Position numbers and translations under genes: made by a program
The notes under the pieces: model-generated
What the model saw: only the letters and a program-made list of their open reading frames with translations
Told to the model about the DNA's origin: nothing
The model's database searches: none
DNA from: a virus
DNA: 46,476 nt
Virus record (IMG/VR): IMGVR_UViG_3300020444_000280
Location: 1-46,476 of that record
Reading direction: 5' to 3' (one strand)
Shown: positions 1 to 46,476 of the stretch, piece by piece
How the letters are laid out: the number at the start of each line of letters is the position of its first letter
How positions within the stretch are numbered: the first letter of the stretch is position 1

Positions 1-1524
1 ATGGATAACAATGTTAATGCCGATTTGGATATAAAGTATGCCGTGAGAGGTAATGGAATTATCATAATTACGGTGCATACTGGTAAGAAGGATGTTAAAG
101 ACCGTATAAGCACCGGACTAAAACTACCAGCAGGCGCCAAATTTGACAAAGGTACTTGTACCGAAAGTAAGTTGGTTGAAGCCAGACAGGTGGCGGCAAA
201 ATGCAGGTTATTGAAAAACCGCATAGAAAAGGCTCTTGAAGGAAAGGATGTAAGTAGCCTCGAAAAGTTAAGGGCAATCACCGGCCAGTTTAAGAATAAA
301 GGTAAAAGGAAACCACAGTCTTTGAGTAGCACAGATAATGGGGATACTGTTGAAAGTTTTGATGCGATATTGCTTAGTAAGGTGCTTAAAGAATACCTGG
401 AGCAAATAGGCAACGGCACCATCAAAACTAGAAAGAGGTTACCCTTTGCGGAAGACACTGTTCGTTCCTACACTCTCAAGATTCAGAATTTTTTGGAGTA
501 CCTGGAGGAAATGGAGCTGGATCAGCCATTAAGTAATTTTGACTTGTCCAGAACAAGGGATTCTTATAAGCGCATTCAGATCAGGGATTCTTATAATGAT
601 CTGTTCGAGGGTTTCTACGATTACCTGGCTGATCGCGATTTAAAGCGAAGACTTGATCCGGGGAATAAGAAACTTGGGGTTAATTCAATATCAGCTATTA
701 TACATAAGGTTAAGGCTGGTTTGACGAATCGGTTTGACGAATATGCTTTCATCCAACCCAAGATTAAATTGTCGTTACCGGAAGAGGATGCGGATACTAT
801 TGTGTTACCGGTGGAAATGATGGAGATACTATTCGCTAGTGATGAGATTGACCCATATAAACTATCCAAACCACATGAACGGGCCTATAATTATGTCCTG
901 TTTGCTTTATCCACCACCAGTAGAGGTTCGGATATATACGAATCTACTGAACAGCACTTAAATGAAGTTAATGGAGAGGTGGAATTTCAAAAGCTCACAC
1001 GGAAAACAAATGTCCGTGTTAATTCATACTTGTATCCCGTTGTAGCTGATTTGCTTAAACGTAACCTTAAAAAATACGGTGATGCTTTTCATCCTTTGGG
1101 AAGGAATACGACCAGCCGAAGAAGTTTTGTATCCAATATGTCCCCAACATTGAAGTCTTTCTTCAAAGAATTCGATTGTATGCACGAAATCTATAAACAC
1201 GAATACCGGGACCCTAAAACCCGTGATCTGATCATAGAAGAACGGCCCTTGTATGAAATGGTGTCCACCCACACCATGCGAAGGACCAGCATTACTTATA
1301 TGCAGATTATGGGTATGGATGATGCCGATATAAAGCGTATGTCCGGGCATTCCAAAAATTCCAAGTCCTATGAGAAGTACCGTAGGTTCGTGCCTAGTGT
1401 GTTCCGAAATAAAGTACGTAAGTACGTTGATTGGCTGTCTGAGGGAAACCTGGCCGGGGATGCAGAAAAGCCAAGCATGTTAAAAGTGATTAGGGATATT
1501 CAGGATGAAAAAGGAGCAGCATAA
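1..1524 (+). CDS. int: Phage tyrosine recombinase (integrase)
   Basis: A 507-residue tyrosine site-specific recombinase that would catalyse prophage integration and, with an excisionase, excision. Residues 1-110 form an N-terminal arm-binding-like region, about 120-255 a SAM-like core-binding domain, and 265-485 the catalytic domain. Visible catalytic residues are Arg308 (STTSRGSD), His424-x-x-Arg427 (HTMRRT), His450 (MSGHSKNS) and a nucleophile at Tyr457 or Tyr460 (SYEKYRRF). It is transcribed away from the left end of the window and converges on the early operon, with a hairpin terminator in between. Its position at the prophage edge implies that the left attachment site lies just before base 1, outside the window. 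Its own promoter is also outside. The family call is firm; the exact tyrosine is not. Confidence 0.95.
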   Translation: MDNNVNADLDIKYAVRGNGIIIITVHTGKKDVKDRISTGLKLPAGAKFDKGTCTESKLVEARQVAAKCRLLKNRIEKALEGKDVSSLEKLRAITGQFKNKGKRKPQSLSSTDNGDTVESFDAILLSKVLKEYLEQIGNGTIKTRKRLPFAEDTVRSYTLKIQNFLEYLEEMELDQPLSNFDLSRTRDSYKRIQIRDSYNDLFEGFYDYLADRDLKRRLDPGNKKLGVNSISAIIHKVKAGLTNRFDEYAFIQPKIKLSLPEEDADTIVLPVEMMEILFASDEIDPYKLSKPHERAYNYVLFALSTTSRGSDIYESTEQHLNEVNGEVEFQKLTRKTNVRVNSYLYPVVADLLKRNLKKYGDAFHPLGRNTTSRRSFVSNMSPTLKSFFKEFDCMHEIYKHEYRDPKTRDLIIEERPLYEMVSTHTMRRTSITYMQIMGMDDADIKRMSGHSKNSKSYEKYRRFVPSVFRNKVRKYVDWLSEGNLAGDAEKPSMLKVIRDIQDEKGAA

Positions 1525-1548
1525 AAAATGGGGGCAATCGCCCCCATT
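1523..1548 (-). terminator. Intrinsic terminator of the early operon
   Basis: A perfect 9-bp stem, AATGGGGGC (1527-1535) with GCCCCCATT (1540-1548), encloses a 4-base loop. On the minus strand it is followed immediately by six T residues (1528-1523). This is a textbook Rho-independent terminator for leftward early transcription. It overlaps the stop codon of the 43-residue gene and sits directly behind the integrase stop, where it would also separate the two converging units. Confidence 0.85.
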
Positions 1549-1678
1549 ATAACTCCAGATCAATCCGGTATGCCTTTTCACAACCTGCGCTGCAAAAGGA
1601 ACCATAACTAGGTTCCTGGCAATACAGGCATTCCCGTTCTTTTGGGTCCGGTGGTATATCGTATCCAGTTACCGTCAT
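1547..1678 (-). CDS. Small zinc-finger protein, 43 residues
   Basis: A short ORF of 43 residues, last gene of the early operon, starting at ATG (1678-1676) 8 bases after the stop of the SSB-like gene and ending inside the terminator stem. It carries four cysteines in the pattern CLYC (17-20) and CSAGC (29-33), a CxxC-x8-CxxxC arrangement typical of a single treble-clef or zinc-ribbon knuckle. The motif resembles the small zinc fingers that recognise quality-controlled or modified termini in Bacteroidota, but the family is not recognised. Its place behind replication genes suggests an accessory DNA- or RNA-binding role. The spacing and the cysteine pattern are the evidence that it is real. Confidence 0.65.
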   Translation of the reverse strand: MTVTGYDIPPDPKERECLYCQEPSYGSFCSAGCEKAYRIDLEL

Positions 1679-1686
1679 GGTGTGGA

Positions 1687-2040
1687 TTAAAACGGCAGAT
1701 CATCTTCATCTTCGTCTTTTTGGCCCTGGAAGGTAGGTTCTGATTGACCGTTAGAGCTGGTGTCAGTCTTTTCAATTTTCCAGGCTATGAGGGTAATGAA
1801 ATACCGTACTTCCGATTTAGGGCTGGTCCATTCTCTTCCCCTGACGTTAATATGGAAAGTAGCCTTTTCACCTTCCGTATAAGGGTCGATGAGGTCCACG
1901 CGGTCCTGGTGTAGTTCAATTTCCAATACCTGGGGGTACTTTTCCTGGGTTTCAATGATCACACTTCGCTTGCAGAAGTTTTCACCGAAATGTTGAGTTT
2001 CAGCGATGCGTTTGATGTGTCCTGTTAATTTTACTTGCAT
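1687..2040 (-). CDS. DUF3127-type single-strand DNA-binding protein
   Basis: A 117-residue protein of the DUF3127 type, an OB-fold-like family common in Bacteroidota and their phages. The body (about 1-85) has alternating strands, starting MQVKLTGHI and containing the FHINVRGREW segment. The tail (about 95-117) is low-complexity and acidic and ends in DEDDLPF. That ending matches the C-terminal tip of bacterial SSB (DDIPF), which recruits replication and repair proteins. It therefore probably coats single-stranded DNA during phage replication or Erf-mediated annealing. Its ATG overlaps the stop of the upstream 108-residue gene (TAATG), indicating translational coupling. The family call is good; the SSB role is inferred from the tail and the neighbours. 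Confidence 0.8.
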   Translation of the reverse strand: MQVKLTGHIKRIAETQHFGENFCKRSVIIETQEKYPQVLEIELHQDRVDLIDPYTEGEKATFHINVRGREWTSPKSEVRYFITLIAWKIEKTDTSSNGQSEPTFQGQKDEDEDDLPF

Positions 2041-2366
2041 TATTTGATTTTGAATTTAGTACTCGTGTATAGCAGTTGGAGCCTGAAAAATGACTTGAGG
2101 GAGGCATAATCCACCTCAGCGGTCAACTTTAGCTCTTTGTATAGATTACCCATATCAGGAAGCCTCAGCAGTACGCCTTTGGTGCCTGGAGTAAGGGATA
2201 AGAACTCATCCTTAGTCATGGGTGATACATTTAACTTTTCCGGGTCGGTTCGCCATTGGATTGTGCCCTTGGAGTTTCGCCAGAAAACGTGTGTTTTATG
2301 AATATCTGTCGGGGGAATATGGCTGATCAGGGGATCGACCTTCTTTTCAACTTTCTTCCAATTCAT
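2040..2366 (-). CDS. Conserved hypothetical early protein, 108 residues
   Basis: No family recognised. The protein is soluble and basic, with no membrane segment. It starts MNWKKVEKK and ends FKIK, and has a central Thr/Lys-rich segment around DEFLSLTPGTKG. The start codon overlaps the primase-helicase stop by four bases (ATGA type), and the stop overlaps the next ATG (TAATG), so it is translated between the helicase and the SSB-like protein. This placement suggests a small replication accessory, such as a helicase partner or anti-host factor, but nothing in the sequence fixes the role. Confidence 0.7.
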   Translation of the reverse strand: MNWKKVEKKVDPLISHIPPTDIHKTHVFWRNSKGTIQWRTDPEKLNVSPMTKDEFLSLTPGTKGVLLRLPDMGNLYKELKLTAEVDYASLKSFFRLQLLYTSTKFKIK

Positions 2367-4129
2367 AGGTCGTCACCGGTTATGGGTTGTCCCGAAAAGC
2401 CGCCTCTCTTTTGAGACAGTTTCTCTTCGTAGGTTAAGTCTTTGGTAGGGGCCAGGAACTCTTCGTACCGGAACGACTGCGGGTCATAGGAAAATTCTGC
2501 GAAGCCGCATTTCCCCAAAAACCACCATCTGACCTTCCAGACCCGGACAATGGTTATACCCTTCTCAAAGTCACGGAAAACCGTAAAACCATTATCCACT
2601 TTGTTAAAGAAATGCGCAGACCCGGAAACGATGTAACCATCCCCGATATGCCATTTGCTGGTCACTGGTGCTTCCGGTTTTCGGGGGTGGGCCACTAGGA
2701 ACAAAGAGCAGTTGAAGTGCTTACAGAACCGTCTTATGAGGGTCATACAATCGCCTATATAAGCTTCCATTGTCTTGCCCTGTGGAACCTTATGCTCTAC
2801 GTAAGCCCAATTATCCAGGATGAACCCATTAATGCCATAGCGCATGACCAACTCTTCCGCTTTAGCAATAAGCCCACTGAGCGTAATATCCACCTCATCA
2901 ATTTTGATCCAGATAAAATGCTCGTGAATGAAGTCAAAGGCTTTCTCAAATTCACTCTCTGACAGTTTCCGGGCAGATCTACCAAATAGCTTTTGGATTA
3001 GTTCAAGGGTATGGTACTCACCCGGCTTTTCAGCTGAGAAAATCCCGAATTTCCATCCGTGCTCTTTGGCAATGTCAATGCAGATGTTGTCCAGCCAGTT
3101 TGATTTTCCGTGACCCGGAAACCCGGTAACGAGATTGAATTCTCCCTGCAACCAGCTAATCAGTTCATTCAGGTCGGGATAATTGTCCAGTTTACTACCT
3201 CTTGGAAAGCCATGCTCATATAACTGGCGTACACCCTCTCTTAGATCATGGGCGCGCTCTATACCTTCTACCGGATAGGGACGGGCATTGTTAAAGCACT
3301 CTTTTAGGACGGCAGGTTCATAGCTGATCAGAACATCGTTAGCATCTTTACAACCATCGGGAAGATCAATAATGAAAATACGGTGGCGGCCCAACCGCCT
3401 TGACATTTCTTCTAATAAAGCCTGACCTGCCGCATCCTGGTCAAAAGACAAATAAATCTTTGAAATCGGCTTGAGGGTATCGTAGCAGTTTTCCAGGAAC
3501 TCCAGGTTCATTTTAGCAGGGGAACCGTCCTCTTTTATACCTGGGCTACCATTAGGTACACTGCAAGCATTATAAATGCCGGCAGTGTAATAGGCCAGCG
3601 CATCAAATTCTCCTTCTGTGATCACCGCCCATTCCTTACCGCTGATGTTGTCCAGACCGTATAGGATGAGTTCTGCACCAGGAGCCATCTTGAAATTCTT
3701 CTGGCTATCCCGAAACTTAATATTGACCAGGGAACCTTCCCGGAAATAATTAAAGTTGATGGCGGTTCGTTTGCGTTCCACCTGGGGGAACCATTCGGAT
3801 GATTCAGTGATCTTAAAGTATTCAATGGCCTCTTTGGAAAGTGCCCTTTCCTGTGTCAGGTAGTCCAGGGTGCGCTCCGATAGGTTTCCAGGTCGATGCT
3901 CCGGGATGGTGTAAGACCTGGGTTCCTGATCCTGGGACTTAGCCACCGTGCCCTTGAAGTCACAATCATCATTATGACACTTGTACCAACCCTCCTGTAG
4001 GTTGACGGTCAGGCAGGGTTCACTTTTCTTTTTCCTGCGGTGGCTGCATCTAGGACAGAGTACCTTTACGGTACCCCTCCGTTTACCTTTGAGGTCAATT
4101 CCGAGGTCGGTTATTGAATCAACGTACAT
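2363..4129 (-). CDS. Bifunctional primase-helicase (T7 gp4-like)
   Basis: A 588-residue replicative primase-helicase. Residues 1-60 carry a four-cysteine zinc-binding domain (Cys25, Cys28, Cys51, Cys56). A TOPRIM primase domain follows, with TEGEFDA at about 171-177, the DQD motif at 230-232 and KDANDVL near 261. The RecA-like helicase begins with Walker A GFPGHGKS (336-343), and contains FILDNW as the Walker B strand and FLVAHPRKP as the sensor-like strand. Having all three in one chain matches phage T7 gp4-type proteins, whereas the host uses separate DnaG and DnaB. It would unwind the replication fork and lay primers. It starts 2 bases after the replication initiator gene and overlaps the next gene by 4 bases. 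No polymerase gene is seen, so it presumably feeds a host polymerase. Confidence 0.93.
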   Translation of the reverse strand: MYVDSITDLGIDLKGKRRGTVKVLCPRCSHRRKKKSEPCLTVNLQEGWYKCHNDDCDFKGTVAKSQDQEPRSYTIPEHRPGNLSERTLDYLTQERALSKEAIEYFKITESSEWFPQVERKRTAINFNYFREGSLVNIKFRDSQKNFKMAPGAELILYGLDNISGKEWAVITEGEFDALAYYTAGIYNACSVPNGSPGIKEDGSPAKMNLEFLENCYDTLKPISKIYLSFDQDAAGQALLEEMSRRLGRHRIFIIDLPDGCKDANDVLISYEPAVLKECFNNARPYPVEGIERAHDLREGVRQLYEHGFPRGSKLDNYPDLNELISWLQGEFNLVTGFPGHGKSNWLDNICIDIAKEHGWKFGIFSAEKPGEYHTLELIQKLFGRSARKLSESEFEKAFDFIHEHFIWIKIDEVDITLSGLIAKAEELVMRYGINGFILDNWAYVEHKVPQGKTMEAYIGDCMTLIRRFCKHFNCSLFLVAHPRKPEAPVTSKWHIGDGYIVSGSAHFFNKVDNGFTVFRDFEKGITIVRVWKVRWWFLGKCGFAEFSYDPQSFRYEEFLAPTKDLTYEEKLSQKRGGFSGQPITGDDL

Positions 4130-4131
4130 CT

Positions 4132-4734
4132 TTATTTCCTGGGGTTTTGAAGGTATTCCTTGACTTCTCCGAGGTAGCCTAAAAATTTGGTGGGCCTGAA
4201 GAGGGTGACCGGGGTCAGGTATTCCCGCATGGTAGGATCTTTCCCCCAGGTGTTGATCTTATATTCTATAACGGCCTGGAAACTCTTGCAAATGCGCTCT
4301 TCAGAGATTTTGGGATAGCGTTTCTTGAGGACTTTAAGCGCACTTTCCACATGATCCACGTATAAACGCCAATCGAATCTGCGACCCGCATTTACGTTCA
4401 GGTAGACCACACAATCTTCGGTAAGTTGATTCAGGAAGGCGTTGCCACCTTCCTTGAGCTGACCCCGAATAACCACATCATACCAGAGGTCAGTGCTGAC
4501 GACATTTATAGTTTTCTTGGACTTGCTTTCAAGGATGTTAATACACCCTTTCTTTTCCAGGAGGATAAGCAGTGGATATAGCCTTTGCTCAAGACCGAGT
4601 TCTTCACTTAACTCAGAAATGGTTATATCAGCAAAGCCACCTGTAGAATGCTGGTGGATATAGTTGACCACCGCATACTCCTTTAAAGTCAGCTTCAACA
4701 GCTTGCGGGCCCTATGATCAATGACCGTTACCAT
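4132..4734 (-). CDS. Phage replication initiator / helicase loader-like protein
   Basis: A 200-residue protein. The N-terminal half (about 15-75) is a winged-helix-like domain with ITISELSEELGLEQRLYPLL and a following wing. The C-terminal part (about 145-198) matches the conserved C-terminus of phage replication proteins (Phg_2220_C type): an IEYKINTW helix, then MREYLTPVTLF and KFLGYL. Such proteins bind the phage origin and recruit the helicase. It lies directly upstream of the primase-helicase (2-base gap), the usual initiator-helicase order. No iterons were noticed in the gene, so the origin is not placed. The C-terminal motif makes the family assignment fairly secure; the precise role is inferred. 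Confidence 0.75.
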   Translation of the reverse strand: MVTVIDHRARKLLKLTLKEYAVVNYIHQHSTGGFADITISELSEELGLEQRLYPLLILLEKKGCINILESKSKKTINVVSTDLWYDVVIRGQLKEGGNAFLNQLTEDCVVYLNVNAGRRFDWRLYVDHVESALKVLKKRYPKISEERICKSFQAVIEYKINTWGKDPTMREYLTPVTLFRPTKFLGYLGEVKEYLQNPRK

Positions 4735-4736
4735 GA

Positions 4737-5135
4737 TCAGGCTCCCGTGATCTCCCGGAGGCCCACAAAAGAGGTAACCCTGGAAGATAAATAGCTGTTA
4801 CACATATTGGCCTGTACCAGGAAGCGGTAACCGGTATTGTCGGCTTCATAGTGCGCCCCTTTCTGGCGGTTTTCGTAGTGGGGCTGACCCTCATCTATGA
4901 ACCCTTGGAATTCACCAATCTTCTTATCAACCTGTGATTTGGTCAGGCACAAATAGTCCTGTATTTCCTGGGAACGGATACCGTGCTGGTGGCACAGCCC
5001 CACAAACATGATGCGTGGAAGCTGAGGGTCATCCTCAGAAAAAGCATTGGTGAGTTTCTTTTTGGCGTTGCTGTAGGTGGGTGCTACGTTGCAGTTCTTA
5101 CGAACCGCGTCTTCGATAATCTGGATCAGTTGCAT
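4737..5135 (-). CDS. Early protein with DnaA-C-terminal-like helix-turn-helix
   Basis: A 132-residue protein without a certain family. Residues about 38-75 (PRIMFVGLCHQHGIRSQEIQ, then a YLCLTKSQVDKKI helix) look like a helix-turn-helix and recall the DnaA domain IV pattern of an LC motif followed by an EI-containing recognition region. The C-terminal third contains a basic, aromatic segment. It sits between the excisionase-like gene and the replication initiator with 1-2 base gaps, so it belongs to the replication operon and could bind the origin or an operator. The DnaA resemblance is weak pattern matching only. Confidence 0.6.
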   Translation of the reverse strand: MQLIQIIEDAVRKNCNVAPTYSNAKKKLTNAFSEDDPQLPRIMFVGLCHQHGIRSQEIQDYLCLTKSQVDKKIGEFQGFIDEGQPHYENRQKGAHYEADNTGYRFLVQANMCNSYLSSRVTSFVGLREITGA

Positions 5136-5136
5136 A

Positions 5137-5427
5137 TTAGTGTTGGATTAAATTGTTTCTGAAAAATTGCATGATGTCTTCCCGGAAATACCGGTTAGGA
5201 GAAGCGGGGAAGTATTTCAGTCCCCGCTTATGATAATTGTGAAGGGTCGCTTTGGACAGATTAAACTCAGCCTGGACTTCATCCGTGTCCAGTATGGATT
5301 TTTCACCACCGGAGGATACTTTCATATCTTCCAGGAGCGGGGTTACCTTTTCGTCAACCACTTGTGCGATGATAGACTTTAAGGCTTCCAGGCTTTGAGG
5401 GTTCTCTGTATCAATGACCAGTACCAT
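5137..5427 (-). CDS. Excisionase-like helix-turn-helix protein
   Basis: A 96-residue protein. The N-terminal 45 residues are probably helical and acidic. The C-terminal half has a MerR/excisionase-type winged HTH: LDTDEVQAEFNLSKATLHNY, followed by RGLKYFPASPNRYFREDI, in which the last segment is the typical wing ending in a pairing helix. Proteins of this class bend attachment-site DNA for excision (Xis) or act as small regulators. Its presence in the early operon, expressed on induction while the integrase is elsewhere, fits an excisionase. A regulatory protein remains possible. Confidence 0.7.
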   Translation of the reverse strand: MVLVIDTENPQSLEALKSIIAQVVDEKVTPLLEDMKVSSGGEKSILDTDEVQAEFNLSKATLHNYHKRGLKYFPASPNRYFREDIMQFFRNNLIQH

Positions 5428-5428
5428 A

Positions 5429-6457
5429 TCAGCCTGTTACCGTTATTCTGAATTGTTTTCTCCAAGTGATCCGGCCTTTAGGGTTGCCCTCCTGGTCCTT
5501 TCCGAAATTGACCACCTGGGCACCGTGGCGTTCCATGATCCTTTGCAAGGCTACTTTAATGGTCGTCTGTTCTTTCTCAAGCGCTTTGATCTGTGTGCCA
5601 AGTGTGCTATGCTCTTTAGCAAGGAGGTAGAGTTCCGGGTCTGGCTCTTCTATGATGTTCTCGGAAAGTCGCTGTTTGTGCTTTTCCGAATAGAACTGGT
5701 AGAGCAGGTCAGGATCATCCTTATAATCCGGTTCGAGTTCAGAAAGGTATTGTAGCAATTCATCCTCATTCAGGATGTTCTGCATAGCCTCCACACCCAA
5801 AGTAACCCTGCGCATGAAGTCCTGACCACGTTCAATTATGTTTTCCTGGATGTCCCGTGAAATAGGGATGGGAATACATTCAAAGAACTGACCATCTTTC
5901 AGGCTGGCTAGTTCAGCATATTCGCATCCTGTAACCAGGCAGTACAAGTGAATTTGGAACAGGTAGGCCGGTGGAATACCGTGTTCCCACATTTCAGATA
6001 CCCGGTGCGAGATTGTTTTGATCTCCAACACCCCCAGCTTATTGTTGTAAACCGGGTGCTTGGTAATGATCCCGTCCACATTGGCGAAGAGAAAGGGGTA
6101 CTTTGGATTGATCAGGATGCCGTCTACCGTTCGTGCCTTTCGCAAGGTATTTTGGCTCGTATTGAAAGACTGCATCATACCCTCTACGGAGTCCGTATAA
6201 TGCTCCCACAAATGGCGTATATAGTTTTCCAGGTTTGTGCCGTGAAAAGCGGATTCACTTTCCAGGGGTTTAGGGGTCATATAACCTACCTTATGGTAGA
6301 ATAATTCCACTGCGGATTTCCAGGGGTTCAGGGCAAAGAGGGTACCGATTTCAGAACCACCAATACCGGACAATCCGTTACGGGTTTCCAACCACTGGTC
6401 CCGGTTCATTCCTTTAGTTGAGACAATATTCAGCCTCCGCTCTAGTCTTTTGAGCAT
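5429..6457 (-). CDS. YqaJ-family phage exonuclease
   Basis: A 342-residue alkaline-exonuclease-type recombinase of the YqaJ family (lambda Exo fold). The signature GLSGIGGSEIGTLF begins near residue 28. The PD-(D/E)XK site is visible as Asp128 (ANVDGI), Glu145-x-Lys147 (LEIKT) and Gln168 (LFQIHLY). Glu77 lies in the GTNLENYI helix. It would resect double-stranded ends to give 3' overhangs for the Erf annealing protein encoded immediately upstream. Together the two form a Red-like recombination pair that could circularise the genome or drive concatemer formation. The last about 70 residues form a predicted coiled coil (KEHSTLGTQIKALEKEQTTI). The start used is the first Met, 35 bases after the Erf stop. 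Confidence 0.9.
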   Translation of the reverse strand: MLKRLERRLNIVSTKGMNRDQWLETRNGLSGIGGSEIGTLFALNPWKSAVELFYHKVGYMTPKPLESESAFHGTNLENYIRHLWEHYTDSVEGMMQSFNTSQNTLRKARTVDGILINPKYPFLFANVDGIITKHPVYNNKLGVLEIKTISHRVSEMWEHGIPPAYLFQIHLYCLVTGCEYAELASLKDGQFFECIPIPISRDIQENIIERGQDFMRRVTLGVEAMQNILNEDELLQYLSELEPDYKDDPDLLYQFYSEKHKQRLSENIIEEPDPELYLLAKEHSTLGTQIKALEKEQTTIKVALQRIMERHGAQVVNFGKDQEGNPKGRITWRKQFRITVTG

Positions 6458-6492
6458 GATTTAAAGTGCTTTATGTGAGTGGGGGTTATTTT

Positions 6493-7188
6493 CTATGAAG
6501 CCTTTTGCCGGGCAGCTTCAACGGCTTTTTTTCCTTTCGCTTCGGCCACCCGTTGTTTAATGGTGGCGCGTGTTTTATCATCAATGTCAAACTTATTGGC
6601 AAAGGTTTCTGCTTCCTTACGTTTGCCAGATAAGAGCAGCGTTTCAATTTGCTTGAGGTCGGCCTCTTTTGGCGCTGGCTTAATAGCTTCTCTGGCTTGT
6701 GCTTTTTCAATAGTAACCTGCTTTTCTACCTCCAGTACCTTGTGCATGTCGCTGTCTTTGATTTCTTCGGTGGGTACACAAAAAAGTTCAAGCAAGATTC
6801 GTTTGAAAGCATTGGCCTGGGCGATCATGGCCGAACTGTCGCCACCGGAAGCATCCTGCCCTTCCCCATAGCCACCGGTAGTTATTTGTGACCCGTCCTC
6901 TAGTGATGTTAGGTGGTACGTGGCCTTAAAGGAGCTATCCACGTAATACTTTTTATAGGTCTTTTTTCCATCCGGGGAAGTCTTTTCCACTTCCCTTACC
7001 TCTCGTGTAGTTTCTATTTCAGAACGGACAATGATCAGTTTATTGATTTTAAAGAGGGGGTGAAAGGCATTGAGTACCTGATCTATCCCCCGGAATTTGT
7101 AACCGTGTCCCTGTTGGTCTTTCAGGATCGGGGAAATAGCATTGAGAATGTTGCTTAAGCTTTGGTAAACTTTAGGTGGTGTGGGCAT
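6493..7188 (-). CDS. erf: Erf-family single-strand annealing protein
   Basis: A 231-residue protein of the ERF superfamily. The core includes YKFRGIDQVLNAFHPLF (about 29-45) and the hallmark GGYGEGQDASGGDSSAMI (about 107-124), followed by the AFKRILLELFCVPTE helix. ERF proteins bind single-stranded DNA and anneal complementary strands, independently of RecA. The C-terminal third is a Lys/Glu/Ala-rich region containing KRKEAETFANKF. Its gene overlaps the upstream 82-residue ORF by 17 bases and precedes the YqaJ exonuclease, the usual annealase-exonuclease pairing. The annotation is firm. Confidence 0.9.
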   Translation of the reverse strand: MPTPPKVYQSLSNILNAISPILKDQQGHGYKFRGIDQVLNAFHPLFKINKLIIVRSEIETTREVREVEKTSPDGKKTYKKYYVDSSFKATYHLTSLEDGSQITTGGYGEGQDASGGDSSAMIAQANAFKRILLELFCVPTEEIKDSDMHKVLEVEKQVTIEKAQAREAIKPAPKEADLKQIETLLLSGKRKEAETFANKFDIDDKTRATIKQRVAEAKGKKAVEAARQKAS

Positions 7189-7420
7189 GGGTTAAGATAT
7201 ATAGGTTAATAATTCTTCGGTTACGCGCCTCATCGTAGATTTTATCCCAATTAAAGGTCCATTTGGGAACACCCTGGCAAAGACGTATTCCTAAACAGTG
7301 CTGTAAACACAATCCGGGATAGTGCCGGAGTAAATGATCACGCAGAGGCTTGAGTGGGTAGTTCACTCCTGAAATCCAAAGCAGGTCTTCTGCTATGGAC
7401 ACTTTGATTTGAGTCGGCAT
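7172..7420 (-). CDS. Hypothetical early protein, 82 residues
   Basis: A small protein with no recognised family. It starts MPTQIKVSIAEDLLW, is rich in His, Cys and aromatic residues, and has no membrane segment. It overlaps the start of the Erf gene by 17 bases and the 3' end of the first early ORF by 83 bases, a long overlap for this compact operon. Either both are real and translated in different frames, or the upstream ORF is shorter or altered at its 3' end. The regular amino-acid composition and the downstream coupling favour a real gene. Confidence 0.55.
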   Translation of the reverse strand: MPTQIKVSIAEDLLWISGVNYPLKPLRDHLLRHYPGLCLQHCLGIRLCQGVPKWTFNWDKIYDEARNRRIINLYILTHAHTT

Positions 7421-7700
7421 TTTTAGATGTAATCAGGTTGGCAATTTGAACGGTAATCGTGCTATCAGGTGCCCTAAAGATCAGGAAGGCGTCTTCATAG
7501 CGGTTGGATACAAACACATAGGGAACATCTTTGGAGAGGTCACGGCCTAAACGCACCATTTCACGGTTAATCTCAAGGATTTCGCACAATCTTAACAGTT
7601 GTTCTTTTTTAGGAATAGTACGTAACCGGAAATGAGCCTCGATAATTTTTTCGAGGGTTTTAATCATTTTTAATATGTTAATTAATAGGTTTAAGGTCAT
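7338..7700 (-). CDS. First early-operon protein, about 120 residues
   Basis: The first gene behind the leftward early promoter. The longest frame would start at 7736, but the predicted -7 element (7741-7734) overlaps that codon. The usable starts are therefore ATG at 7700 (taken here) or ATG at 7667, which follows an A+T-rich stretch. The protein has an N-terminal helical segment (KTLEKIIEAHFRL), a KEQLLRLCEILEI helix and a strand-rich middle (YVFVSNRYEDAFLIFRAP). No family is recognised. As the first gene after the operator it could be an anti-repressor or another early regulator; that is inference from position only. Confidence 0.55.
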   Translation of the reverse strand: MTLNLLINILKMIKTLEKIIEAHFRLRTIPKKEQLLRLCEILEINREMVRLGRDLSKDVPYVFVSNRYEDAFLIFRAPDSTITVQIANLITSKNADSNQSVHSRRPALDFRSELPTQASA

Positions 7701-7733
7701 GGAAACCGGGGAGGCTTCCGTATTTATCTGCGA

Positions 7734-7763
7734 CAAATCTAGTTTTAGTTTCCAAAATAGAAA
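7734..7763 (-). promoter_or_regulatory. Leftward early promoter
   Basis: On the minus strand a perfect Bacteroidota -7 element, TAGATTTG (7741-7734; consensus TAnnTTTG), is preceded by a 19-base spacer and TTT at 7763-7761 (consensus TTG). Transcription would begin near 7727 and run through the replication and recombination genes. The putative operator dyad (7747-7765) lies within its spacer and -33 region, so bound repressor would block it. Confidence 0.65.
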
Positions 7764-7779
7764 CTTTAAATTTGAAACT
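7747..7779. promoter_or_regulatory. Putative repressor operator
   Basis: Three GTTTC/GAAAC half-sites lie in the divergent control region: 7748-7752, 7760-7764 and 7774-7778. The first two form an inverted repeat with 6-bp arms (AGTTTC / GAAACT) and a 7-base spacer. The third is in direct orientation to the second and abuts the -33 element of the repressor promoter. One dyad over the early promoter and one half-site beside the repressor promoter is a common layout for lysogeny control. The binding protein is inferred to be the adjacent HTH repressor. Confidence 0.5.
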
Positions 7780-7780
7780 C

Positions 7781-7810
7781 TTGTTAAAAAGTTGTTTTTA
7801 GTTATTTTAG
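7781..7810 (+). promoter_or_regulatory. Rightward promoter of the repressor gene
   Basis: TTG at 7781-7783, a 19-base spacer and TATTTTAG at 7803-7810 match the Bacteroidota TTG-N19-TAnnTTTG consensus with one mismatch. The predicted start near 7817 gives a leader of about 33 bases before the repressor ATG at 7850. This would be the maintenance promoter of the lysogen. Confidence 0.65.
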
Positions 7811-7849
7811 CCGAACTTAATCAGTAGTCAACCAACCATTTATACAACC

Positions 7850-8407
7850 ATGAATATATCTCAACGTGCCGTCCGTTTAAGGCAGTTTCTGCAAATAGAA
7901 GGTATCAACCAAGCCCATTTTCTCAAAAAAGTCAAAATCAAGAATGCCTCGCTTTTGGAGGCTTTGAAAGGTGGTGACTTTGGATGGGAGATTGCAGCGG
8001 CTATTAACGAGGCTTACCCGAACTGTAATATTGATTGGCTGATGCACGGGACCGGGAAGATGAGTATGGCAAGTTCAGGTCCTGTTGAACTCCACGAAAG
8101 ATTGAAAGAGATCAGAGTTTCCCTGAACCTTCAAAAGGTGGAAATGGCAAAAATCCTGGAGGTTTCAAAAGCCACCTATTCCAAAATCGAAGGTGGCTAT
8201 CAAAAGGTATCTCTGGAACACGTTATGGCGATAAACAGACACAGCAAGTTACCATTCGCCTATATCATAGGCCAGGAAAATTCAAAAGAGTATACCGGCA
8301 AGGAGTGCCGGGAGCGGCTTGAAAAACTAGAGGAAGATTATGCTACTTTAAAACAGACTTTTCAAATTTTCAGGGAAACGACCAAGGAGAAGCTGACCAG
8401 GAATTAA
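7850..8407 (+). CDS. CI-like repressor with tandem HTH domains
   Basis: A 185-residue DNA-binding protein, the only rightward gene between the integrase and the right-end cargo, placed divergently from the early operon as expected for the lysogeny repressor. It seems to contain two HTH units. The first (about 5-75) is a degenerate one that starts with RAVRLRQFLQIEGINQ and ends NIDWLMHGTGKM, an ending typical of phage CI N-terminal domains. The second (about 80-145) is a clear XRE domain: LKEIRVSLNLQKVEMAKILE and SKATYSKIEGGYQKVSL. The last 40 residues are a probable coiled coil for oligomerisation. No LexA/CI-type peptidase domain is visible, so induction may not use RecA-stimulated cleavage. 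Its stop codon overlaps that of the converging spanin-like gene. Confidence 0.8.
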   Translation: MNISQRAVRLRQFLQIEGINQAHFLKKVKIKNASLLEALKGGDFGWEIAAAINEAYPNCNIDWLMHGTGKMSMASSGPVELHERLKEIRVSLNLQKVEMAKILEVSKATYSKIEGGYQKVSLEHVMAINRHSKLPFAYIIGQENSKEYTGKECRERLEKLEEDYATLKQTFQIFRETTKEKLTRN

Positions 8408-9069
8408 AAGTGGATCAAACTATAATTTAACCCAATCCCTAAATAAGGCTTCAAACCATTTGCAGTGATTCCATACCCCGCCTGCAAACCCAGGGAAAAC
8501 CGTTTATCCGTTTTCGAGATTGCGATATGATCAATCCCCCTGATCTCAGTAGCCGGATTATAGCTAATGCCCTTTAAGTAATAGGTCTTAGGGCCTAAGA
8601 ACCACTTACGGGAATAGTGTTCCACGAAGTTCAGGCTGTCCTTAATTCGGTAAGATAACCGTAGCCCCAGGCTATCATTTTGCAACTTATAAGAACCCCA
8701 TTGCGTTTGGGAAAAGCTCTCCAGCGAAAACTTTAAGGTATCCTTTAAAGGAAGCCATATTGTATCCACCGTTTGAGTGCTTACCTGGGTAATCCCCTCA
8801 ATCTTTTTCCTATTCACTTTCAATTCATCGGCCAGGGTGCGAAGCTTTGTATCATAGAAAGATTGCAGGTGTTTTTTATCGGCCAGGATGCTTTGTTTTT
8901 CTGCAACTGATCTGCCTAATTCATCCCGATAGGAATTCAATTCATAGGTCAGATCAGCATTGGTAAGGAAGGCCTTATCCAGGCGGTTGTTTTGTATCCA
9001 GTTCCAGGATAGACTAGCTATTAGGGCAAGAAGAAGGATAGTGCCGATGATCCGGGCGGTGTTATTCAT
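8404..9069 (-). CDS. Spanin-like envelope protein with outer-membrane-type C-terminus
   Basis: A 221-residue protein, last gene of the late region. Residues 7-26 are a single N-terminal membrane segment (IIGTILLLALIASLSW). About 30-90 are a long helix or coiled coil (YELNSYRDELGRSV, SILADKKHLQSF). The C-terminal 60 residues are amphipathic strands, with RFSLGLQAGYGI and LKPYLGIGLNYSLIHF ending in a terminal Phe as in outer-membrane beta-barrel proteins. This resembles DUF6808-like proteins of Bacteroidota prophages. The layout suggests one chain that spans the periplasm from the inner to the outer membrane, i.e. a unimolecular spanin with the reverse anchor of the known lipoprotein type. The function is inferred from topology and its place in the lysis cassette. 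Confidence 0.6.
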   Translation of the reverse strand: MNNTARIIGTILLLALIASLSWNWIQNNRLDKAFLTNADLTYELNSYRDELGRSVAEKQSILADKKHLQSFYDTKLRTLADELKVNRKKIEGITQVSTQTVDTIWLPLKDTLKFSLESFSQTQWGSYKLQNDSLGLRLSYRIKDSLNFVEHYSRKWFLGPKTYYLKGISYNPATEIRGIDHIAISKTDKRFSLGLQAGYGITANGLKPYLGIGLNYSLIHF

Positions 9070-9751
9070 AGATCAGGTTTTCGTGGGTCGTAAGTAATGG
9101 CCGGATACGTTGAGCCGCATTCAGAACCTTCATATTCAGATTGGGGTCCGTCCTGTCCGGGTAACTTTCAGGAAATTCAATACTCAGGTATAGAGTAGCG
9201 GAAGGGGTGCTTTTCAGATGAACGGCTAGTATGGCACCCGTGCCAATGTAATTCAGGTATTCCGCGGTTTCAGATTTATACAGGGAAGAGTATTCCTGAA
9301 CGTCCTCCACGTAATAAATCCCGTAGCGCAACACCTGGGCATAAAACCAGTTGAAACCTTCAAAGAGTTCTCTGCCAATCCAATCCGACTTGCTAAAATC
9401 TGCAGGGGTGCTGTGGGTTTCAAACAAGAGTGTTATTTGGCGGGATTCCCCGGTAGCCGGGACCCCTCCGTGGTTATGGATGGCATAAATACCAATAATG
9501 TGATCCAGTCCAATCTCATTGCGCAAGTTGTTCAGATGCTCATAGATCAGGTGACCGTCTAATACGGCTTGTTCAGCCTTACGGATACGATCTTTCACCA
9601 ACCTTTCTTTCTCCAACTCTTCAAAGCGCAGTTTCCTGGCTTCAATCCAGAAGTTAGCGATCACCTGAACCGTTCCACTAGCCAGGACAATAGACAAAAC
9701 AGTTACCCAGGTAGGGAGGGGGCGAGAAGGTTTCTTATTTATGGGTTCCAT
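9062..9751 (-). CDS. Membrane-anchored lysis-cassette protein of unknown function
   Basis: A 229-residue protein. Residues about 13-35 form one membrane segment (VTVLSIVLASGTVQVIANFW), followed by a charged helix (EARKLRFEELEKERLVKDR) and a globular domain of about 165 residues. The pattern of that domain (HIIGIYAIHNHGG, ITLLFETHST, GTGAILAVHLKS) recalls GAF-like sensor folds, but this is not certain. It overlaps the spanin-like gene by 8 bases and the endolysin gene by 13, so it is coupled to lysis. A pinholin, an anti-holin that senses a signal, or a lysis timer are possible roles. No family is recognised. Confidence 0.6.
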   Translation of the reverse strand: MEPINKKPSRPLPTWVTVLSIVLASGTVQVIANFWIEARKLRFEELEKERLVKDRIRKAEQAVLDGHLIYEHLNNLRNEIGLDHIIGIYAIHNHGGVPATGESRQITLLFETHSTPADFSKSDWIGRELFEGFNWFYAQVLRYGIYYVEDVQEYSSLYKSETAEYLNYIGTGAILAVHLKSTPSATLYLSIEFPESYPDRTDPNLNMKVLNAAQRIRPLLTTHENLIYE

Positions 9752-10314
9752 CGTAATCTGTTAAACCACCCTATGAATTTCTCCTGCTTAGGATCTTCTT
9801 CCATGCGTTGTACGAAATAGTATCCGCGCAGGATATTGAATACCGATAAAAGAATTGCCGGGTAGCGGTGCCGTGAAATCGCTAGTAAAGTAACCGGCCC
9901 AAGGTCACCATCCCGGATCAGATCAGGGTAGTATTTACCCTGGGCATTGGTGACGTTTAGCGCACGTTGAAGGATCAGCACGGCATCCTTCGCCCCCAGG
10001 TGAAAACCGGTATCAAAAATACATTCGGCCAATACCTGGTCCTGTACCAGGTCAAGTTTATGGACATTCCAGAAGGTTACCTTATAAAACGTTTTAACCA
10101 GCTTTTGCAAGTCTTCCCGCTGGTTCAAGCAACGGGTCAGGTCACGCAGGCGTGTTGTGGTCTTTACTTCATCAACAATTTTCCAACCCTCCCAATACGG
10201 ATGCCACCTGCGGGAAATCCCCCGGTAGGTTTCCCTGCCGTAATCGGAAGGGTCGTTGACGTACCCTCCTTCCTTATTGGAAGTATGGCGGTAGGCCCAT
10301 TCAAAATCAGCCAT
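9739..10314 (-). CDS. GH108 endolysin (N-acetylmuramidase)
   Basis: A 191-residue peptidoglycan hydrolase. The N-terminal glycosyl hydrolase 108 domain has its catalytic Glu15 in NKEGGYVNDPSDYGRET, followed by YRGISRRWHP. The C-terminal part (about 110-190) matches the peptidoglycan-binding domain that usually accompanies it (PG_binding_3), seen as DGDLGPVTLLAIS and NILRGYYF. It would cut glycan strands at the end of infection. There is no signal peptide, so access to the wall needs the holin-like protein encoded just upstream (8-base overlap). The length is normal for the family. Confidence 0.92.
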   Translation of the reverse strand: MADFEWAYRHTSNKEGGYVNDPSDYGRETYRGISRRWHPYWEGWKIVDEVKTTTRLRDLTRCLNQREDLQKLVKTFYKVTFWNVHKLDLVQDQVLAECIFDTGFHLGAKDAVLILQRALNVTNAQGKYYPDLIRDGDLGPVTLLAISRHRYPAILLSVFNILRGYYFVQRMEEDPKQEKFIGWFNRLRWNP

Positions 10315-10678
10315 TCGATTTCCGGTTATAGGTTACGCCTTTATGAGTGACCTGCGAGGGTTGTAAAAAGCCGTTGGTATGCTGTTTAACAGAGGCCAGT
10401 ATGCGTTCCGGTACCAGACCGATCAGGAAATAGAGGATGGCTACAGGGAGGGAGAAGCCAAAAGTGTTTTTGACCCATTCCTGAAGCCAGCCTTCTACAT
10501 GAAACAATACCCCGGAGAGACAAAGAGAAAGAACCAGACCAGAAGCCAGTTTGATGCGGTTGTCTTTCAAATAGAATACCAGATCAAACTTTTCGGGCGA
10601 AGCCTCACTTTCTTTTTCCCGTTGACGGATAATTTGCACCTGGGCGATCACCCAGGCCAGCAGCATTACAATGATCAT
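10307..10678 (-). CDS. Holin-like membrane protein
   Basis: A 123-residue protein with three hydrophobic segments: about 1-17 (MIIVMLLAWVIAQVQII), 51-70 (IKLASGLVLSLCLSGVLF) and 84-105 (SLPVAILYFLIGLV). The C-terminal tail is basic and hydrophilic. Small size, several membrane segments and a position directly before the endolysin make it the best holin candidate. It is the first gene behind a copy of the late promoter element, with the ATG 22 bases after that element. Confidence 0.7.
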   Translation of the reverse strand: MIIVMLLAWVIAQVQIIRQREKESEASPEKFDLVFYLKDNRIKLASGLVLSLCLSGVLFHVEGWLQEWVKNTFGFSLPVAILYFLIGLVPERILASVKQHTNGFLQPSQVTHKGVTYNRKSNG

Positions 10679-10700
10679 AAGTGGTAATTAGGTTAGGCTG

Positions 10701-10738
10701 CAAACCTCTACCTATTCCACCGGGGCATTGCAAAATTT
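10701..10738 (-). promoter_or_regulatory. Late promoter element, lysis unit (copy A)
   Basis: On the minus strand: ATTTTG with TTG at 10733-10731, a 22-base spacer containing GCCCCGGTGGAAT, then GAGGTTTG (10708-10701) and C. The element lies between the stop of the 2062-residue gene and the holin ATG, with 22 bases between the TTTG element and the ATG. It is one of five copies with identical spacing. Confidence 0.8.
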
Positions 10739-10746
10739 TGGGGGTG

Positions 10747-13700
10747 TCAGTTTGTCCACTCCCTCCTGAAACGGTCACTCGGACTGAACCCGGCCTTTTC
10801 CAATTCATTCAGGAGCTTTTCAAACTCCCTTGCACTCATATTGTCGCGGTAGGCTTTCAGGTAACCGGCAGCCGCTTCCGGGTCGTTCTCATAGAGTATG
10901 GTACGGGCTTCCCGGCTCGCGTTCTGTAGTTCCATACCCCGTTTAAAACGCTCTACCAATCGTTCCTTATGTTCAGCCGGTACCTCATCGGATTGCAGCC
11001 AGCTTTCCAGGCGATCCCAGGCCCCGGCTTCTCCATCCTGAATATCTTCCCGGTATTGTTCCAGTTCTTTATTGAGGCGTAAGGTTTCGCCCTTTTCCAG
11101 GTTGCCGATCTCTTCAACCGCCTCCTGATCAGTGCGCCTGTAGGTAGTGCGAACGTGTCTTCTGAATACGTTTTCCAGCCAGTTCTTTCCAAGGTCAGAG
11201 CCATCAAAGAAACCATAATGCAGGGCCAGCTCTGCTATATTGGTCAGGGGGTGATTCTCAGGATCAGTAAAGACGTTGGCAAAGGCTTCCCTGGCCCTTT
11301 CCGGTGAGAGTCCGGTGGCTTCCCCCAGGGCTTTCCAAGGTTCCGGGGTATAGGCATTGTATTCCAATTCTTCAAAGCCTTCTACCATCTGCGAAGCTGG
11401 TACGATGGGTTTGTCCAGGAAGTAGTCTTTGTTTTCGGAATAGGACATGGCCGCTTTAAGAGTAGGAGGCAGGTTTTGGCCTGGCTCTGTAAAATCTATG
11501 GGAATAAGGTCGGCCAGGGCCGAGCGTGCGTTATTCCATACCTCCAGCATTTTGGCCTCATCGGTTCCCGCCCGGTATAAATCCTCGTAAAGGGTTGTTA
11601 AAGGTGCCAGTTCGTGACTTTTGGGAATGGTGAAATAACGGTATTCCCCGTTTTCATCTTTCCAGGGTGTGGCAATGATGAAATTCTTCTCGCGTATCTT
11701 AGGGTGAATACGGTCCTCCAGGTCGGGTATTTGGTTCTTATTCCATTCGTACAACAACATGGTCAGAATACCTAGTTGCGCTTGCTTCCAGATAAAGGCA
11801 GAGGGGTTCTTTTTGGCGTGTTTGATCCCTGAACGCGTACCCTGTATTGCAGCATTGAAATAGGGCAGGAAATTATCTAGTGACTTGGACACATGACCAC
11901 CCTGGTTAAAGTCGATAAAATTCCTTGCTTCATGGGTAGCCCTGAACTGAATGGCCTTTTGTTCCTGGTCGTTCAGTTCCCGGTTTTCGCCCCGGCTTTG
12001 AAGTTCCTTTTGCAGGGCTTTGGTCTGGTTCTTTATGGAGCGATCACGAAGGGCCAGCCGCATTACCAATTCACTGCTTTCACCCAAATACGAGATCATT
12101 TTTCCGACCTCATTCCAATACGATTTGACCGTTTTACTTTGACCCTTGCCGGCCTTGACCATCCCCTGGGTAGTTAAGAAGTTCATTAAAATCCCTTCTT
12201 CCACCGCCTTGGAGTAATTAGGGCGCTGCATGGTCCTGGCTCCGATGTTCTTTCCAATATCACTCATTAGCTGAATAGCGGCCAGGGGGAGGTGAGAGCT
12301 GTAGTGATCCGTAAAGAATAGCGAAAAGCCCACATCCCTGGCAAAGTTGGCGGCAGCAAACAAGGGGTTGTAACCGGTTGCCATTGCTTTAAGGACTTTA
12401 ACCCCGCCCACGATCTGAATAGCATTGGTCAGGTAATCATCGGTGATGCCTTTTTTCTTATCCCTTAGCTGGTTCGCCATTTCAATTGGCATTTCCACAG
12501 CATACTTCTGACCATCGCGGTACAAGGGAACGATCTCATGGCCCGTAGAACTTTCTTCCGGGTACTGAAGAGTGCCGTAGCGGTCTTTGCCGATAGGTTC
12601 AACTATCTTGAAAATACCGTTGTCGGAATGCTCAGAAGCAAGATCGTATATAGCTTTAGAAGCGCGGTTGACCGCAATGCGTTTAAAGGTGGATTTAGCC
12701 GCATTGGATAAAAGCCATTCCGAGTCGTTATACAGCAGTTTTTCAGAACCACCCTTCAAACCACGCACACCATTGGAGCCAGCTATTTTGCCTTGTTGCC
12801 CGGCAATTTCCCCTTTCAGTTCATCATCAAAGAGGTGATCTATGTAAAAGCGGGGGGAGTATTTAAAGCGGTGTAATTCCTGGGCCTGGGCATCATTTAG
12901 TAAACCCTCCTTATGAAGTTCCTCTACTAACTGCTTTTGATAATCAAAGTACTTATTGGCCCGGCCCATCAGGTCCTTGAAATATTCGGGCTTTTGCAAC
13001 TGCATATAATCCAACCACGCCTGACTTTGATCCGGGAGAAGACCACCCTCATATTCCAGGTCGGCATATTTATCCCTGCGCTCCTGGAGTTCTTTGAGTT
13101 CAGACTTGTCTTTTTTAAGTCGCCCTCGCAGTTGTTGGAGTGCCTTCTGGTTTTTAGCGGACAGGTTAATTCCAGAGTTTTCCAAAGTTTCCAATTGCGT
13201 CCGGGTTTGCCGGATTTGCGTTTGAAGGCTCTCTATCTCCGGTTCCACCTCGTTCAATACTTCCTGGGCTTTCAGACTGATTTCCACGTTTCGTACATGG
13301 CTGATCATATCGTTCAAGGTGCGGTAGCTTTCCGGGGTTAAACCATTATCCAGTTTGGGCCTTAATGGGTTTAGGCTAACGCCCCAAAGCTCCTGGAATG
13401 CTTTAGAGGTGAACTGTTCAGCCCTTCCCTGTGAACCTGCTGCCAAGTCTCGCATGGTTACCACATCTTCGGCCAGTTCTTTAACCTTTCGGGTAGCTCC
13501 CTTACTAATCTCTTTAAGGTTCTGGTTGAAGAGCGCTGCACGATTGGTAAAGGCCTGTTCAAATTGTATGCGGGTACGTTTATTCAGTCCTAACTTTTGA
13601 GACTTGTAGATGTCTTTCAACTTTTGTTGCCGTTGCATATTGATGGCCTCTACCTTTTGATAATCTTCCCGGAGAGGATCAGAAACCAATTCCGGTAGAG

Positions 13701-16700
13701 GGGTTAACCTGGGGTAACTTGGAGAAAGATTTTCGGTATTGGCTTCATTCAAACTTTTTTTTGATCGACCAAGCGGAATTTCAGGGTCCGAATTCCGAAG
13801 GGTAGTTTGGATACTATGGATCAAGTCGCCTAATGATGTATATTCCCTGACCTCCAAATCTTCAAGGGACTTACCCTGCTCGTTGAGCCGGTCAAAAAGT
13901 GATGAAATACCCAGGCTTCTGGCCATATCCTGAATGGTGCTTTTCCATCCTTTGGTTTGCTTTAAACGACCCGAAAGACGATCCGAAACCAGGGCCGTAA
14001 ATGCAGCACCGGCTACTTCCTGGGGGTTCTCCAGTTGGCCGTCCGTTACCTTGCCGTGTTGTTCGGTGGCCCACTGGAAGTAGCCTTCAGCTTTGGCTTT
14101 ATCCTCTTCAAAAAGCGGGTCTTTCATTTTAAATTCATCCGCTTGTTTCAGGAGTTCTTGAAAGTGATCCTGGTCTTGGTTCTCCAATCGGGTTAGTAGG
14201 TGCCCGGCCAACTCATTGTAAAGCTGTTCGCCACCTTCCGAACCTTTCGTGACAAATAGGGTGTTGGTTTCTGGTATATAGCCCTCAGAGTTGTCCCAAT
14301 ATTCGCCTTTGATTTCCGAAAGAGCTAATTGCATTTCCGAAGGTGAATCAAATACTTCAATATTCATCCCAGGAACGATTTGCAGCACATCTTTGATCAG
14401 GCGGTTGGTTTTCCGGGAACCGGTTTTCAAGTTTTGGATATTCTCACCTGTGTACACCTTGCCACGGCTGGTTCGCTGCCGATCTGGTACGGTCTTCATT
14501 GGAATGCGAAACTGGCTTTTCAATTCGGCTTCCAACAACTTTAAGCGAGTTCGTTCCCTTTTCAATAACCGCTCTTTTCTACCCTGGTAAAATCCAGAAT
14601 TCAGCTTATGGTCAATATCTTCCAGGCGGTTCCGTACAGCCATGTATTCACCCCCTGCGGAAGGATCACCTTTTACTTGGTTTAGTGCCTCCATCAACTG
14701 TGTGTCTTCCGGCTCCAGGGCATAATCCGGGGCCAGTAATTTTTTGATCTGATCGTCCAGTTCTTTGGTTTTCTCTTCTACATCTTTGACAAATACATCA
14801 TCCTTGCCTTCTACGGTGCGTTGCAGTTGCTTTTTCTGATAGAGCAGGGAGAAGATTTGCTGCCTTCGGGCTTCGGGTATGTTCTCAGGAATAGTGATTG
14901 CCGTTTCACGCATGGTACTGATCTTGTCCTGAAGATCTATTTTCTGTTCCTGGCTCAGGTCTTCCCGCTTTTGAATTTCAGAACTCAGAAGTTGGAAGCT
15001 CTGATCATCGGTAGCAAAATCCATAGCCAGATGGTAGCCATCCCTGGAAGTGGCCGACAGTTGTCCCAGGTTCACGGTACCCCCCAGGAAAGCACCGGCC
15101 ATCAGTCCTGATTTGGCATTCTCATACGCCTTTTGCCACATTTCAGGGGAGAACATACTCGGAGCATTCAGGCGTTTTTCACCTTCCAGCAGGTTATAGG
15201 TATTTTGAATACCATCAAAGGCGATGGACTGTAAGCCTTCCGTTACCCCTTCGATCAGTCCTGCCTTACCGGTTTCCACCATGAATTCTTTACCGCGTTT
15301 TGCCAGTTCTTTAGCCAGGATACCAGACGGTACAAACTCCCGGATACCGGTTTTGATGGCTTCCGCTTTCAGCCGATCCTCTGCAATTTCAAACACCCCT
15401 TTTTTGATCAGGTAGTCGATCACCTGGGATTTTAGTTCGGTACCCAGGAGCTTTTTGGTCACCTGATCGGCACCAAACTTTTCCAGACCGGCATAGATCA
15501 GACCGGTAGCTGCCCCCAATAGCCGGGCATCCTTATCATCAATGCCCTGTGATTTGGCCGATTGGTACATTTCATCGGCACCCATCCCGAAGCCCATCGC
15601 CAGGGCACCGGTACCTCCGGTAAGGTAACCAGCCGCTACAATGGAAACCATTTGGCCGGTAGCTGTCCCCAGGGTTTTTGCGGTATCCTGGTTTACAATT
15701 CGGTCAGACTTATAGTTTGTCCGGGAACCTTCCAAAGAAGCCTGATAGAGGTCGTCCCCAATCCTTTCCAGGGCTTTGGACCACTTTTCCGTTTCCGCAT
15801 GAGGTACACCGGTAGCCATATAGACCCCTAAAGAGCCGGGTTGTCCTAAATGCGGGGCCAGCTTCACCCCTTCACCGATCAGGTAGAGTAGGGTGGAACC
15901 GGCAGAAGCCAAGTATTGAGGTGTTTTGTTGATCTCATCCCCCGCAGCCCGGAAAAAGGTTTCTACTGAATGAGCATATTCCCCGTTGGCATCCGATTGA
16001 AGGCTTTGAATGCGCTTACTGGCTAAAAGGGCTTTGGTTTGGTAGTCTTCTACCAATGCCTCATAGTTCTGCTTTTGTCGTGCAAAGCTGTTTACCAGTT
16101 CTTCCCGTTTGGCCGGGTCGGTTTCCTGCTCAAACTGAGTGTTGAGTTCCTGGAAGGTTTGACTTATTTCTTCAACCTTGTTTTCCGTCCGGGTGCGCAG
16201 GGCCTCCAGCTTTTGTTCCTCCCGTTTCGCGTGACGACTTAGGTAGAAACCGGCTGCGTTCTCGTTGGGACCCACCTCATAGAAACCGGGGCTGACCAGT
16301 TGCGATTGAAGAAATTCCTGATCCTCTTCGGTCAGGTCTTTTTTACGCCCGATCTCCAGGACTTTGGGGTCCACATTTTCCGCATGGAAGTAATGCTTTT
16401 CATTCCAGAACGAACCGGGATCACTTAGGAATTCGATACGCTTTTGATCCGGTTGGCCGGTGATGTTGTCCTGAACGGGTAGTGCCTTTTGGGATTGCTC
16501 AAGACCAAACTTTTCAAGTTCGGTCAGGGCTTGTTCAGGTTTTTCCTGATCAGGGCTTTCTTCCACGTTCTGAATCCCCAAGAAGTCTTCAAAAGTGGTG
16601 GCATATTCGGTTTGTTTATTCTTTGAACCCGCATTGTAATCCAATGAATAGTCGCCATCGACCGATTTGGAGGGTGATTCCGAGTTTTCCGCTGGCACGG

Positions 16701-16935
16701 GCCCGTTGGGTAGGGTCTTTTTTTTTTGAGGTGCGGGAGTGGTGTAGCTGGCTTGCCATTCTTCAAAGGAAGGCTGCACCTTTATTTTATCCGAGGAAGC
16801 CAAAGCAGTATATAGTTTGCGGCTGCGCTCCGGGTCGGAAAGGATGGCTTTGAAACGGTCAAAGTTGTTTTCGATCTTAAAATGCGGTGAGCTGACCAGG
16901 GCATTAAATATGGCCTGTGCTTTTTCTTCGTTCAT
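10747..16935 (-). CDS. Giant virion-associated protein, 2062 residues (LPD38-type region)
   Basis: A very large protein, probably packaged in the virion and ejected into the host, like the giant internal proteins of podoviruses. The N-terminus (1-75) has a short repeated helical motif (ALVSSPHFKIENNFDRFKAI). About 100-400 are charged and coiled. Around 430-500 is a Gly/Ala-rich hydrophobic stretch (GYLTGGTGALAMGFGMGADE) that could insert in membranes. Long coiled coils follow, e.g. ETLENSGINLSAKNQKALQQ near 1240. The region around 1650-1900 (FIDFNQGG, YFNAAIQGTRSG, FIIATPWKDENGEYRYFTIP) resembles the large polyvalent protein domain LPD38. No peptidase, transglycosylase or RNA polymerase motif was seen. 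It lies between the ejection-like 549-residue gene (3-base gap) and the lysis unit. Confidence 0.75.
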   Translation of the reverse strand: MNEEKAQAIFNALVSSPHFKIENNFDRFKAILSDPERSRKLYTALASSDKIKVQPSFEEWQASYTTPAPQKKKTLPNGPVPAENSESPSKSVDGDYSLDYNAGSKNKQTEYATTFEDFLGIQNVEESPDQEKPEQALTELEKFGLEQSQKALPVQDNITGQPDQKRIEFLSDPGSFWNEKHYFHAENVDPKVLEIGRKKDLTEEDQEFLQSQLVSPGFYEVGPNENAAGFYLSRHAKREEQKLEALRTRTENKVEEISQTFQELNTQFEQETDPAKREELVNSFARQKQNYEALVEDYQTKALLASKRIQSLQSDANGEYAHSVETFFRAAGDEINKTPQYLASAGSTLLYLIGEGVKLAPHLGQPGSLGVYMATGVPHAETEKWSKALERIGDDLYQASLEGSRTNYKSDRIVNQDTAKTLGTATGQMVSIVAAGYLTGGTGALAMGFGMGADEMYQSAKSQGIDDKDARLLGAATGLIYAGLEKFGADQVTKKLLGTELKSQVIDYLIKKGVFEIAEDRLKAEAIKTGIREFVPSGILAKELAKRGKEFMVETGKAGLIEGVTEGLQSIAFDGIQNTYNLLEGEKRLNAPSMFSPEMWQKAYENAKSGLMAGAFLGGTVNLGQLSATSRDGYHLAMDFATDDQSFQLLSSEIQKREDLSQEQKIDLQDKISTMRETAITIPENIPEARRQQIFSLLYQKKQLQRTVEGKDDVFVKDVEEKTKELDDQIKKLLAPDYALEPEDTQLMEALNQVKGDPSAGGEYMAVRNRLEDIDHKLNSGFYQGRKERLLKRERTRLKLLEAELKSQFRIPMKTVPDRQRTSRGKVYTGENIQNLKTGSRKTNRLIKDVLQIVPGMNIEVFDSPSEMQLALSEIKGEYWDNSEGYIPETNTLFVTKGSEGGEQLYNELAGHLLTRLENQDQDHFQELLKQADEFKMKDPLFEEDKAKAEGYFQWATEQHGKVTDGQLENPQEVAGAAFTALVSDRLSGRLKQTKGWKSTIQDMARSLGISSLFDRLNEQGKSLEDLEVREYTSLGDLIHSIQTTLRNSDPEIPLGRSKKSLNEANTENLSPSYPRLTPLPELVSDPLREDYQKVEAINMQRQQKLKDIYKSQKLGLNKRTRIQFEQAFTNRAALFNQNLKEISKGATRKVKELAEDVVTMRDLAAGSQGRAEQFTSKAFQELWGVSLNPLRPKLDNGLTPESYRTLNDMISHVRNVEISLKAQEVLNEVEPEIESLQTQIRQTRTQLETLENSGINLSAKNQKALQQLRGRLKKDKSELKELQERRDKYADLEYEGGLLPDQSQAWLDYMQLQKPEYFKDLMGRANKYFDYQKQLVEELHKEGLLNDAQAQELHRFKYSPRFYIDHLFDDELKGEIAGQQGKIAGSNGVRGLKGGSEKLLYNDSEWLLSNAAKSTFKRIAVNRASKAIYDLASEHSDNGIFKIVEPIGKDRYGTLQYPEESSTGHEIVPLYRDGQKYAVEMPIEMANQLRDKKKGITDDYLTNAIQIVGGVKVLKAMATGYNPLFAAANFARDVGFSLFFTDHYSSHLPLAAIQLMSDIGKNIGARTMQRPNYSKAVEEGILMNFLTTQGMVKAGKGQSKTVKSYWNEVGKMISYLGESSELVMRLALRDRSIKNQTKALQKELQSRGENRELNDQEQKAIQFRATHEARNFIDFNQGGHVSKSLDNFLPYFNAAIQGTRSGIKHAKKNPSAFIWKQAQLGILTMLLYEWNKNQIPDLEDRIHPKIREKNFIIATPWKDENGEYRYFTIPKSHELAPLTTLYEDLYRAGTDEAKMLEVWNNARSALADLIPIDFTEPGQNLPPTLKAAMSYSENKDYFLDKPIVPASQMVEGFEELEYNAYTPEPWKALGEATGLSPERAREAFANVFTDPENHPLTNIAELALHYGFFDGSDLGKNWLENVFRRHVRTTYRRTDQEAVEEIGNLEKGETLRLNKELEQYREDIQDGEAGAWDRLESWLQSDEVPAEHKERLVERFKRGMELQNASREARTILYENDPEAAAGYLKAYRDNMSAREFEKLLNELEKAGFSPSDRFRREWTN

Positions 16936-16938
16936 GGA

Positions 16939-18588
16939 TTAAATACCGGTTAGGTCTAAAATGTCAGTTTCGGTGGTTTCAGGCGTAGGATCATCCTCCG
17001 TGATTACGGAACGGATTTGTTTGGACTTTTTTCCATAGCGGGATTGGAGTTCGGGGAATTTCTCAAAGAAGCCATCAGTTAGCGACATGAGTACAATAGG
17101 GGAAATGCCTTCTGTACGGGTTGTGAAAAGAGACTCTTCATCTTCAGTCATGCTAATCCAGCCTGTACGCTGTCCGGCCTTCTTAACATTTCCTTCACCT
17201 CTTAGATTCATGCCTTCATCAGTGGCATAAACCCCTCGGTAATAAAAGTTGCCGTTACGATCATATCTAAGGTCTGTTAGCCTGAAATCCTCTGCTACTT
17301 TACCATCCCTGGAATCCGAAGTTCGGGCGGGTAGTTCAATGCCCGTTTCCCCGGCCAGGGAAAGGGATATAGCAAAGGTGTTTTCCGGTGAAGCTCCGGC
17401 CCCTTCTCCGTTTTCACCAACCGGCCCATAAGTGGAAGCAATCTCCTGGGTGGTCATTTCTTCCACGTATAGCCTACCTTTCTTCGTATTTATACCGCCA
17501 AAACCGCCTGCCGCATTCATAAAGACACTACCACCTCCTTCAGAATGATCCTTCGGGTCTTTTTTTTCATAATCCGTAGAAAAGGAAAAGTCACCGGTGG
17601 CTTGGTTCTCCAGGGTATGCAGTAGCCAGTTCTTTTCCACCGCTTCAATCTGATCCTGGTTGAGATTCGAACCATTTTTTTTTGTGGCCTCGATAACGGC
17701 ATCCTTCATACCTCGGTCCAACCAGGGGTCTTCTTTAGCGGCCTTATGCAGATCATCCTTCACAAATTCAATTAATGGTTTTTCCTCTCCGGTGATCCTT
17801 CGAAAGAAATCGTGGAGTTGCTTTCCTTTTTCGGTATTCTGGAGGTTGGTCAATTCTTCGCGACTGAGGGTGAAATTCCCATTTCGATCCGGGCTAAAGA
17901 AACGGATAGCTGACACCTTTTGAAGTTCCCGGTAGGCGGTTTCTGGCTGTTCACTGCTACTTTTAAGCGTGGTGCTGCCTGAGCGGAAAGCTTCGAAGAA
18001 GTTGTTGGAAACTTTATTCCAGTTCGCAAACCGGCTGCCGTTGGGGGCGAAATACAGTTCCTCCGGGCTTTTCGGAAAATCCCAACTATCAATCGGGGTT
18101 AATTCACGCTTACCGTTTTGGGTAATAGTTTGCCCTTCCTGATCCTGCTGATACAATACCGATTGGCGGTATTCATCCACCTTGCTTTCATCCACCAGTT
18201 CATTTTGCTTGGCATCCTGCATCAACTCATTGGCATAGGCGGTTTGCTGCACATTGGTGGCATGATCCGTTTTGATCTGTAAGGCTCTTTTACGAAGGGA
18301 TGCCTGGACTTTAGAAAGGTCAGTGTTTTGATTTAACTGCTCATTGACTTCTGCCTGTAATTCCTCGATTTGGGCGTTCAAAAGATCCTGCCCGTACCCG
18401 CCCGTCACAGGGTCCATTTCGGCCTGTTTACGGGCCTGATCTTCCAGGGTTCTAAAACGTTGATCCTGGCGTTGCTTGTCCTGTTTTTGAGCCTCCGCGA
18501 TCTTTAGTTGATCATAACGTTGACCAAAACGAATGGCTAAACCTTCATTTTGATCAGAAAATGAATTTCCCTTAAATTGTTGTGGCAT
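16939..18588 (-). CDS. Probable internal virion / ejection protein, 549 residues
   Basis: A 549-residue soluble protein with no recognised family. Residues 1-150 are strongly helical and Gln/Glu/Lys-rich (AEAQKQDKQRQDQRF, LQAEVNEQLNQNTDLSKVQA). The remainder is mixed, with a Gly-rich patch near 355-370. Its start overlaps the stop of the 190-residue gene and it is followed 3 bases later by the giant protein gene. A helical low-complexity protein before a giant protein is the typical ejection-protein set of podoviruses. The role is inferred from this context. Confidence 0.6.
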   Translation of the reverse strand: MPQQFKGNSFSDQNEGLAIRFGQRYDQLKIAEAQKQDKQRQDQRFRTLEDQARKQAEMDPVTGGYGQDLLNAQIEELQAEVNEQLNQNTDLSKVQASLRKRALQIKTDHATNVQQTAYANELMQDAKQNELVDESKVDEYRQSVLYQQDQEGQTITQNGKRELTPIDSWDFPKSPEELYFAPNGSRFANWNKVSNNFFEAFRSGSTTLKSSSEQPETAYRELQKVSAIRFFSPDRNGNFTLSREELTNLQNTEKGKQLHDFFRRITGEEKPLIEFVKDDLHKAAKEDPWLDRGMKDAVIEATKKNGSNLNQDQIEAVEKNWLLHTLENQATGDFSFSTDYEKKDPKDHSEGGGSVFMNAAGGFGGINTKKGRLYVEEMTTQEIASTYGPVGENGEGAGASPENTFAISLSLAGETGIELPARTSDSRDGKVAEDFRLTDLRYDRNGNFYYRGVYATDEGMNLRGEGNVKKAGQRTGWISMTEDEESLFTTRTEGISPIVLMSLTDGFFEKFPELQSRYGKKSKQIRSVITEDDPTPETTETDILDLTGI

Positions 18589-19160
18589 CAGGCAGGCTTT
18601 TGGTAGAATTGAGCTAATCCGGCAGCATTACCCATGCCTGAGTGAAGGTTGCTGATACCCGCACCTAAGAGCCGGGATTTTTCAGCCTGGGCTCTTTCGT
18701 AATCCTTCATTTTAGCTTCATAAGGAAGTAGTTGGTTGTACTGGAATTCCTTTTGCTCTTCACCGGCCAGGAGCCTTTGTGAATTCATGTAGTTGCGAAG
18801 GCGGTTCTGGAAATCCTGATCCTCCTGTACCGCCAGGTTATTTATGGCATTATTGGTCTGGCCAGAATTAGCGGAAATAAGGGCCAATGCCTGGGCGGGG
18901 TTGGTAGCCGTGTCCTGAATCTGCGCAGCTGTATTGGCTTGGTTGGCCCGGATATTCCGCTCACCGATCTTAGCGGCTGTACTTCTGCCGTTGAGAAGGC
19001 TTTGATTGAAAGCCGCCATATCTGAAATGGCCTGGCTCTTTTGATACTTTGGGGCTTGAGGTGCTTTGGGGTGGGATGATACACCTTTGATCAGTTGGAA
19101 GAGTCCCATTCCTAATTCAGTGGCTATTTGTGCCCCTCCCAAAATGGCTCCTATTGGCAT
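18588..19160 (-). CDS. Probable small ejection protein, 190 residues
   Basis: The first gene behind late promoter copy B. It starts with a Gly/Ala-rich hydrophobic segment (IGAILGGAQIATELGMGLFQ, residues 3-22), followed by a long Ala/Gln/Asn-rich helical body (NIRANQANTAAQIQDTATN) and a Gly/Ala-rich end. This composition is typical of internal virion or DNA-ejection proteins that form helical tubes across the membrane (compare T7 gp14), although no sequence family is recognised. The next gene overlaps its stop codon. Confidence 0.6.
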   Translation of the reverse strand: MPIGAILGGAQIATELGMGLFQLIKGVSSHPKAPQAPKYQKSQAISDMAAFNQSLLNGRSTAAKIGERNIRANQANTAAQIQDTATNPAQALALISANSGQTNNAINNLAVQEDQDFQNRLRNYMNSQRLLAGEEQKEFQYNQLLPYEAKMKDYERAQAEKSRLLGAGISNLHSGMGNAAGLAQFYQKPA

Positions 19161-19182
19161 AGTGTCAAGGTTTGTGAATACG

Positions 19183-19217
19183 CAAAAGTGCCGTTATTCC
19201 ACCGGGGAAGGGCAAAA
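19183..19217 (-). promoter_or_regulatory. Late promoter element, ejection unit (copy B)
   Basis: On the minus strand: ATTTTTG with TTG at 19215-19213, a 22-base spacer containing TCCCCGGTGGAAT, then CACTTTTG (19190-19183) and C. It lies between the 178-residue and 190-residue genes, and the ATG at 19160 is 22 bases downstream. Upstream of the T-run is a C-rich block (ACACCC), as in the other copies. Confidence 0.8.
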
Positions 19218-19219
19218 AT

Positions 19220-19756
19220 TTAAGGGTGTCCGGGAGAGCGGATGTAACCAATGGTCAGACCCCGGAGCTCGAAGGGGGTCAGATGATTGTAGGTTATCTC
19301 GATTTCCAGCCGTTTGGAACGCATCGGGTCCCCTGATAGCATTTTCTGGTACTCAGAACCATTCACGTTAGGGCTGAACTTATCGTTGAGTATAGGCGCG
19401 TATATATCCCCTTCAATGACTTTCATTTCGTCCGGGAAAATATCAGTTTCCTGGGGGTATGGATGCGAGGTCTTCAACACAATTTTAGAGGGTTTGCCGG
19501 TGCCGTGTATGCGGATGGATTTGAATATTTTCACCGTGGCAGGAACCTCGTTACAGACCAGCCGGATTTTGGAATTGTGCTCCACACCGTAGAAGTGGTT
19601 ATTCCCACTGTTTCCGTAGTGTACGAATAAGCGTTTGTTTAGAAAGGAATACAGGTTTTTTCCCAGGTGGACAAAGCCTTCCGGTATAAAGCCAAATCGG
19701 GAAGTGAAGCGATCTTTTACTTCCGAATAGCCAATGGTTTCTTCAAAGTCTGCCAT
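19220..19756 (-). CDS. Virion-associated protein, 178 residues
   Basis: A beta-rich protein with alternating strands (RLFVHYGNSG, NHFYGVEHNSKIRLVCNE, VKIFKSIRIHGTG) and no membrane segment or signal peptide. It follows the 957-residue tail protein after 11 bases and ends just before late promoter copy B, so it closes the neck/tail unit. Some tail-barrel (muzzle) genes of crAss-like phages are followed by a similar small gene. The assignment as a tail accessory comes from this context only. Confidence 0.5.
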   Translation of the reverse strand: MADFEETIGYSEVKDRFTSRFGFIPEGFVHLGKNLYSFLNKRLFVHYGNSGNNHFYGVEHNSKIRLVCNEVPATVKIFKSIRIHGTGKPSKIVLKTSHPYPQETDIFPDEMKVIEGDIYAPILNDKFSPNVNGSEYQKMLSGDPMRSKRLEIEITYNHLTPFELRGLTIGYIRSPGHP

Positions 19757-19767
19757 AATTCAAATAT

Positions 19768-22641
19768 TTATCCACCCAGGCCAGGGCTATCCACACCACC
19801 CCCTCCGGGAGCTTCCTCAGATAGTACATTACTGAAATAAGTGAAGGAAACTAACGCCTCGTTGCTGTTCTCATCATAGCCACCATACACCCGCAGATAT
19901 ACCGCGCCAGAAAGTGCCACGGACTCCTGTTGTTTTTTGTAGGTGGTCATTTCCCGGACCTTGTTTTTCAGGTATTGCCTGAAATTGTAATTGCTGACCG
20001 GGAATAAACCGTTGGAGGCATAGCGTATGAATTCAGCTTGCGCCAGATCAAAAAACCAGACGTGCCCTCCTTGCTCCACAACACTTTCCGGGTTTTGGGT
20101 TCCCCAACCTCCTTTCAAAGGGTTGATGCTTCCGATCACGGAATTGGTTTTCGAGAAAAAGGCCGTGCCCTGGCTGTCGCTGATCTGTGCTTCTCCCAGG
20201 TAAACCGAAGAGGTTCCTTTGCTGCCAATAGCCAGCATGACCGTTCCCTCGCTGTTGGTCCTTCCGGCAATGATCAGTTTTTGGATTGGACCGTCTTCCG
20301 AGGGGGTGTAATCCTCATTGAGCGGATTGAAGTTGTGCAGGCCGTTGATCCGGGTACCGGCAAAATAGGGATCACTGAAAATAATGGTCTGATAGTTCCT
20401 TTGCGGCAGTATATCTATGGAAGTTACCGAGCGGTTGAACCAGGAATACACCGTTCCGGTGTGGGTGTGGGGACTGTGGCTGCGAAAATAGTCCAGCACA
20501 TTAAAAATGAAGGAATCCGGTAATACCTCCAGCTCGCCTCGGCCATATTGCCGGTATGAAGTTCCTGGCTGTGCTACGGGATAGACAATGCCAGTGCCGT
20601 AGTAGGTGCTTTTATCTGTAGCGGTAGGGTTGTAGATTTCCACCAGCACATTAAAGTCTACTTTGGCCCAGGGGGTCAGGTCAATTTCCTCGCATAAAAT
20701 GTAATCCGGGGAGTCTTTCACGATCTTCACGGTAAACACGGGAAAGCCCTGGTGCGAAGGAATAATGGTAGCCACCTCCCCTTCCTGGAACTGGTAACCC
20801 TCCTGGTCAGGCAACACCCGTTTATGAATACCCAAATACTGACCGATGGGTGGTTGAGGGACCACGGTGCCGGAGGATTTTACCGAAATGGGGAAATACG
20901 TGTATTCGCCTTCATCCTCCTGCACATACATCAACGTGGCTTCGGTGTGCCAGGTTACCCCATTATCCGGGTTGGAGGTTAGGGTTCCCCCGGCCATATC
21001 CGTTAGTTCGGATTGGATCAGGTTAGCCTTACTCAAATCCCTGGTCATTACCACCTCGTAGTGTGTCGCCCAGGAAGGAATTTCATCGACCGCATAGGAT
21101 TGATACGATGCGGTGGGTATAACCGAAACCATATTCAGGTGACTACCAAAAGAAGTTTCCACATCAAAGCGCCAGGGAACGGTGTAAGCACCTGCTTTAG
21201 TAACCCCCTGGTGCCGGTTGTATTCATCACGGAATACAATGCCAATGCCCCTGGAGCTGCCACGGGCATGATCGGATTCGCCCGGAACATGGTAGTCAAA
21301 GTGGTTTTGTCCATCATCCCAACGCGGGGTGCCGGATACCTGTATTACCCGGTATTTGACCCCTCCGATGGTACCCATTACCTCCTGTGTGGGATAAAAG
21401 CCCCCGTTGCCATTACTGGTGTCAATATGGGCCTGGGTTATGGCCTTCAGTGGAGCATCTTCGTTCCAGGTGACCAGCTTATTAAACCTGTAACCTTGGG
21501 GCAATGGATTGTCCACATAATATTCTCCTGTGGCTACCCATGTAGTACCGTTGTATTGTTCCCTGCGGTAGACCAGTACAATACTGCCCTTGTTGTAGCC
21601 TGCAATGGATTGAGCGGAAACGGTAATATCCGTCTGGATTTCTGTGGGAGCCACCTCATTATAGCTTTGCTGAACGTTGCCCATAAACACCCGGTTTTGG
21701 GCTACCTCCATAGCCTTAGCCTGTAAGGGGACATAGGCAAAGTCTTTGTAAACTTCAGTCTCCGGCACTGCCGGGCCGTTGAACTGACCGTTGAAATAAG
21801 CTTTGAAAAGTGTGCCTGGGTGATCCATGAACTGATCCGGCTTTTCCGAACGTTTGACCTTTTCAAAGATTACCGTAGCCCAGGTTTCTTTGTCGATGGC
21901 GGCAAAATGGATTTCGGCCACATCTTCAGGAATAGTTTCATGCAGTGGGATTTCCACTTTGACCTGATCACACTTTTCTCCAAAGTACCAGTTCGGCAGG
22001 GTAGACCGGGAGGGAATGGACCAGGTTGAAGGTTCGTGGTCCAGGTACACATAACGGTAGATAAAGGCCACCGATCCTTTTTCAAAGAAGCCAACCGGGA
22101 TTTCACTTTTCAGAAGTTTGGTGTTCTGCAAAGGGAAATTGGGTGGTCTGCGGTTAATGGATATGTTTTCTTCCTGTAGCGGTGTAGGATAATCACCGGA
22201 TTTGGCCCGTTCCACATTGATAAAGCGCGGGGCACTGAGATCATCTGTCCAGAAGAGCAGGTCACCGATTACCCCGCCACCGGTGATCAGGTGCGTTTCC
22301 TGGAAATTGAAACCTGTCCACTCCAATACTAACTTTGTGCTGCCGGTTTGCAGGTTGTATTCAAAAATCTTATCCCCTTCGGTTGAGGCACTGGTCTTCA
22401 TAAAGTAGAAAAATCGTGACTTTGATTTGTCTTTGATGATCCCCACACAATAGCCGTTCAGACTGCTGATGTTATGTGGAATCAGATCGGTACCCGGCAC
22501 CGGTTTGAGAACCGAGCCATTATTCATCCCGGTAGCCATCATTTGCATATTTTCCGCTTCCAGGTATTCGGTAGGGTGAAGGTTGGCCGGGTCTGCTTCC
22601 GCATTCCAGCCACCTTCAAAGGTTTTGGTGATGAATTCCAT
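19768..22641 (-). CDS. Large tail protein (crAss-like muzzle / stabilisation type)
   Basis: A 957-residue beta-rich structural protein. The N-terminus (ITKTFEGGWNAEADPANLHP, then EYLEAENMQM and NGSVLKPVPGTDLI) has the pattern of the large stabilisation or muzzle proteins of crAss-like phages: a statement of where each subunit attaches, followed by a propeller-like body. Repeated Tyr/Trp/Gly-rich strands follow, and the tail ends in a Gly-rich stretch (GGGGVDSPGLGG). It overlaps the preceding ring-like gene by one base (TAATG). It would form the distal tail tube through which DNA and ejection proteins pass. The family resemblance is by pattern, not by search. Confidence 0.6.
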   Translation of the reverse strand: MEFITKTFEGGWNAEADPANLHPTEYLEAENMQMMATGMNNGSVLKPVPGTDLIPHNISSLNGYCVGIIKDKSKSRFFYFMKTSASTEGDKIFEYNLQTGSTKLVLEWTGFNFQETHLITGGGVIGDLLFWTDDLSAPRFINVERAKSGDYPTPLQEENISINRRPPNFPLQNTKLLKSEIPVGFFEKGSVAFIYRYVYLDHEPSTWSIPSRSTLPNWYFGEKCDQVKVEIPLHETIPEDVAEIHFAAIDKETWATVIFEKVKRSEKPDQFMDHPGTLFKAYFNGQFNGPAVPETEVYKDFAYVPLQAKAMEVAQNRVFMGNVQQSYNEVAPTEIQTDITVSAQSIAGYNKGSIVLVYRREQYNGTTWVATGEYYVDNPLPQGYRFNKLVTWNEDAPLKAITQAHIDTSNGNGGFYPTQEVMGTIGGVKYRVIQVSGTPRWDDGQNHFDYHVPGESDHARGSSRGIGIVFRDEYNRHQGVTKAGAYTVPWRFDVETSFGSHLNMVSVIPTASYQSYAVDEIPSWATHYEVVMTRDLSKANLIQSELTDMAGGTLTSNPDNGVTWHTEATLMYVQEDEGEYTYFPISVKSSGTVVPQPPIGQYLGIHKRVLPDQEGYQFQEGEVATIIPSHQGFPVFTVKIVKDSPDYILCEEIDLTPWAKVDFNVLVEIYNPTATDKSTYYGTGIVYPVAQPGTSYRQYGRGELEVLPDSFIFNVLDYFRSHSPHTHTGTVYSWFNRSVTSIDILPQRNYQTIIFSDPYFAGTRINGLHNFNPLNEDYTPSEDGPIQKLIIAGRTNSEGTVMLAIGSKGTSSVYLGEAQISDSQGTAFFSKTNSVIGSINPLKGGWGTQNPESVVEQGGHVWFFDLAQAEFIRYASNGLFPVSNYNFRQYLKNKVREMTTYKKQQESVALSGAVYLRVYGGYDENSNEALVSFTYFSNVLSEEAPGGGGVDSPGLGG

Positions 22642-23291
22642 TAGCGCAATCCGTAAAATTTGTTCTGGCTGATCAGTTGCAGGATCTTTTTCTTGGATAG
22701 CCGGTTTTTGCGGCCTCTAAGGATCATAAGGGCCTCCCGGTATTCCTGTTTGGCTTCGGCTACCCTTCTGGCCAGTGGTCGTATTCTATCCCGCTCGTAA
22801 GACCAATCCATGTATTTCTTGATGGTATCAATCAGGTAGGGGTGTATGACCGTATTAATCGTAAGCCGGGTTTGATCGGTGATGTAGTAAAGCACCAGGT
22901 TTTCCGAAGTGCCGGAACTGACCTGTATTTCTCCCCGTTCCCGGATAATGACGTACTGATTGGCCGGGGTGAAGTTGTCGGTCCGGGGGATAAGATTACC
23001 GGATTGGTTAGTAGGCAAAGTCCGGTTCAGGTATTTGTTTTCGGTGAGTGGGATTACCTGAAGACCGGCTTGTTCACCCAAAAGAATGACATCGACAAAA
23101 TCAGCCGGAAGCCGGATAATACCCAGGCTATCCGGGGTGACCTTTTCGGTTTGGATCGAACCCCAAATATCAAAGCCGGTTTCCCGCACCCCTTCCAGGG
23201 CATAGTATAAGTATTGCAGGTAATAGTGGAGGCTCTTGCCCTTAGCTGCAAGATGGCCCTGGATTACACTATCAAGGTTTTCGAATATCAT
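22641..23291 (-). CDS. Neck/ring protein (crAss-like), 216 residues
   Basis: A 216-residue protein with an N-terminal helical half (SLHYYLQYLYYALEGVRETG), a strand region (LGIIRLPADFVDVILLGEQA) and a basic C-terminal helix bundle (YMDWSYERDRIRPLARRVAE, RKNRLSKKKIL). The alternation of a helical N-terminus and a PLPxDF-like segment is like the ring proteins stacked under the portal in crAss-like phages. Its ATG and stop overlap the neighbouring genes (TAATG at both ends), which points to a fixed stoichiometry of co-translated neck components. Confidence 0.55.
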   Translation of the reverse strand: MIFENLDSVIQGHLAAKGKSLHYYLQYLYYALEGVRETGFDIWGSIQTEKVTPDSLGIIRLPADFVDVILLGEQAGLQVIPLTENKYLNRTLPTNQSGNLIPRTDNFTPANQYVIIRERGEIQVSSGTSENLVLYYITDQTRLTINTVIHPYLIDTIKKYMDWSYERDRIRPLARRVAEAKQEYREALMILRGRKNRLSKKKILQLISQNKFYGLR

Positions 23292-23914
23292 TAGCTGGAA
23301 TAGTCTTTATTGTCTACCACTTTGTCTGATTCAGGGCGGGGTGCCAGGATTTGAACCACCTGCTGAATGACCTGCATTTCCTGGTCGGTATTGATGGGCA
23401 AGGGTTCAAACTCATCGTACTGGTCAATATCCAGGATGATCAGTTGCACAAATACCTCAGTAGTGCCCAGGCTTATCAGGTCTCGGGTGAAGATCACTTC
23501 ACGTCCTTGTACCTCGTAACCTGTTTTGGATTGGAGTATTCCGGCAACATGACCCTGGAACATGGCGTACTGGCCCGACTGCATGGGTATAAAGGGATTG
23601 TTGAAATCAGTCATGGGTGCTATTCGCCAGACCCCCATATTGCGGGGTAGGGAAACCGGATAGGCGGGTAAGGTCAGTTTACATACCCGCTGGTAAGGTG
23701 CTAAGGGCACATCCTCGTAGGAGGCAATGAAGGTGGGTGAAGTATGCCGGTCATTTTCATTAAGATTCAGGAACCGTTCTGCTTTGATCAGTTGGTTAAT
23801 GACCTGACCAATCAGCAGAAAGATTTCGCGCTCATCCGTTTCAATTTCAGCCCCCAGGTCACCGCCTTTGAGAAGCCGTAGTATTTGTTCGGCCAGTTTT
23901 CCTTTGGTGGTCAT
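23291..23914 (-). CDS. Neck/ring protein (crAss-like), 207 residues
   Basis: A 207-residue protein starting TTKGKLAEQILRLLKGGD, with a helix INQLIKAERF (about 36-45) and a beta-rich middle (YPVSLPRNMGVWRIAPM). The order 'helical start, LP-strand, beta domain' recurs in ring proteins of crAss-like phages, which begin with a similar LAEQILR helix. It lies between two related genes with TAATG overlaps. The role as a connector under the portal is inferred from pattern and gene order. Confidence 0.55.
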   Translation of the reverse strand: MTTKGKLAEQILRLLKGGDLGAEIETDEREIFLLIGQVINQLIKAERFLNLNENDRHTSPTFIASYEDVPLAPYQRVCKLTLPAYPVSLPRNMGVWRIAPMTDFNNPFIPMQSGQYAMFQGHVAGILQSKTGYEVQGREVIFTRDLISLGTTEVFVQLIILDIDQYDEFEPLPINTDQEMQVIQQVVQILAPRPESDKVVDNKDYSS

Positions 23915-24600
23915 TAGCCGTCAATTTGAAGTTTATGGGAACTGGATTGGTGGGACCACTGATCGCGCAGGTGATTACTCAACCATTTAATAGCCTCCTG
24001 GATAATTACGGTTTGGCTACTGTCCAGCCATTCCAGGTCGGTACTATTGGCCGGATCGTATGTTACGGTCCGATTATTCAGGGTATAAGCAAATAATGGT
24101 TTGGTCGGCCTTCTCAGGTAATAGGAGCGCCCTTCAAAAGGCACTTCCGGGAAGAATTGCAAACGTCCTTTACCATTGTAAATAGCGACCGGGCGGGCAA
24201 CAGTTGGTGTGGTGATCTGGCTGGATAAAGCCATTGGTAGATCATTTTCACTCATCACTTTGACCCTGACAATACGACTGCTGTTTTTAACCAGGATGGA
24301 AAGGAAGTGCTGGTAGTCGGAAGGGTATTGTAAAATACCCGAAGAAGTTTGGGTCTTGTCAAAGTTGATCTCCTGGATAAATGGTGATAGCTCATCTTCG
24401 ATCTTTTGGGTTTTACCGAAGGCTATCCGGGGTGTGGGGTTTGGTCCGCTGGGATATTCCTGGGGATCGGAATACAGATTGGTGAAGCGAGTCATTTGTG
24501 CTTCATCCAATGCCTGATCAATAAGTTCATGGGACACATGACCCCATTGAACATTGTTGAGTTGTTGCAGTATGCTTTGGTGGACCTCTTGAATAGTCAT
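23914..24600 (-). CDS. Neck/ring protein (crAss-like), 228 residues
   Basis: The first gene of the neck/tail unit, 42 bases behind late promoter copy E. The N-terminal part is a helix pair (HQSILQQLNNVQWGHVSHEL), then a beta domain with QYPSDYQHFLSI and YYLRRPTKPLFAY, and a final helix (SQTVIIQEAIKWLSNHLRDQ). A 'P-x-DY' strand followed by 'R-x-P-x-x-P' and a C-terminal helix that starts at an acidic turn is characteristic of the first ring protein of crAss-like phages. It would bind the portal and begin the neck. Confidence 0.55.
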   Translation of the reverse strand: MTIQEVHQSILQQLNNVQWGHVSHELIDQALDEAQMTRFTNLYSDPQEYPSGPNPTPRIAFGKTQKIEDELSPFIQEINFDKTQTSSGILQYPSDYQHFLSILVKNSSRIVRVKVMSENDLPMALSSQITTPTVARPVAIYNGKGRLQFFPEVPFEGRSYYLRRPTKPLFAYTLNNRTVTYDPANSTDLEWLDSSQTVIIQEAIKWLSNHLRDQWSHQSSSHKLQIDG

Positions 24601-24642
24601 TGTGAAATGAATTAAAGAGGTTGGTTGCCGGAAGCATTACTG

Positions 24643-24680
24643 CAAATATGTGTCAATGGGACCGGGTACCATCAAAAAAA
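24643..24680 (-). promoter_or_regulatory. Late promoter element, neck/tail unit (copy E)
   Basis: On the minus strand: TTTTTTTG with TTG at 24675-24673, a 22-base spacer containing TACCCGGTCCCAT (the most divergent core of the five), then CATATTTG (24650-24643) and C. It lies in the intergenic stretch 24601-24773, between the oxygenase stop and the first ring gene. The rest of that stretch is A+T-rich with no visible gene. The leader (42 bases) is longer than in the other four copies (22-23). Confidence 0.7.
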
Positions 24681-24773
24681 TAGGGAGATGAAATTAATTT
24701 TAATTGTTAGCAGCAACCGGCAGATATATTGGTAAGGTTAAAACTACATAATCTAATAATGTATGCAGGAGAA

Positions 24774-25928
24774 TTAATTTGGTATTCTCAATAAGCCCTG
24801 AGTAAATAATTTTTCAATAGTGGATTTAATTTGATCTCTATCATCTGACAGTTGGAGCATCTTTTCAAAATCTAATACATTCGTTTCTTCGCTGTATATA
24901 TAGTCAATAAGCGGGTTCATTGAAGGAGGTAATTTTATCAAAGTCCTGGGTGCAGTCAAAAAAGTAACTGTTTCAGTTTTCTTTATGTGAATTGGTGTTC
25001 TTGATTTTACAACGTCATTCTTAGATATTTCTGAATATTGATTTGAGAAGATATGATAGGGGTAATTAAATACTGTGCGATTTTTCATTTTTGAAATTCG
25101 CCATTGCATAAAAGAATCATAAATGTCTTGACTTTCCATAATTTGGGAAAAGGAAGAAGCCATTTTTTTAAGGTATTCTTTAGATTTCTCTTCAGATGCT
25201 GTTGTTAATGGGAATGCACTTCGAAATAGTGGTATTTCCCTGACTTCATTGGATAACCAATTTAAAAAGTCTATCCCTGTTCGTACAAAAATTGCCAATG
25301 TCAAATGAACAGATAAATCATTTCCCTCCGCAATTACTTCGTGCCAGTGACCTTTAGGTACATATAAAACATCACCTTTTTCAAGAATGCAATCTAGGTA
25401 TAGCTCATCTTCTGGCGGCTTATCATTGATCGCGTGACTTTTCAAATGAAAAAGGGGCTGCTCGATAGTTGCAGGATATACTTTCCAGCGCTTTTTACCA
25501 TAAAGTTGTATAATGAGGAAGTCGTGCGTATCATAATGCAGGCCAAATCCTCTTATTGAGGGATATGAAATATATAGGTTGGAACGAGTATTCTCTCCAA
25601 GTTCACTTTCGATTGAGTCATGAAGCCTACCCAATTTAATATTTGTCCGATCAAAGTCTTCTGCGATTAGTGTTGCACCATTCTGTGTGTTTTGAACAAT
25701 ATCAAACGTATCACTGAAGTTAACGGGTTGTCGATCTTTAAACATTCTGAAACTACTTTTCAGATCCTTGGAAGTAGAGGTGTTCAAAGTGTCATTAATG
25801 TCTTGCCAAGTTATTAAACTATCAAATTTGGTTGGTACTCCTTTTATGAGGTAGGCTTTGTTATTGTAGATGTTTTCTGTGAACTCGCGTACTGTTAGAG
25901 GGTTGATAAGCTCTTTGAATGATTGCAT
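24774..25928 (-). CDS. JmjC/cupin Fe(II)/2-oxoglutarate-dependent oxygenase
   Basis: A 384-residue protein of the JmjC/cupin_4 type (relatives hydroxylate ribosomal proteins or RiPP precursors). The double-stranded beta-helix spans about 110-215. The metal triad is visible as His131 and Asp133 (GLHYDTHDF) with His196 in VPKGHWHEV (His194 is the alternative). Lys/Arg in LYGKKRWKVY fits the conserved strand. The C-terminal 75 residues (LPPSMNPLIDYIY to EKLFTQGLLRI) look like the winged-helix end typical of this family and resemble peptide-binding RRE/PqqD-like folds. It probably hydroxylates a peptide or protein side chain. The gene lies 79 bases behind the 53-residue peptide gene, separated by an attenuator hairpin, and is more A+T-rich than the flanking phage genes. 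Confidence 0.8.
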   Translation of the reverse strand: MQSFKELINPLTVREFTENIYNNKAYLIKGVPTKFDSLITWQDINDTLNTSTSKDLKSSFRMFKDRQPVNFSDTFDIVQNTQNGATLIAEDFDRTNIKLGRLHDSIESELGENTRSNLYISYPSIRGFGLHYDTHDFLIIQLYGKKRWKVYPATIEQPLFHLKSHAINDKPPEDELYLDCILEKGDVLYVPKGHWHEVIAEGNDLSVHLTLAIFVRTGIDFLNWLSNEVREIPLFRSAFPLTTASEEKSKEYLKKMASSFSQIMESQDIYDSFMQWRISKMKNRTVFNYPYHIFSNQYSEISKNDVVKSRTPIHIKKTETVTFLTAPRTLIKLPPSMNPLIDYIYSEETNVLDFEKMLQLSDDRDQIKSTIEKLFTQGLLRIPN

Positions 25929-25948
25929 ATTTGGAATTTTGCATAAGG

Positions 25949-25989
25949 AAAAACAGAAGGGAAGCTACTTTTTTTCACTTTCCTTCTGT
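25949..25989 (-). terminator. Attenuator hairpin between peptide and oxygenase genes
   Basis: An imperfect inverted repeat (25953-25964 with 25978-25989) forms a 12-bp stem with one mismatch and a 13-base loop, and is followed on the minus strand by five T residues (25953-25949). This is an intrinsic-terminator shape in the 79-base gap between the peptide and oxygenase genes. A partial terminator there would give much more peptide transcript than enzyme transcript, the organisation seen in many modified-peptide operons. Confidence 0.65.
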
Positions 25990-26007
25990 AAGATGAATTG
26001 TGGATAT

Positions 26008-26169
26008 TTAGCCTTGTGATTCTCCACCGCCTCCACCGCCTCCGGTTTCGCTTTCTCCACCATATTCACAGGCATAATTACCAAATCTGTTGGCAAATTC
26101 CCATTTAGAAATTGTCTCTGGAAATTTAGTCACCTCGACATTGGAGGTTGTTGATGTTATCCCAATCAT
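26008..26169 (-). CDS. 53-residue Gly-rich peptide, putative modified-peptide precursor
   Basis: A short ORF on the minus strand, ATG at 26169-26167 and TAA at 26010-26008. The first 25 residues (MIGITSTTSNVEVTKFPETI, then SKWEF) could be a leader. The C-terminal part has ANRFGNYACEYGG with the only Cys at 34, then ESET, seven Gly (43-49) and GESQG at the end. The Gly tract is encoded by a 9-base repeat. The size, the leader/core-like split, the attenuator directly downstream and the following JmjC oxygenase all fit a RiPP precursor whose core is hydroxylated. No known precursor family is recognised, and no transporter or protease gene lies nearby. It might also be a small structural or toxin-like peptide. 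Confidence 0.6.
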   Translation of the reverse strand: MIGITSTTSNVEVTKFPETISKWEFANRFGNYACEYGGESETGGGGGGGESQG

Positions 26170-26183
26170 AGTATTTGAGATTT

Positions 26184-26191
26184 CAAATTTA
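26184..26191 (-). promoter_or_regulatory. Candidate -7 element before the peptide gene
   Basis: TAAATTTG (26191-26184 on the minus strand) is a perfect match to the Bacteroidota -7 consensus TAnnTTTG. No TTG lies 19-22 bases upstream, so the -33 half is missing. The ATG at 26169 is 14 bases after the element, leaving a leader of only a few bases. Two tiny ORFs of 12 and 10 codons (26262-26224 and 26227-26195) precede it. Confidence 0.35.
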
Positions 26192-26302
26192 CACCTACTC
26201 TACTTGATTTTCGGTTTCCTCAGTCATACTCTTTTGTTAGGATTTTCTGACTTTCGCTCCATTTTCTTTGTTATTATAAGTTGTGTCTTACAATATCGGA
26301 AT

Positions 26303-28189
26303 TTAATCTTTAATACACCGGCATGAATAGCCAAAGTATTTATCCCAAATTAAGGGGTTTAAGTATTTATGATCATATTCAAGGAGTACTGAAAATGCCT
26401 CACTGGAATTTTTACTGCTGTTGCTCCAGAATCCTGCTATTCGCCCAGGATAATCCCCCTCATTTGGTAAAATGCCTTGAAATATTCCAGCTGGGAATGC
26501 CGAAAAGTCACATGAATTTGTTGCACCGGTATTTGGAGGTTCCCATAAATTGGTAACTTTCATCTTACCACCAGCCAAGGGCCATCCTCCTAGATGGGTT
26601 GAAAGTGTTTCCCATTCACTTTCAGAGGGTATGTGCCATCCATTAGGACATAAGTTTCCAGTATTTACCGCATACCAATTATATAGTAAGCCTTGAACTC
26701 CATCAAAGACACCCTGAAAATTTTCATCATAAAAGTGCTCATCGTAGTCAAAATATTTACCAGATGTGGCTGCCGCCCATTCAATACCATCTGTAAATAT
26801 GCCGATACTCCCACCGTTATTGTAACGCTTAGTACCCAAATTTTCACCCATCCAACATTGATTTCCAATTTTTACAACCGGATACACGTGCCCATCAATA
26901 TCGGCCACTGTAGCTGGACAAACGATACATTCATCAATATTGTTAGCCATCACGCTGTAGCAGGTGTCAAAGGCTTCATCATAATATATCCATTGAGCAG
27001 TTAGCGCACTGATATTAGCTGCATTACCAAAGACTGATAATCTCTTTTCAATAAATTTATAATATCGCGACATATTTGAGAAAAAGGGCAAATGAGGTAA
27101 TTCCTGCTTCAAACAAGATGTTATATTCTCTACAAAATCCATAGCGGCCCGTGAAGCTAACTGAACGCCTGACGCTCCATTGATATTGGGAATAGTATTA
27201 ACATAATCATATATATCTAATGTGAGTTGGTAAATACAATCCTTGTTTCCCCCTAATTTTAAGTTTGGTAAGAAAGGTTCAAGAATATAAATAGCTATTT
27301 GCTTGCAATTTGCGAATAAGGCCTTATCATATTCATCACTACCATCATCATAGCCAATTAAGCCAGTCCTCATTTTTAATTCAAAATCTCCGTCACCCTC
27401 CATCCTGAATTCCTTTACCAATTGAGTACCAGTACCCCATCCACCACCACTTAAAATATCTGAAATGGAGTTAGGGTAAGCCTTTACACCCTCTACTAAA
27501 AAGTCTTCAATCAATATCTGGTCCTTGTAAATGCCGACTGCTGTTGTAAATAGTTTACCATCGTTGTAAAACTTAAGATCCCGTCCGTTCTGATTAAATA
27601 GAATAGGGGGTTCGGTTACCATTGTCTTAAATGACCCTGCATTTATTAAGGCGTTCTTTAGTTCATTAACCAGTGCAGTATTTGTTGTGTCAAATAAATC
27701 CATACCGGCTTCTACACTGAGTCGCACTTCCATTTCCAGGTTTACCAGTTCGGCATCTTCCTGGACCTTTTTTATAAGGGCTTCTTTTCCAGTTTGGGAA
27801 AGAGATAGAGCAATGGGGGTATTCATCAACAAGGCCAGGGCCGTTGATTTAACTGATATGGTAGTAGTGGTTTGACCAGGAATATTATAACCCATCATCA
27901 AAACCTTGCCTTCAGTATTAGTTAGCATTGTGGTATTGTAGGCTTGTGTGAAGGCATCAATATTATAGGTGCTTTGAGATACATTAGTTTCTGCAATTGG
28001 GGAAAGTACTTTTAAGGTATTCAAACTGATCGCACTGCCGGAAGGCAACTCAATATGACCAGTGATAGGTTCTGGTTTAACAGGAGTCTCGGATGGAGTT
28101 GCAGTACTATTTTTACTATCCTTTTTACATCCTGCTAGATAAAGGCTTAAGGATAAAAAAAATAGGAATAAAAGATGCGGTGTTTTCAC
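26303..28189 (-). CDS. FISUMP-domain surface lipoprotein
   Basis: A 628-residue secreted lipoprotein. The N-terminus is a lipoprotein signal peptide with lipobox LAGC (Cys21), followed by KKDSKNST. A Lys/Asp-rich start just after the Cys is typical of surface-exposed lipoproteins in Bacteroidota. About 30-410 are of unknown fold. The C-terminal 180 residues (VYPVVKIGNQCWMGENL, GLLYNWYAVNTGNLCPNGWH, SESEWETL and a final SCRCIKD) are a FISUMP domain. It is the first gene behind the strong terminator at 28304-28325, so it would need its own promoter; none is obvious in 28190-28303. It is far from virion genes in composition and is likely a cargo gene expressed in the lysogen, for example to alter the cell surface or block superinfection. 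Confidence 0.75.
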   Translation of the reverse strand: MKTPHLLFLFFLSLSLYLAGCKKDSKNSTATPSETPVKPEPITGHIELPSGSAISLNTLKVLSPIAETNVSQSTYNIDAFTQAYNTTMLTNTEGKVLMMGYNIPGQTTTTISVKSTALALLMNTPIALSLSQTGKEALIKKVQEDAELVNLEMEVRLSVEAGMDLFDTTNTALVNELKNALINAGSFKTMVTEPPILFNQNGRDLKFYNDGKLFTTAVGIYKDQILIEDFLVEGVKAYPNSISDILSGGGWGTGTQLVKEFRMEGDGDFELKMRTGLIGYDDGSDEYDKALFANCKQIAIYILEPFLPNLKLGGNKDCIYQLTLDIYDYVNTIPNINGASGVQLASRAAMDFVENITSCLKQELPHLPFFSNMSRYYKFIEKRLSVFGNAANISALTAQWIYYDEAFDTCYSVMANNIDECIVCPATVADIDGHVYPVVKIGNQCWMGENLGTKRYNNGGSIGIFTDGIEWAAATSGKYFDYDEHFYDENFQGVFDGVQGLLYNWYAVNTGNLCPNGWHIPSESEWETLSTHLGGWPLAGGKMKVTNLWEPPNTGATNSCDFSAFPAGIFQGILPNEGDYPGRIAGFWSNSSKNSSEAFSVLLEYDHKYLNPLIWDKYFGYSCRCIKD

Positions 28190-28303
28190 GGGATTTTATT
28201 TATTATAAAAATAGTTAATTCCATTGTTCAGGCTTCTGTTTGATGTAGGGATTTCTTATAGCTATTTGTGTCTATTATCACTAACGACACAATTATTTCT
28301 AAG

Positions 28304-28325
28304 AAAAAACCGCCCCGAAGGGCGG
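28304..28325 (-). terminator. Strong intrinsic terminator after the spike gene
   Basis: CCGCCC (28310-28315) pairs perfectly with GGGCGG (28320-28325) around a 4-base loop, and six T residues follow on the minus strand (28309-28304). It closes the tail-fibre transcript 27 bases after the stop of the 1092-residue spike gene and insulates the A+T-rich cargo block. Confidence 0.85.
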
Positions 28326-28352
28326 CAACTTATGAGGTATGATATTGATACT

Positions 28353-31300
28353 TCAATACAAACTATGCGTTGTTCCTGAATGGTCTTTATAGACCAGGGC
28401 CGATTGATCCGTAGAATAATACAGAAAGTTATTAGGTGCAGCACTGTCAGTTGAAGTCGGCATTATAAATACCAAATCTTTGGGAGGGTATACTGCCCAA
28501 TTATTATTGGTGGTTCCATCTTTCAGGTAATAGCTTTCATGGGTCCCGGAAATGACTACCACCATACCATTGACCCGGAGGTCATTGGGTATGGCATCCC
28601 GGTGGGCCAGGGTTGGTACCTGGTGTAAACCACCCCAACCAAAATCCGAATAATGAGTAGGGTAGGTGTCCTGGGGGTCATTGCGAACAATAGGTGCGAT
28701 GATGGCCGTACCGGTGCGATTGCCTTCAACTACTTCCTGTACGCTTAGTGTTACAGTATTTGAAGCAACAGTTCCTTCCGAATTATAAACCTTTACCCGG
28801 TATTGATAGCCATTTTCAACGAGCGTGGCCGTCAGGGTATAAGTGCTTTCGGTAGCCCCTGAAATATCAGCCCATCCCGATCCGGTATTCAACACCCATT
28901 GATAAGAGGGGGCGGGGCCTCCAGTTGCAGCAACTGTAAAGCTAACTGCCGTATTTTCAAAGACAGATTGCGAAGCTGGCTGCGTGGTGATCTGCGGGGC
29001 AAAGGGTTCTGAGGTCACGGTAAGGTCTGCTTCATCAGAAGTCACACTTCCCTCACTATTGGAAACGTTAGCACGGTACAGGTTCCCATCATCGGCTAAG
29101 GCAGCAGTAAAGGAATAAGTAGAAGATGTGGCCCCGCTAATATTGGCCCAACCTGATCCGGTATTCACTTCCCATTGATAAGCAGGTGCGGGGTTGCCGG
29201 TTGCAGCCACCGAATAAGTGGCCGTATTGTTTTCAAATACCGTTTGGGCGGCAGGCTGGTTGGTGATCTGCGGGACACTGAGGGCTGCGTTTACACTTAG
29301 GTTGACGGCATCAGAATACAGACTGCCTTCCGTATTGTACACCCGCACGCGGTACTGGTTACCGTCCTGAGACAGGCTGGCCGTGAAGGTGTAGGTAGCA
29401 GAAGTCGCCCCGGATACTTCAATCCAGGAAGAACCCGAATTGACCTCCCACTGGTAGGAAGGTGAAGGTTCTCCGTTGGCTGTCACGCTAAAGCCTACTG
29501 AATTGCCCTCGGTTACCGTCTGATTGGTGGGTTGGGCCGTGATCAGCGGAGGGGCGTTAGCGGATTCCACAGTAAGGGTTGCAGGATCAGATGTGTCAGC
29601 ACCAACGGAATTTGAGGCAATAACCCTATAGATATGCTGATCCTGTGAAATGGTTGGAGTATTATAATAGATACTGTCAGTGGCCCCGCTCAAAGTAGTC
29701 CAAACCAAACCATCAAAAACTTCCCAGGAATACACCAGATCAGGGAATGCCGGAGGCGCGTAGGAACGAAAAGTCACCTGATCTCCTTCGGTGATGGTCT
29801 GATCCTGGGGGTGGGTTATGAACTGCGGAATAGAGCCTACGGAAACGAAATTCGCTTTTTCGGAAAAATCCTGGTCGCTTGTTTGAGAATTACTCCCGAT
29901 AAAACGGAGTGTAAATACTTTAGCTGAATCCGAACTATCAAAGGTCAGGTCTACAATGGAGTCATTATAGGTAGCTGTCACTATACCATCTTCAACGATC
30001 TCAAAGGTGCGCACATCAATATCCTGGGAAACATCAATCAACTGAATGGTGGTTCCTGGTACAACCCCAAAAGGGGAAGTCTGGACTTCACCATTTAGAA
30101 GTACCTGGAAATCGGCTTGCGCCTCTATAGGAGCAATCCCCTCCATATCAAAAGCACCGGCATCTGAAGTAGTATCCCTGGTATAATGGCGGTTATCCAA
30201 TTCCGGCATCAGGCTTTGTTCTCCGAAATCACGCGCCCCGGACTCCAGGCCGTCTATAGCTGTAGTTTTTAGGTGCCAGTTTTCCACATTGGTCAGGTAG
30301 TTTGAGGGATCATTTTCCCGGAACCCGATGGCGTTGTCATTGGTCACATTGTAGTCGAAATACAGGGTATTCAGCTCCTGTCCTTCATCCGTCATTTTAG
30401 TCAGTCCGGTATAATAACCGTTCAGTACCCCTTCACCGATCCATACCGCCCGGCTTGGATTATGATTATGGTGGTATTGGTTGTAGTCCGCAAAAAGGTT
30501 CTGACCGGGCACCAGGTCAGGCGTTCCGCTCAGGTTGATAAAACCAATCGTAAGGTAATTATCCGAACGTACAATGTTGTTGTAGAAAAACAGTGAGTCA
30601 ATGCTGTAAAGCTTGAAAAGATAACTTCTGTTCTGATCCCTGCCGTAGTCAATAAAGGTGTTGTTTGTTATCCGAACCGAACCATTACCATCTATATATA
30701 AAATGTCACCGGTGTTGTTGATGGTAAAGTTGTTTTCAATTTCAATATAACCGTCCCCGTGAGGGCTTTCCTGGGAAAAGTAAATGATGGAAGAGGGGTT
30801 GGACGGGTTACCGCTACCACCCCCGAAAAAGGTATTCCTGCGGATGAAGGTACTGTCGGAACTGTTAACCGAAATTGCGTTGCGTGTGGCGTTAAAGAAC
30901 GTACAATCCTCAATGATAAAGTTGTTGGCTTCCTTCATTAAGATGTGAGAGGTGCCTTCTTCGTTTGGTGAAGTGGCCGAGGTGGAAAACGTACATTTTC
31001 GGATGGTCACATTGAAAAGCTTATCCAGGGGATCAGGTGACCCTAGGCGGTAGCCCCCGTATTCACAGGAGGAAATAATCACGTTTTCAAAAAGGATATC
31101 CTTCACGTTATTGATAATCCGACAACCCACGTACCCGTTTCGAATGGAGGCATTGGTAAAGGAAAAGTTTGACATTTCCAGGGGATCTTCCGAGGTGTTG
31201 TTTCCGGTGATGTACAGGTGAGCCGAATTCCCATAGGTGCCAAAATCCGGATCGTAACCATCCGGTTCGGTATTCCGCAGGTTCACCCGGTCAAAATGGA

Positions 31301-31631
31301 CGTTCACCATATTGGAAATGCGCAGGCAGTTATTGGCCGTATCGCCACCATCAATAAATACATTATTACCCAGGCCACGCACATCCAGGCGGTAACCGTT
31401 GGTGAGGTAATCGCTGTTGCTTTGGGTGCCGTAGTTGATGATCACCACCCTTTCATAGTAGACCCCGTTTTCAATGTTGATCTCGGTGTCTTCAGTCAAT
31501 CCACCGTTTAAAAGGGCATCGTCAATAGCGGCCTGGATGGTGGTAAATTCTTGTCCGGTATTTACATTATGGACCTGAGCGAGTAGGCCGAACGGGAGCA
31601 GTGCTCCTGTCAGCAGAAGTAATTTTCTCAA
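28353..31631 (-). CDS. Tail spike with parallel beta-helix, four Ig-like repeats and a signal peptide
   Basis: A 1092-residue protein. It begins with an apparent Sec signal peptide (MRKLLLLTGALLPFGLLAQ). About 20-500 are a right-handed parallel beta-helix of the pectate-lyase type (TTIQAAIDDALLNGG, repeated NNTF/FENV rungs). About 600-960 are four tandem Ig-like repeats of about 90 residues, each with PQITxQPxxQTV, SYQWEVN-type and YRVxVYNxEG motifs. The last 120 residues (IAPIVRNDPQDTYPTHYSDF, VYKDHSGTTHSLY) form a tip like those of receptor-binding proteins. It is probably the enzymatic or binding spike that contacts host glycans. No C-terminal type IX secretion domain was seen. A signal peptide is odd for a virion protein. 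Confidence 0.7.
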   Translation of the reverse strand: MRKLLLLTGALLPFGLLAQVHNVNTGQEFTTIQAAIDDALLNGGLTEDTEINIENGVYYERVVIINYGTQSNSDYLTNGYRLDVRGLGNNVFIDGGDTANNCLRISNMVNVHFDRVNLRNTEPDGYDPDFGTYGNSAHLYITGNNTSEDPLEMSNFSFTNASIRNGYVGCRIINNVKDILFENVIISSCEYGGYRLGSPDPLDKLFNVTIRKCTFSTSATSPNEEGTSHILMKEANNFIIEDCTFFNATRNAISVNSSDSTFIRRNTFFGGGSGNPSNPSSIIYFSQESPHGDGYIEIENNFTINNTGDILYIDGNGSVRITNNTFIDYGRDQNRSYLFKLYSIDSLFFYNNIVRSDNYLTIGFINLSGTPDLVPGQNLFADYNQYHHNHNPSRAVWIGEGVLNGYYTGLTKMTDEGQELNTLYFDYNVTNDNAIGFRENDPSNYLTNVENWHLKTTAIDGLESGARDFGEQSLMPELDNRHYTRDTTSDAGAFDMEGIAPIEAQADFQVLLNGEVQTSPFGVVPGTTIQLIDVSQDIDVRTFEIVEDGIVTATYNDSIVDLTFDSSDSAKVFTLRFIGSNSQTSDQDFSEKANFVSVGSIPQFITHPQDQTITEGDQVTFRSYAPPAFPDLVYSWEVFDGLVWTTLSGATDSIYYNTPTISQDQHIYRVIASNSVGADTSDPATLTVESANAPPLITAQPTNQTVTEGNSVGFSVTANGEPSPSYQWEVNSGSSWIEVSGATSATYTFTASLSQDGNQYRVRVYNTEGSLYSDAVNLSVNAALSVPQITNQPAAQTVFENNTATYSVAATGNPAPAYQWEVNTGSGWANISGATSSTYSFTAALADDGNLYRANVSNSEGSVTSDEADLTVTSEPFAPQITTQPASQSVFENTAVSFTVAATGGPAPSYQWVLNTGSGWADISGATESTYTLTATLVENGYQYRVKVYNSEGTVASNTVTLSVQEVVEGNRTGTAIIAPIVRNDPQDTYPTHYSDFGWGGLHQVPTLAHRDAIPNDLRVNGMVVVISGTHESYYLKDGTTNNNWAVYPPKDLVFIMPTSTDSAAPNNFLYYSTDQSALVYKDHSGTTHSLY
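28720..29850. repeat. Four tandem Ig-like coding repeats
   Basis: Within the spike gene four consecutive units of about 265-280 bases encode related Ig-like domains; the last three are the most alike (GSGWANISGATSSTYSFTAA against GSGWADISGATESTYTLTAT). The three most similar copies suggest recent duplication or gene conversion, and such repeats could expand or contract in number. Confidence 0.65.
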
Positions 31632-31644
31632 AGTTAATTAGGAT

Positions 31645-33345
31645 TTAGTTAAGGATTTCGAAGGTTATGTCGCTGTTCTGTTGCGAATTGGAGCGATAAA
31701 AAACGTAGTCGGAAGTCTCACCGGAAGCGTTACGGAAACTTTGAACATTGCGCACAAATGCGCCGGTTGCTTTAAGGCCGTTTACCCAAATTTGAATATC
31801 GTTTTCCGGGTCCAGGGCTTCTTCGAGAATGATATAGAAGTAGCAGGAACCACAGTCGTTGATGGCCGTTTTGTCCAGGAGTGTGTGGACTTTTCCGGGA
31901 GGGGAAAATTCCTGCTGCATGGCGTGGATTTCTGCTTCGGTAGGGGAAAGAGAAGAAGCAAAGCCCCAATACATTTTTCGGGCATAGGCAATGGTGAATA
32001 CATCGGATGCACTTTTGCCGTCAGAGGTAGTAGCTGAGAGTGTAAAAGCGGATTCCTGGTTGCTGGTCCAGGACAGGTCAGCCGTTCCGTTTACCGTGGC
32101 ACCCTGGGCCGGTTGAGTAAAAGTGAGGGGTGTTCCGTTAATGATAAGCTGGTTTATGCTTGAGGTGGTAGCCGCCCTGGTCAGGGTCCAGTTAAAGGTT
32201 CCGGTTTGAGTAGAACCATCATCATATTCCAATGTCCGGTCGGCCCCTGTAGTGACCCCGGAATAAGATAATGTCAGGCTGACAGAAGGGGGTTCTGATG
32301 GGTAGAACACCTCTTCGATCCAGGCTCTCAGATCATCGGTGCCAGGGTTTACACCTTGCAAGCCATTTACCGCCAGGGTAATGGGGCGGTTACCGTCAAA
32401 GCTGACCGATCCACTGCCATCACCTGCGGCCTGATCTACATAAGCCTTATCCACCAGGGAGCGATCAGTATATCTTTCGGAATAATCCCCGCCATATTCA
32501 AAGACACCTCCGAATTCAGACGGGTTTGGAAGGCTTAAAACTGCACGGTTATCCTGGATGCGAAAGGTGGCATCCAAGCCTTCGTTGGGAATGTACTGAC
32601 GATGGTAGAATCCATCCAGGCCCGCCTTAAAACTGGCTGATTCCGCTTCATCGGTATGCAGCAGGTTGACATTGGTTTCAATACCGGCCTGGGTGACCTG
32701 GAAGTGTGACCCGTAAAAATCACTAACCGCCTCCGGCTGATTGTAGAACCAGGAAAAGGAGTTGTCCCCCTTATAGGATGATCCGGCATTTCCGATGATC
32801 TGGAGGTTGAAGGTTTCCAGACTGGCAATAAGACTATCCAGGCGGTTTTTGGCGTTCCACCAATCTGAGCTTGTACCTGTGGTGTTGGTTTCAATCAGGG
32901 CTGATACGATGAAGCGGCCTCCCGGTTGAAAGGAATAATCTTCGGCCAGACGAAGACCCCCGGAAGATGCAGTTTGCAGGCTATCTCCATTATCAACCAC
33001 TTGTTGCAGGGATAATCCCGTCCCTAGCTCACCGGCTGTATAAAGGTTCCAAAGGGAGTCCACTTTCAGGCTGTCAGCTTGGGTAAAGCCACCGGGGACT
33101 GATGTAAATTCACCGCCCTGCCATGCGGCCAGTAGTTCTCCTACTTCTTCACTGGAGTATTTCCCGGTCCTGAAAGCCGAAAGCTTAACCAGTTCCGTAA
33201 AGGTGACGGTATCCGTAAAGGCTTGCTTTTGGGTGTAGATGTAACTATTCGGGTTTTCCCCTTCCTTGTACTGCTCAGGCTTATCAACCTGGGCGAGTAC
33301 AAGGGGAGAGGTCAACAAGGTTAGGGTCAGGTAATAATATTTCAT
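31645..33345 (-). CDS. Tail fibre protein with signal peptide, 566 residues
   Basis: Residues 1-19 look like a Sec signal peptide (LTLLTSPLVLAQ), as in the spike gene that follows 13 bases later. The middle (about 120-330) is beta-structured and ends with YTDRSLVDKAYVDQAAG, a motif typical of Bacteroidota phage tail fibres before the tip. Around 350-460 is an Ig-like domain. The end (KMYWGFASSLSPTEAEI, FYRSNSQQNSDITFEI) is a tip domain related to the ending of the 368-residue fibre. It probably forms the shaft and tip that bind the cell surface. Its ATG overlaps the stop of the 121-residue gene by 4 bases. Confidence 0.7.
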   Translation of the reverse strand: MKYYYLTLTLLTSPLVLAQVDKPEQYKEGENPNSYIYTQKQAFTDTVTFTELVKLSAFRTGKYSSEEVGELLAAWQGGEFTSVPGGFTQADSLKVDSLWNLYTAGELGTGLSLQQVVDNGDSLQTASSGGLRLAEDYSFQPGGRFIVSALIETNTTGTSSDWWNAKNRLDSLIASLETFNLQIIGNAGSSYKGDNSFSWFYNQPEAVSDFYGSHFQVTQAGIETNVNLLHTDEAESASFKAGLDGFYHRQYIPNEGLDATFRIQDNRAVLSLPNPSEFGGVFEYGGDYSERYTDRSLVDKAYVDQAAGDGSGSVSFDGNRPITLAVNGLQGVNPGTDDLRAWIEEVFYPSEPPSVSLTLSYSGVTTGADRTLEYDDGSTQTGTFNWTLTRAATTSSINQLIINGTPLTFTQPAQGATVNGTADLSWTSNQESAFTLSATTSDGKSASDVFTIAYARKMYWGFASSLSPTEAEIHAMQQEFSPPGKVHTLLDKTAINDCGSCYFYIILEEALDPENDIQIWVNGLKATGAFVRNVQSFRNASGETSDYVFYRSNSQQNSDITFEILN

Positions 33346-33707
33346 AGGATGTGGAGGTAGGCGGTTTTGTTTTGCTCGGTGGTAAAAGTGATCGTGTCGG
33401 ATTCCGTTTCTTTCTCGGTTCCTTCCAACAGGGTCAGGTCACCGGCATTGGAGCGCAGCCAGATCAGGTTTAGCGGTACCCCTTTCAGGTTAGCCAGGGT
33501 AAACTCACGGCCACGGACTTCCACGCGGGTACCCTGCATGTGCCATCCTTTTTGCAGGTAGACGTAATGCGCCCCGGTGTCTTTTTGAATGCACCGTTGC
33601 CATACTTCCGGCTTCAGGGCCAGGCGCTCTTCCAGGTCAGCCGCAATGAGGTTTTTGTCCAGTACCCCTATTCCCGTATATTCTATTTGCTCGGATACCT
33701 GGATCAT
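33342..33707 (-). CDS. Tail-fibre-associated protein, 121 residues
   Basis: A beta-rich protein between two fibre genes, with 4-base overlaps at both ends. Its C-terminus (ESDTITFTTEQNKTAYLHIL) repeats the TITFTTE motif that ends the neighbouring 368-residue fibre protein, so the tip module may have been duplicated. It may cap the fibre or link it to the tail. No family is recognised. Confidence 0.5.
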   Translation of the reverse strand: MIQVSEQIEYTGIGVLDKNLIAADLEERLALKPEVWQRCIQKDTGAHYVYLQKGWHMQGTRVEVRGREFTLANLKGVPLNLIWLRSNAGDLTLLEGTEKETESDTITFTTEQNKTAYLHIL

Positions 33708-34810
33708 TCGGTGGTAAAGGTTATAGTGGTGTTGGACTTACTTTGAAAGGGGGATCGGTAGCGGTAGAACTGCACGTTGAAATTGGAGTCCAGGCCGTCT
33801 GAGGTTACTTCCACCAGGGTTTCACTTTTCAGGAAGGTTCCCAGGCCAAAATTGTTACTATCCCGAATGGCCGATAGTGGTCCTGATTCTTTGGGACGGA
33901 AGAAATACATATAACCGTTCGTACCCGCGTATGCTATGGCAACTTTGTTGTCGGTAAACAGTCCGGTAGACAGGTTCTTGTAAGCATTATACCCCTGAAG
34001 GTCAGGGTGTGCATTGAAACCGTATAAATGCGGCACTATGAAGTTCACTTCAGTCCACGGACTGAATATTTCAGCGCCACCATCCGTAGTAGCCTTAATG
34101 CGGAATTTGGTGGAATGGATCAGGTTCACAACCTCGTATTCAATGGGCGTATTGGCCGGGTAATCATTGGGTACAATAGTCTTTAGAGGTAGATCATTTT
34201 CATCCAATACCTGGATACTGGCAATGTCGTTCTGATCATTAGGTCTTAGCGTACCCGTAATGGTAAAATCCTGGGTTACGCCCCATTGGAAAGTTTTGTG
34301 CCCGCTAATAGAGATCACGGCAGGTTGGGCCGGGAATAAGAGCGCCTCCAATCCCTCCAGGACATTAGTTGCTCCACTTTCGGTAAATATGTTCCGTCCG
34401 GAAAATGCAGAAGCTTTTAAAGGCCGGTCCCAATCAAAGGCGTGATCATGGGGAGCGGGGATAAAGGAAGCCGGTTTATTTAAGATGTCAGCCCATTCTA
34501 CAGCACCACCCCCTCCATTGGCTACGGAGCTTAACAGGTAATCGTCAAAGGAATTCAGGTGCCCATAGGTGTACTCTACCTTAGTCCTGTAGTTAAGCAG
34601 GAACATCATCTGATCAAACAGCAACTCTATGTCCTGGGTATTGCCTACCGTGATCCGGTAGTTGATATGGGTCAAAAGGGAAAGAGCCGTGCGGTAATCC
34701 TGGGCCAGTTGCAAACTGCCAAACGAGCCTGCCTGCCCTTGCAAGTAGGTTCTGAAGGCATCCACCTTGGCGATGATCTCAGGTAAGGTAGGTATCTGGA
34801 TCACACTCAT
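33704..34810 (-). CDS. Tail fibre protein, 368 residues
   Basis: The N-terminal 100 residues are helical (EIIAKVDAFRTYLQGQAG, LLFDQMMFLLNYRTKVEYTY), likely a trimeric attachment region. A Gly-rich linker (NGGGGAVEW) and DILNKPASF follow, the latter a common linker in phage fibres. About 160-270 are Ig-like (QPAVISISGHKTFQWGV). The final domain (GYMYFFRPKESGPLSAIRDS, FQSKSNTTITFTTE) matches the tip of the 566-residue fibre in layout. No signal peptide is present, in contrast to the next two fibre proteins. The stop and start overlap the flanking genes by 4 bases. Confidence 0.65.
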   Translation of the reverse strand: MSVIQIPTLPEIIAKVDAFRTYLQGQAGSFGSLQLAQDYRTALSLLTHINYRITVGNTQDIELLFDQMMFLLNYRTKVEYTYGHLNSFDDYLLSSVANGGGGAVEWADILNKPASFIPAPHDHAFDWDRPLKASAFSGRNIFTESGATNVLEGLEALLFPAQPAVISISGHKTFQWGVTQDFTITGTLRPNDQNDIASIQVLDENDLPLKTIVPNDYPANTPIEYEVVNLIHSTKFRIKATTDGGAEIFSPWTEVNFIVPHLYGFNAHPDLQGYNAYKNLSTGLFTDNKVAIAYAGTNGYMYFFRPKESGPLSAIRDSNNFGLGTFLKSETLVEVTSDGLDSNFNVQFYRYRSPFQSKSNTTITFTTE

Positions 34811-35571
34811 AGCCGGATGGATTTTAAATGAGTCAGCCTTTGCCTTAGCCAGGGCTTTTGGTTGTTGGAATAGACCGTGTTCACCGTCAGGTCAATATGG
34901 TAGGCTGTATGATAATAACCCCCGTCTGCCAGGAGGTCGAAGTTTTGAGCGGAGCCTTGCAGAGAAGTGTTGACGTTCTCCAGCTCTGCGCTCCAATTAC
35001 GTTGGATGGTGGTTAAGGTGTGACCGGGTTGGGTATATTGGGTTTGATCGGAGACTTCCAGTTTAGGGACTGTCACATCCGACTGATCCCGGATGATCAG
35101 TTCATTCGGTGTCAGTGGACTAAAATCAAATTCAATTTGTTCAGCCTCAATATCTAGGGTAGGAGTGACGGGATTGCTATTGTCGTTTGACAGTTCCAGG
35201 TCATATTCCAGGACCCCACCACCCGTATCAAATACCAGATCACCGGGGTTGAGTTCTACCCCGTTCAGGTCCAGGTTGAGATCAGGGTTCAGAATGCCAC
35301 CCCCTTCGGTTAGTGTATCCGCTACAGCCCTGGAAATCACAAAGCGGTATTGCCCTTGCAGAAAACCACCATCAATACGCAATGGAGGTGTAATGGTGGT
35401 ACTGTTCTCATTGGGGTAAAGCATGGGAGCCGTAACCGAACCGTAATGGAAGGTGCGGCCATTAGGATAAGTTACGACTGCCCAATACTTATACTCAGAG
35501 GAACGGTTACCGCTCGATAGTTCCAATGAGATTTCAGAGGTGTTAAGGAAGGTTATATTCAGGTAAGGCAT
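34807..35571 (-). CDS. Beta-rich tail or fibre protein, about 254 residues
   Basis: No recognised family. The frame could start 27 bases earlier, but that codon lies in the terminator stem at 35581-35614, so ATG at 35571 (MPYLNITFLNTSEISL) is preferred. The protein is almost entirely beta and rich in Asn, Thr and Asp (NLDLNGVELNPGDLVFDTGG), like adaptor or proximal fibre proteins. It overlaps the following fibre gene by 4 bases, placing it at the head of the fibre cluster. No promoter of its own was seen, so it depends on read-through past the capsid terminator. Confidence 0.55.
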   Translation of the reverse strand: MPYLNITFLNTSEISLELSSGNRSSEYKYWAVVTYPNGRTFHYGSVTAPMLYPNENSTTITPPLRIDGGFLQGQYRFVISRAVADTLTEGGGILNPDLNLDLNGVELNPGDLVFDTGGGVLEYDLELSNDNSNPVTPTLDIEAEQIEFDFSPLTPNELIIRDQSDVTVPKLEVSDQTQYTQPGHTLTTIQRNWSAELENVNTSLQGSAQNFDLLADGGYYHTAYHIDLTVNTVYSNNQKPWLRQRLTHLKSIRL

Positions 35572-35580
35572 AGGTAAGCG

Positions 35581-35614
35581 AAAAAGAAGCCCCGCCACTT
35601 AAAGCGGCAGGGCT
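35581..35614 (-). terminator. Hairpin terminator after the capsid block
   Basis: AGCCC (35588-35592) pairs with GGGCT (35610-35614) and, after one mismatch, GCC (35594-35596) with GGC (35606-35608); on the minus strand the T-run 35585-35581 follows. It lies just downstream of the capsid-associated gene. Partial termination here would keep capsid transcripts in excess over the fibre genes beyond. Confidence 0.65.
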
Positions 35615-35632
35615 GTCCGGCAACCAACCAGA

Positions 35633-36496
35633 TTATTTTTTAGCTTTTTTCTCGGTGATCAGGGCTTTGAGGTCTTCGTAGACTTTGGGGCCGTTCTTAT
35701 GGTTCTTGATAAAGGATACGAAGCCGTCCAGGTGATTACCCTGGCCCGATTGCCGGGGAATGGTCACGATCTCGTCTTCGGTGGCCGCCCAAGTAAACTT
35801 GCGGGTCTGGCGCGAATACGTCACGATCCCCGCCTGGGTAGCATACTTGATGTCGGCCCTGATCTTACGGTCCTCGGACTTATTGAGGGTCATAAACTGT
35901 TCCGGTGATTGTTCGGCCATATCGCCAACGATGTTCCGCAGCACTTCTTCATCCTGGGTTTCGTCCTGGTTCAGTCCGGCCACAAACTCCCGTAGTTCAG
36001 CCGGTGACATTTCAGCGGCTACGTTCATGGCTTCGCGTTTCAGGCTACGTTGTTTATTGCTTTCCTCAGCCTTTGCGCCCTCGTTCACCAGTTCATAGAT
36101 AGCAGCCCGGTTGCTGTCCCGCTTGGTATTATCTGCCCGGAAATTGGATAGCATCAGGTAGGTGTAAAGATCACGGTGACGAAGGTTATTTCCACTGAGG
36201 GTAATATGTCCGGCAGCCTCCTTTTCAAACCATATTTCGCCAAGGAGCGGGGAATTATCCTGTCCCACGCCTACGATGTAAGCTATAGAAACAGCATCCC
36301 CGTCCTTTGAAGTGGGATCAACGATGGTGTCTTTGACCGGCACGTTACGGGCTGATTTCACAATAACTTTTCCCTTATTGTGCGGGTCATTTCGCATACC
36401 TAACAAGCGGAATACTGCGATCTCATCTTTCCCTAAGCGGGGGAGCTTGTTCGGGTCATTAAATGTGTTGACTTTCGAATCTTTAATTGTGATCAT
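35633..36496 (-). CDS. Capsid-associated protein, 287 residues
   Basis: A 287-residue protein directly behind the major capsid gene (11-base gap). The N-terminal half is beta-rich (DEIAVFRLLGMRND, AVSIAYIVGVG), followed by a charged helical middle (NKQRSLKREAMNVAAEM, SPAELREFVAGLNQDE) and a Lys-rich end (ALITEKKAKK). No family is recognised. Being co-transcribed with the capsid gene and followed by a terminator, it should be abundant in late infection. A capsid decoration, stabilising or head-neck protein is the likely role. Confidence 0.55.
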   Translation of the reverse strand: MITIKDSKVNTFNDPNKLPRLGKDEIAVFRLLGMRNDPHNKGKVIVKSARNVPVKDTIVDPTSKDGDAVSIAYIVGVGQDNSPLLGEIWFEKEAAGHITLSGNNLRHRDLYTYLMLSNFRADNTKRDSNRAAIYELVNEGAKAEESNKQRSLKREAMNVAAEMSPAELREFVAGLNQDETQDEEVLRNIVGDMAEQSPEQFMTLNKSEDRKIRADIKYATQAGIVTYSRQTRKFTWAATEDEIVTIPRQSGQGNHLDGFVSFIKNHKNGPKVYEDLKALITEKKAKK

Positions 36497-36507
36497 GTTG
36501 CTTGTTA

Positions 36508-37815
36508 TTATCCGTTATCCCATTTGGCGAAAAAGTCCGCGCCAAGGATCTCAAGACCCATAGTCGCGTAATAGGTGATTTTCCATTTTTTCTCATCAGA
36601 GGTTGCACCACCAGGGGCATAGGCACCGGTGTTTACCTCTTTATAGCGGCTATCTGAGCCGAAAGGCATCATGTAGCGCAGGCGGCAGTAGTCCATTGAT
36701 GAACCGTCCACTGTCTTGATCTTTCCTTCGGGTACAAAGAAGGCCTCGTCCTGGAAGCCAGCCGAACCCGTGAAGTTGAAGACGTTCTTGTGATCAAGTG
36801 CAGGCAGGTATTTCTTGTGATAGGTCCTGGAGAAAATGCGGAATGAGTCCATTCCTAAATCCAGGTCACGACCATCCACGGAAAAACGTGCGTTTTTCAG
36901 GTCCGGTGTAGAGCCTAATCCTTGTAAAAACTCATCAAACTCAATGTTTTTATTGCCGCCCACATACACGCAGTATTCACGAGGGGCACGTCTTTTATTG
37001 AGTTCCTTTTCAAAGGCTTTGAAATCAGCCAGCGAGACAACCCCACCCGTGTTGAGAGACTGGTTGACCCCAAAATCCTCAATGTACTGGTTCATACCCC
37101 TGGTGGTCTGAACGGGGTTGCCGTTCTTGTCCGTTAGAGTCGGGTTGGCACTTTTGAAGTTCTGGTCACTGATCCGGGAGGTGAAAAGGCCAAAGCCAAT
37201 ATCCGCGCGAAACTTCATTAGGGCTTCGTGCTGACCCTTTACCATGTAAAAGTGAGAACCTTTGTATTCGGTTTCTACCTTCGAACCACCTTCAATGTCG
37301 GTGATTTCATAGGCTCCGTCAAAGCTTTGTACCTGGTTCCAGAACTTGGTTTGCCCTTTACGGAAGGGAGCAGGGCCGCTGGCCCCTTCACCGGAAGCAT
37401 TGGACACAAAGGAAAGCTTATCGGTAGCCGTTACGGTCAGGTTGGAACCGTCCACGGATTTTATCGTGATCTCGGTGTCGTCCTTGGTGATGATGTAACC
37501 CACCATTTTATCATTGAACAACACGAGGTTCCCTTCGCGGCAATCGTTTTTGGTAGCTGCCGTGAGTTCCAGCACTACCGTATTGGAAAGGTTACCACTG
37601 GTTACTGAAGACACTTCACCAATACCGTACAACTCTTCGTTCACGAATTGGTGATAGTCGGGTTGGTGGGTCACGGTGGAACGTCCGGTCATTTCCAGGA
37701 TGTCCAGGAAAGTAGATTCTTCGTTAGTGATGTTCAGCACCTTATTGAGAATTTCCCTTTGATCCAGGAACTCAATAGAGCTGACGTACTGTTTATTTAC
37801 TTTTTGAAAAGGCAT
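36508..37815 (-). CDS. Major capsid protein
   Basis: A 435-residue protein, likely with an HK97-like fold. An N-terminal arm (KQYVSSIEFLDQREILNKVL) precedes a beta-rich body; the segment DYHQFVNEELYGIG fits an E-loop region. A P-domain-like helix appears around 255-275 (VVSLADFKAFEKELNKR). The final third (HKNVFNFTGSAGFQDEAFFV, YCRLRYMMPFGSDS, YATMGLEILGADFFAKWDNG) ends in a strand and helix like crAss-type capsid proteins. Position after the portal and scaffold-like genes and before a terminator supports the call. No protease gene is seen nearby, so a cleaved delta domain is not evident. Confidence 0.75.
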   Translation of the reverse strand: MPFQKVNKQYVSSIEFLDQREILNKVLNITNEESTFLDILEMTGRSTVTHQPDYHQFVNEELYGIGEVSSVTSGNLSNTVVLELTAATKNDCREGNLVLFNDKMVGYIITKDDTEITIKSVDGSNLTVTATDKLSFVSNASGEGASGPAPFRKGQTKFWNQVQSFDGAYEITDIEGGSKVETEYKGSHFYMVKGQHEALMKFRADIGFGLFTSRISDQNFKSANPTLTDKNGNPVQTTRGMNQYIEDFGVNQSLNTGGVVSLADFKAFEKELNKRRAPREYCVYVGGNKNIEFDEFLQGLGSTPDLKNARFSVDGRDLDLGMDSFRIFSRTYHKKYLPALDHKNVFNFTGSAGFQDEAFFVPEGKIKTVDGSSMDYCRLRYMMPFGSDSRYKEVNTGAYAPGGATSDEKKWKITYYATMGLEILGADFFAKWDNG

Positions 37816-37835
37816 AGATCAGGTATAAGGACTTG

Positions 37836-38852
37836 TTATTTTGATTTTTTCTGAAAGGCACCGAGCAGACCCTGAATGGAAGCTGTGTTGGCTTCGTCCG
37901 GTTTTTTCCGGTTACCCAGGGTAGAGTTCTTCAGGTCACCGTCAACAATCTCCTGGGTAGCCAGGGATTTGCCGTAAGCAATCAGGTTTTCTTCAAATTT
38001 GGAAGGGTCCTGGGCATAAGCCGACACTTTGAGAAAACTATCCCAATTCACCTGTCCATCAGGTAAAGCGAAGGCTGAATAAAACTTGTCAGAGTCCAAA
38101 GCCGCTTCTACCAGGGCTTGTGGGTTTTCTACGTTCAGGCTGTGAGGGTTTTGACCTTTCAGGGCGAACGACAACTTTTTGTCTTTCAAAAGCGCCTTGA
38201 TTTCCGGGCGTTCATTGACTAGGGATTTGAACTCTTCCTGCTGGCGTTGCAACTGCTCCTTTTGGGTTTCCTGGTCTTGGTTATTCTCTTTGGGAGCGGC
38301 CAGAAATTCCTTTTGACTTTTCTTATGTTCTTCGCGCAAACGGGTAGCTTCAGCCGCCATCAGTTCTCGGCCTATTTCCACATCGTCTTCGCTGTACTCT
38401 TCTGTATCCAGGCTAAAGCGGTTGGTGACCTGATCGGTATAGAGCTTGTTGATCGCCTTTTCCGAAAGGGAAGGGTTCTTTTTACGCAGGTCGTAGCGCA
38501 TCAGGGCCTCGTCCTCCATTTTATCAAAGTCCACCTGGGTAGCTTCCAGGTAAGGGGTCAGGTTACCGGTGCGCTGGTAGTAATCCACCGCTCCTTTAAT
38601 GTACTCATCCGGGTATTCGGGCTTATTGGATTCCAATTCTGTATAGGATGTCCAAAGCTCTTCGGGAGATTGAAAGCGGCCCCCGGTCAGGGTACTGAAA
38701 TCAGGCTGATCGTCTGCCGGTGGTTGTTCCGGTGGGGTATCCTGATCACCTGTCTCAGGAGTTTCGGGAGTGTCGTTTATTTCTTCCTGGCTTTCCTGGT
38801 TTTCTTCGGTCTGAAAATCTTCGGGTGTTGCTTCGGAAAAGTCGATGTCCAT
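37836..38852 (-). CDS. Putative scaffolding protein
   Basis: A 338-residue acidic protein, first gene behind late promoter copy C and just before the capsid gene. The N-terminus is very acidic and Pro/Glu/Asp-rich (TPETPETGDQDTPPEQPPAD), the middle is helical (QETQKEQLQRQQEEFKSLVN) and the C-terminus is basic (GLLGAFQKKSK). This composition and position are typical of phage scaffolds, which bind the capsid protein through a basic C-terminal helix. Its start is 23 bases from the promoter element. Confidence 0.7.
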   Translation of the reverse strand: MDIDFSEATPEDFQTEENQESQEEINDTPETPETGDQDTPPEQPPADDQPDFSTLTGGRFQSPEELWTSYTELESNKPEYPDEYIKGAVDYYQRTGNLTPYLEATQVDFDKMEDEALMRYDLRKKNPSLSEKAINKLYTDQVTNRFSLDTEEYSEDDVEIGRELMAAEATRLREEHKKSQKEFLAAPKENNQDQETQKEQLQRQQEEFKSLVNERPEIKALLKDKKLSFALKGQNPHSLNVENPQALVEAALDSDKFYSAFALPDGQVNWDSFLKVSAYAQDPSKFEENLIAYGKSLATQEIVDGDLKNSTLGNRKKPDEANTASIQGLLGAFQKKSK

Positions 38853-38875
38853 AGTGATTCGTAATTATCTATTGG

Positions 38876-38912
38876 CAAAAGTCAAGGGATTACACCGGGG
38901 GGTTGCAAAAAA
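38876..38912 (-). promoter_or_regulatory. Late promoter element, head unit (copy C)
   Basis: On the minus strand: TTTTTTTG with TTG at 38908-38906, a 22-base spacer containing CCCCCCGGTGTAAT, then GACTTTTG (38883-38876) and C. A C-rich block (GACCCCCC) precedes the T-run. It occupies the gap between the portal stop and the scaffold ATG at 38852, 23 bases downstream. Confidence 0.8.
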
Positions 38913-38927
38913 ACAGGGGGGTCAATT

Positions 38928-41159
38928 TTAAGCCCCTCCCATTGCATCCCTGGCCATATCCATTGCCTTCATACTCTGGTCTTTCTCTGCGGACAGTTCC
39001 AGTTCGCTCATACGGTGTTTATGGCGCAGGTGTTCAAATTCCACTTCCAACCCCTTTTTGTGGGATTCCAAATCCTTTTTGAGTTCATTTTCCAGTTGGG
39101 CGGTGCGCTGTCGTTCCTGCTCCTGGGCCACTGCGGATTGCTGTTCGGCCTCCACACGGTCCCGTTGCAAGGTCATTTGGTGGTTTTGGGTTTCTTTCCT
39201 GCGTTTGGCAAAGCGGTAGGATAGTATCTCCTGGGCTTGTTTCAGGTTATCGGTAGATTCAATTAAGAAGATGTCTTCCGGTTGCAGGCCACCGTCACCG
39301 GCATATTTAGTAGCGTATTCCAGGAGCCTTTGCCGGGCCATTTCATCCGGGCGTATTTCCAGGTTGATCCCGAAAACGTGTGCCGGGAGCTTTTCTGAGG
39401 CTTTCCAGTATTCTACGGAATTCGTGCCCAGGCTTCGTTTATAACCGTCATAGCCTTTACCGTTCTGAATAATGTCCTGGATACGAAGCAGCATATCCCC
39501 ACAGGCCCTTTCCAAAATATCCCGTTCACCATCCAGGATATAATACAGGGCGTTGTTGCTGCCTTCCTGGGCCATTGCTGCTACGGAGGTCAGGGTACGG
39601 GCATCGGGAGTGCTGCCATCCGTGAGTTCATTTAAGCCGGTAATATCCCGGATCAGTTGGATGTTGTTGATGATCTGGCCGTAGTAGAAAGTAGCATCTT
39701 TACCCACCCCGTTTTCCAGTTCTTCAATAGGTTTGGCACTGGAATACCCGGACTTGGGATCATACCTGCGGTACACCAGGACCCCTTTTTGAAGGAACAT
39801 ATCTACCACGTCCTCCGGGTCCATGACCTCACCCCCTTCACCCAGGGGCACACTTTCAATGGCGGTAAAGTCAATGGCGATACCTTTTGGCCTGGCTTCG
39901 GCTATGACGTTTTGAAGCTTGAGCCACAGCACTTGTATTTGATTGACCACCGGAATGATCTGCTCCATAATCCCCAGGGGTTCCATATCGTACATATCAG
40001 GGGCGTACAGGTGATAGCTGAAGGTGGTTTCATGCAGGGAGCCTTTCTTGCGTTTTTGGTTCTCCACTTTACCGGCATTATAGAGGTAAGGAGTGCCGAT
40101 CACCAGGGAACCTTTATACAGCACTTTAGCAGACCGTTGGAAGCTACCGGTTTCCCCTTCTTTAGGCTTGGAAAAGGTAGGATTGCCGTCAGGGTCCTGG
40201 CCGGGGTCAAAGGAGTAATCATTGACGGTCATAAATTCCAGGTGAACCACCCGCACCTTCAAATTATCTTCCCCTGGCTGATTATTACGTCCGGGAGGAA
40301 TTTCCCGGCTGTTACCGTATTTACCCAGGCACTGCTCGGTGATCTTCTTCCAGTCTTCACCGGTCCATTTGTCGCCTACCACATCTTTAAGTTCACCAAT
40401 GGTCATATCCTCCACTTCCCCGATATGGCTCAGGTCGGAAAAATCAGCGTGTTCGCAATAACTGGAGATCAGTCGAAAAGGTGAAATGTGCCTGATCCGT
40501 ACCCGCTCATTGTGGTCGATGTACTCCCTGATCCCGGCCACACCAAAATCAAACAGATCTTTTTTGATGCGCCGGCTGATTTCCTTATACCGGTTCTCAT
40601 TCAAAACCACTTCCAGGGCGGTTTCCGCTTCAATCGCCATGTTGTGCTTATTGGTAAACCGGGCCTGCATTTCAAATTCTTCCAGGTCTTCCGGTTCACC
40701 AGGATTCTTTTGTAGCATGGACTGGCGACTGAGCGGTGATCCCTGGAACTCCTGGCGCATTAATATCCGGGAGCGGATTTCATTAAAGTGCTTTTCCTGC
40801 TCACTTTTCGCAAGTTGGTCAATGGGCGTTGCCAGCACATTGTATTCTACCTTGTTGAGCTTGCCCAGGGCCAGTCTGCGGAATTTGGCGGCTATCGGGA
40901 GTACGCGAAGGTCCAGCTTGATCCAGCTTTCGTCTTCTTCCAGGTCCACCCCCATTTGTTCTTTATACTGGTTCACGGATTGTTTGCCCCGCGAGTATTG
41001 CAGTATTTCATGGAATTTGGAGGCTTGACTGTAGAAGGTCTTACCCTCACTGTCGGCTTCGTGCCATGCCGCTTCGATGAACTGGCGTATCCAGTTTTCA
41101 TCCTTTAAAGAGGGGTGAATATGATGGGAGGGATACGAATAATGAGTACGTGAAAACAT
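38928..41159 (-). CDS. Portal protein (crAss-like type)
   Basis: A 743-residue portal. Characteristic segments are AIEAETALEVVLNENRYKEI, then IKKDLFDFGVAGIREYID and the SPFRLISSYCEHADFSDLSH region, which recall the portal family of crAss-like phages. Helices with GLNELTDGSTPDARTLTSVA near 500-520 fit the stem and clip. The last 110 residues are a long, highly charged coiled coil (QQSAVAQEQERQRTAQLENE). The portal forms the dodecameric ring for genome entry and the neck. Its start overlaps the TerL stop (TAATG). Confidence 0.85.
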   Translation of the reverse strand: MFSRTHYSYPSHHIHPSLKDENWIRQFIEAAWHEADSEGKTFYSQASKFHEILQYSRGKQSVNQYKEQMGVDLEEDESWIKLDLRVLPIAAKFRRLALGKLNKVEYNVLATPIDQLAKSEQEKHFNEIRSRILMRQEFQGSPLSRQSMLQKNPGEPEDLEEFEMQARFTNKHNMAIEAETALEVVLNENRYKEISRRIKKDLFDFGVAGIREYIDHNERVRIRHISPFRLISSYCEHADFSDLSHIGEVEDMTIGELKDVVGDKWTGEDWKKITEQCLGKYGNSREIPPGRNNQPGEDNLKVRVVHLEFMTVNDYSFDPGQDPDGNPTFSKPKEGETGSFQRSAKVLYKGSLVIGTPYLYNAGKVENQKRKKGSLHETTFSYHLYAPDMYDMEPLGIMEQIIPVVNQIQVLWLKLQNVIAEARPKGIAIDFTAIESVPLGEGGEVMDPEDVVDMFLQKGVLVYRRYDPKSGYSSAKPIEELENGVGKDATFYYGQIINNIQLIRDITGLNELTDGSTPDARTLTSVAAMAQEGSNNALYYILDGERDILERACGDMLLRIQDIIQNGKGYDGYKRSLGTNSVEYWKASEKLPAHVFGINLEIRPDEMARQRLLEYATKYAGDGGLQPEDIFLIESTDNLKQAQEILSYRFAKRRKETQNHQMTLQRDRVEAEQQSAVAQEQERQRTAQLENELKKDLESHKKGLEVEFEHLRHKHRMSELELSAEKDQSMKAMDMARDAMGGA

Positions 41160-43180
41160 TAGCGTTGTGGTAATCGGATTTTATGTTTCTTGAATAGTTT
41201 GCTGCGTTTGATCTTACTGCTGACAGTCGGGGCGGGTACCAATACCCGGTCTGCGATCAGGGCGTAGCCTGCGGCCATAGCAAGGTCAAACTTGGTGGTG
41301 TTCTCGATTCTGAAGGCCAACCAGTCTTCGATCAGTCTTTGAAAGGGTACTTTATCGCAATGCTCTTCGATATAGACCGCTGTGAATTGGGCAATGTCTT
41401 CATGGGATTGCGTAGAACCCGGCAGGCCGGGAGCGTTACGCTTAGGTAGCCATTGCAGGAATTCCTGGTACCCACGTTGGTCAAAATAGAGTTCCATCGC
41501 GGGCTTGTTATTTTCAAAGAGGATTTCACAGCCGTAGAAATAAGCTGTTTTGATCATGTCCTCATAGAAAATATGCGGGTTTGAAGGCCGGGCCAGATAT
41601 GCGCAAACAAAGGTGTTGGAGAATTCAGGGTCATAAGATGAAGCCCTTTTGTACACCATTGCCGCCCCATTGGAAAACCGCCCATCCTGGGTCTTTTTAT
41701 GGTCAAAGGGGTCTACACCCATTGAGAACAGAAAGCGGTTCCCCGGAATAATAGAGTGGCCTCTTTTGGTGACCCGGTTAACATCCTTTTCCTGGTCGTC
41801 AAATCCCCAGGCCAATAACCATTTACCGTCCTTATTAGGAAAGAATACTACTTCGGTATCCTTCTCATTGTCTTTCCATTCGAAGTTACCACGGGTAAAG
41901 CGTGGATCGCCCCAACTGAGAATGTCTAACTGATCCTGTAGTTTATCGGAATTATAGATACAATCATCCGCTTTGATACGGAACGCCTCTTCAATATTGG
42001 TCGGGTTCTTATGTATGAACTCCGAGTATTTCTTTTGATTGGAGCGCAGATCATCCTTGATGGCGTTGATCTCAATAAGGGCCTTGGCACTATCGCACTT
42101 TCCGAACTTGTCAAACTCCCAGGTGTCCTGGGCGGGTATGAAATAACGGTATAAACCGGAACGGGTACGACCGTCACTTAATCGTTCAGCCGGGTCACTC
42201 TCGTTCCATATCTCTTTATAGAGTTCGATCTTACCCTCAATCTCTTCTACAGTGGAAGTGAACCACGCTTTACCAATCACTTTTTTAGCCTCCATCAGGC
42301 AGAACTTGTGGACCTCCCACCGCTTGTACACATCGGCCTCGGTGGTCTTGAATACCTCGTCTACCAAATAGTAGTGCAGCTTATACCCATCATAGGCGTA
42401 TTCATCCGATGCCCGGAAGTCAATGGTGCTTTCCAGTTCTTCCTTATCTAGGTCTTGTTCAGCCTTTTTCCCTTTGGTGGTTGGCCGGAAAAAGGATAGT
42501 TCTGATTTGGGGGTCAATCCCTGTGCGGTATCATATACAGGGCGAAAGAAGTCGGCCAGTTTTTTGAACTGCTGAATGATGGCCTTCTTAAATACCTTTT
42601 TTGAATCTGTATTGGTTTTGGACTGAATACCCCCGTTGGCCTTGCGAGTCCGGGAAACCCCTTCCAGGGTCCAGCAACCACCCTTATAGGTCTTCCCCGC
42701 ACGTCTGCGTGTTACCGTGAGCATCCCAAGACTGGAAGGGTCGTGATCCACAAAGCAGCGGAAGTAGAATTCCAGGCGGTCAGGATCGCGGTAATCCGGG
42801 TGCCCGGAAGTGGTGTCGATCTCGTAATAGTTGAGATAGAAGTAGTGCAGGCCGGTTATATAGGTAGGTTCACCGTCCAGCATGAACCAATACCCGTAAA
42901 GCCGCCTTTGCCACTCCTGTTGCCTGAATTCTTCCAGTTCAGGATCGGTGTAATTGGGATTCTGCTCTAATAGGGCCTTTTCTCGTTGGACTTTGGAACG
43001 GTAATTATCCGGTAGGGGAGTGGTTTGGAAAATCTGGTTGTTCCGGTCCTGTGAGGCTGACATCACCGGGCAGTCAATCAGCTCCTTTCTATGATGGTTC
43101 CAGACCTTGCCTATCGGGGGTACCCAACAGTCCAGCCCTTGAACATGGACAATTCTGCCGCCAGGAATAGGGTGTAGCAT
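41159..43180 (-). CDS. terL: Terminase large subunit
   Basis: A 673-residue packaging ATPase-nuclease. Walker A is RRRAGKT (158-164) and Walker B YLVDE (271-275, acidic pair Asp274-Glu275). The RNase-H-like nuclease has Asp490 (FSMGVDPFD), Glu556 (EILFENNKP) and Asp632 (TTKFDLAMAAGYAL). The N-terminal 150 residues (YWFMLDGEPTYITGLHYFYL) are typical of the crAss-like and related terminases. It would pump DNA through the portal and cut it. Gene order TerS-like, TerL, portal supports the call. Confidence 0.95.
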   Translation of the reverse strand: MLHPIPGGRIVHVQGLDCWVPPIGKVWNHHRKELIDCPVMSASQDRNNQIFQTTPLPDNYRSKVQREKALLEQNPNYTDPELEEFRQQEWQRRLYGYWFMLDGEPTYITGLHYFYLNYYEIDTTSGHPDYRDPDRLEFYFRCFVDHDPSSLGMLTVTRRRAGKTYKGGCWTLEGVSRTRKANGGIQSKTNTDSKKVFKKAIIQQFKKLADFFRPVYDTAQGLTPKSELSFFRPTTKGKKAEQDLDKEELESTIDFRASDEYAYDGYKLHYYLVDEVFKTTEADVYKRWEVHKFCLMEAKKVIGKAWFTSTVEEIEGKIELYKEIWNESDPAERLSDGRTRSGLYRYFIPAQDTWEFDKFGKCDSAKALIEINAIKDDLRSNQKKYSEFIHKNPTNIEEAFRIKADDCIYNSDKLQDQLDILSWGDPRFTRGNFEWKDNEKDTEVVFFPNKDGKWLLAWGFDDQEKDVNRVTKRGHSIIPGNRFLFSMGVDPFDHKKTQDGRFSNGAAMVYKRASSYDPEFSNTFVCAYLARPSNPHIFYEDMIKTAYFYGCEILFENNKPAMELYFDQRGYQEFLQWLPKRNAPGLPGSTQSHEDIAQFTAVYIEEHCDKVPFQRLIEDWLAFRIENTTKFDLAMAAGYALIADRVLVPAPTVSSKIKRSKLFKKHKIRLPQR

Positions 43181-43183
43181 AGG

Positions 43184-43780
43184 CTATCGGCTTCCTATGC
43201 TTTCCGGGGTCCACCGCTTTTCAATGATCATTTTTTCAGCGGTTTCCTTATCCCCGTAGAGTTCCCGGTAGTACCCTTCCAGGCGTTTGTGTATCTCATC
43301 GCAAGTATCCATGAGCTTGGATTTTAAGTCCGCTGCCTGGATTGCATCTTTATCTCCTTTGTCAGATTCAACCGGGGTTAATAGCCGTTCCTGGTACTCG
43401 TAAAAAACCTGCTCGTTGGATACGATCATAGACCACACCCGGTTGTGGATGCTCTTTAACCATTCGTCAAGGATGGACATAAATACTTTATCCTTGAAAT
43501 CAAATATCCTTTGCAAGGCCGGGCCTTCTTTCAGGCCGGCAGCTTTGGCACACTCCTTTTTGCGCAACTTTATATCTGCGATGATTTGTTTGAAAGGGCT
43601 TTTGGGGTCGTACATCAGAAGGATGTACCAGAGTAATTCATTCCGGTCTTTACGGTGGCAGTGGGTCAGGGTGTTGAGATTACCCAGGTGTGGAAATCGT
43701 TCAATGAGATCGGTGCCGGGTTGGACCTTAGAAAGGTCTAGGGTCATGGCGGCTAACTGATCCGGGTTAACTAGGTGCAT
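43184..43780 (-). CDS. Putative terminase small subunit
   Basis: A 198-residue protein immediately before TerL (3-base gap) and first behind late promoter copy D. It is mostly helical: a KLRKKECAKAAGLKEGPALQ segment resembling an HTH, then a long helix (KLMDTCDEIHKRLEGYYREL). The length, helical content and position fit the small terminase that recognises packaging-site DNA, but sequence similarity is not evident to the eye. No cos or pac site was located. Confidence 0.6.
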   Translation of the reverse strand: MHLVNPDQLAAMTLDLSKVQPGTDLIERFPHLGNLNTLTHCHRKDRNELLWYILLMYDPKSPFKQIIADIKLRKKECAKAAGLKEGPALQRIFDFKDKVFMSILDEWLKSIHNRVWSMIVSNEQVFYEYQERLLTPVESDKGDKDAIQAADLKSKLMDTCDEIHKRLEGYYRELYGDKETAEKMIIEKRWTPESIGSR

Positions 43781-43802
43781 GGGTTAAGGGAATGGGTTAC
43801 CG

Positions 43803-43840
43803 CAAATGTTCCCCGATTCCCCCGGAGCGTTGTAAAAAAA
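43803..43840 (-). promoter_or_regulatory. Late promoter element, packaging unit (copy D)
   Basis: On the minus strand: TTTTTTTA (TTA at 43835-43833 replaces TTG), a 22-base spacer containing GCTCCGGGGGAAT, then AACATTTG (43810-43803) and C. It lies in the gap between the TerS-like gene and the rightward nuclease gene, 22 bases before the TerS-like ATG. This is the most upstream of the five copies. Confidence 0.78.
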
Positions 43841-43875
43841 TCAGGTGGTTAAATTTCCTATTTTAGGGTTTCAGA

Positions 43876-45567
43876 ATGAAGAAGTATCGCCCGTCACTAC
43901 TTGAACACGAAAAGCAGGAGTTAAAGAGCTTGTCTAAGCTTAACTTCTCCAATTACAAGGAAACTGATGTTCGTGAAGAGTTTCTTAGACCTCTTGTTCG
44001 TATTCTTGGCTATAAAAAAGAATCTCAATACTCTGTTTCAACTGAAGATGGGTATAAACTTCACCCTTTCTTTCTTTCCGTAGGTCGAACCAGGGTTGAG
44101 TTGGATTATCTGTGTAGTATTCGTAAACAATATTTCTGGCTGATTGAAGCAAAGCCTGGGAAATGTAAAAATCCCAATAATCCTCCCGAAATTAAAGCCA
44201 AGGAAATTGAGCAAGCTTATTTTTATTCGCTTCACCATGAGGTTAATTGTCCCTATTTCATTGTTTCAAACGGATGGTTTACTAATCTATATTCTAGGGA
44301 TGAGATTGATGCAGAAGGAACACCGGTATTGAGCATTCCACACCATGAAATAGCGGATCGGTTTATGGAGTTAGATGGCTACGTTGGAGCCACCCAGATA
44401 TTACCATTTCTAAAAGAAAAGATCCTGCAACAAATTAGGAAGACCTTATCCGCAGAAATTGTGGTGGATCGGTTGTCAGAATTCCATGATGAGGTTGAAA
44501 AGGCCCTAGCATCTGTAAAGCCAAAGGTCAGGGAAAATTTACGACCAATTGTAGACCAGAAACCTCACATACACCAAAGTTTGGTGGATATGATCCGCGA
44601 TCCTGAAATCAAACTTTTTCAGATTGTATCTCAGTTATTTGATGGGCCGGCACCGCGATATTACCTCAAACAAGTATCTGAAGAAGTTTCAAGTAGGATT
44701 ATGAGTGATGAAGTGGAAAGGGCTCCCAGCCGATCAGCCCTTTTCTTTAGTCAACTCTTATTGACTGACAAAACTTACAGTGTGAGCCATAATTTCTATT
44801 TCAATGTTCTGTACTTTCTTTTGTATTTAAGAGGCAGAGGTATTAATGCCATCTATGCTTTTGGTAAGGGTCGTGATCCATTGGACTTTGATGAGGCATT
44901 GAAAGGATACTTGGATTTGACCTTGTTTCATCTTAAACCTAACGAAGTGCAAAGGGTCTTATGGCTGGTTGAGAGAGAGACGGAAGGCTTTGTTAAACTA
45001 TTTATCACTCTGCATAAGGATTCACGCGACAGTATTATTACTAATGTGGAACTCAAGAAATACTTTCTTGAGGAAATCAATCTGGTGTTTAATTCTGGCT
45101 CAGGTCATGCTAAGGTTGAGCTAGTTGAGAAAATCATGTCACATGCTATGTCATCATTTTATCAAAAATACACCAGCAAAGACGGCAGAGAGTTTCGTGT
45201 AAATCTGGCGAAACAAGAGCTAAAGTCCTTGAGACAGCGGAATAAATCAGCAATTGAGAGTAATAAAGCCTTGTACCATCAGGTGAATAAAGAACTTGGT
45301 GACTCCTGGCAAACTTTTGAGTGGGGTATTATTCAAGATGAATGCGCGGATAGTTTGGGCCGGGGAATATGCGCGGTGTTGAATGAATTCCCGGATCATT
45401 GCAAGGAATTACTAACTCAGGATCACAAAGACAGGCTACGGCACTTGGCATCGTTGGGGAATTATAGCTTCGCAGAAGAGCTATGTACAAAGCTGGACCT
45501 TAGCTGGAAAAAAAACTTGACGGATAAGGAAAGGACTGAAGGACTAAAGGCCCTATTTGAAATTTGA
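43876..45567 (+). CDS. HsdR-N-like PD-(D/E)XK protein, candidate defence gene
   Basis: A 563-residue protein. The first 170 residues resemble the N-terminal nuclease domain of type I restriction R subunits and related DUF proteins: DVREEFLRPLVRILGY (Glu35), then ELDYLC (Asp77) and LIEAKPGK (Glu91-x-Lys93), which is a PD-(D/E)XK site. The remaining 390 residues are mainly helical, with no Walker or DEAD-box motif, so it is not a full HsdR. It lies alone on the plus strand beside the right attachment site, a usual place for accessory genes in temperate phages. A -7-like TATTTTAG lies at 43859-43866, 9 bases before the ATG, without a clear -33. The next gene starts 2 bases after its stop. A role in anti-phage defence is inferred. 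Confidence 0.65.
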   Translation: MKKYRPSLLEHEKQELKSLSKLNFSNYKETDVREEFLRPLVRILGYKKESQYSVSTEDGYKLHPFFLSVGRTRVELDYLCSIRKQYFWLIEAKPGKCKNPNNPPEIKAKEIEQAYFYSLHHEVNCPYFIVSNGWFTNLYSRDEIDAEGTPVLSIPHHEIADRFMELDGYVGATQILPFLKEKILQQIRKTLSAEIVVDRLSEFHDEVEKALASVKPKVRENLRPIVDQKPHIHQSLVDMIRDPEIKLFQIVSQLFDGPAPRYYLKQVSEEVSSRIMSDEVERAPSRSALFFSQLLLTDKTYSVSHNFYFNVLYFLLYLRGRGINAIYAFGKGRDPLDFDEALKGYLDLTLFHLKPNEVQRVLWLVERETEGFVKLFITLHKDSRDSIITNVELKKYFLEEINLVFNSGSGHAKVELVEKIMSHAMSSFYQKYTSKDGREFRVNLAKQELKSLRQRNKSAIESNKALYHQVNKELGDSWQTFEWGIIQDECADSLGRGICAVLNEFPDHCKELLTQDHKDRLRHLASLGNYSFAEELCTKLDLSWKKNLTDKERTEGLKALFEI

Positions 45568-45569
45568 CT

Positions 45570-46307
45570 ATGGAGTACTTTAATATTGAGATTAAAGGTC
45601 GAGAAATGAGGCCGGGTTACATTGTGTATGTCGTACAGTTAATACATCCAACGTTTGGAGTTTACTTTTATGTTGGGCAAACCGGTGATAGAAAGTACAC
45701 AACTGCGAGGCCTGCTTTAAGAAGATTCGCAGGTCATCTTAGCGACAGAGGCTATGTTACCGAGAACCAGGTTTACAGGGCTGTGGCAGTTAAAATACTT
45801 GGATTTGAAGAAGGTAAAAATAGAAAGGCCTTTTCAAAGGAAATAAAGCAAGGCGTTTCGGAATTTTTTGACCGGGCTAAAACAGTAATGCATGTTGGAG
45901 GTATAGGCTCAGGTTGTGTGGGGAAGGTTACTCATAATTGTGCAATATTTTCACTAGAGCAGGCCATGCTTGAATGCCTCACTCTTGGAGTTAAGGCGGG
46001 CGTATCTCCAAAGGCAATGGTGAAGGTTTTTCAAAAAGCTGCTTTGGGGCGTAATATGGGTCTTCACGTTAGGCTGCCGGCCACCTTATTCAAGGGAGAT
46101 TTTGAGGCTAGATTCGCTCTTAGTATTGCTCACAAGGATATGTTATTGGCTAAAGAGATGGCACAAACCCACGATGTTCCAATGGCCGTTACTGATGTCA
46201 CTGAGAGAGCAATGAAGGAAGCCGTCGATCGGGGTTGGGAAAATTTGGATAGCTCGATATTCTTGACTCTGCAAGAAGAACTTGCAGGAGTTGAAATAAG
46301 GATTTGA
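45570..46307 (+). CDS. GIY-YIG-like protein fused at the prophage junction to a host dehydrogenase C-terminus
   Basis: The reading frame has two unrelated parts. Residues 1 to about 100 look like a GIY-YIG nuclease: GYIVYVV (16-22), FYVGQTGD (33-40), then Arg52 and His56 (RRFAGH). From about residue 106 it matches the C-terminal domain of the 3-hydroxyisobutyrate dehydrogenase family (NAD_binding_11): VMHVGGIGSG, catalytic Lys119 in GSGCVGKVTHN, then KAGVSPKAMVKVFQKAALGR and FALSIAHKDMLLAKEM. The NAD-binding Rossmann half is missing. The switch falls around 45860-45885, the probable right attachment site. Thus the prophage appears to have split a host gene and joined its own nuclease gene in frame to the remnant. 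ATG at 45570 follows the upstream stop by 2 bases; a TTG at 45564 is possible. Confidence 0.65.
   Translation: MEYFNIEIKGREMRPGYIVYVVQLIHPTFGVYFYVGQTGDRKYTTARPALRRFAGHLSDRGYVTENQVYRAVAVKILGFEEGKNRKAFSKEIKQGVSEFFDRAKTVMHVGGIGSGCVGKVTHNCAIFSLEQAMLECLTLGVKAGVSPKAMVKVFQKAALGRNMGLHVRLPATLFKGDFEARFALSIAHKDMLLAKEMAQTHDVPMAVTDVTERAMKEAVDRGWENLDSSIFLTLQEELAGVEIRI
45860..45890. other. Predicted right attachment site (attR) region
   Basis: The boundary between phage coding sequence (GIY-YIG-like part) and host-gene coding sequence (dehydrogenase part) lies here, judging from where each protein family stops and starts. The core cannot be defined because the matching left copy is before base 1. Everything after it (the dehydrogenase 3' end and a converging partial gene) is inferred to be host. 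Confidence 0.5.
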
Positions 46308-46329
46308 GGCATTGCAGCCAGCAATCGGG

Positions 46330-46476
46330 TTAGACTTTCTGGAATTCCCGTGTCGAAGCTATCAAACCAAAAATATCTGCGATTCGCTGCTCCCCTGAAG
46401 GGTCATGGATGTCTATGGGTCCATCTTTGACCACGTGCGTTAACAATCCATCCCTTGTGTCCGTAGAGGCTTTTAA
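46330..46476 (-). CDS. 3' end of a host gene (partial)
   Basis: A minus-strand frame is open from the window edge to a TAA at 46332-46330, giving the last 48 residues of a protein (DGPIDIHDPSGEQRIADIFG, ending STREFQKV). It converges on the dehydrogenase remnant with 22 bases between the stops, the arrangement expected for two neighbouring host genes. The family is not recognised and the open frame is short, so it may be chance. Confidence 0.4.
   Translation of the reverse strand, partial: LKASTDTRDGLLTHVVKDGPIDIHDPSGEQRIADIFGLIASTREFQKV

Follow-up and report, generated by a model that had tools for sequence, protein, structure and literature searches.

Sites for tyrosine integrases within protein-coding genes are unusual yet known, an example being dnaJ2 of Bifidobacterium, in which prophages use an attB at the 3′ end of the gene and dnaJ2 is reconstructed after integration (PMC6109161). 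The attP of the Myxococcus phage Mx8 is situated within the integrase gene (int), and integration supplies a host-derived 3′ end with which the integrase stays active, its specificity being altered (PMC6070905). In mycobacteriophage BPs and its relatives, immunity is integration-dependent, and the repressor, on being shortened by 33 residues, becomes stable and active (PMC4557955; PMC9934374). The remodelling of phage genes by an internal attP is already known; what differs at the locus described here is that the in-register partner is a host enzyme gene, and no phage gene and host enzyme gene meeting in register are described in the open-licence papers that were found.

The locus lies close to the right end of the window, by which we mean the whole stretch of viral DNA that was analysed (46,476 nt; IMGVR_UViG_3300020444_000280). 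It resembles Mx8 int/attP in that a phage coding gene contains an internal attP and would receive a new host-derived 3′ end on integration, but the phage gene is GIY-YIG-like and the sequence joined to it, in frame, is the 3′ half of a conserved host enzyme gene. As in BPs, the attP is located in a phage gene and the virus and prophage forms of the protein differ at the C-terminus; here, however, no repressor is concerned, and the protein acquires a foreign domain at the cost of its predicted active-site Glu. With the Bifidobacterium dnaJ2 prophages the locus shares a tyrosine integrase and the location of attB within protein-coding sequence of the host, whereas here the host gene is cut between two domains and attR does not reconstruct it. 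The case is a clean one, in that the putative attP and attB fall in two unrelated coding genes, in the same frame and at a host domain boundary, and both the integrated and the phage-type junctions are present in public data with identical flanks.

The chimeric open reading frame

The chimeric ORF runs without interruption from an ATG at 45570 to a stop that ends at 46307 (+ strand; 245 aa, or 247 aa if the overlapping TTG at 45564 is the start), and joins a GIY-YIG-like N-terminal part to a dehydrogenase C-terminal domain. Directly upstream, and separated from the ATG by two bases, is a 563-aa gene (43876–45567, +) that is weakly similar to HSDR_N_2 (E 0.005) and in which an EAK motif can be read. 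Residues 1–102 of the chimera (45570–45874, +) are the phage-derived, GIY-YIG-like part, as indicated by 100% identity with a second viral contig and by a profile of relatives (both below). The 3′ part (45897–46307, +) derives from a host beta-hydroxyacid dehydrogenase gene: Pfam NAD_binding_11 matches residues 115–232 of the 247-aa form with an E-value of 2.4e-19 over profile positions 1–117 of 122, and the catalytic Lys segment, GIGSGCVGKVTHN, can be read in the sequence. NCBIfam and PDB matches concur in pointing to the 3-hydroxyisobutyrate / 2-hydroxy-3-oxopropionate dehydrogenase group, of which the C-terminal part only is represented.

A beta-hydroxyacid dehydrogenase comprises a Rossmann domain and a helical domain with the Lys, and the former is missing from the chimera, in which a Pfam scan detected no N-terminal NAD_binding_2 domain; the N-terminal half of the dehydrogenase was also not found anywhere else in the window. 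On the nuclease side, the catalytic Glu expected after the Arg/His part is absent, Glu135 and Asn153 of the intact phage form having been replaced by dehydrogenase sequence. Because it is without the predicted nuclease Glu and without the whole NAD-binding domain, the chimera would probably be inactive both as a nuclease and as a dehydrogenase.

The phage-type junction and the shared core

The chimeric ORF was used to retrieve a viral contig of 25,928 bp (IMGVR_UViG_2788500342_000001, hereafter G001) that carries the phage-type (attP) junction. The two sequences are 100% identical over 22,790 bp (window positions 23107–45896) and split exactly at 45897, with zero identity past 45896. The original observation is confirmed, the ORF belonging to the phage through position 45896 and to the host thereafter. 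In G001 the GIY-YIG-like ORF is intact and continues for 77 further residues past the junction, such that the virus form (186 aa from the ATG) and the prophage form (245 aa) of one protein differ by way of the internal attP. The original prediction had claimed a single frame passing from a GIY-YIG-like phage part into a dehydrogenase C-terminal domain, the catalytic Lys in the captured part and a different C-terminus for the nuclease-like protein in the non-integrated form. All of this is borne out by the identity with G001 up to the junction and the NAD_binding_11 domain after it, by the readable Lys segment, and by the 186-aa form.

As expected of an attR, the change-over occurs at a short sequence that is identical in attP, and the element encodes a tyrosine integrase. 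The shared core, GGCTAAAACAGTAATGCATGTT (45875–45896, +; 22 bp, identical in the window and G001), encodes AKTVMHV (residues 103–109), a heptapeptide common to the phage gene and both host relatives at that position. It is single-copy in the window when up to three mismatches are allowed, and an exact search of the viral contigs with 21 of its bases returned G001 only. Where the core begins on the left is inferred by comparison with the host relatives, both of which encode AKTVMHV like the phage gene. Within attP, the arms AAAACA (45879–45884) and TGTTTT enclose an 8-bp spacer (45885–45892). Inverted arms around such a spacer are the expected layout of a tyrosine-recombinase crossover site, and the spacer is likely the region of strand exchange.

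Downstream of the intact gene, G001 encodes a 424-aa protein of no assigned family, a weak RES-domain protein and a phage RuvC-like resolvase (PHROG_159, E 1e-22); these three genes occupy positions 6597–9227 of the G001 left-arm sequence L002, outside the window. The tail that bears them is 3,138 bp long, with a GC content of 0.403 vs 0.466 elsewhere. The replication and recombination set of the window includes a single-strand binding protein, a primase/helicase, a RecE-like exonuclease and an Erf-like annealing protein, and no resolvase was detected among the ten window proteins scanned. Because a resolvase is found in the tail and none among those ten proteins, the tail is probably the phage left arm that is missing from the window record, although the gap to base 1 is unbridged and the GC content is lower.

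The window itself starts at the ATG of the tyrosine integrase gene (1–1524, +), and the record is devoid of host flank on the left. The integrase is recognized by PHROG_1 (E 9e-14) and by readable R, HxxR, GH and Y motifs, its Pfam Phage_integrase score (22.8 of 27.1 bits) being under the cut-off. Integrase relatives were not detected in 247 genomes of the order, and attL was not found in the viral contigs with the core, the integrase or the intact dehydrogenase as queries.

The host gene and its chromosomal flank

A genome search through the class of Chloroflexi MAG SP267 and then the family located two dehydrogenase genes, in genomes G395 and G376, that are the closest to the 142-aa host part (82 and 75% identity, respectively). 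Both genes are intact and read DAMAKTVMHVG.IGSGCVGK at the position of the core. The sequence there is ILDAMAKTVMHVGAIGSGCVGK in G395, VLDAMAKTVMHVGPIGSGCVGK in G376 and FFDRAKTVMHVGGIGSGCVGK in the window. Differences between the core and G395 are confined to third codon positions. In the SP267 homologue the Rossmann (NAD_binding_2) match extends to residue 161 and is followed by the helical (NAD_binding_11) match from residue 164, which places the core at the domain boundary.

Beyond the dehydrogenase stop, positions 46330–46476 (− strand) encode the C-terminal end of a host gene whose product we take, from our own reading of the protein, to be of the DUF1800 type; it is convergent with the dehydrogenase gene as in G395, and matches the G395 protein with 57% identity over 44 aa (E 7e-17). 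The dehydrogenase homology together with this synteny indicates that the right flank is chromosomal. The prediction of an attR inside a host dehydrogenase gene whose 3′ end was captured in frame is upheld by the exact departure from G001, the host flank and the synteny with G395, and by a frame that stays unbroken to the stop. The host is a Chloroflexota bacterium; the species was not among the 250 genomes of the order that were searched (best DNA identity 70%).

Identity of the GIY-YIG-like gene

The N-terminal part gave zero matches in Pfam, PHROGs, NCBIfam, PADLOC, PDB or phages, and the complete 186-aa protein was not matched by any Pfam model. A GIY-YIG-like character is suggested by the motifs GYIVYV, YVGQTGD and R..GHL, which are visible by eye, and by a profile of three relatives that scores the phage protein at ∼20–23 bits (E 1e-8 to 5e-8, in a test set of four sequences only). 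The first relative was a weak plasmid match in Thioclava (E 0.4), and the others were found by later sequence and profile searches, the third, from the Chloroflexota class, by a profile search. The alignment of the four sequences exhibits a GIY-like strand, YVG.TGD, an Arg and a His, and beyond the core the C-terminus of the G001 form aligns with the C-termini of the relatives (LE..L...VLN). By analogy with the family, Glu135 of the 186-aa form is likely the catalytic Glu; it is kept, along with Asn153, in the G001 form and lost from the chimera. The predicted structure of the intact protein has a pLDDT of 42 and is too poor for use. With the one protein as query, 400 genomes from the phylum yielded no relatives, and no close relatives of the gene were found in the viral contigs.

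In Thioclava the relative is flanked on one side by a restriction subunit S gene and on the other by a DEAD/DEAH helicase gene that adjoins a methyltransferase, in what is a type I restriction locus, and the Agrobacterium relative adjoins a DNA methyltransferase gene. Because relatives of the GIY-YIG-like gene sit in or beside restriction systems, this gene and the 563-aa gene before it may together form a restriction-like module that the phage carries at the edge of the prophage.

Integration model and alternative explanations

We consider it very probable that the ORF spans the attR of a Chloroflexota prophage, the integrase having joined an attP in the GIY-YIG-like gene to an attB between the dehydrogenase domains. 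In such a mechanism the tyrosine integrase would act on the 22-bp core that attP has in common with the dehydrogenase domain boundary, recombining the two copies, and, because both genes read the core in the same frame, two reciprocal in-frame fusions would be generated. The attR product combines the N-terminal part of the nuclease with the dehydrogenase helical domain, and attL would encode the dehydrogenase Rossmann domain followed by the 77-residue nuclease C-terminus (FPIRDFDF...ELV). The most likely consequence would be the loss of both parent proteins in the lysogen and the return of both on excision, which implies that the GIY-YIG-like protein would be complete only in the non-integrated phage. 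Restoration of the dehydrogenase on excision, which the original prediction had foreseen, would be consistent with these data.

A junction formed by amplification or assembly, with phage and host DNA joined at a short repeat, is extremely unlikely. Chimeras arise at short repeats in amplified single-cell DNA, and could have formed if the source were an amplified single cell, but for two genomes of these sizes chance would yield ∼0.015 exact matches of 22 bp; moreover, the repeat belongs to an open gene of the phage itself, next to inverted arms, in an integrase-bearing phage, and encodes a heptapeptide that is conserved in the host relatives. It is hardly credible at all that the 3′ part of the dehydrogenase was carried by the phage as cargo, i.e. 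as an auxiliary or captured gene, and is not chromosomal flank. Although this part is inside the limits that the virus predictor set for the record, the adjoining gene is the host DUF1800-type gene in the same synteny as in G395, and we rejected the cargo reading on the grounds that G001, identical up to the junction, is without the dehydrogenase part.

New enzymes are a less likely explanation of the fusions than a mere side effect of where the phage integrates. A frame match arises by chance in ∼1 in 3 cases for same-strand genes (1 in 6 with the strand free), so that an in-frame fusion alone is no argument for selection. It is very unlikely that the chimera functions as a new protein, with the helical domain serving the nuclease part as a tail for dimerisation or regulation in the lysogen; the uninterrupted frame, the capture of NAD_binding_11 as a whole and transcription that could come from the upstream phage gene would suit such a protein, but it would lack two residues of the GIY-YIG-like family, the predicted catalytic Glu and the Asn, and a search for a second example of the fusion gave none. 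Selection for an in-register core, with the nuclease off in the lysogen (catalytic Glu lost) and on after excision and the dehydrogenase switched in parallel, is possible though unlikely; it would resemble integration-dependent immunity. It would accord with an attP within coding sequence, with a core that separates the Arg/His part of the GIY-YIG-like protein from the Glu/Asn part, with an attB between NAD_binding_2 and NAD_binding_11, and with precedents (PMC4557955, PMC6070905). Against this, the case consists of a single phage with a single integration, the viral contigs yielded no close relatives of the phage gene, and agreement in frame by itself has the chance probability given above. 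That lysogeny amounts to a reversible two-protein switch, the core being kept in register, the nuclease off and the dehydrogenase altered in the prophage and both restored on excision, we regard as quite improbable. Should related phages prove to keep the frame, proteins of virus and host could exchange domains reversibly by way of site-specific integration; otherwise the locus still documents how in-frame virus–host fusion genes arise, and calls for caution in the annotation of such fusions.

Other genes of the phage

A large protein encoded at 28353–31631 (−) matches Ig-like domains in three places and includes a stretch of beta-helix, and a tandem DNA likeness of ∼68% is observed within its gene at 28852–29412. 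Nearby are genes for a JmjC/cupin-type protein (24774–25928, −; JmjC_2, E 8e-25) and a Fib_succ_major-domain protein (26303–28189, −), whose presence inside the phage suggests unusual cargo or structural genes. DUF6808 and DUF6549 are families known from Bacteroidota and their phages, and both are matched by the product of 8404–9069 (−) in this phage, whose host flank is of Chloroflexota. Finally, a protein of 2062 aa encoded at 10747–16935 (−) bears an LPD38 (large polyvalent protein) domain.
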